Assembly: GCA_027324795.1 (NCBI GenBank)
Contig: DAHVSB010000013.1
Location: 1 to 32,240, forward strand
Direction of reading: 5' to 3'
Origin: Alcanivoracaceae bacterium
Lineage (GTDB): Bacteria > Pseudomonadota > Gammaproteobacteria > Pseudomonadales > Alcanivoracaceae
Length of the DNA stretch: 32,240 nucleotides
Shown here: positions 1 to 32,240 of the stretch, one piece after another
How positions within the stretch are numbered: position 1 is the stretch's first letter
How the letters are laid out: each line of letters begins with the position of its first letter
The notes under the pieces: model-generated
Told to the model about the DNA's origin: nothing
The model's input: only the letters and a program-made list of their open reading frames with translations
Database searches by the model: none
Translations under genes and position numbers: made by a program

Positions 1-1787
1 ATTTAAGCGCGGGATACGATATTTTTAATCTTTACCAAGAGCGCGTGCAGGAGAGGCTCGATTATTTGCTCAGCTTGCTTGAAGATGGGCTGCCCTCTTT
101 TGATTTTGACGAAGATGCGGAGTTGCTTATTGATCGTGAAGAAGCCGAATGGGAGCCGGACGTTGCAGCCCTGAACCACCTCTGGGATCAGCGCTTAGCC
201 CATGCAATCATTTCCATGCGCCTTGACGGTGTGAGCGATGAGGAAGTGCACAAAAGGCTCCAGCGTCGCTACAAAAGCCAGAAAAAACGTATGCAGCAAA
301 ATAGCGCTGAAGATGTTTTCCAGTTCTATATGAATGCTCTCGGCCAGGTGTACGATCCGCATACCAGCTATTTTACCCCCCACACCTCTGAAAATTTCAA
401 CATCAATATGAGCCGCTCTTTAGAAGGCATTGGTGCTGTTTTACAAGCGGACGAGGAATACACCAAAATTGTTAGCCTAGTGCCTGGCGGCCCTGCAGCT
501 AAAGGCGGCCAGTTACAGGTGGCCGACCGTATTATTGGTGTCGGCCAAGAAAAGCAAGAGATTGTGAACGTTATTGGCTGGCGTTTAGATGAAGTTGTAG
601 AGCTTATTCGTGGCCCTAAAGGCACAAAGGTGCGGCTAGAAGTGATTCCAGCCGGCAGCGTATCGGAACACACCACCCGCGAAATAGAAATCGAACGCAA
701 TAAAGTGGTGCTAGAAGAACAGGCAGCTAAAAAGCACTATATCACCCTGCCAGCCACTGAAAATGAGGCTGAAAAACGCATTGCTATTATCACCCTGCCC
801 GCTTTTTATATAGATTTTGATGCTTATCACAAGGGCGACCCCAACTACACCAGCACCACCCGCGATGTGGCAAAACTGCTATTAGACATTGCCAACGATG
901 AGGAAGGTATTGATGGCCTGATTATGGATTTACGCAACAACGGTGGCGGTTCCTTACACGAAGCCAATCAACTGGTGTCCCTGTTTATCCCAGGTGGCCC
1001 TACGGTACAGGTGCGTGACGCCCGCGGCCGTGTGCGCGTGGAAAAAGGCCAAAACATTGGGATTCGCTATGATGGTCCCATGGCCGTGTTGGTTAACCGT
1101 TTCTCCGCATCAGCTTCCGAGATTTTTGCAGGCGCTATGCAGGATTACGGTCGTGCGCTAGTGTTGGGAGATACCACCTTCGGCAAGGGTACAGTGCAAG
1201 CGCTCCTACCCTTGAATCACGGCCAATTAAAGCTGACTCAAGCCAAGTTCTATCGCGTTTCAGGCGCTAGCAATCAAAACAAAGGTATTGAGCCTGATAT
1301 CACCTTCCCCTTCCTTGTGGACAAAAACGATATTGGCGAAAGCGCTCTTTCCAATGCCTTGCCCTGGGATCAAATTGCCCCCACTGATTACGAGTCCATA
1401 TTTGACTTTGGCCCATTCTTGCCCAATTTAAGAAAAGCGCATGAAGAGCGCATCTCGGGCAATCCAGAATTTAATTATGTGGAGTCTCAGCTCGAGCTTA
1501 TTAGAAAGCAACGCAGCAAAACTCACGTGAGCCTAATCGAAAAGAAACGCCAAGAAGAATGGCAAGAGCTTAATCAACAACGTTTGGCCATTGAAAATGC
1601 CAAACGCAAAGCCCTTGGTGAACCTTTGCTAAAAGATATTAAAGAGCTGAATAAACAAGAGGAGCAAGAAGAAGTAAGTCTTGATCCTGAGGATAAAGAT
1701 CCCACAGAGGATCCCTACCTTGTGGAAAGCGCCCTTGTTTTAGCTGATTTAATCGAAGAATTTCAAGCGCTTGAAAAAGCCCAATAA
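1..1787 (+). CDS. prc: Tail-specific (C-terminal processing) protease Prc, 5'-truncated by window edge
   Basis: Periplasmic S41 serine protease that degrades proteins with nonpolar C-termini, including ssrA-tagged ones, and trims lipoproteins or murein enzymes in relatives. The reading frame is already open at base 3, so the apparent GTG at 45 is internal. About 595 residues are present; E. coli Prc has 682, so roughly the first 90-120 residues (signal peptide, N-terminal helical domain) lie outside the window. Visible domains are the N-terminal bowl region, a PDZ domain at about 410-560 (GIGAVLQ...GGPAAKGG), and the S41 fold with the SASASEIF motif. The expected nucleophile is the middle Ser (codon 1110-1112). 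The general-base Lys lies 25 residues later in FGKGTVQ (codon 1185-1187). A charged, Lys/Glu-rich C-terminal region (1430-1780) matches the Prc C-terminal domain. The stop is 27 bases before the next gene, so cotranscription is likely. Confidence 0.96.
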   Translation, partial: LSAGYDIFNLYQERVQERLDYLLSLLEDGLPSFDFDEDAELLIDREEAEWEPDVAALNHLWDQRLAHAIISMRLDGVSDEEVHKRLQRRYKSQKKRMQQNSAEDVFQFYMNALGQVYDPHTSYFTPHTSENFNINMSRSLEGIGAVLQADEEYTKIVSLVPGGPAAKGGQLQVADRIIGVGQEKQEIVNVIGWRLDEVVELIRGPKGTKVRLEVIPAGSVSEHTTREIEIERNKVVLEEQAAKKHYITLPATENEAEKRIAIITLPAFYIDFDAYHKGDPNYTSTTRDVAKLLLDIANDEEGIDGLIMDLRNNGGGSLHEANQLVSLFIPGGPTVQVRDARGRVRVEKGQNIGIRYDGPMAVLVNRFSASASEIFAGAMQDYGRALVLGDTTFGKGTVQALLPLNHGQLKLTQAKFYRVSGASNQNKGIEPDITFPFLVDKNDIGESALSNALPWDQIAPTDYESIFDFGPFLPNLRKAHEERISGNPEFNYVESQLELIRKQRSKTHVSLIEKKRQEEWQELNQQRLAIENAKRKALGEPLLKDIKELNKQEEQEEVSLDPEDKDPTEDPYLVESALVLADLIEEFQALEKAQ

Positions 1788-1814
1788 GATTTAGGTATGA
1801 CAGGAGTCTTCTAA

Positions 1815-3230
1815 ATGGACCGCAAAACAGTAAAGCGTGTTAAAACAGGTTCTTTTGAGCGTCGCCTATCCATGGCCACCGCAGGCATTTTCGCAGGTGC
1901 CAAATATGCCACTTTGTCAGCGGGTACTTTGTTTACCGCTAAAGATAAGCGCGACGAAAGACGTAAAGAGATACTATCACAGCAAGCGCAACAATTAGTG
2001 GAAGACTTGGGCAAACTGAAGGGCTCGGTGGTTAAAATTGGCCAAATGATGGCCTTATTCGGCGAGCACTTCTTACCAGAGGAAGTTACTGCAGCGCTGC
2101 ACACCCTCGAAAGCCAAACCACTGCCCTAGCATGGCCCACCATGTTCCGGCACTTACAAATGGAGCTTGGTGATGCCAAATTAGCCGAGCTTGAAATTTC
2201 TCAAGCCCCCCTAGGAGCTGCATCACTGGCTCAAGTTCATAAAGCCATTCGCAAATCAGATGGCAAAGAACTGGTTCTTAAAATTCAGTACCCCGGTGTT
2301 GCCCAAGCCATTGATTCTGACCTGCGCGCCCTAGTGCGACTATTAAAGCTCAGCCGTCTCGTGCCCATAACAGCGCAGTTTAACGAGTGGCTAGACGAAA
2401 TTCGCGAGATGCTAAAACGTGAAGTGGATTATGATTTAGAAGCCCACACCACAGAATACTTCCGCGAGCTCTTAAAAAACGATGAACGCTTTGTAGTGCC
2501 CACAGTGGTACCCGAATATTCCACACACAATATTCTGTGCATGACTTTCGAGTCCGGGATTCCCATCACCGAGGTTGATGTAGATACCTTGGCACAAGAG
2601 CGCAGAAACCATATTGGCCGTGCCATTATGGAGCTTTGCTGCATGGAAGTGTTTCAGTGGAACAAAATGCAAACGGACCCGAACTTTGGCAACTACCTCT
2701 TGCGCATTGATAATCAGGGCGGCAACGACAAGGTGGTCTTGCTAGATTTTGGTGCTATTCGTGATTTCGAGCACACCACCTTAGGGCCTGGCCGTGAAAT
2801 GATCCGCGCCTCTTGGCATCAAGACACTGAGCGTCTCGGACAGGCTATGCGCGCTCTCGGATTTTTAGCCAAGGACGTTCCCAAACGCGTACTCAATGAC
2901 TTTGCAGCTCTTTGCTTTGAGGCTGTGGAGCCGCTGCAAGATCCGCAACGCTTCCCCGTTCCTGCCAGTGTGCTCAATAGCAAACAAGAATACATGTGGG
3001 GCGAAAGTGATTTACCCTCAAGGGTAATGGGCCGCGCTAGCCGTAACGCTTTATCTGTGCATTTTGATGTGCCACCAAAGGAATTTATCTTTCTAGTGCG
3101 CAAGTTATTAGGCGCTTATACGTTTTTGCATGTTATTCGCGCAGAAATTCGTGGCAACACCTTACTTGAGCCTTTCCTGCCCATGCAAGAAGAGGAAGAT
3201 AAGGCAATAGTTAAAACCCTGCTCAACTAA
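1815..3230 (+). CDS. ABC1/AarF (UbiB-like) atypical kinase family protein
   Basis: Member of the protein-kinase-like ABC1 family, whose best-known bacterial member UbiB supports ubiquinone biosynthesis. Family marks in order: KIGQ at residues 74-77 (KxGQ signature), an Ala-rich loop GAASLAQVH near 135-142, the ATP-contacting Lys of LVLKIQ (K156), the ExD-type EVDYD (203-207), the catalytic-loop motif TDPNFGN (287-293) and the metal-binding DFG (311-313). All core residues are intact. No C-terminal pair of membrane helices is apparent and no ubiE/ubiJ neighbours are present, so this is probably a paralogue rather than UbiB itself. The length of 471 residues is close to the short ABC1 (ABC1K3/4-like) proteins. 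AGGAG at 1800-1804 serves the ATG at 1815. It lies 27 bases behind prc and probably shares its transcript. No clear terminator follows. Confidence 0.88.
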   Translation: MDRKTVKRVKTGSFERRLSMATAGIFAGAKYATLSAGTLFTAKDKRDERRKEILSQQAQQLVEDLGKLKGSVVKIGQMMALFGEHFLPEEVTAALHTLESQTTALAWPTMFRHLQMELGDAKLAELEISQAPLGAASLAQVHKAIRKSDGKELVLKIQYPGVAQAIDSDLRALVRLLKLSRLVPITAQFNEWLDEIREMLKREVDYDLEAHTTEYFRELLKNDERFVVPTVVPEYSTHNILCMTFESGIPITEVDVDTLAQERRNHIGRAIMELCCMEVFQWNKMQTDPNFGNYLLRIDNQGGNDKVVLLDFGAIRDFEHTTLGPGREMIRASWHQDTERLGQAMRALGFLAKDVPKRVLNDFAALCFEAVEPLQDPQRFPVPASVLNSKQEYMWGESDLPSRVMGRASRNALSVHFDVPPKEFIFLVRKLLGAYTFLHVIRAEIRGNTLLEPFLPMQEEEDKAIVKTLLN

Positions 3231-3315
3231 CAGTGTTTTAACTGCCAAGCAATGCAAATATATCAATACCTGGTCATCTTGTAGGTTGCTAAACCGTGGC
3301 TATGTGTCTATGTTA

Positions 3316-3329
3316 TTGCACTTGTGCAA
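3316..3329. promoter_or_regulatory. Palindrome TTGCAC-TT-GTGCAA upstream of pnt operon
   Basis: A perfect 6-bp inverted repeat with a 2-bp centre lies in the 189-bp gap between the AarF-family gene and pntAA, about 90 bases before the pntAA start. The size and symmetry suit a dimeric repressor or activator site. No consensus promoter could be placed with confidence; TATTAT near 3372 is a possible -10. The regulator is unknown. Confidence 0.3.
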
Positions 3330-3419
3330 GCTCTAAAGCCCCACAAACAAAGGCATATCGTAAGAACTTGCTATTATAACTTACTTTCGGCAACCATTAA
3401 TTTAAAGGGGGTAACGCAG

Positions 3420-4613
3420 GTGAAAATCGGTGTTCCCAAGGAAAGTTTACCCGGCGAGCAACGTGTGGCATTAACGCCCGCAAACGTTGTTGCAATTAAA
3501 AAAATTTCTCCGCAAATCGACGTCTTGTTTGAACAAGGCGCTGGTCTACTAGCGGGTTATCCTGATGCTGAGTATGAAGCTGCTGGTGCCACCATAAGTG
3601 ACCGCGCCACCGTATACTCTCAAGCCAATGTGGTACTACAAGTACAAACACCTGGTTATCAGCACACCAATGCAGCCGATGATTTGGCCCTATTAAGCAA
3701 TGGGCAAACCTTAATTGGCATGATGGATCCTCTTGCCAATCCGGCTTTTGCACAGCAACTTGCTGAAAAAAATATCACTGGCCTGGCCCTTGAGCTTGTG
3801 CCGCGCATTACACGCGCCCAAGCCATGGATGTCCTTTCTTCCATGGGCATGCTCGCAGGTTATAAAGCAGTGCTCATGGCCGCCAGTGAGTCCCCACGAA
3901 TGTTTCCCATGAACATGACTGCTGCAGGCACCTTAAGCGCCGCTCGTGTACTGGTAATGGGAGCAGGCGTGGCCGGCCTTCAAGCCTGTGCCACGGCCAA
4001 GCGCCTCGGTGCCATTGTGGAAGCCTATGACGTACGTGCCGCTGCACGCGAACAAATTATTTCGGTGGGCGCAAAGCCCGTTGAGCTGAATATTGACACC
4101 AGCTCTGCTGAAGGTAGCGGTGGCTATGCGCAGGAGCAAAGCGATGAATTTCTTGCTGCTCAGCGCGCAGCCATGCAAGAAGTCATGGCAACGATGGATG
4201 TGGTTATCACTACAGCCGCTATCCCTGGCGCCAGGTCCCCTATCTTGGTCACTGAGGATATGGTGAAAGCCATGAAAGCTGGGACCGTTATCGTCGACCT
4301 TGCAGCAGAACGCGGTGGTAACTGTGAGCTCACTCAACAAGGCAAAACCATTGTTGCCCATGATGTGACAATCATAGGCCCAGAAAACGTGCCTTCATCT
4401 GTGGCTTTCCACGCAAGCCAAATGTTTGGCAAAAACATCGAAAACCTTTTGAAGCTTCTGATCAACGACCATGGCGAATTGCATCTTGATTTTGAAGATG
4501 AAATTGTGAAAGAAACCGTGGTTTCTTACGACGGTGAAGTTCCACAAGCACGCTTGCGAGAGCGCCTTGGACTTGCACCATTAGAAGCCAAGCCCCAAGA
4601 GGAAGCACAATAA
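3420..4613 (+). CDS. pntAA: NAD(P) transhydrogenase subunit alpha part 1 (PntAA, NAD-binding)
   Basis: Soluble NAD(H)-binding domain I of proton-translocating transhydrogenase, which uses the proton gradient to reduce NADP+ with NADH. The protein begins with the family-typical MKIGVPKES, followed by the dinucleotide-binding loop GAGVAG (about 181-186), the acidic loop segment EAYDVR that contacts the NAD ribose, and the RQD-loop-like region further on. The start is the GTG at 3420, which has the purine-rich AAGGGGG just upstream. An in-frame GTG at 3324 would add 32 residues without family similarity and is rejected. At 397 residues it lacks the membrane part of the E. coli single-chain alpha subunit. 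That part is encoded by the next gene, giving the three-subunit layout known from Rhodospirillum. Its stop shares one base with the pntAB start. Confidence 0.95.
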   Translation: MKIGVPKESLPGEQRVALTPANVVAIKKISPQIDVLFEQGAGLLAGYPDAEYEAAGATISDRATVYSQANVVLQVQTPGYQHTNAADDLALLSNGQTLIGMMDPLANPAFAQQLAEKNITGLALELVPRITRAQAMDVLSSMGMLAGYKAVLMAASESPRMFPMNMTAAGTLSAARVLVMGAGVAGLQACATAKRLGAIVEAYDVRAAAREQIISVGAKPVELNIDTSSAEGSGGYAQEQSDEFLAAQRAAMQEVMATMDVVITTAAIPGARSPILVTEDMVKAMKAGTVIVDLAAERGGNCELTQQGKTIVAHDVTIIGPENVPSSVAFHASQMFGKNIENLLKLLINDHGELHLDFEDEIVKETVVSYDGEVPQARLRERLGLAPLEAKPQEEAQ

Positions 4614-4888
4614 TGGATATCATTGCTCAATTAACCGTCTTTGTGTTGGCGGTCTTTCTCGGTGTGGAGCTTATTACTAAAGTTCCCCCCACCCTTCATA
4701 CCCCCCTAATGTCAGGCACTAACGCCATTTCGGGCATCACCATCGTAGGTGCCCTAATGGCCGCAGGCAGTGGCGGCGGTGGTCTAGTGTCATTCTTCGG
4801 CTTTATTGCGGTTATTCTTGCCACAATCAATGCGGTGGGCGGCTTTATGGTGACCAACCGTATGCTGGCCATGTTCAAAAGGAAATAA
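4613..4888 (+). CDS. pntAB: NAD(P) transhydrogenase subunit alpha part 2 (PntAB, membrane)
   Basis: Small membrane subunit of 91 residues carrying the alpha-side part of domain II, which forms the proton channel together with PntB. It has three hydrophobic helices (about 6-22, 42-60 and 62-82). The segment with THLxTPLMSGTNAISG-like content (here TLHTPLMSGTNAISGI) is the standard family signature. The ATG at 4613 overlaps the TAA of pntAA by one base and the stop is 2 bases before pntB, so translation of all three subunits is coupled. Confidence 0.95.
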   Translation: MDIIAQLTVFVLAVFLGVELITKVPPTLHTPLMSGTNAISGITIVGALMAAGSGGGGLVSFFGFIAVILATINAVGGFMVTNRMLAMFKRK

Positions 4889-4890
4889 CC

Positions 4891-6276
4891 ATGGATACTT
4901 CGCATTTAATTGATTTAGGCTATCTTTTTGCCGCTATTTTGTTCGTTCTGGGCATTAAAGGGTTAACCAAGCCACGCACGGCCGTGCGCGGCAACAAACT
5001 TGCCGCCGCGGGTATGCTTATCGCAGTGGTGCTTACCCTGCTCCACAAAGGCATTATCAGCTACAAGCTGATTATACTTGGGGGCATTATTGGCGCCACC
5101 ATCGGTGTCACGCTTGCCAAACGCATTGAAATGACAGCCATGCCGCAATTGGTGGCTGCGCTTAATGGTTTTGGCGGTGGCTCTTCGGTGGCCATTGCGG
5201 CAGCAGAATATTTTACCGGCATTGGTGCGCTGCAAACCACCATCACCATGACAGCCCTAGGGATAACCACCATGGTAGGTGCAGTGACGCTTACCGGTTC
5301 CTTTGTTGCCTTTGCCAAGCTACAAGAGCTTATTGATGGAAAACCCATGGGTTTCCCAGGCATGCGCCAAGCTAATGTGGTGTTGGTGGCTTTAGCATTT
5401 ATTTTAATTTTCCTGCTGGTGAAAAACCCTGAGGCCAGTGGCTACTTCTGGCTCTTGTTGCTTATTACTGCCGCACTTGGTGTATTGCTAGTCATGCCCA
5501 TTGGTGGCGCTGATATGCCGGTTGTTATCGCTTTACTTAACTCTTATTCCGGTGTAGCTGCTGCCTCAGCAGGTTTCTTGATGGATAACAACGCCCTTAT
5601 CATTACAGGTGCGCTGGTTGGAGCTTCTGGTTTAATTCTTACGCAAATCATGTGTAAGGCCATGAACCGCTCGCTCACCAACGTTCTCTTTGGAGTAATG
5701 GCCGAAGGTGGCGAAGCCATAGACCAGGATGAGGTATATGCTGGCAAGGTAAAATCATCCTCTGCTGATGAAGTGGCCATGATTCTAGAAACGGCACAAC
5801 GTGTGGTAGTGGTCCCTGGTTTCGGCTTAGCCATGGCGCAAGCTCAACACGCCGTGCGTGATTTGGCTGATACCCTAGAAGCCAACGGCGTCGAAGTGGA
5901 ATACGCCATTCACCCTGTGGCAGGCAGAATGCCCGGGCATATGAACGTACTACTCGCTGAAGCTGAGGTGTCCTACGACAAACTCAAAGATATGGATGAA
6001 ATTAACCCAACCTTTGAGCAAACAGACGTGGCCATTGTAATTGGGGCTAATGACGTGACCAACCCCATGGCGCGTGAAGATAAAGGCAGCCCCATCTACG
6101 GCATGCCGATTCTCAACGTGGATAAGGCGCGCACGGTAGTGGTGGTGAAACGTTCCTTAAGCCCCGGGTTTGCGGGACTACCTAACCCACTGTTTGCCAT
6201 GGACAATACTTTGATGTTATTTGGCGACGGCAAACAAGCCATCATTGATATTAATGCCTCTCTTAAAGAAGGCTAA
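4891..6276 (+). CDS. pntB: NAD(P) transhydrogenase subunit beta (PntB)
   Basis: Beta subunit (461 residues) holding most of the membrane channel (domain II) and the NADP(H)-binding domain III. The first 270 or so residues are strongly hydrophobic with multiple helices and the channel signature GFGGGSSVAIAA. Domain III shows VVVPGFGLAMAQAQH (dinucleotide loop), HPVAGRMPGHMNVLLAEA, IGANDVTNPMA and KRSLSPGFAGLPNPLF, all hallmarks of PntB NADP binding. AAGGA lies a few bases before the ATG, inside the end of pntAB. It is the last gene of the operon, followed by a terminator, and converges on the minus-strand gene ending at 6327. Confidence 0.96.
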   Translation: MDTSHLIDLGYLFAAILFVLGIKGLTKPRTAVRGNKLAAAGMLIAVVLTLLHKGIISYKLIILGGIIGATIGVTLAKRIEMTAMPQLVAALNGFGGGSSVAIAAAEYFTGIGALQTTITMTALGITTMVGAVTLTGSFVAFAKLQELIDGKPMGFPGMRQANVVLVALAFILIFLLVKNPEASGYFWLLLLITAALGVLLVMPIGGADMPVVIALLNSYSGVAAASAGFLMDNNALIITGALVGASGLILTQIMCKAMNRSLTNVLFGVMAEGGEAIDQDEVYAGKVKSSSADEVAMILETAQRVVVVPGFGLAMAQAQHAVRDLADTLEANGVEVEYAIHPVAGRMPGHMNVLLAEAEVSYDKLKDMDEINPTFEQTDVAIVIGANDVTNPMAREDKGSPIYGMPILNVDKARTVVVVKRSLSPGFAGLPNPLFAMDNTLMLFGDGKQAIIDINASLKEG

Positions 6277-6281
6277 ATAAC

Positions 6282-6307
6282 AAAGCCCACCAAATGGTGG
6301 GCTTTTT
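6282..6307 (+). terminator. Rho-independent terminator of pnt operon
   Basis: Perfect 10-bp stem AAAGCCCACC / GGTGGGCTTT around the loop AAAT, ending in five T. It starts 5 bases after the pntB stop. On the opposite strand only a short T run follows, so termination of the incoming minus-strand operon here would be weaker. Confidence 0.9.
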
Positions 6308-6326
6308 AATAGCTAGATAATTTAAC

Positions 6327-8174
6327 TTAAGAGTTTATTCCTTCACGCACGTAGGCAACCCATGACGTTTCCCCCGCTTTTACCTGCAACAAGTCACTAT
6401 TGGAAAAATAATCCAACCCGTCTTGCACTCCCATGAGCATGGGAATATTTTCATCAACAGCCATGGCTGTAAGCGCCCCTTTGGCATCATCCGCTGACAC
6501 AAGTAAAATGGCACTAGCTAGTTTGAGCCAGGGCAGCCAAGAAAGATGGTAATGCTTCAGAATAATAACCTCGCCAGTACTAACTTCGTTTAAGCACCAA
6601 CTGCTGTGTACCAACCGTGCTGCCCCCCTGGCCTCTCCCTCTACTGCTGCCCTGCCAGTAATACGCAAACCCCGGGCTTTTGGCATTTCACCACCTTGGT
6701 ATCCTTTGCCAGCCAATTGCCATTGCGGTGCTGCCATAAGCGCCGCTTGCATATACTGATGCTGGCGCTGAGCTAGACGTTCTTTGGCCACACGGCCTTG
6801 CTGATGCAGCAGCTCCCAGAGTTCATCAAAATAAAGAAAATAAACGGCATCTGGGTGTGGAATCTGCCCTTGCTCTGTTAGCAACAGGCCTAAAATTTCT
6901 GCTAACTTACGAAACTCAGTGCCAAGCTGATGCCACAGCTCTGTGGCTACCTGATAAAGCTTTGCAAGGGGTTCTAAACCGAGAGTTTTTACCCTTCCCC
7001 TCGAGGGAATAGACGTTGGCAGAGCCCCACCCTGACGCGAGAGGCTGCTTAGCGTTTGCTGGTCTTGTGCCACATAAGGCAGTAAAGGGTCTGCCCCAAA
7101 GCGCTCCACTAGGGGCACTGAACAGTGCAAGCGTCGCTCTCCATAGCAATAATAAAGCTCCCCTAAAAGGCGAGAAAGCTTTTCTCCCATCTGGTCTAAG
7201 TGCATCCAGTGTTGCCACAGTTGCTGCTTACTTTTGCCCTGGAGTCGGCCGCGGCCAAGTTGAAATTGCAACAACCGTAATCTTAGCTGCAATCGCCACG
7301 GCGAAATTGGCTTCTTTAAAGAAGTCGTTGTGGAGAAAGCATGCAACCAATCTGGCGGCAACGATTGGTGCAAATGGGGTGCAGCAGGTGCCAGCGCTAA
7401 TGCAAATCGGGCATTAAAATAGAGGTGGCTTCCTTGGCGTCGATAGGGCTCTATATTCTCCAGTTCTTGCCAGTGGTTACGCTCACCTAACGGGCGCCAA
7501 AAATGCGTTTTGAACCAACGTGCACTACAGCTATACCACAGTGGTGATACAGCACCTGCCCACAGCTCATCGGCTTGGCACCAGGCTTCCTCAGCAAGAC
7601 CTAGCGCCGGCATGGGAGTTTGCGCTAACAAATACAACTCCTGGCCATCATGCCACCAGTGCAATTGCTGTGGCCCTGCCTTATCTTCTTCCACATGCTT
7701 GGCTAAGGAAACAAAGGCCTGCAGAGATAAGGGAGGCTCTTCCACCTGACCTTGGTGGTAGTGGATATGGCCAAATGCATCGAAAACCCAGCGTTGCGGC
7801 TTTTCAGAGAAATGCCCAAACGGCACTATTTCAAGCACGCGTAACCCAAGGTCGAACCGTTCAGGGTGGCGAGTAAACAACAAACCTGCAGCAGCTCGCC
7901 CTTTCATTGCGTGCAAATAGATATGAAATTCATCCGCCACCGAATTATGAGCAGCAATTTGCTCGCAAGCGGAGCTTAAGGCCACCAAATGCTCGAATAC
8001 TAACCACTGAGTGCCATCCTTTAATCGGCACTCTAATAACCAGTACTTAGCATCCTGCGGAAAATGCTGCTGGGCGAACTGAATAATCTCCTGATGCGAG
8101 ATATCGGCGAGCAGCAACTCGGTGATACTGCGAGGTTCACTTAAGCGGTAAGCTGCCCTATCTCCTTGATTCAC
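6327..8174 (-). CDS. Degenerate PEP-utilising enzyme homologue (PEP synthase / rifampicin phosphotransferase-like, catalytic His absent)
   Basis: A 615-residue protein colinear with the later parts of PEP synthase and rifampicin phosphotransferase. Only the C-terminal half of the ATP-grasp (PPDK_N) domain is present: GLLFTRHP at about 98-105 and LYLLAQTP near 180-187, where active enzymes have LxLLQxRP. The linker domain shows AVSPLWYS near 208-215 and a FLYFDEL motif near 446. The C-terminal swivelling domain carries RITGRAAVEGEARG and then VILKHYHLSWLPWLKLASAILLVS. Where active enzymes have the phosphorylated His (SHxAxVARELGIP), this one reads KGALTAMAVDENIP, with Ala 567 (codon 6474-6476) in place of His. 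It therefore probably cannot carry phosphate. The GTG at 8174, 7 bases behind AGGAG, is preferred to an in-frame ATG at 8231 that would overlap the upstream gene by 44 bases. Function unknown; last gene of the gsp-linked cassette. Confidence 0.75.
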   Translation of the reverse strand: MNQGDRAAYRLSEPRSITELLLADISHQEIIQFAQQHFPQDAKYWLLECRLKDGTQWLVFEHLVALSSACEQIAAHNSVADEFHIYLHAMKGRAAAGLLFTRHPERFDLGLRVLEIVPFGHFSEKPQRWVFDAFGHIHYHQGQVEEPPLSLQAFVSLAKHVEEDKAGPQQLHWWHDGQELYLLAQTPMPALGLAEEAWCQADELWAGAVSPLWYSCSARWFKTHFWRPLGERNHWQELENIEPYRRQGSHLYFNARFALALAPAAPHLHQSLPPDWLHAFSTTTSLKKPISPWRLQLRLRLLQFQLGRGRLQGKSKQQLWQHWMHLDQMGEKLSRLLGELYYCYGERRLHCSVPLVERFGADPLLPYVAQDQQTLSSLSRQGGALPTSIPSRGRVKTLGLEPLAKLYQVATELWHQLGTEFRKLAEILGLLLTEQGQIPHPDAVYFLYFDELWELLHQQGRVAKERLAQRQHQYMQAALMAAPQWQLAGKGYQGGEMPKARGLRITGRAAVEGEARGAARLVHSSWCLNEVSTGEVIILKHYHLSWLPWLKLASAILLVSADDAKGALTAMAVDENIPMLMGVQDGLDYFSNSDLLQVKAGETSWVAYVREGINS

Positions 8175-8187
8175 AGCGACTCCTAAA

Positions 8188-8922
8188 CTATTTGAACAAT
8201 GAGCGTAAGCGTAACGCAAATTTAATTCCAAGACAGTGAACCAATGGGGTTAATAATAAAGCGCTGATTGTTATTTCCACGGCAATAGCACCAAAGAGAT
8301 AAGGCGCTTTCATCATGGCACTCATATGGGATTCCTCCCAGTAAAAGAACCAAGCGTTTTCAGGCGGAAAAACCCACTCATGCAATTGGTAGAAAACTTG
8401 CGTGGGACCCGCAACAAGCAACCACAGCAATAGGGGCACAAAAACAACACTCAAGCCCATTGAACGCTGCCACCAAGTGCTCCGGCCTTCTCGAAGCACC
8501 GCGAGCGCCAGTAGTGGCCAACACAGCAGCACAAGCAAAGCCACCGCTTTAGCTTGCGAAAACAATGTGGCCACATCTTGCAAATGGCGAATTTCCGCTG
8601 GATGGAATAGCTGAATCTTGACGTTGTTGTTGGTGTAATAATGCAGTTGCTCTAAGCCAACGCCATTATTATGCACCGCCGTAGCAACTTGCTGGAACAT
8701 AGCCACATGTTCTGAGGCAGTAAGCAAATGGTACTGTGGCTTAAGTGTGTTTTGAGCGGCATAAGTATTGATGTGCTCATCAATGCTTAACCAGTGGTAC
8801 CAAAAAGCGTAGCCATAATCCCAATAGCCGAACAAGTAAAAAGAGAGCGCCACCGCCAAGATGATGCAAGCTAGGGCATAGAACACCCAAACCAAAGCGC
8901 CCTGCAAACTAGTGTGTTTCAC
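8188..8922 (-). CDS. DUF1461 integral membrane protein, distant Lit (lipoprotein transacylase)-like
   Basis: A 244-residue inner-membrane protein with four hydrophobic helices (about 8-31, 124-144, 156-176 and 205-227) and a large extracytoplasmic loop between the first two. The loop ends with FHPAEIRHLQDV, matching the ExxHLxDV signature of DUF1461. After the third helix comes YQLHEWVFPPENAWFF, matching the second family signature (FHxxFF, then a Trp/Phe-rich stretch). DUF1461 includes Lit of Firmicutes, which moves an acyl chain within lipoproteins using two His residues. H113 and H181 here sit in the corresponding signatures, by recollection of the family rather than by alignment. Whether this Gram-negative relative has that activity is inference. 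The GTG start overlaps the 3' end of the upstream gene by 14 bases and the stop is 13 bases before the next start, so it is translationally coupled. Confidence 0.7.
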   Translation of the reverse strand: MKHTSLQGALVWVFYALACIILAVALSFYLFGYWDYGYAFWYHWLSIDEHINTYAAQNTLKPQYHLLTASEHVAMFQQVATAVHNNGVGLEQLHYYTNNNVKIQLFHPAEIRHLQDVATLFSQAKAVALLVLLCWPLLALAVLREGRSTWWQRSMGLSVVFVPLLLWLLVAGPTQVFYQLHEWVFPPENAWFFYWEESHMSAMMKAPYLFGAIAVEITISALLLTPLVHCLGIKFALRLRSLFK

Positions 8923-10222
8923 TGTTGCCTAGCGCCTTAACAACAACTGTGGCCGCTTGAGTGCGGTGGTGAGTGTAACTTGCGATATCTTGTCCTTCTA
9001 GAGATTGGTCAAAATACATTTTTACCGAAAAACGAAGCTCTTTTTCAGGTGGCCAGTCCTTTAAGGCATAGCCTAAATTCGGGAGCTGTCCCGGGAATTG
9101 CTCAGGCTTGTTTTCTAGTTCCTTATCGTCTTCAAAAACAAGCGCCAAAGGTGTATCAGCCAGGGATTCAGGTAAATCTAAATAGGCCAACAGGTTAAAG
9201 TTTTGCTGGGAATTAAATAAAATCCAGCTGTTATTAGCATCTAAACCTTTATCAATTAATTCTTGCTGTAGCACATTCGGCTCGCCTTTAACCACAGCTT
9301 CAACCCCTTCGCTGTTGGCGGTTTGCACCGTAGCGCCATACTGAGCATTGCCATCAATGCTAACGGTGACCTCAGGGGCTTTTAACATGGCCTTATAGAG
9401 GGCAGGAATTACCGCATGGGAATGAGCTTCATAATGGTCGGGATAACGATAAGCTTGTAATTGCAGTTTCATTACACTTATCCCTGTAATCACTACACGG
9501 GTTTCAAGGTGCATTACAGAGCGAATGGGCCCCACTTTGAAGCCAGTAACACGAGGACGCAGGTTATGGTTGTCTAAGGTGACACGTGCGCGACGGCTCA
9601 TAAACCCTGCCGACATACGCATTTTTAGCGTGTCAATAATTGAACCTTCACCTTGATAGCCCACATGGCTTAGATAAGTCCAATTTAACTCGTTTTTAGG
9701 GTCCACTTTTAGCGTATAGCTAGCTGTGCGGGTTACCCCTGTGGTGAGGTTGTGTTGCACATAAGTCTCAGCGCTGCGACGCGGTGAGTCCGTTACCGCA
9801 TAAAAATAGTAGTCGTCCCCTCTGTGGCTGACTTTAATCTCTGCTACCAAACTGCCGTATTCTGGCTCCACCTCTTTCGGCGCTCTTGCGCCCGCATCTG
9901 AAGCCTTCAGCAATAGCATGTCCTCAGGTGCCATGATGCCAGCCTCTTCCTCGCGATGTAGCCCAGTGCTAGCAAACCAAACCAAGTCAGCAGCACCGTA
10001 CTCATCGATTTGAAAAGGCACTGGAGCAAAGCCTTCGTCGGCACTCCACCGCACCACAGATAGGCGCTCTTGTGGCATACCCAGCAGCATTGGCAATTGC
10101 TTGCCGCGCAATTCAATCACGTGGGTATCTTGCCAACCCAAAGTAGCTGCACCGGTATTCGCAAACATCAATAATCCTATGACTAACGCCATAACTTGAG
10201 TTGTAACCTGCCTGCGCATCAT
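8909..10222 (-). CDS. Uncharacterised secreted protein downstream of gspM
   Basis: A 437-residue protein I cannot assign to a named family. Residues 1-25 form a Sec signal peptide: Arg pair, hydrophobic ALVIGLLMF, then a small-residue cleavage region near NTGAA. The rest looks soluble and rich in beta strands, with no membrane helix. A PVPFQIDEYG motif (67-76), followed by an acidic EDMLLLKASDAGARAP stretch, recalls large uncharacterised exported proteins with a PFQIDE motif, but this is only a resemblance. No cysteine lipobox. It starts 3 bases after the gspM stop and overlaps the DUF1461 gene by 14 bases, so it is part of the gsp transcript and occupies the place where gspN often lies. It is too long and too unlike GspN to be that subunit. 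It could be a periplasmic accessory or a secreted substrate. Confidence 0.7.
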   Translation of the reverse strand: MMRRQVTTQVMALVIGLLMFANTGAATLGWQDTHVIELRGKQLPMLLGMPQERLSVVRWSADEGFAPVPFQIDEYGAADLVWFASTGLHREEEAGIMAPEDMLLLKASDAGARAPKEVEPEYGSLVAEIKVSHRGDDYYFYAVTDSPRRSAETYVQHNLTTGVTRTASYTLKVDPKNELNWTYLSHVGYQGEGSIIDTLKMRMSAGFMSRRARVTLDNHNLRPRVTGFKVGPIRSVMHLETRVVITGISVMKLQLQAYRYPDHYEAHSHAVIPALYKAMLKAPEVTVSIDGNAQYGATVQTANSEGVEAVVKGEPNVLQQELIDKGLDANNSWILFNSQQNFNLLAYLDLPESLADTPLALVFEDDKELENKPEQFPGQLPNLGYALKDWPPEKELRFSVKMYFDQSLEGQDIASYTHHRTQAATVVVKALGNSETH

Positions 10223-10225
10223 GGT

Positions 10226-10765
10226 CTAAGTGTCTCTTTCTAGTGTTGCTCTAACATTAACCGTGCTAGGAAGGTTGCCTGCCGAAATGTCTATATTACT
10301 AACTTCAATGCCATAGCTCTGTTCTAATTCGTATAGCCATTGCATCACTCGAATAAATTCTTGCTGCTCTAGCTGCAACCTCAGCTTATTATTACCTTCT
10401 GGGCTAAAGCTACGCAGCACGACACCAGCACTCGCGGCGCCACTGTTCACTAGAGTCAACACATCTTTATCACTCGGTTGAATGCGGGTGGTGCCGCTAG
10501 TGGTTCGCTGCGCGCCACGAATAAGAGACTCGTGCTCTTGCATCCACTCAAGCAGTTGCTGTTGAGCCACATAGCGTTGCTTGGCATCATCCCGCTTCGT
10601 CATTAAAGGCGACCACAGCAACCAATATAAGCAAAATACAACAGCAACCACACCCAGTATGCTCACCGCCATCTGTTCGCGCTGTGCAAGTCCTCGGTAC
10701 CACTGCTTAGCTGGCTGCAAATACTCATCCATGGACTTCTTTACCGTTGTCAGAGGATTCGTCAT
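10226..10765 (-). CDS. gspM: Type II secretion system protein M
   Basis: Bitopic inner-membrane protein (179 residues) that pairs with GspL and stabilises the platform. It has a short cytoplasmic tail, one membrane helix (about 32-52, VSILGVVAVVFCLYWLLW) and a periplasmic ferredoxin-like domain ending in NLPSTVNVRATLER, the typical GspM closing strand. ATGA at 10765-10762 joins its start to the gspL stop with a 4-base overlap. Identification rests on order, topology and size as much as on sequence, since GspM diverges strongly. Confidence 0.88.
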   Translation of the reverse strand: MTNPLTTVKKSMDEYLQPAKQWYRGLAQREQMAVSILGVVAVVFCLYWLLWSPLMTKRDDAKQRYVAQQQLLEWMQEHESLIRGAQRTTSGTTRIQPSDKDVLTLVNSGAASAGVVLRSFSPEGNNKLRLQLEQQEFIRVMQWLYELEQSYGIEVSNIDISAGNLPSTVNVRATLERDT

Positions 10766-11916
10766 GTGGCTAGCTCCACTTTTAACCGAGCGGTAACGCC
10801 ATTGTCAGCGCTACGAGAGTTTCCAATGCTCACTTTCATGCCCTGCTCATGCAACATGCTTCTTAGCTTTTCAATTTGCGCAAATTCTGGCGCTGTAATA
10901 TCGAAGGAAAGGCTAGATTCGCGCTCATCAAACTGAAAGCGCAAAGGCTGCAAACGTTCAAATTCTTGGTCGGATAGCTGTGTTGCCACAGGTGTCATTA
11001 GGCTTACAAAAGCACTTTCACCGCGACCGTCACTTTGAAGGCGCCGCAACTGATTCTCAAATTCCCGCTGCAACAGCTGTGGGCGGGACGCTTGAGGAAA
11101 TAATGTTTGATATAACGCCACGGCTTGTTGCTGCGCTTCTTTGGCGGCTTGCTGGTATTGATAGGTTTGTACATATAGCAGCCCCCACACTGCCACCAAT
11201 ACAGTGGCTGCAAAATACACCAAAGACCGCCATTCTTGCCACAATAATTGTTGCGCGCTGGTACTCATTGGCGGCAGCTCACCATGAAGCAAGTTTATTC
11301 CTTGCTGCTGCGCAATGGCTTGCTCTAATTCTAAAACAAGTTCCTCAGAAAGCGTTTGTGTAGAGAAGCCATCGCTATCGAGTTCAAGTGCACGAATAGC
11401 GTCATCCACTTGGGACTCATCCACAATTAGGGCTTCATATGCTGACTGAATAATCAATACCTTGGAGGCAGCCGTTATCATCACCGGCGCCCGTTGCTGC
11501 CACAATTGGGCGTCCACATATATACCTGTGACATACCACTGCTGTTGCTGGAAGTAAGTGTATAAACGCTTTAAGGCTGATTGATTACATACCACCACAG
11601 GGTACAGTGATACCCCTCGGCGAGGGGTTTGGTAGCTAAACCATAAATTCTCGGGCGATGCGAGCAGACTCTCCTCAAGAACAAAAGGTAAAACCGCTTG
11701 CATATGTCGCGCTTGCTTGCGGTTCAAGGTTACTTGAGTAAGGGTCGTATCCGCCGCAGACAACACCACTTTCACCGCTTGTTGTTGCAAGTGTGCTGCA
11801 AAAGAGGATAGTTCGCCCTCTTCTATCTCGCCATTGTGGATGAGATAACAATGCTGTGTGCCGATATCATCCGCAGAGAGTATGGGTTCAGTGATATATA
11901 ACACAGTGTTAGTCAT
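10762..11916 (-). CDS. gspL: Type II secretion system protein L
   Basis: A 384-residue platform protein. The cytoplasmic actin-like domain (about 1-225) binds the ATPase GspE. A single membrane helix at about 231-249 (SLVYFAATVLVAVWGLLY) is followed by a coiled-coil-prone QQAAKEAQQQAVALYQ stretch and the periplasmic domain that pairs with GspM. The motif LPFVLEESLLASPENLWF is characteristic of the GspL cytodomain. The ATG at 11916 is chosen because GGAAG lies 8 bases upstream; the in-frame GTG at 11922 is worse placed. It overlaps the gspK stop by 8 bases. Confidence 0.9.
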   Translation of the reverse strand: MTNTVLYITEPILSADDIGTQHCYLIHNGEIEEGELSSFAAHLQQQAVKVVLSAADTTLTQVTLNRKQARHMQAVLPFVLEESLLASPENLWFSYQTPRRGVSLYPVVVCNQSALKRLYTYFQQQQWYVTGIYVDAQLWQQRAPVMITAASKVLIIQSAYEALIVDESQVDDAIRALELDSDGFSTQTLSEELVLELEQAIAQQQGINLLHGELPPMSTSAQQLLWQEWRSLVYFAATVLVAVWGLLYVQTYQYQQAAKEAQQQAVALYQTLFPQASRPQLLQREFENQLRRLQSDGRGESAFVSLMTPVATQLSDQEFERLQPLRFQFDERESSLSFDITAPEFAQIEKLRSMLHEQGMKVSIGNSRSADNGVTARLKVELAT

Positions 11917-12958
11917 TAACACCGCTTCCTTCTTCTTCTGATTGAACGTAATAAAATGGGTTGCACGCTGGCTCCATTGGCATTAGCCGTGGCACCAATT
12001 GGCGGCTGTACACACGTATGTCACCCGATTCTTTGCGTTGGACACGCGTTACCAAGCGCTGGCTCTGCTGGCCTGTTTTTACCTCCACCATGACTTGGAA
12101 ATAATCGGTACGCACACTAAAGGCTTCGCGCAACTCTTGTTGTACTTCCTCATCCAGAGCGCCGAAGGGCCCATTAGCAAACAGCTGAGCTAAATCTTCA
12201 ATCGCACCTTTTTCGCGCTGTTCCATCACATATTTAGTGCCAACGTCGCCTACAGTATCAGCAAAATATGCATCTAGCACCAAGCTTGAAGCTGTGTTGA
12301 CATTTAATTTAGTACCCACGGGTAGCGCTGCAAATAATCCCCAGTACTCGGGCTCTTTAAAACTATCAGCGCGAAAGCTTTTAATAGCTCTAAATTCGGA
12401 TTCATGGGCAATGGGGATATTGGGCGTACGCCGCCAGCGATAATCTCCGTCTTCCGCCCCCTGAATGTCATCCACTAGGTTATTGCTATCAATCCAGTCA
12501 CTCAATTCCGATGCCAGTAATTCAGCCTCCCTAGGGGACTCCAGTAACTGCTGTAAGAGGTTAACGAGACGCTGGTAAGCCGTTGGATTACGCTCGAATG
12601 TTTCTCCATTTTGGACCACTAAGCTGTTCAGATTAAAGCGGCCCTGTAAATCCTGCACACTAGCAGTTATCCATGCGTTTTCATAAGGGGTGGGCGGCAG
12701 GTTCACGGCCCAAAAATCATTAACGCAATCATCTGTTAGCACGCTATGGTTTCGGTCTTGGGCTAAGTCATCGTTTAGCGCCCTTAGCGCCACCACTTCC
12801 GCTGCCATGGCATATTGGTAGCGTTGGTCCCAACCCACCAGGCTTTCGGTGCGAGCAAAATAACGGTCTTGGCGAAACATGACCTCAGTGCCAATTATTA
12901 CCATTAATGCCACTAGCAATAACACTGCAATAAGGGCTATACCGCGCTGCTGTTTCAT
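11909..12958 (-). CDS. gspK: Type II secretion minor pseudopilin GspK
   Basis: Large minor pseudopilin (349 residues) that caps the pseudopilus tip with GspI and GspJ. The leader ends MKQQRG, followed by the hydrophobic IALIAVLLLVALMVIIGTEV. Position 5 of the mature protein is not Glu, which is normal for GspK. The inserted alpha domain is visible through SDWIDSNN and the following acidic stretch. The start is the ATG at 12958, forming ATGA with the gspJ stop (12957-12955). An in-frame TTG at 12970 is rejected. Processing would need a prepilin peptidase encoded elsewhere. Confidence 0.93.
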   Translation of the reverse strand: MKQQRGIALIAVLLLVALMVIIGTEVMFRQDRYFARTESLVGWDQRYQYAMAAEVVALRALNDDLAQDRNHSVLTDDCVNDFWAVNLPPTPYENAWITASVQDLQGRFNLNSLVVQNGETFERNPTAYQRLVNLLQQLLESPREAELLASELSDWIDSNNLVDDIQGAEDGDYRWRRTPNIPIAHESEFRAIKSFRADSFKEPEYWGLFAALPVGTKLNVNTASSLVLDAYFADTVGDVGTKYVMEQREKGAIEDLAQLFANGPFGALDEEVQQELREAFSVRTDYFQVMVEVKTGQQSQRLVTRVQRKESGDIRVYSRQLVPRLMPMEPACNPFYYVQSEEEGSGVND

Positions 12959-13590
12959 GGATGCACCCAAGGGTTGGCCACAATTCTAAAAAACCGGTGC
13001 AACGTTTCGCCCTCTGCAAATTCTAGGGTGAGTTCTATACTGTTTGGCAAAGGCTGCTGCAGTGGTGGCACATTTTCCATACTTAAGGGTGGCCATAGCT
13101 CTTGCCATTCCCATTTATTGTTTGCTCCCCGCATTAAATAACGCCAGCGCACGCTCTCCACCCCCTCAGCCACTAGGGTGCGAACAGGCTCCATATCAAC
13201 GGTTTGGTCCAAGTACGGCCAGTGATAGCGAATCAGCTCGCCCTCTTCTAGTGCATAACTCAGGCGTTGCATTTGGCTGCGTTGGCGCAACTCTAATACA
13301 TTGCTCCAGCCTAGACGGGTAAACGTAAGATGCCTGTCATCTCCCATTAATGCCGGCTCCAGGTCGCCAAAGCCATCGCGTACGGGGCGAGCAATCAACT
13401 GCTCAATATCTTGCGATAATTGCAAGAGCAAACGCTGCCGAGACTCTTGCTGTGCAGCATGCTCCATTAATAAGGCGCGATTATCCAGCGCCTGGGTGAA
13501 GGCGTATTGCGCAAACACATACATGGCAGCAAAAATTGCGATGGCAATAATCACTTCAAGTAAGGTAAAGCCGCTATGCTTAGCCCTCAT
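12955..13590 (-). CDS. gspJ: Type II secretion minor pseudopilin GspJ
   Basis: A 211-residue minor pseudopilin. A six-residue basic leader MRAKHSG is cut before FTLLEVIIAIAIFAAMYVFA, with Glu at mature position 5. The globular part contains DIEQLIARPVRDGFG and the typical late motif LPNSIELTLEF. The ATG at 13590 lies inside the end of gspI (11-base overlap). It forms the tip complex with GspI and GspK. Confidence 0.93.
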   Translation of the reverse strand: MRAKHSGFTLLEVIIAIAIFAAMYVFAQYAFTQALDNRALLMEHAAQQESRQRLLLQLSQDIEQLIARPVRDGFGDLEPALMGDDRHLTFTRLGWSNVLELRQRSQMQRLSYALEEGELIRYHWPYLDQTVDMEPVRTLVAEGVESVRWRYLMRGANNKWEWQELWPPLSMENVPPLQQPLPNSIELTLEFAEGETLHRFFRIVANPWVHP

Positions 13591-14002
13591 GGTTCACCTG
13601 CGGGTTAGCTTGGCTGGGTACCACCTCTGGGGGCGCGCCCAACATAGTCAGTGTTTGGTACACAGGCTCCCACGCTTTGCTATTCTCACGCAATGGCCCC
13701 ACTTCAATATCTACCCGCCGGGTACCAGGGTACGGTCCCTCGGTAACCTTGGTTTGCACACGCCAGTTTCGCTGATTCACCTCCACCGTATCGGTTTGTG
13801 TGCCTGTTTTAGGCCACTCTTGATACACCTGCAATTCCACTAACTTGTTACTGGCGAGCAAATAGCCCTGGGTGTGTTCATCCAGCATTAAGGTATGTTT
13901 GCCTGCTGTGGAAATACTTTGCATAAGCGCCATCATGGAAAATACCAATATGCCTAAGGCCACTAAAACTTCGATAAGCGTAAAGCCTGACTCACGCTTC
14001 AT
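13580..14002 (-). CDS. gspI: Type II secretion minor pseudopilin GspI
   Basis: A 140-residue minor pseudopilin with leader MKRESG and mature start FTLIEVLVALGILVFSMMAL. The family pattern follows: AxNKLxELQ-like ASNKLVELQV, then a Trp-containing strand NWRVQTKV and RRVDIEV. The ATG at 14002 is chosen because GGAG lies 7 bases upstream. The in-frame GTG at 14008 leaves only one base between that GGAG and the start. It overlaps the gspH 3' end by 11 bases. Confidence 0.92.
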   Translation of the reverse strand: MKRESGFTLIEVLVALGILVFSMMALMQSISTAGKHTLMLDEHTQGYLLASNKLVELQVYQEWPKTGTQTDTVEVNQRNWRVQTKVTEGPYPGTRRVDIEVGPLRENSKAWEPVYQTLTMLGAPPEVVPSQANPQVNHEG

Positions 14003-14597
14003 TATCACGCTCCAAGCTTGGGCGGCCTAAAGGGTTCAGCGTAATCTTATGGCTAACGGAAGTGTTGACATCATCCGAATACAAAATAAGAGTGCCTGCA
14101 CTCGCTTCACCACTGGGATAAAAGAAAACCTCCGGTACCACTTCCTTACGGCCAAACTCTTTGCTGCTGGTGATGGTGTCGTCGCTTTCCTGCCAGCGAG
14201 TTAACGCATCTGGGTCTGCCTGCTGAGACGCATCAATATCTTCATCTTCCCAGCGCACGCTAAGCTGAGCGGGCAGCGCAAGTGGCTTGATGCTGCCAGT
14301 GTCAGCGCTATAAGGCTGAAAGCCATCCTCATAAGAAGCAAAGCGCAAGGGAATTAGCTGAGTATCTGTAATGCGCAGTGCCAGCAGCTCGCCTGAATAC
14401 ACACTGTATTCAGACATTTCGCCAAACAGAATTTCTACATGGGTAGCAAAGGTATCGGTTTTGCTTTGCTCTGAAACGCTTAAATTAGGCACCAAAAACG
14501 CAGCCATTAGAGCGAACAAGGTCACCACCAGCAATACCTCTACTAGGGTAAAGCCTTGGCTCTGAGTTATGCGCAATGTTTGATGCCTAGCTAGCAT
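13992..14597 (-). CDS. gspH: Type II secretion minor pseudopilin GspH
   Basis: A 201-residue pseudopilin. The leader of about 15 residues ends in QSQG, then FTLVEVLLVVTLFALMAAFLV with Glu at mature position 5. The C-terminal part shows EVFFYPSGEASAGTLILYSD, the usual GspH FxPxGxxxxxxxxL strand pair. An acidic, Asp-rich insertion (about 125-150) makes it slightly longer than most GspH proteins. The ATG is 3 bases after the gspG stop. Confidence 0.9.
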   Translation of the reverse strand: MLARHQTLRITQSQGFTLVEVLLVVTLFALMAAFLVPNLSVSEQSKTDTFATHVEILFGEMSEYSVYSGELLALRITDTQLIPLRFASYEDGFQPYSADTGSIKPLALPAQLSVRWEDEDIDASQQADPDALTRWQESDDTITSSKEFGRKEVVPEVFFYPSGEASAGTLILYSDDVNTSVSHKITLNPLGRPSLERDNEA

Positions 14598-14600
14598 AAA

Positions 14601-15044
14601 TTAGTCGTCTTGGAGCTGATGGTAATACAGGTCCTTGTTTGCGCCCTCGCCGCCCTCCAAACCATCGGCGCCTAGGCTAATCAGCTCGTATTTGCCCTGG
14701 GCTTGGTCGGGCCCAAGATAAACAAAATCGTTACCCCAAGGGTCCTTAGGAAGGCGCGACAAATAACCACCCTCAGGCCAGCTGCGTGCATTGCTGGGCT
14801 TTTCCACTAATGCTCGCAGGCCTTCATCGGTATTGGGATAGCGGCTGTTATGCAAACGAAACATATCCAGCGCACTGGCAATGCTACTCATATTGGCTTT
14901 GGCCATATCCACCTTGGCTTGCTCCCCCTGACCAATCACGTTAGGCACTATCATGGCCGCTAACAAGCCGATAATGGCCACCACTACCATAATTTCAATC
15001 AGTGTTAAGCCTCTTTGTAAGGACTTTAGCGCTTGGGACTTCAT
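14601..15044 (-). CDS. gspG: Type II secretion major pseudopilin GspG
   Basis: Major pseudopilin (147 residues) that polymerises into the pseudopilus piston. The leader MKSQALKSLQRG precedes LTLIEIMVVVAIIGLLAAMIVP. Leu rather than Phe is at mature position 1, a tolerated variant, and Glu 5 is kept. The C-terminal part has RYPNTDEGLRALVEKP, DPWGNDFVYLGP and ELISLGADGLEGGEGANKD, which includes the loop that binds calcium in this family. GGAG sits 7 bases upstream of the ATG. A gap of 18 bases from gspF and its own strong ribosome site fit the need for more GspG than other subunits. Confidence 0.96.
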   Translation of the reverse strand: MKSQALKSLQRGLTLIEIMVVVAIIGLLAAMIVPNVIGQGEQAKVDMAKANMSSIASALDMFRLHNSRYPNTDEGLRALVEKPSNARSWPEGGYLSRLPKDPWGNDFVYLGPDQAQGKYELISLGADGLEGGEGANKDLYYHQLQDD

Positions 15045-15062
15045 CTTATAACTCCGTCATAT

Positions 15063-16277
15063 TTAGATTTTAAATAAGGCATTCATTTGCAAAATGGGTT
15101 GCATCATGGCGAGCACAATTAAAAACACCAAGCCGGCCATAAAGAGCAACATCAGCGGGCCAAGCAAACTCACCACCGTATCCACTACGCCGGCGAGTTC
15201 TTTTTCTTGATACTCAGCACCGCGAGTGAGCATACGGTCTAATTCACCACTGCTCTCGCCACTGGCAATCATTTGCACCATCATGGCTGGAAAATAATCA
15301 CTTTTGCCTAACGCATGGCTGAGGCTGCCTCCTTCGCGCACACGGCGTGTGGCTTCCAGTACGGCTTCACGAATGGCTAAATTAGTAATCACTTGGCTAG
15401 AAATTGCCATGGCCTCAACCAAGGGCACACCACTGCGCGCCAAAATACCCAAGGTGCTTGCTAGGCGTGTGCTATCTGAGGTGCACACCAAGGTGCCCAT
15501 AATGGGCATTTTAGCTAAGCGCATGTGCACCCGCATACGAAATTTTGGGTTTTTGAGTGCCCGTATAAATATCACCACCGCAATGGTTATAAGTAGCGCA
15601 ACGAGCCACAGCCAATCACGAAGAAAATCGCTCACCGCAATCATTATGCGCGTCAGGATGGGTAAGGCTTGTTCATTGCGCGAAAAAACCTCCACCATGC
15701 GCGGCACCACATAGGTCATCATGAGCACAATAATGACCAAGGAAAACACCATAATAAAGGCAGGGTAAATTAAGGATTGTGTGACGGTGCGCCCAGCATC
15801 GCTGCGCGTTTCTAGGTACTCAGCCAGCTGCTCTAGTACTTGCTCCAAATGCCCGCTTTTCTCGCCCGCCGCCACGGTGGCGCAATACATTTGATTAAAA
15901 GCTTTAGGATAATCGGCGAGGCTAGCAGCGAGGCTGTAACCTTCCATCACCTTACTGCGCACACCTAAAATAATGTGCACCACGTGTTCTTTATTGTGCT
16001 GTTTGGCCACTGAGGACAGGGCCTCTTCCACGGGTAAGCCCGAACGAATTAACGTGGCCATTTGGCGGGTAATAAGGGCTTGTTGCGCGGTGTTTAATTT
16101 ACCTGAACGGGAAAATAACCGCGTGCGCTGGGCTTGTCCTTGGATTTCTTCCACGGCAACGGGAACCCAGCCCTTTTCGCGCAGCTTTTGGCGCACCCAA
16201 CGCGCACTGTCGGCCTCCATGGTGCCTTTGCGCATTTTGCCCTTGTGGTCTAAACAACGATATTCAAATGCGGCCAT
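15063..16277 (-). CDS. gspF: Type II secretion inner-membrane platform protein GspF
   Basis: A 404-residue polytopic core of the platform. It begins MAAFEYRCLDHKGKMRKG, the standard GspF N-terminus. Two repeated cytoplasmic helical domains follow, one with RQMATLIRSGLPVEEAL and one with STLGILARSGVPLVEAM. Membrane helices lie at about 170-190, 220-240 and 375-397. Length and domain order are as expected. The ATG is 3 bases after the gspE stop. Confidence 0.96.
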   Translation of the reverse strand: MAAFEYRCLDHKGKMRKGTMEADSARWVRQKLREKGWVPVAVEEIQGQAQRTRLFSRSGKLNTAQQALITRQMATLIRSGLPVEEALSSVAKQHNKEHVVHIILGVRSKVMEGYSLAASLADYPKAFNQMYCATVAAGEKSGHLEQVLEQLAEYLETRSDAGRTVTQSLIYPAFIMVFSLVIIVLMMTYVVPRMVEVFSRNEQALPILTRIMIAVSDFLRDWLWLVALLITIAVVIFIRALKNPKFRMRVHMRLAKMPIMGTLVCTSDSTRLASTLGILARSGVPLVEAMAISSQVITNLAIREAVLEATRRVREGGSLSHALGKSDYFPAMMVQMIASGESSGELDRMLTRGAEYQEKELAGVVDTVVSLLGPLMLLFMAGLVFLIVLAMMQPILQMNALFKI

Positions 16278-16280
16278 GGG

Positions 16281-17831
16281 TTAATGCTCTCGTGTAACGC
16301 GTAACACTTCTTCGATGCTCGTTTCGCCGGCAAGCACTTTGCGCCAGCCGTCATCGCGAATGCTTGGGGTGCGCTCGCGAGCTAGCCGCTCTAACTGGTG
16401 CTCCCCCGCCCCGCTATGAATCAGCTCCGCCATGGCATTATCCACCACCACTAATTCATAAATACCGGTGCGCCCACGGTAGCCCTGGTCATGGCAATGC
16501 TCACACCCCATGGGCTTATAAATCACACTGCTATCGGTATCCGCCAAGCCCAATAACGCTTTTTCTGAGGCGGTGGCTACCTCGCCCTTTTTGCAATGAG
16601 GACATAGCACCCGCACTAAACGTTGCGCCATCACTGCGAGCAAGCTCGACGACAATAAGAAAGGCTCAATGCCCATATCTTGCAAACGCGTCACCGCACC
16701 CACGGCGGTGTTAGTGTGCAAGGTGGAAAGCACCAAGTGCCCGGTTAAACTGGCTTGCACCGCGATTTCAGCGGTTTCTAAGTCACGAATTTCACCAATC
16801 ATCACCACGTCTGGGTCTTGGCGCAAAATGGCGCGTAAGCCGCGGGCGAAGGTCATGTCCACTCGGGTATTGACTTGGGTTTGACCGATGCCCTCAAGCT
16901 GATATTCGATAGGATCCTCCACAGTCAAAATGTTGCGGGTGGAGTCGTTAAGCTCGGTGAGGCTCGCATATAATGTAGTGGTTTTACCCGAGCCCGTGGG
17001 CCCAGTAACCAAAATAATACCGTGGGGTTTTTTGATTTGCTCCATCATTTCTTGATAGCACACATCGCCCATACCCAGATGCCCGAGCTGCAAACGCCCA
17101 GCTTGTTTATCCAGTAAACGCAATACCACGCGCTCGCCATTGCTCGAAGGCATGGTGGAAACCCGCACGTCCACATCGCGCCCACCGAGGCGTAAAGAAA
17201 TGCGGCCATCTTGAGGAATACGTTTTTCCGCAATATCTAAGCGCGCCATTACCTTAATGCGCGACACCAACAAAGGTGCCAATTCACGGCGCGGTGCCAA
17301 AATTTCTCGTAGTACACCATCTACCCGCATGCGTACCAATAAACGGCGCTCGAAAGTTTCAATATGAATATCTGAGGCATCTTCACGAATCGCCTCTTGG
17401 AGCAAGGCGTTAATCAAACGGATGATGGGAGCATCATCTTCTTGTTCGAGCAAATCCGAGGTTTCAGGCAAGGCTTCCGCAAGGCTGGCTAAATCCATCC
17501 CCTCAAGGCTGTCAGCAGCCTCTGCCGCCACGCCGCGCTGCTGCTCATAGGCAATGGCCAAAGCGCTATCAAACTCGCTGTCATCCATGGTGATAATGGT
17601 GGGCATTGCACCTAGGGAACGCTGCACTTCAGCGAGTACGGCAAAATTAACAGGCGGCACACAGCATAATTCTCGCTGGCCATTGTCACCGCGCAGTAAC
17701 ACTTTGTGCCGGCGCGAAAAGCCGTAGCTGAACAATTCAGTAGCGGGGTTTTCTACTTGGTCGAGAGCCTCGCTGGGCATGTCATTTTGCGCAAGCGGGT
17801 TTTGTTCTAGTTCTAAGGATGCATTAGGCAT
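16281..17831 (-). CDS. gspE: Type II secretion ATPase GspE
   Basis: Hexameric cytoplasmic ATPase (516 residues) that powers pseudopilus assembly. Motifs in order: N-terminal domain binding GspL, Walker A GPTGSGKTT (277-285), Asp box TVEDPIEY (303-310), Walker B DVVMIGEIRD (341-350), His box GHLVLSTLHTN (364-374), and a zinc-binding tetracysteine C410, C413, C443, C446. All catalytic residues are present. The start is the ATG at 17831 with GAGG 5 bases upstream; the in-frame TTG at 17849 is rejected. It is the first gene of the gspE-M operon. gspC and gspD do not precede it; instead there is the end of the prp operon. Confidence 0.95.
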   Translation of the reverse strand: MPNASLELEQNPLAQNDMPSEALDQVENPATELFSYGFSRRHKVLLRGDNGQRELCCVPPVNFAVLAEVQRSLGAMPTIITMDDSEFDSALAIAYEQQRGVAAEAADSLEGMDLASLAEALPETSDLLEQEDDAPIIRLINALLQEAIREDASDIHIETFERRLLVRMRVDGVLREILAPRRELAPLLVSRIKVMARLDIAEKRIPQDGRISLRLGGRDVDVRVSTMPSSNGERVVLRLLDKQAGRLQLGHLGMGDVCYQEMMEQIKKPHGIILVTGPTGSGKTTTLYASLTELNDSTRNILTVEDPIEYQLEGIGQTQVNTRVDMTFARGLRAILRQDPDVVMIGEIRDLETAEIAVQASLTGHLVLSTLHTNTAVGAVTRLQDMGIEPFLLSSSLLAVMAQRLVRVLCPHCKKGEVATASEKALLGLADTDSSVIYKPMGCEHCHDQGYRGRTGIYELVVVDNAMAELIHSGAGEHQLERLARERTPSIRDDGWRKVLAGETSIEEVLRVTREH

Positions 17832-17877
17832 CGATACCTCATTGGGCAAACAATTTATTAGCGTTTATTGTTGTCTG

Positions 17878-17906
17878 ACCTTACGCCAAAGCCTTGATGT
17901 TGTCAG
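17878..17906 (-). promoter_or_regulatory. Candidate sigma-70 promoter for gsp operon
   Basis: On the minus strand CTGACA (17906-17901) and TAAGGT (17883-17878) are separated by 17 bases, matching five of six and four of six consensus positions. The predicted transcript start would be about 40 bases before the gspE ATG. This is the only reasonable candidate I found in the 164-bp gap between prpF and gspE, and read-through from prp remains possible. Confidence 0.25.
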
Positions 17907-17960
17907 TAATAGGTTGGCAATTTTAGCCTTGATAGCATCCGCTTGTCAGCCACTACACCT

Positions 17961-17988
17961 AGCTAGCGCAGCAGCTACTGCGCTAGCT
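17961..17988 (-). other. 11-bp perfect hairpin between prpF and gspE
   Basis: AGCTAGCGCAG and CTGCGCTAGCT form a perfect 11-bp inverted repeat around a 6-base loop, 8 bases downstream of the prpF stop. No T run follows on either strand, so it is not a classical intrinsic terminator. It could stabilise the prp 3' end or act with Rho. Confidence 0.6.
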
Positions 17989-17995
17989 CGCTTAT

Positions 17996-19171
17996 TTAGA
18001 GGGTATTTTCGGGAATTCTCACCCAACCTTCCATTAGCACGCGTGCACTGCGACTCATAATGGCTTTGGTCACTGTCCATTGGCCATTTTCTTGCTTCGC
18101 TTCGGCGCCCACACGCAAGGTGCCTGAGGGGTGGCCAAAACGTACCGCTTGGCGTTCACCGCCACCAGCGGCTTCGTTCACTAAGGTGCCGGGAATGCAT
18201 ACGGCAGAGGCAATAGCCACGGCGGCTGTGCCCATCATGGCGTGGTGCAACTGGCCCATGGACATAGCACGCACAAGCAAATCGATATCCTCGGTGCCAA
18301 TGTGTTTGCCGCTAGAGGCTTTATACGCCTTAGGCGGCGCCACAAAAGCCACCTTTGGGGTGTGTTGGCGGACTTCGGCTTCTTTAATGTCGCTAATTAA
18401 GCCCATGGCCACAGCGCCATAAGCACGAATAGTTTCCATTTTTTCGAGGGCATCGGGGCTGCTGTTAATATCGCCCTGCAACTCGGTGCCGGTATAACCG
18501 ATGTCTTCGGCACGTACGAAAATGGTGGGAATGCCGGCGCTAATCATGGTGGCGTCGATAGTACCCACACCGGGCACCTCTAGCTTGTCCACCAAGTTAC
18601 CGGTGGGAAACATGGGGGCGCCATCGTCGTCCGCTGGGTCTACAAACGCCACTTCCACTTCGGCTGCGGGAAAGGTGACCCCATCGAGCTCGAAATCTCC
18701 GGTTTCTTGCACTTCGCCGTTGGTCATGGGAATGCTAGCAATAATGGTTTTTTTAATGTTGGCCTGCCAAATGCGCACGGTGCAATGGCCGTTTTCAGGC
18801 ACACGCTCCTTCGGCACTAGCCCTGAGGAAATGGCGAAGGCACCCACCGCGGCGGTGAGGTTGCCACAGTTGCCACTCCAATCGATAAAGGGCTTATCGA
18901 TGGATACCTGACCAAACAGGTAATCCACATCGTGGTCAGGCACAGTGGCGGGGGCCAAAATCACCGTTTTACTGGTGCTAGAGGTGGCGCCGCCCATGCC
19001 ATCGGTGTGCTTTCCGTAGGGGTCGGGGCTACCAATAACGCGTAATAGCACCTTATCGCGGGCTTCACCGGGCTGTTGTGCCGCCGCGGGTAAATCTTGC
19101 AGGCGGAAAAATACGCCCTTGCTGGTGCCACCGCGCATGTAAGTGGCGGGGATTTTAATTTGACCGGCCAT
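17996..19171 (-). CDS. prpF: 2-methylaconitate cis-trans isomerase PrpF
   Basis: Isomerase of the diaminopimelate-epimerase-like fold. It converts the 2-methylaconitate isomer made by AcnD into the one that can be rehydrated to 2-methylisocitrate. The 391-residue product starts with MAGQIKIPATYMRGGTSKGVFF, the PrpF signature. IDWSGNCGNLTAAVGAFA follows, with the SGNCGN active-site region, and a later AMSMGQLHHAMMGTAAVA. The start is the ATG at 19171 (GGAG 6 bases upstream); the in-frame TTG at 19192 is rejected. It is the last gene of the prp operon and is set apart from acnD by 111 bases with two hairpins. Confidence 0.95.
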   Translation of the reverse strand: MAGQIKIPATYMRGGTSKGVFFRLQDLPAAAQQPGEARDKVLLRVIGSPDPYGKHTDGMGGATSSTSKTVILAPATVPDHDVDYLFGQVSIDKPFIDWSGNCGNLTAAVGAFAISSGLVPKERVPENGHCTVRIWQANIKKTIIASIPMTNGEVQETGDFELDGVTFPAAEVEVAFVDPADDDGAPMFPTGNLVDKLEVPGVGTIDATMISAGIPTIFVRAEDIGYTGTELQGDINSSPDALEKMETIRAYGAVAMGLISDIKEAEVRQHTPKVAFVAPPKAYKASSGKHIGTEDIDLLVRAMSMGQLHHAMMGTAAVAIASAVCIPGTLVNEAAGGGERQAVRFGHPSGTLRVGAEAKQENGQWTVTKAIMSRSARVLMEGWVRIPENTL

Positions 19172-19190
19172 AACAACTCCAACTGTTTGC

Positions 19191-19225
19191 AAAAAAATGG
19201 GAGCGCGCGATAACCGCAGGCTCCC
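19191..19225 (-). terminator. Terminator-like hairpin between acnD and prpF
   Basis: Read on the minus strand, GGGAGC pairs with GCTCCC across a 15-base loop that can itself form a GCG/CGC stem. A run of seven T follows after one A. It lies 58 bases after the acnD stop and ends 19 bases before the prpF ATG. This is intrinsic-terminator architecture inside an apparent operon, and probably lowers prpF expression relative to prpB-prpC-acnD. Confidence 0.65.
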
Positions 19226-19237
19226 GTTGTATCAGCG

Positions 19238-19261
19238 ATGGCCTACGCAAACGCAGGCCAT
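19238..19261 (-). other. Hairpin just after acnD
   Basis: ATGGCCT and AGGCCAT form a perfect 7-bp inverted repeat with a 10-base loop, 21 bases after the acnD stop and directly before the terminator-like hairpin. No T run follows. It may protect or process the acnD message end. Confidence 0.5.
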
Positions 19262-19282
19262 AGGCTTACAGGACTTTAGCGA

Positions 19283-21889
19283 TTAAGCAGAGGCTTCTTC
19301 GGCTAAAAACTCCTGGGCAAAGCGCTGCAATACGCCGCCTGCGTTGTAGGTTACCACTTCGTCTTGGGTATCAAGACGGCAAATCACAGGCACTTCCTGC
19401 TCTTCGCCATTGCGGCGCTTAATCACCAAAGTAAGGGTGGCACCAGGCGCAGGCGTACCTTTCACCGAATAGGTTTCAGTGCCATCTAAGCCCAAGGTAA
19501 GACGTGTGGTGCCTTCCTCAAACTGTAGCGGCAAGATACCCATGCCCACCAGGTTAGTGCGGTGAATCCGCTCGAAGCCTTCGGCGACAATGGTTTCCAC
19601 ACCCGCAAGGCGCGGCCCTTTGGCTGCCCAGTCGCGGGAAGAACCCTGTCCATAAGCAGCACCCGCAATAATAATCAGGCGGTTTTTGCGCTCCATGTGG
19701 GTTTCAATGGCTTCCCACATGCGCATCACCTCGCCGTCTGGTTCTACACGTGCCAAGGAACCTTGGATCACATTGCCCTCTTCGTCGCGCACCATCTCGT
19801 TAAAGAGCTTGGGGTTCGCGAAGGTAGCACGCTGTGCGGTGAGGTGATCCCCTCGGTGGGTGGCGTAGGAGTTGTAGTCTTCCTCGGGCAAACCCATGGT
19901 GGCCAAATATTCACCCGCGGCGCTATCCGGCATGATGGCGTTAGAGGGTGAAATATGGTCGGTGGTGATGTTGTCGCCAAAAATCGCCAGCGGGATTAAA
20001 TCCGTGAGCGTATTTTCAGCGGCTAAGGCACCTTCCCAGTAGGGCGGGCAGCGAATATAGGTACTCATCTCGCGCCACTCGTACAGTGGGCTTTCGGAGC
20101 GCTTCACATCGTCCAGGTTAAACATGGGGATGTAAATCTGGTTAAACTGCTCTGGCTTCACATGCTCGCCCACAATGGCATCGATTTCTTCGTCGGAAGG
20201 CCAAATGTCTTTCAGCGTGATGGGGTTGCCGTCTTGGTCGTAGCCGAGGGCATCCTGCTCGATATCAAACAAGGTGGTGCCCGCAATAGCGTAAGCCACC
20301 ACTAAGGGGGGCGACGCTAAAAAGGCTTCCTTCACGTGGGGGTGAATACGGCCATCAAAGTTACGGTTACCGGAAAGCACCGCTGTGGTGTGAATACCAC
20401 GCTCAAGCACTTCTTTTTCAAGCTCAGGATCGAGCGCACCGCTCATACCGTTACAGGTGGTACAGGCAAAGCCCACAATACCGAAGCCGAGCTTTTCGAG
20501 CTCTGGCAGCAAGCCAGAATCGTTCATGTAAAGCTCAATCACACGAGAGCCGGGGGCAAAAGAGGTTTTCACCCAAGGCTTGCGGGTAAGGCCCAGCTCG
20601 TTAGCTTTTTTGGCAATTAAACCAGCCGCCACTACGTTACGTGGGTTACTGGTGTTGGTGCAGCTGGTGATGGCCGCCAAAATCATGGCGTGATCTGGCA
20701 TTCTGCCGTCTTCGCTAGGTGTCCAATCGCCAGCGATGCCTTTCTTGCGTAAATCTTCCGTGGCCACACGGGCGTGAGGACGCGAAGGGCCCGCCACGTT
20801 GCGCACTACTTTGGATAAATCAAAGCGCAACACACGCTCATATTCAGCGGTTTTCAGATCAGAGGACCACAAGCCAGTGTGCTTGGCGTACTGCTCCACT
20901 AGCTTCACCTGCTCATCTTCACGGCCGGTGAGCTTCAGGTAATCGATGGTTTGCTCATCGATGTAGAACATGGCTGCGGTGGCGCCATATTCTGGCGTCA
21001 TGTTAGAAATGGTGGCACGGTCGCCGATGGTGAGGCTGTCGGCACCTTCACCGAAGAACTCGATATAAGCAGACACCACGCCCTCTTCACGCAAGAACTC
21101 AGTGAGCGCAAGCACGATATCGGTGGCGGTAATGCCAGGTTGGCGCTTGCCCGTGAGCTCAACCCCTACAATATCGGGGTGGCGCATCATGGTGGGATGG
21201 CCCAGCATCACCACTTCCGCTTCGAGGCCACCTACTCCAATGGCGATAACGCCGAGGGCGTCCACGTGGGGGGTGTGAGAGTCGGTACCCACACAGGTAT
21301 CGGGGAAAGCAATGCCGTTACGGTTGTGCACCACAGGCGACATTTTTTCGAGGTTAATTTGGTGCATGATACCGTTACCCGCACGGATCACGTCGATGTT
21401 TTCAAAGGCGGTGCGCGTCCAATCAATAAAGTGGAAGCGGTCTTCGTTACGGCGCAACTCCACTTCTTTGTTTTTTTCGATGGCGTCTTTGTCGTAGCCG
21501 CCGTATTCCACAGCTAAAGAGTGGTCAACAATCAGCTGTGTGGGCACCACGGGGTTTACTTTCCATGCGTCACCACCCTGCTTGGCAATGGCTTCACGCA
21601 AGCCAGCAAGGTCGACTAAGGCGGTACCACCCAAAATATCATGGGTTACCACACGGGCAGGGTACCAAGGAAAATCCGATTCGCTTTTACGGTAAATCAG
21701 TTGCTCTAACGCTTCGGTGAGCTTTTCTGGATCACAGCGACGCACTAAATTTTCGGCAAACACACGAGAAACATAAGACAACTTCTCGTAAGCACCGGGT
21801 TTAATATCGTTCACCGCCTCGCGGGCATCGAAGTAATCGATGTTCGTGCCTGGCAGTGTTTTGCGGTATTTGGTGTTAACTTTTTCCAC
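19283..21889 (-). CDS. acnD: Fe/S-dependent 2-methylcitrate dehydratase AcnD
   Basis: Aconitase-superfamily enzyme (868 residues) that dehydrates 2-methylcitrate. It replaces PrpD in organisms that also carry PrpF. The N-terminus TKYRKTLPGTNIDYFDAREAV is typical of AcnD rather than AcnA. The 4Fe-4S ligands are Cys 410 in TSCTNTSNP and Cys 476/479 in ACTTCNG. Aconitase motifs DSHTPHVDALGVIAIGVGG and the swivel-domain GQGSSRDWAAKGP are intact. The GTG at 21889 is chosen because AGGGTG lies 6 bases upstream. The in-frame GTG at 21898 is part of that same purine run and has no ribosome site of its own. Third catabolic gene of the operon. Confidence 0.95.
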   Translation of the reverse strand: MEKVNTKYRKTLPGTNIDYFDAREAVNDIKPGAYEKLSYVSRVFAENLVRRCDPEKLTEALEQLIYRKSESDFPWYPARVVTHDILGGTALVDLAGLREAIAKQGGDAWKVNPVVPTQLIVDHSLAVEYGGYDKDAIEKNKEVELRRNEDRFHFIDWTRTAFENIDVIRAGNGIMHQINLEKMSPVVHNRNGIAFPDTCVGTDSHTPHVDALGVIAIGVGGLEAEVVMLGHPTMMRHPDIVGVELTGKRQPGITATDIVLALTEFLREEGVVSAYIEFFGEGADSLTIGDRATISNMTPEYGATAAMFYIDEQTIDYLKLTGREDEQVKLVEQYAKHTGLWSSDLKTAEYERVLRFDLSKVVRNVAGPSRPHARVATEDLRKKGIAGDWTPSEDGRMPDHAMILAAITSCTNTSNPRNVVAAGLIAKKANELGLTRKPWVKTSFAPGSRVIELYMNDSGLLPELEKLGFGIVGFACTTCNGMSGALDPELEKEVLERGIHTTAVLSGNRNFDGRIHPHVKEAFLASPPLVVAYAIAGTTLFDIEQDALGYDQDGNPITLKDIWPSDEEIDAIVGEHVKPEQFNQIYIPMFNLDDVKRSESPLYEWREMSTYIRCPPYWEGALAAENTLTDLIPLAIFGDNITTDHISPSNAIMPDSAAGEYLATMGLPEEDYNSYATHRGDHLTAQRATFANPKLFNEMVRDEEGNVIQGSLARVEPDGEVMRMWEAIETHMERKNRLIIIAGAAYGQGSSRDWAAKGPRLAGVETIVAEGFERIHRTNLVGMGILPLQFEEGTTRLTLGLDGTETYSVKGTPAPGATLTLVIKRRNGEEQEVPVICRLDTQDEVVTYNAGGVLQRFAQEFLAEEASA

Positions 21890-21953
21890 AAATATCACCC
21901 TAAGGTTATGTGAATGAATGGGTTAGGCGGCATTTCTACCGCCCAACTTTAAC

Positions 21954-23081
21954 TTATGCACGCTCTGCAATGGGTGTTACGGTACGTGGTTCTTCACCCA
22001 CATATTCGGCGCTTGGGCGAATAATGCGGTTATCCGCACGCTGCTCGAACACGTGAGCTGCCCAACCGGTTAAGCGGCTCATTACAAAAATAGGCGTGAA
22101 CAGCTTAGTGGGAATGCCCATGAAGTGGTACGCAGAGGCATGGAAGAAATCGGCGTTACAGAACAACTTCTTCTCGCGCCACATCACTTCTTCAACACGC
22201 ACAGATACAGGGTAAAGGGTAGTATCGCCCACATCGGCGGCGAGTTTTTCCGACCACTGTTTAATAATTTCGTTACGTGGATCAGATTCACGGTAAATGG
22301 CGTGGCCAAAGCCCATGATCAAATCTTTGCGCTCTAGCATTGCCAAAATTTCTTTTTCCGCTTCCTCGGGGCTCTGCCAGTTTTCAATCATGTCCATGGC
22401 CGCTTCGTTCGCACCACCGTGCAACGGGCCACGTAGAGAACCAATGGCACCGGTAATGCAGCTGTGTAGGTCGGACAAGGTGGAGGCACACACACGGGCA
22501 GTAAAGGTAGAGGCGTTGAACTCGTGCTCAGCGTACAAAATAAGCGACACGTTCATTACCTGCTCGTGTAAGGCATTGGGCTTTTCGCCGCGCAACAAGT
22601 GCAAGAAGTGCCCACCAATGGAATCGTCATCGGTTTCGGTATCAATGCGTACGCCATCGTGGCTGTAGCGGTACCAGTAAGTGATGATGGAAGGAAACGC
22701 CGCCAACAGGCGATCGGTGGCATCTTCCTGCTCATCGAAGCTGTTTTCAGTTTCGAGGTTGCCGAGCATGGAACAACCGGTGCGCATCACATCCATGGGG
22801 TGGGCGTCCGCTGGAATGCGCTCAAGCACATCTTTTAATGCTTGAGGTAAGCCACGTAACCCTTTGAGTTTCTTCTTATAAGCATCTAATTCTGCTTGAT
22901 TGGGTAGCTTGCCTTTTAAGATCAGGTGAGCCACTTCTTCAAACTGGCAATTTTCCGCTAGATCTTTTACATCATAGCCGCGGTAGGTTAAACCAGAGCC
23001 ACTTACGCCCACGGTGGACAGTGCTGTTTTTCCTGCTACTTGGCCACGTAAGCCAGCGCCGCCTAATTCTTTCTTCGCCAT
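21954..23081 (-). CDS. prpC: 2-methylcitrate synthase PrpC
   Basis: Condenses propionyl-CoA with oxaloacetate to 2-methylcitrate. The 375-residue length and the start motif GLRGQVAGKTALSTVG fit PrpC rather than the longer hexameric citrate synthase GltA. Citrate-synthase-fold catalytic residues are visible: H221 in GPLHGGANEAAMDM, H260 in GFGHAIYRESDPRN and D311 in NADFFHASAYHFMGIP. H186 (AEHEFNA) is also conserved. The ATG at 23081 has AGAGAG about 7 bases upstream. It is separated from prpB by 78 bases containing short GC-rich hairpins and no T run. Confidence 0.95.
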   Translation of the reverse strand: MAKKELGGAGLRGQVAGKTALSTVGVSGSGLTYRGYDVKDLAENCQFEEVAHLILKGKLPNQAELDAYKKKLKGLRGLPQALKDVLERIPADAHPMDVMRTGCSMLGNLETENSFDEQEDATDRLLAAFPSIITYWYRYSHDGVRIDTETDDDSIGGHFLHLLRGEKPNALHEQVMNVSLILYAEHEFNASTFTARVCASTLSDLHSCITGAIGSLRGPLHGGANEAAMDMIENWQSPEEAEKEILAMLERKDLIMGFGHAIYRESDPRNEIIKQWSEKLAADVGDTTLYPVSVRVEEVMWREKKLFCNADFFHASAYHFMGIPTKLFTPIFVMSRLTGWAAHVFEQRADNRIIRPSAEYVGEEPRTVTPIAERA

Positions 23082-23159
23082 AATAAAACTCTCTATGTGC
23101 TAGTCAGTTTAAGGGTTTTACCCTAGTGGTTAACACGCCGACATTTGCCGGCGCTGGTA

Positions 23160-24050
23160 TTAATTTTTGCCTTGCTTGAACAACTCATCGAGCTTTTGCT
23201 CGTAATCGTGGTAGCCCAAGAAATCATATAGTTCCATACGAGTTTGCATGGTATCCACCACGTTTTGCTGGTGGCCATCTTCACGAATGGCTTTATACAC
23301 ATTCAACGCCGCCTTGTTCATGGCACGGAAGGCAGACAACGGATACAAAATCATATTTGCGCCCGCTTCGGCTAGCTCTTCACGGGTGAACAAAGGCGTG
23401 GCACCAAATTCGGTAATGTTTGCCAATAAAGGGGCACCATTAATGCCCTTAGAAAAGGCACGGTAATCGTCTAAAGTGTGCACTGCTTCAGCAAAGATGC
23501 CATCCGCACCCGCTTCTAAACAGGCATTAGCGCGATCGATGGCCGCTTCTAGGCCTTCTTTTTGGAAAGAATCCGTGCGTGCAATGATGAAGAAATCCTC
23601 ATCGAAGCGTGCATCGGCTGCCGCTTTAATACGGTCTACCATTTCTTCTTTCGATACGATTTCTTTGTTGGGGCGGTGGCCGCAACGTTTTTGTGCCACT
23701 TGGTCTTCCATGTGCACGGCACCCGCGCCCGCACGAATCATTTCTTTCACGGTGCGAGCAATGTTAAACGCCCCACCCCAGCCGGTATCGATATCTACGA
23801 GCAAAGGCACATCGGTGGCACCACTGATGCGGCGCACATCTTCGAGCACGTCATTCAAGCTCGTCATGCCTAAATCGGGCAAACCGTAGGACGCATTAGC
23901 CACGCCACCGCCCGATAAATAAATGGCTTTATAGCCCACCTGCTCGGCCATCATGGCGGCATAAGCGTTGATAGTACCCATGATTTGTAAGGGCTGTTCT
24001 TCGGCTAGTGCCTTGCGGAAACGGCCTCCAGCAGTCAATTTATTGCTCAT
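23160..24050 (-). CDS. prpB: 2-methylisocitrate lyase PrpB
   Basis: Splits 2-methylisocitrate into pyruvate and succinate. The 296-residue TIM-barrel protein of the ICL/PEP mutase superfamily has [14 protein letters not shown], the metal-binding region DIDTGWGG (87-94), and the catalytic-loop motif KRCGH at 121-125 with Cys 123. AAGGAG is 6 bases before the ATG and is embedded in the last codons of the regulator gene (3-base gap), so the two are translationally coupled. Confidence 0.97.
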
Positions 24051-24053
24051 AGT

Positions 24054-24755
24054 TTACTCCTTAACGTGGCCCACTTTGGGCTCGATGCCGGCTTTATGCT
24101 GGCGCTCAATGTTTTCACGAGCACGACGAATATGGCGGCGCATTAGCCACTCTGCCATTTCACCATCTCGTGCTTCTATAGCCTCCACAATCTGGCGATG
24201 CTCGCGCAGCGCTAATTGTGGACGATTAGTTACGGTGGAAAACTGATAGCGATACATGCGCACCATGTGGTAAATATCGCCAATAAGCATTTGAATCAGT
24301 GATTTGTTGTGGCTACCGTGAATCACTTGATAGTGGAAATCTAAATCCCCTTCACGCTGAAAATAAGCCACATCTTCTTTGATGTCTTGTTGTTGCTCAT
24401 GCTGCGCCAAAACTTCATATAAAGCCTTAACGGCCTCATCGGTCATATTTTGTGCTGCTAATTTAGCAGCCATACCTTCTAAGGCTTCGCGCACATGATA
24501 AATTTCAATGAGGTCTTGTAACGACAGCTGTGCCACTCGCGCTCCCACATGCGGTGCGCGCTCCACCAGCTTTCTTGCCTCAAGGCGACGAATGGCCTCA
24601 CGCAAAGGGCCGCGGCTAACACCGTAGCGCGTGGCTAGCTCCGTTTCCCCAAGCTTGCTACCAGGGGGCAATACGCCCAGGACAATATCGTCCTGCAGCT
24701 TCTTAAACACCTGGTCCGCTAAGGTACCTTGGATTGAAGTCGATGGAATAGCCAC
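24054..24755 (-). CDS. GntR-family (FadR subfamily, FCD domain) regulator of the prp operon
   Basis: Transcription factor of about 233 residues. The winged helix-turn-helix spans about 11-75 (LADQVFKKLQDDIVLGVLPP, ELATRYGVSRGPLREAIRRLE). The all-helical FCD effector domain (about 80-215) shows the Asp/His pattern that binds a metal in this family (DLDFHYQ, REHRQIV, RRHIRRARENI). The GTG at 24755 is preferred over the GTG at 24782. It has AGAG about 7 bases upstream, and the longer form would place the operator at 24767-24778 inside the coding sequence and add a non-family FCRQRAVK tail. It is the first gene of gntR-prpB-prpC-acnD-prpF, and probably senses a methylcitrate-cycle intermediate and represses its own promoter. 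It is not the sigma-54-type PrpR of enterics. Confidence 0.9.
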   Translation of the reverse strand: MAIPSTSIQGTLADQVFKKLQDDIVLGVLPPGSKLGETELATRYGVSRGPLREAIRRLEARKLVERAPHVGARVAQLSLQDLIEIYHVREALEGMAAKLAAQNMTDEAVKALYEVLAQHEQQQDIKEDVAYFQREGDLDFHYQVIHGSHNKSLIQMLIGDIYHMVRMYRYQFSTVTNRPQLALREHRQIVEAIEARDGEMAEWLMRRHIRRARENIERQHKAGIEPKVGHVKE

Positions 24756-24766
24756 TTTTACTGCTC

Positions 24767-24778
24767 TTTGTCTACAAA
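24767..24778. promoter_or_regulatory. Operator 1: palindrome TTTGTCTACAAA
   Basis: Arms TTTGT/ACAAA around a 2-bp centre, with extended identity to operator 2 (CTTTGTAGACAAAA on opposite strands). It lies 12 bases before the preferred GTG of the GntR gene. The TTGTnnACAA form is the kind of site bound by FCD-type GntR regulators, so autorepression of the prp operon is the likely role. Confidence 0.65.
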
Positions 24779-24829
24779 ACACATAGGTGCAGCCACTCTA
24801 ATTGCTGAAACCACGGAATGCAAGAGCAC

Positions 24830-24841
24830 TTTGTAGACAAA
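24830..24841. promoter_or_regulatory. Operator 2: palindrome TTTGTAGACAAA
   Basis: Same 12-bp palindrome as operator 1 in the reverse orientation, preceded by C and followed by AA as there. Centre-to-centre distance is 63 bp, six helical turns, so bound dimers would face the same side of the helix. It lies in the 263-bp divergent gap between the prp operon and ompW. Confidence 0.65.
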
Positions 24842-24967
24842 ACAACCCATCAATAAAACTACATCTTATTTGTGCCACTCGTTTAGTGAAGCCAGTGAAG
24901 TGTGCTGCAAATGCAGTGTTTATTGATGCCAATCAGTTTATGCATCGAACCAATTACTACACTATCC

Positions 24968-24994
24968 GTAACGGCTATGTAACGCTTGTGTTAC
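24968..24994. promoter_or_regulatory. Three GTWAC repeats at 11-bp spacing upstream of ompW
   Basis: GTAACG at 24968, GTAACG at 24979 and GTTACA at 24990 start exactly 11 bases apart. The last two also form the inverted repeat GTAAC-n6-GTTAC. Head-to-tail half-sites on one helix face are usual for OmpR/ArcA-type response regulators. The block is 25-50 bases before the ompW ATG, close to where RNA polymerase would bind or the transcript would start. Confidence 0.4.
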
Positions 24995-25018
24995 AGCCAT
25001 AATCGCTGGAGAGTATGA

Positions 25019-25723
25019 ATGAAGAAGACTCTAACAACCCTTGGTACCGCTGTTGCCCTATCTGCGGGTGTCATGTCCTTACCTGCCGTGGCGTATGAGC
25101 CAGGTGATATGTTGGTGCGCTTTGGTGCTGTGCATGTGGCGCCGAATGAAAGTAGTGACACTTTACTTATTGATGGCAGTTCAAGTGTATTTCCTAAAAG
25201 TGAAGCCACTGTTGGTGATGATACCCAGTTCGGTATTAGCTTTACTTACCTAATTAATCAACACGTTGGTGTAGAAGTTCTTGGTGCCACTCCTTTTAAA
25301 CATGAAGTAAAAGTAAAAGGCCTTGGCGGCGGCTTGGATGGCAAACTAGCCGATGTTAAGCACTTGCCCCCCACAGTGAGCTTGCAGTACTACCCCATGG
25401 GCGCAGGCAGCAAGTGGCAACCTTATGTGGGCTTAGGTTTAAACCACACCTTCTTCTTTGATGAAAAGCTAACCAGCGAGCGTAAAAGCGATGCTCAAAA
25501 ATTTAGCAATTTAAAACTAAAAAGTTCCACAGGCCTAACAGGACAAGTGGGTATTGATGTGGCTCTTACTGAACGTCTCTTCGTTAACGCTGCTGCTTGG
25601 TACATGGGGATTGATACCACAGCAACCGTAGATGGTCCTAAGGCATTAAATGTTGGACAAACTAAAGTCAAAGTCCAAATCGACCCAATGGTTTATATGC
25701 TCGGCTTGGGCGTAAAGTTTTAA
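25019..25723 (+). CDS. ompW: Outer membrane protein OmpW
   Basis: Eight-stranded outer-membrane beta-barrel (234 residues) with a hydrophobic channel, linked in relatives to small hydrophobic compound uptake and oxygen or stress responses. The signal peptide MKKTLTTLGTAVALSAGVMS ends with LPAVA, predicted cut after Ala 25 before YEPGD. Family motifs: GDMLVRFGAVHVAP, VGVEVLGATPFKHEV, LPPTVSLQYYP, WQPYVGLGLNHTFFF and the terminal strand MLGLGVKF ending in Phe, the outer-membrane insertion signal. GGAGAG lies shortly upstream of the ATG. Single-gene unit with its own terminator. Confidence 0.95.
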   Translation: MKKTLTTLGTAVALSAGVMSLPAVAYEPGDMLVRFGAVHVAPNESSDTLLIDGSSSVFPKSEATVGDDTQFGISFTYLINQHVGVEVLGATPFKHEVKVKGLGGGLDGKLADVKHLPPTVSLQYYPMGAGSKWQPYVGLGLNHTFFFDEKLTSERKSDAQKFSNLKLKSSTGLTGQVGIDVALTERLFVNAAAWYMGIDTTATVDGPKALNVGQTKVKVQIDPMVYMLGLGVKF

Positions 25724-25748
25724 ACGAACCCTCATAGGGGTGATTCGT

Positions 25749-25771
25749 AGGGCTACGGATAGCCCTTTTTT
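25749..25771 (+). terminator. Rho-independent terminator of ompW
   Basis: Perfect 7-bp stem AGGGCTA / TAGCCCT around CGGA, followed by six T, 25 bases after the ompW stop. The following 249 bases up to mdh contain no open reading frame I would accept, and would hold the mdh promoter. Confidence 0.92.
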
Positions 25772-26020
25772 GTGCAAAAACGCCTCAAAATCAAGAGTGC
25801 ATTAGCATATCAGCAAGTTTTTGCCTTCAACCCGTGACCTTCTCGGTTGAGTCTACTACAATCACAACGCCGTAAAGCATGCTTTTAATTAGATTATGCT
25901 TACATCGTTCTCGTTGGCTCCTAAAATAAAGAGCCCTAACGTGCTTGTGTTATCACTGCTTAACGCAAGCGTAATGACTCCAATAACACCCGCCCTATTG
26001 GCGATCAAGGAGATGTTTTC

Positions 26021-26998
26021 ATGAAAGCACCCGTACGTGTAGCGGTCACCGGTGCCGCCGGTCAAATCAGCTATTCTTTATTATTTCGTATTGCCGCAGG
26101 CGATATGTTAGGTAAAGATCAACCTGTTATCTTACAGTTGCTGGAAATTACCCCCGCATTAGAAGCCTTAAAAGGCGTTACCATGGAACTGGAAGACTGT
26201 GCCTTCCCTCTTTTGGCTGGCATTGTACAAACCGATGATCCTAAAGTTGCCTTCAAAGATGCTGATTACGCCTTGCTTGTTGGTGCACGTCCACGTGGTC
26301 CCGGCATGGAGCGCAAAGACTTATTAGAAGCTAACGCTGCGATTTTCTCAGTGCAAGGCAAAGCTATTAACGAAGTAGCTAGCCGTGATATTAAAGTACT
26401 CGTGGTGGGCAACCCTGCAAACACCAACGCACTCATTACCCAGCGCAACGCACCCGATATCGACCCACGTCAGTTTACTGCCATGACTCGCTTAGACCAC
26501 AACCGTGGCAAAGCACAGCTAGCCAATAAGCTAGGTGTTACTGTAAATGACATCAAAAACATGACCATTTGGGGCAACCACTCCGCCACTCAGTATCCCG
26601 ATCTTCACCACACGGAAGTCAACGGTAAAGTGGCTATAGATCAAGTGGAGCAAGACTGGTACGAAAACACCTACATCCCTGAAGTTCAGCAACGCGGTGC
26701 GGCCATTATTAAAGCACGTGGCGCTTCTTCTGCAGCTTCTGCTGCTAGCTCTGCCATCGATCACATCCGCTCTTGGGCACTTGGCAGCGAAGAAGGCGAC
26801 TGGGTTTCCATGGGTGTATACAGCGATGGCTCCTATGGTATCGAGAAAGGCCTTATTTACTCCTTCCCATGCGTTTGCAAAAACGGCGACTGGGAAATCG
26901 TACAAGGCTTGGAAATCAATGAATTCTCGCAAGCACGTATGGATGCCACTGAGCAAGAGCTTATTGAAGAGCGTGATGCAGTAGCGCACTTGCTCTAG
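26021..26998 (+). CDS. mdh: Malate dehydrogenase (cytosolic-type, NAD-dependent)
   Basis: Interconverts malate and oxaloacetate in the TCA cycle. The 325-residue protein belongs to the cytosolic/chloroplast-like MDH group rather than the E. coli type. The N-terminus [21 protein letters not shown] is the Rossmann loop, and the catalytic loop is [13 protein letters not shown] with R92 and R98. The catalytic pair is D159 in TRLDHNR and H187 in [12 protein letters not shown], with a C-terminal [18 protein letters not shown]. All key residues are intact. AAGGAG is about 8 bases before the ATG. It is a monocistronic unit between terminators. The upstream region carries GCTTGTGTTA, a decamer also found upstream of ompW. 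Confidence 0.97.
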
Positions 26999-27061
26999 GA
27001 TTCCTATTTAAGGAACCCTTGGTGGCGAAACCGTTCTTGTGCAGCCACTCAATAAAAAACC

Positions 27062-27104
27062 ACGATGCTGCATAGTGGGAAACCCTATGCAGCATCGTTT
27101 TTTT
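27062..27104. terminator. Bidirectional terminator between mdh and rraA
   Basis: Perfect 14-bp stem (27062-27075 with 27085-27098) and a 9-base loop. Seven T follow on the plus strand, and six T follow two bases after the stem on the minus strand. It serves mdh from the left and the kinase-epimerase-rraA operon from the right, and its T run runs into the rraA stop codon. Confidence 0.95.
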
Positions 27105-27588
27105 AAGCTAATAAGTTGTCTTGCGACACCACGACGCCATTATTATCCACGTAAACATGATGGCCGGGCTCAAAGGTGACACCGCCAAAAGTAACAGGGA
27201 TATTGAGCTGCCCTTCTCCACGGCGAACGCTTTTGATTGGCACGCAGCCTAAAGTTACAACGCCAAAATCAATTTGCGCTAGCTCATCCACATCGCGACA
27301 AACACCATAAATAAGGATACCTTCCCACTGGTTTTCTGCCGCGTTGGCAGCAATCATATCGCCAATGAGCGCATTGCGAAGCGATCCGCCGCCATCCACA
27401 ACAAGCACTTTGCCTTTGCCGGGTGTGGCCAACTGCTCTTTCACCCGAGAGTTATCTTCAAAGCACTTCACTGTCACAATTTCGCCACTGAAGGCCTTGC
27501 GCCCTCCATAACTTTGCCAGTGCAACCCCGTGACCACTTGAACTAGGTCGGCATTGTCATCACTGATATCGCAGGTTACAAAACTCAC
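27103..27588 (-). CDS. rraA: RraA family protein (regulator of RNase E activity A)
   Basis: A 161-residue trimeric RraA fold. In E. coli RraA binds the C-terminal scaffold of RNase E and inhibits mRNA decay. Other family members are class II 4-hydroxy-4-methyl-2-oxoglutarate/oxaloacetate aldolases. Signatures are [18 protein letters not shown] (63-80) and GVCRDVDEL (95-103), which include the Arg and Asp residues that bind metal and substrate in aldolase members. Sequence and length are nearer to true RraA. The start is GTG (27588-27586) with AAGGAG 6 bases upstream. It lies 11 bases after the epimerase-like gene and is the last gene of the three-gene operon. Confidence 0.92.
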
Positions 27589-27599
27589 TGAATTCTCCT

Positions 27600-28256
27600 T
27601 TATTTATTTGCTGCCATGATATGGGCATATTGCCAGCGCATCACACGCTCTTCCTGCGGTAGCAGAGCCGCAATAGCCATGGCCTTGGCCACTGCTTTGG
27701 CATCCACTGGCCACCAGGGGGCACGAAGATTACGCCACAAAGGTTTTATGTAATTGGCTATGCTACCAAAAGATTGCTCCACTAAGCGAAACTCATCACG
27801 TTCGCCAAGCAACAGCGAGGGTTGCATTAAGGTGATTTTGCCGAAGGGTAACTCTGAGATAGCTTCCTCTAACTGCCCTTTAACCTGTGAATAAAAGAAA
27901 GCTGAATTAACATCAGCGCCATAGGCAGAGACGAGCAAGTAACGGCGCACGTTAGCTTGTGCCGCGAGCGTTGCTATTTGGTAGTTATAAGTAAAATCCA
28001 CTTGCCTAAAAGCATCCTTAGAGCCGGCCTTGGCTTTGGTGGTGCCCAAGCAAGAAAATACCGCATCCACAGCAAACAAATCGCCGTGTGCACCTAAATT
28101 GGAAAAATCCACTTCCACCTGCTCAAGTTTCTTATGCTTAATAGGCAATTCACTGCGCCCTGCCACAATCACTTTTTCCCATGCTGATGAACTGAGCAGT
28201 TCATTTACCAAGTGGCTCCCAATTAAGCCCGAGGCACCAAAGACCAATGCTTTCAT
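27600..28256 (-). CDS. NAD(P)-binding epimerase-like protein (atypical short-chain dehydrogenase, YbjT/HIM1-type)
   Basis: A 218-residue single Rossmann domain. The nucleotide-binding motif [15 protein letters not shown] begins at residue 7. [20 protein letters not shown] and [25 protein letters not shown] follow, a pattern of small NAD(P)H-binding proteins related to HTATIP2/Him1 and YbjT. The YxxxK pair is present as YSQVK. Substrate unknown. The ATG at 28256 begins the Rossmann strand ([10 protein letters not shown]) and has GGAG about 10 bases upstream. A longer in-frame form starting at 28301 would overlap the kinase gene. It lies 5 bases after the kinase stop and 11 bases before rraA. 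Confidence 0.85.
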
Positions 28257-28261
28257 ACTGT

Positions 28262-30553
28262 TTATTTCTCCCGTTGTTGTTCTGTTATGGTTGGTAGCCA
28301 ATAACGCAAGGCACCATCAAGCTCATCTAAGGTGATAGGTTTCGATAAATAATCATCAAGCCCCGCAGCAAGGCACTTCGGCTGAATGCCTTCGGTGGTG
28401 TCTGCTGTTAGCGCCACAATAGGCAAACGATTGGCCTGGGATTCTTCTTCTGCCAAACGCAGCTCCCTGACCCACTCCAACACCGAACGGCTTTGTATAA
28501 ACAGCTCTGTGAGCACCAAGTGCATAGGCTCTTTTGTCAATACTTCTTGGGCTTTATTTAAATCGGCCACCGTTTTTATTTGGTAGCCCAAACGGTTAAG
28601 CATGCTTTTGGTGACAGCTTGGTCTGCTTCGTTGTCCTCGATTAGCAATAGCCGATAATGCTTACGCGCCCGTTTACGCTCACTTGATTCATCAAAATCA
28701 TCGTCTTCAGCTAGCAAGGATTGCAAACCATAACTCGTCGCCAATACCCGCCGTATGCCGGAACGGTGCACGGGCTTGGCTAGCACCTGCACGGCGTCGT
28801 ATTCGGCCCGTTGCAATACAGTTTCTAGGCCCACCTGTTCCGTGCTACCGAGCAAAAGAACTTTACATCCTTGCAGGCTTGGGTCGTCGAGAATGCTGTC
28901 ACATAATCGCAATGCATGCTGTTTATGTGCCCATAAATCAATCACCACCATATCGCGGTGATTGTCCTCCCGCGCCGCATCGCGTAGCTGCTGCAAGGCG
29001 TCATCGTATTGAACTGCCACCTGGGTATCAATATCCAGACTATGCAATTCCATCGCCAATGAATCTTTGGTGCCCTCAGCCATGCCCACTAATATAAAAT
29101 GCTTGCCGCGCAGAAACCGCCGCCATTCTGAGCGCTCCGTCATATCCGGCCGTGCCGGCAGAGGTAAACGAAACCCAATCTGGTTGTTGTATTCCTGCTT
29201 CACCACCTCTTCTTGGTGCTCAAAACTTATCGTGGGCGCCAGGCTTCCCGCGAAAATACTGCCGCCCATGGCATCTATTAAGCCTCTGCATACAAGCAAG
29301 TTAAAGCTCGTACGTATACTGGTGCCATCGAGCAAATCACTACCCCCGTCTTGGCCAAACAGCTTATCAATTTGCTTATCGCCGATGCCTTCGCCCTGGG
29401 TGCTCACAGTGAATTGCAATATGCCATCTTGGTAACTGTCTTCATCAAAGCTCACATCCACGCGCACCTCGCCCTCATCTGCGTACTTGATGGCATGGGA
29501 TAGCAACCCATTGATGACTTGCACAATACGCTGCTGGTCGCCGCGCACACGGCGTGGCAACCGGCTATCGAGCACACCACTCAACTCCAACCCTTGTCGT
29601 TGAGCGATGGAGCCATAGGCATCTAGGGACTGTTCTAACTGGGCCCTAAGCACAAAGTCATCAGGCGCGAAAACAATATGGCCGAGCATGATTTGGCTAT
29701 AGTCGAGCACATTATTCAGTTGCATCAACATCAAGCGCCCAGATTGAGCTGCCACAAGATGATATTCCTTTTGCTCATTATCGAGCTCCGTATCATGGAG
29801 CAGCTCAAGCATGCCCAAAATACTATTAAGAGGGCTACGTAAATCTTGGCTAACCCGTGAGAGAATCTGTAGCTGAGTTGATTTATCAAGCGAGTCGTGC
29901 TGGTGAGTACTTTGTAATTCATGACGTTTTTGGCGAGCCACTGCATGCCAAAAAGTTAAATAAAAATTCTTATATAAACGCCCCAAATATAATCCGTAAA
30001 AAACAAGAACCAGGCCCAGCACCTGTAGTTGCCACTCACCACTCAATAACAGCACGCACGCCATGGGCGTTAGCATAATAAACAAGTACAGCTGGCGATA
30101 AGCCAGGCCCCACATCCATGCCCCTGCCAAGGCTGTGGCAACACCTAAAATATACAAAACAACCAGCACAAACCCATAGCCCATTCCATTGAGCACAACA
30201 ACTAGCGCTGAAAAGCTTCCCCACAACACAGCATGACAAAGCAGCCCTGCGGCAAACCATTGCCGCCAGCGCTGTGGCCCCGCACTGTAAATGGCGCGAA
30301 AACGCAAACTCACAAAAAGCCGTAACGCAGCCACAAATAACATGGCAACGCCGTAGGACATCACCAAACTTTCCATCGCTTGATATAAGCCACTACTAAA
30401 AGCCACCACTGCAAAAACAATTAATGAGGCAAGGCTTGCCGCCACTGTGTTGCGCGCTGCCGCCGCATCCACCCGGCGCAACACCTTAGGGTCCACTGCT
30501 TTTAAAGAGGGTTTAAACGACGTGTTTTTCATCGAACTGTATAAATTATGCAT
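28262..30553 (-). CDS. Hybrid histidine kinase homologue with substituted phosphotransfer residues (pseudokinase)
   Basis: A 763-residue inner-membrane protein. Five or six hydrophobic helices lie between about 36 and 205, then a dimerisation/HisKA-like domain (225-290), a HATPase_c-like domain (335-470), a first receiver-like domain (485-600) and a second receiver (632-750). The H box reads SQDLRSPLNSILGM, with Gln 236 (CAA, 29846-29848) where the phosphorylated His belongs. The N box has His 353 (29495-29497) in place of Asn. The G1 motif lacks its Asp (VSTQGEGIG). The second receiver keeps LIEDNE, LTADT and LSKP but has Glu 683 (GAG, 28505-28507) in place of the phosphoacceptor Asp. The first receiver lacks the acidic pair. 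No frame disruption. It is therefore probably a non-phosphorylating scaffold or sensor. It heads an operon with the epimerase-like gene and rraA. Confidence 0.85.
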   Translation of the reverse strand: MHNLYSSMKNTSFKPSLKAVDPKVLRRVDAAAARNTVAASLASLIVFAVVAFSSGLYQAMESLVMSYGVAMLFVAALRLFVSLRFRAIYSAGPQRWRQWFAAGLLCHAVLWGSFSALVVVLNGMGYGFVLVVLYILGVATALAGAWMWGLAYRQLYLFIMLTPMACVLLLSGEWQLQVLGLVLVFYGLYLGRLYKNFYLTFWHAVARQKRHELQSTHQHDSLDKSTQLQILSRVSQDLRSPLNSILGMLELLHDTELDNEQKEYHLVAAQSGRLMLMQLNNVLDYSQIMLGHIVFAPDDFVLRAQLEQSLDAYGSIAQRQGLELSGVLDSRLPRRVRGDQQRIVQVINGLLSHAIKYADEGEVRVDVSFDEDSYQDGILQFTVSTQGEGIGDKQIDKLFGQDGGSDLLDGTSIRTSFNLLVCRGLIDAMGGSIFAGSLAPTISFEHQEEVVKQEYNNQIGFRLPLPARPDMTERSEWRRFLRGKHFILVGMAEGTKDSLAMELHSLDIDTQVAVQYDDALQQLRDAAREDNHRDMVVIDLWAHKQHALRLCDSILDDPSLQGCKVLLLGSTEQVGLETVLQRAEYDAVQVLAKPVHRSGIRRVLATSYGLQSLLAEDDDFDESSERKRARKHYRLLLIEDNEADQAVTKSMLNRLGYQIKTVADLNKAQEVLTKEPMHLVLTELFIQSRSVLEWVRELRLAEEESQANRLPIVALTADTTEGIQPKCLAAGLDDYLSKPITLDELDGALRYWLPTITEQQREK

Positions 30554-30682
30554 AAATGTTCTTCAAGCAGTTAGGTTAATGGGCAACAACACCTATCAAG
30601 CCATTTTTGCCGCTTTACCTCAGGGTAGAGGTCGGCTAGTGTGTGGCGTTTACCAATAATGAACAATAAAAGGTAGCCACCC

Positions 30683-32240
30683 ATGAAGACAGAGGCGCTT
30701 TGGAGCCCCGCCGAACATACCAAGCAACACAGCCAGCTAGCAGCGTACTGGCAACGTATAGAAACAAGCACACAGATGCAGTTCCAAAACTATCGCGAAC
30801 TGCACCAATGGTCCATCCGCCACAAGGAAGCATTTTGGCGTTCTATCATTGAGCAAACAAGCATTATTTATGAGGGTGAACTTTCCCCTGCTTTTATTGA
30901 GAAACCCCATTTTAAAGATTGTCTTTGGTTTCCTAATCTCAAACTGAATTATGCTGAAAACTTGTTGCATCGCCGCGACGAGCATATCGCTTTACGTTGC
31001 TATACCGAAGCGGGACAAACGCGCAGCTACACCTATAACGACTTGTTTAAACAAGCAGCGGCGGCGGCGAACGCACTGCGCAAGGCCGGAGTTAAGCCAG
31101 GTGATAGAGTTGCTGCTTGGCTTCCTAACGGTGCCGAAGCCATTATTGCCATGTTAGGCGCTACCTGGATTGGTGCCATTTGGTCCTCTTGTTCGCCAGA
31201 TTTTGGTGTAACAGGCGTGCTAGACCGCTTTGGGCAAATCGAACCAAAAGTTTTGTTTGTCACGGATGGCTACCAATACAATGGCCGCTGGCAAGATATC
31301 ACCCAACGCGTATCAGAAGTGGTTACCGCTTTAGCGCCACAGCAAGTGGTGCAGATTCCTAGCGCAGAAAACCAACCCATTAATGGAGCCTTGCTCTGGC
31401 CACAATGGCTGGAAACCGAGCTCCCTGCCCCGGCTTTTGTGCGCCAAGCATTTAATGCCCCTTCGTTCGTCCTTTATTCCTCAGGCACCACGGGCAAGCC
31501 CAAGTGTATTGTTCATGGCACTGGCGGGCCTTTATTGCAACACGCCAAAGAGCACCGCTTGCACGGTGATTTAAGTGAAAATGACGTGCTGTTTTATTTC
31601 ACCACCTGCGGCTGGATGATGTGGAATTGGCTAGTGGCTGGGCTGCAATCTGGCGCCACCTTGGTGCTGTATGATGGCAACCCCGCCTACCCGCACGTTG
31701 GCCACTTGTTTGATGTGGTGGAAGAAACTGGCATTACCCACTTTGGCACCAGCGCGCGCTTTATTCAGGCGTTAGAACAAGCTGATTTTACCCCCACCAG
31801 TGCAGCGCAATTGGCCACCCTTAAAGTGCTGTATTCCACCGGCTCGCCCCTGCTTGATAGCAGTTACGACTATATTTACCAACAGTTAAAAGCTGATTTG
31901 CAGGTGAGCTCTATTTCGGGGGGCACAGATATTATTTCGTGCTTTGCCCTCGGCAACCCTCTTTTGCCCGTACACAAAGGCAGCTTGCAGTGCGTCGGGC
32001 TCGGCATGGATGTGGCCATATTTGATAACGACGGTGAAGCACTGCCAAAGGGCCAAGGCGAACTGGTGTGCCGCACCCCCTTCCCCTCTATGCCCGTGGC
32101 GTTTTGGAATGACCCAAGCGGCGAGCTTTATCACAGCGCCTATTTTGAACGGTTCGATAACGTGTGGGCTCACGGTGACTTTGCCGAGTTTATTCCCTAT
32201 GAAGCTCACGATGCTTTGGTGATTCATGGCCGTTCCGACA
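30683..32240 (+). CDS. aacS: Acetoacetyl-CoA synthetase, 3'-truncated by window edge
   Basis: Adenylate-forming ligase that activates acetoacetate to acetoacetyl-CoA with ATP. 519 complete codons are visible of about 650 expected; the frame is still open at the window end. The N-terminus LWSPAEHTKQHSQLAAYWQ and the ACS_N-like YRELHQWSIRHKEAFW are typical. The ATP/AMP loop YSSGTTGKPK is at 265-274, followed by CGWMMWNWLVAGL, LYDGNPAYP and the adenine-binding region SISGGTDIISCF, characteristic of AacS rather than acetyl-CoA synthetase. The ATG at 30683 is preceded by AAAAGG. It is divergent from the pseudokinase operon with 129 bases between them, in which I see no clear operator or promoter. 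Likely role is ketone-body or polyhydroxybutyrate carbon use. Confidence 0.94.
   Translation, partial: MKTEALWSPAEHTKQHSQLAAYWQRIETSTQMQFQNYRELHQWSIRHKEAFWRSIIEQTSIIYEGELSPAFIEKPHFKDCLWFPNLKLNYAENLLHRRDEHIALRCYTEAGQTRSYTYNDLFKQAAAAANALRKAGVKPGDRVAAWLPNGAEAIIAMLGATWIGAIWSSCSPDFGVTGVLDRFGQIEPKVLFVTDGYQYNGRWQDITQRVSEVVTALAPQQVVQIPSAENQPINGALLWPQWLETELPAPAFVRQAFNAPSFVLYSSGTTGKPKCIVHGTGGPLLQHAKEHRLHGDLSENDVLFYFTTCGWMMWNWLVAGLQSGATLVLYDGNPAYPHVGHLFDVVEETGITHFGTSARFIQALEQADFTPTSAAQLATLKVLYSTGSPLLDSSYDYIYQQLKADLQVSSISGGTDIISCFALGNPLLPVHKGSLQCVGLGMDVAIFDNDGEALPKGQGELVCRTPFPSMPVAFWNDPSGELYHSAYFERFDNVWAHGDFAEFIPYEAHDALVIHGRSD

Follow-up and report, generated by a model that had tools for sequence, protein, structure and literature searches.

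A hybrid histidine kinase with eroded catalytic sites and an open frame in an Alcanivoracaceae genome

Introduction

What holds a histidine kinase gene in frame once residues that carry out its phosphotransfer have been replaced? The question is raised by a degenerate hybrid histidine kinase gene of an Alcanivoracaceae bacterium (GenBank assembly GCA_027324795.1), located at 28262..30553 on the minus strand of contig DAHVSB010000013.1. Positions refer to the window, the whole stretch of 32,240 nucleotides that was analysed. Pseudo-histidine kinases are rare, and those already described, DivL among them, are old and fixed, which makes their origin hard to see. In a large survey, the His was missing from 0.9% of HisKA domains and the Asp from 2.0% of receivers (PMC12632262). 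A preliminary description of the gene had proposed that every phosphotransfer site was replaced, that the gene was maintained rather than decaying, and that its product gave a constitutively "on" output or served as a scaffold or sensor.

Results and discussion

Domain organization and modeled fold

The kinase ORF is open over all 763 codons, with no stop or frameshift, and it does not show the disrupted frame by which a pseudogene is recognized. Codon-position GC is normal, with a typical GC3. The family domains of a hybrid kinase (HisKA, PF00512; HATPase_c, PF02518; and PF00072, with two Response_reg stretches) are all present above cut-off, and the domain order is a six-helix membrane part, DHp, CA, REC1, and REC2. 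Six transmembrane helices are predicted within aa 22-213 (29915..30490), at aa 22-53, 61-83, 93-122, 126-145, 150-170, and 174-213 of an AlphaFold model. They are followed by the DHp domain (aa 222-290; 29684..29890; PF00512), the CA, or ATP-binding, domain (aa 298-465; 29159..29662; PF02518), REC1 (aa 485-608; 28730..29101), and REC2 (aa 634-753; 28295..28654; PF00072 at aa 636-749), all on the minus strand. The model (mean pLDDT, 77.8) shows the six membrane helices, DHp, CA, and two receiver folds, and is to be read as compatibility with the fold and not as proof, since its alignment included canonical relatives. The intact frame and remaining fold of the preliminary description are thus borne out, with all four cytoplasmic domains folding in the model.

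Replacement of phosphotransfer and ATP-site residues

Translation and alignment to 29 orthologues confirm the four substitutions that had been named at the outset. On the minus strand, Gln stands for the phospho-acceptor His at codon 236 (29846..29848; His in 29/29 orthologues), His for the N-box Asn at codon 353 (29495..29497), Thr for the G1-box Asp at codon 385 (29399..29401), and Glu for the REC2 phospho-acceptor Asp at codon 683 (28505..28507), with the latter three residues invariant in the orthologues. The same alignment reveals further losses in the N box (Asn349Gly) and in the G2 box, where GFG has become SFN (Gly416Ser and Gly418Asn; codons 416-418, 29300..29308, minus strand), and the H box is also altered by Glu237Asp and Thr240Ser.

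The proposal that every phosphotransfer site had been replaced holds for the H box and REC2 but fails for REC1, whose Asp539 (28937..28939, minus strand) is kept here and in 29/29 orthologues. REC1 has a receiver fold in the model and is without the acidic pair in every orthologue; because the pair is absent in the whole family, we regard REC1 as an ancestral pseudo-receiver that was never a normal receiver. REC2, in turn, qualifies as a pseudo-receiver through the missing acceptor Asp (D683E). Its pocket residues E639/D640, T716, and K738 are retained, in line with the earlier view that the rest of this receiver was well kept, but the loop following residue 683, which reads CMMPxMDGF in relatives, has been destroyed (C684L, P687Q, D690S, G691V, and F692L). 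The H-box His, the N, G1, and G2 boxes, and the output-receiver Asp, by which a functional hybrid kinase is defined, have all been lost. By sequence definition the protein is a pseudo-histidine kinase, with a histidine kinase fold and missing catalytic functions, and judging from these residues it is very probably catalytically dead.

Orthology and polarity of the losses

Of the 46 family genomes, its own included, 45 contain one kinase match each at E <= 1e-50, and the genome without a match is 64% complete. The orthologues of relatives show 40-45% identity to the kinase over its whole length, a divergence at which synonymous sites would be expected to have reached saturation. Gene order from the kinase through an epimerase gene to rraA is kept in the nine family genomes compared and in one genome of another family (L066), with mdh matched within the retrieved stretch in six of those ten genomes. 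The kinase is therefore a single-copy, syntenic orthologue across Alcanivoracaceae. The canonical family member is a single-copy hybrid kinase at the same locus, upstream of the epimerase gene and rraA and usually with mdh nearby, and shares the length, the six-helix membrane domain, and the order DHp-CA-pseudoREC-REC. However, it keeps the His, Asn, G1 Asp, G2 Gly, and REC2 Asp, all of which are lost in the protein studied here.

The protein from an outgroup family also carries the His, Asn, G1 Asp, and REC2 Asp. Canonical residues in 29/29 aligned orthologues as well as in the outgroup mark the losses as derived in the source lineage, which forms the first branch of the family (concatenated tree; support, 82). 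No same-genus relative was found among the 46 family genomes, and one contig scan gave remote kinases only; the comparison covers orthologues of other genera, which are canonical. A literature search found nothing specific on the Alcanivorax orthologue. Eleven other histidine kinases read in the source genome keep both the His and the Asn, and the residue loss is accordingly not general to this genome.

The preliminary description had reasoned that canonical orthologues would point to recent decay or a sequencing error. The orthologues are indeed canonical, but neither explanation fits, because dozens of derived changes are concentrated in DHp and REC2, rraA and mdh are normal, and the frame is open.

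Neighboring genes and other features of the window

Immediately downstream of the kinase lies a gene for an NAD(P)-binding epimerase-like protein (27600..28256, minus strand; PF13460/PF01370), which occupies the same position in relatives. Its listed TTG start at 28301 overlaps the kinase end, and the ATG at 28256, a few nucleotides past the kinase stop codon, is the more likely start, to which we have reassigned it. The genes rraA (27103..27588, minus strand; NF006875) and mdh (26021..26998, plus strand; NF003916) served as rate controls. On the upstream side, a pseudogene was considered for 30553-31886, where no ORF is listed, and rejected, as the region is instead the first part of a gene for an AMP-binding ligase that runs off the contig end; its homologues in relatives stand at 55-58%, and from its sequence we take it to be acetoacetyl-CoA synthetase-like.

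There are no RNA genes within the window, and a promoter scan returned sites no more frequently than in shuffles. Elsewhere in the window, type II secretion genes GspM, L, K, J, I, and E are recognized by Pfam at 10226-17849, with ORFs lacking an assignment at the positions of GspG, H, and F. At 6327-8922, a gene that matches Lit (lipoprotein intramolecular transacylase) is overlapped at its start by a 634-aa ORF without a Pfam family, and at 19283-24782 we observe a 2-methylcitrate-cycle-like cluster comprising the Fe/S-dependent 2-methylisocitrate dehydratase AcnD, a GntR-FCD regulator, and two genes between them.

Rate and pattern of erosion

The kinase has a mean identity to the family of 41%, versus 55% among the other genomes, while the same comparison gives 75 versus 75.5% for rraA and 86 versus 86% for mdh. 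It has lost 59 of 208 lineage-invariant sites (28%), compared with 1-10% in eight other genomes; in its own neighbors the loss amounts to 6% (rraA) and 3% (mdh). On a fixed tree, the source branch takes up 6% of tree length for rraA and 14% for both mdh and the epimerase gene, versus 15% for REC1, 20% for the membrane region, 27% for DHp-CA, and 31% for REC2. Among the four genes compared, the acceleration is clearly specific to the kinase, and by share of tree length it is greatest in the phosphotransfer domains.

Erosion is also uneven within the protein. Invariant-site loss is 18% in the membrane part, 38% in DHp (15 of 40 lineage-invariant sites; aa 205-295), 29% in CA (14 of 48 invariant sites; aa 300-460), 30% in REC1, and 29% in REC2. 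The membrane region (aa 20-204), where 36 of 44 lineage-invariant sites are kept, is the least eroded, with its difference from DHp reaching borderline significance only (p=0.055). Catalytic sites were lost more often than other invariant sites (11/20 versus 41/165; Fisher p=0.008), also when only the cytoplasmic part is considered (p=0.022), and the enrichment vanishes in REC2 alone (p=0.69); it is modest and depends on the list of catalytic sites, which was chosen from general knowledge. Of 185 invariant sites, 133 are kept.

Retention of the reading frame

When mutation was simulated under neutrality, the frame stayed intact in 5 of 300 runs at 10% amino acid change and in 0 of 300 runs at >=15%. 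The excess divergence of DHp and REC2 exceeds this simulated limit, which means that the frame was protected during divergence. Neutral drift by itself cannot account for the open frame, and to that extent the earlier view of a maintained gene is supported. The best reading of this result is that selection on the fold or the membrane domain, or else operon coupling, holds the kinase in frame.

Loss of relay partners from the source genome

Hybrid kinases that lack an Hpt of their own usually depend on a separate one for output. The source genome (2.05 Mb in 154 contigs; 86.7% complete) has one significant Hpt match, on a ChpA-like fragment, versus 7-12 in 45 relatives. In five relatives, mutS-fdxA is adjoined by a standalone Hpt roughly 115 aa long. 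The source genome has no Hpt beside fdxA, although mutS-fdxA is intact there and lies mid-contig, on 57.5 kb; it is followed by other genes, presumably AzlC/AzlD-like and condensin-like (Muk/Smc-type) from their sequences; gene order in relatives places the missing Hpt after position 6664 of L086 (G000:C132:20000-36000).

The BarA/GacS model at E <= 1e-60 has 0 matches in the source genome, versus 5-15 hybrids in each of the 45 relatives, one of which is only 64% complete. Relatives carry barA between pdxJ/acpS and cysM, whereas in the source genome pdxJ, acpS, and cysM are consecutive and only some 76 bases separate acpS from cysM, marking a clean GacS/BarA loss at about 4743-4820 of L126 (G000:C73:12000-21484). 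The chance of missing five such genes at 86.7% completeness is about 4e-5, if they are independent. The Hpt and GacS/BarA losses are real deletions, not assembly gaps. In relative G028, however, roughly a dozen long, hybrid-sized kinases could share one Hpt, and the lost Hpt may have served kinases other than the one studied here.

As a separate observation, the two-component repertoire of the source genome is much smaller, with 17 HATPase_c matches versus 35 in G028, and its 2.05 Mb (86.7% complete) compare with mostly 3-5 Mb in relatives.

Explanations for the eroded kinase

We lean, with slightly better than even confidence, toward a lineage-specific pseudo-histidine kinase that was left after collapse of the phosphorelay and kept for a phosphate-free role. 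Loss of the downstream Hpt relay would have removed selection for His-to-Asp transfer, the lost Hpt having presumably once served this kinase; released from that selection, the catalytic residues may have drifted or been replaced. The remnant would be a non-phosphorylating membrane protein whose membrane domain and dimeric fold may still act without phosphate, for instance by binding a signal or a regulator in the manner of DivL. A role at the protein level without phosphate is favored because erosion is uneven and the fold is kept, and a scaffold or sensor role, as suggested early on, is possible. The stronger form of this idea, in which the orphaned kinase was repurposed and shed its His-Asp chemistry and ATP residues while the membrane sensor and dimeric fold were selected for phosphate-free signaling, is one that we put forward tentatively, at somewhat less than even confidence.

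Ranking close behind the best explanation is the alternative of operon coupling, in which the kinase is a relict in slow decay with no function of its own. Its frame would be kept since nonsense and frameshift mutations are polar on the epimerase gene and rraA, whereas missense changes would be free. The few nucleotides that separate the kinase stop from the next ATG, the overlapping or abutting genes of relatives, the strong acceleration of the cytoplasmic domains, and the loss of the wider Hpt relay network all agree with such a relict. Free missense drift, however, should be even, and we observe less erosion in the membrane part than in DHp and an enrichment of losses at catalytic sites; the invariant sites still kept and the fold still modeled also speak against it. 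We consider this relict possible but doubtful.

The remaining explanations are much less probable. That Glu683 mimics phospho-Asp, so that REC2 permanently drives its output, was suggested in the preliminary description but is not supported, and we regard it as improbable. The retained pocket would suit it, and in many response regulators a Glu at this position can serve as a partial phosphomimetic. Yet the loop beside Glu683 is eroded, and a hybrid receiver usually hands its signal to an Hpt, of which both the standalone form and that of GacS are gone from the genome. Glu is a common replacement in pseudo-receivers and hence weak evidence, and the idea of a phosphomimetic at the D position has been disproved for some of them (PMC12632262). 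An inhibitor that forms a heterodimer with another histidine kinase such as GacS, in the manner of RetS, is similarly unlikely. RetS cannot autophosphorylate and acts on GacS, but two of its three mechanisms depend on the REC2 Asp or on HExxT (PMC5992135), and the present kinase has changes at both. The kinase cores of RetS and GacS are among the nearest solved structures, but with GacS/BarA deleted, only the kinases that the genome still has could act as partner. Finally, an error of sequencing, assembly, or binning could be suspected in a draft genome of 154 contigs, but dozens of independent in-frame changes, the typical GC3, the open frame, the conserved local synteny, and the normal neighbors make it very improbable.

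Comparison with known systems

The nearest solved structures are those of ShkA, GacS, and RetS. The best match is ShkA of Caulobacter (PDB 6qrj), which has the same DHp-CA-pseudoREC1-REC2 order but is active, in contrast to the replaced catalytic residues seen here. Control of REC1 by c-di-GMP as in ShkA was considered and rejected, since the c-di-GMP-binding Tyr338 of ShkA (K-3 of REC1) corresponds to Val590 here and to Val, Thr, or Ile in all orthologues. Across the orthologues, REC1 has an invariant Asp along with Tyr516, Arg524, Arg528, and Arg597. REC1 may bind a ligand by another route than the ShkA site.

The Caulobacter pseudo-histidine kinase DivL (4q20 among the structural matches) resembles our protein in that the phospho-acceptor His is replaced and the histidine kinase fold kept. 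DivL retains the N, G1, F, and G2 boxes, however, and its His replacement is conserved across DivL homologues (PMC4211667), whereas our protein has lost its ATP site as well and the change is known from a single lineage. RetS of Pseudomonas aeruginosa shares the layout of a membrane hybrid kinase with two receivers, and its ATP-binding domain is degenerate and unable to autophosphorylate, but it keeps HExxT and a functional REC2 Asp858 and works on GacS (PMC5992135). With an H box of QDxxS, Glu683, and no GacS, the source kinase differs from RetS in each of these respects. An Asp-to-Glu change at the receiver acceptor is also found in plant pseudo-response regulators and other atypical receivers (PMC12632262); these form conserved families, whereas here the Glu occurs in a single sequence and the neighboring loop is lost.

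In this family, the canonical single-copy orthologue, the polarizing outgroup, and the GacS/Hpt deletion together place the loss of catalysis and the loss of partners on one branch. If the remnant is under selection, orphaning of a pathway would be a route to phosphorylation-independent sensors; if it is not, the locus would offer a clean example of a relay decaying from its catalytic residues outwards.
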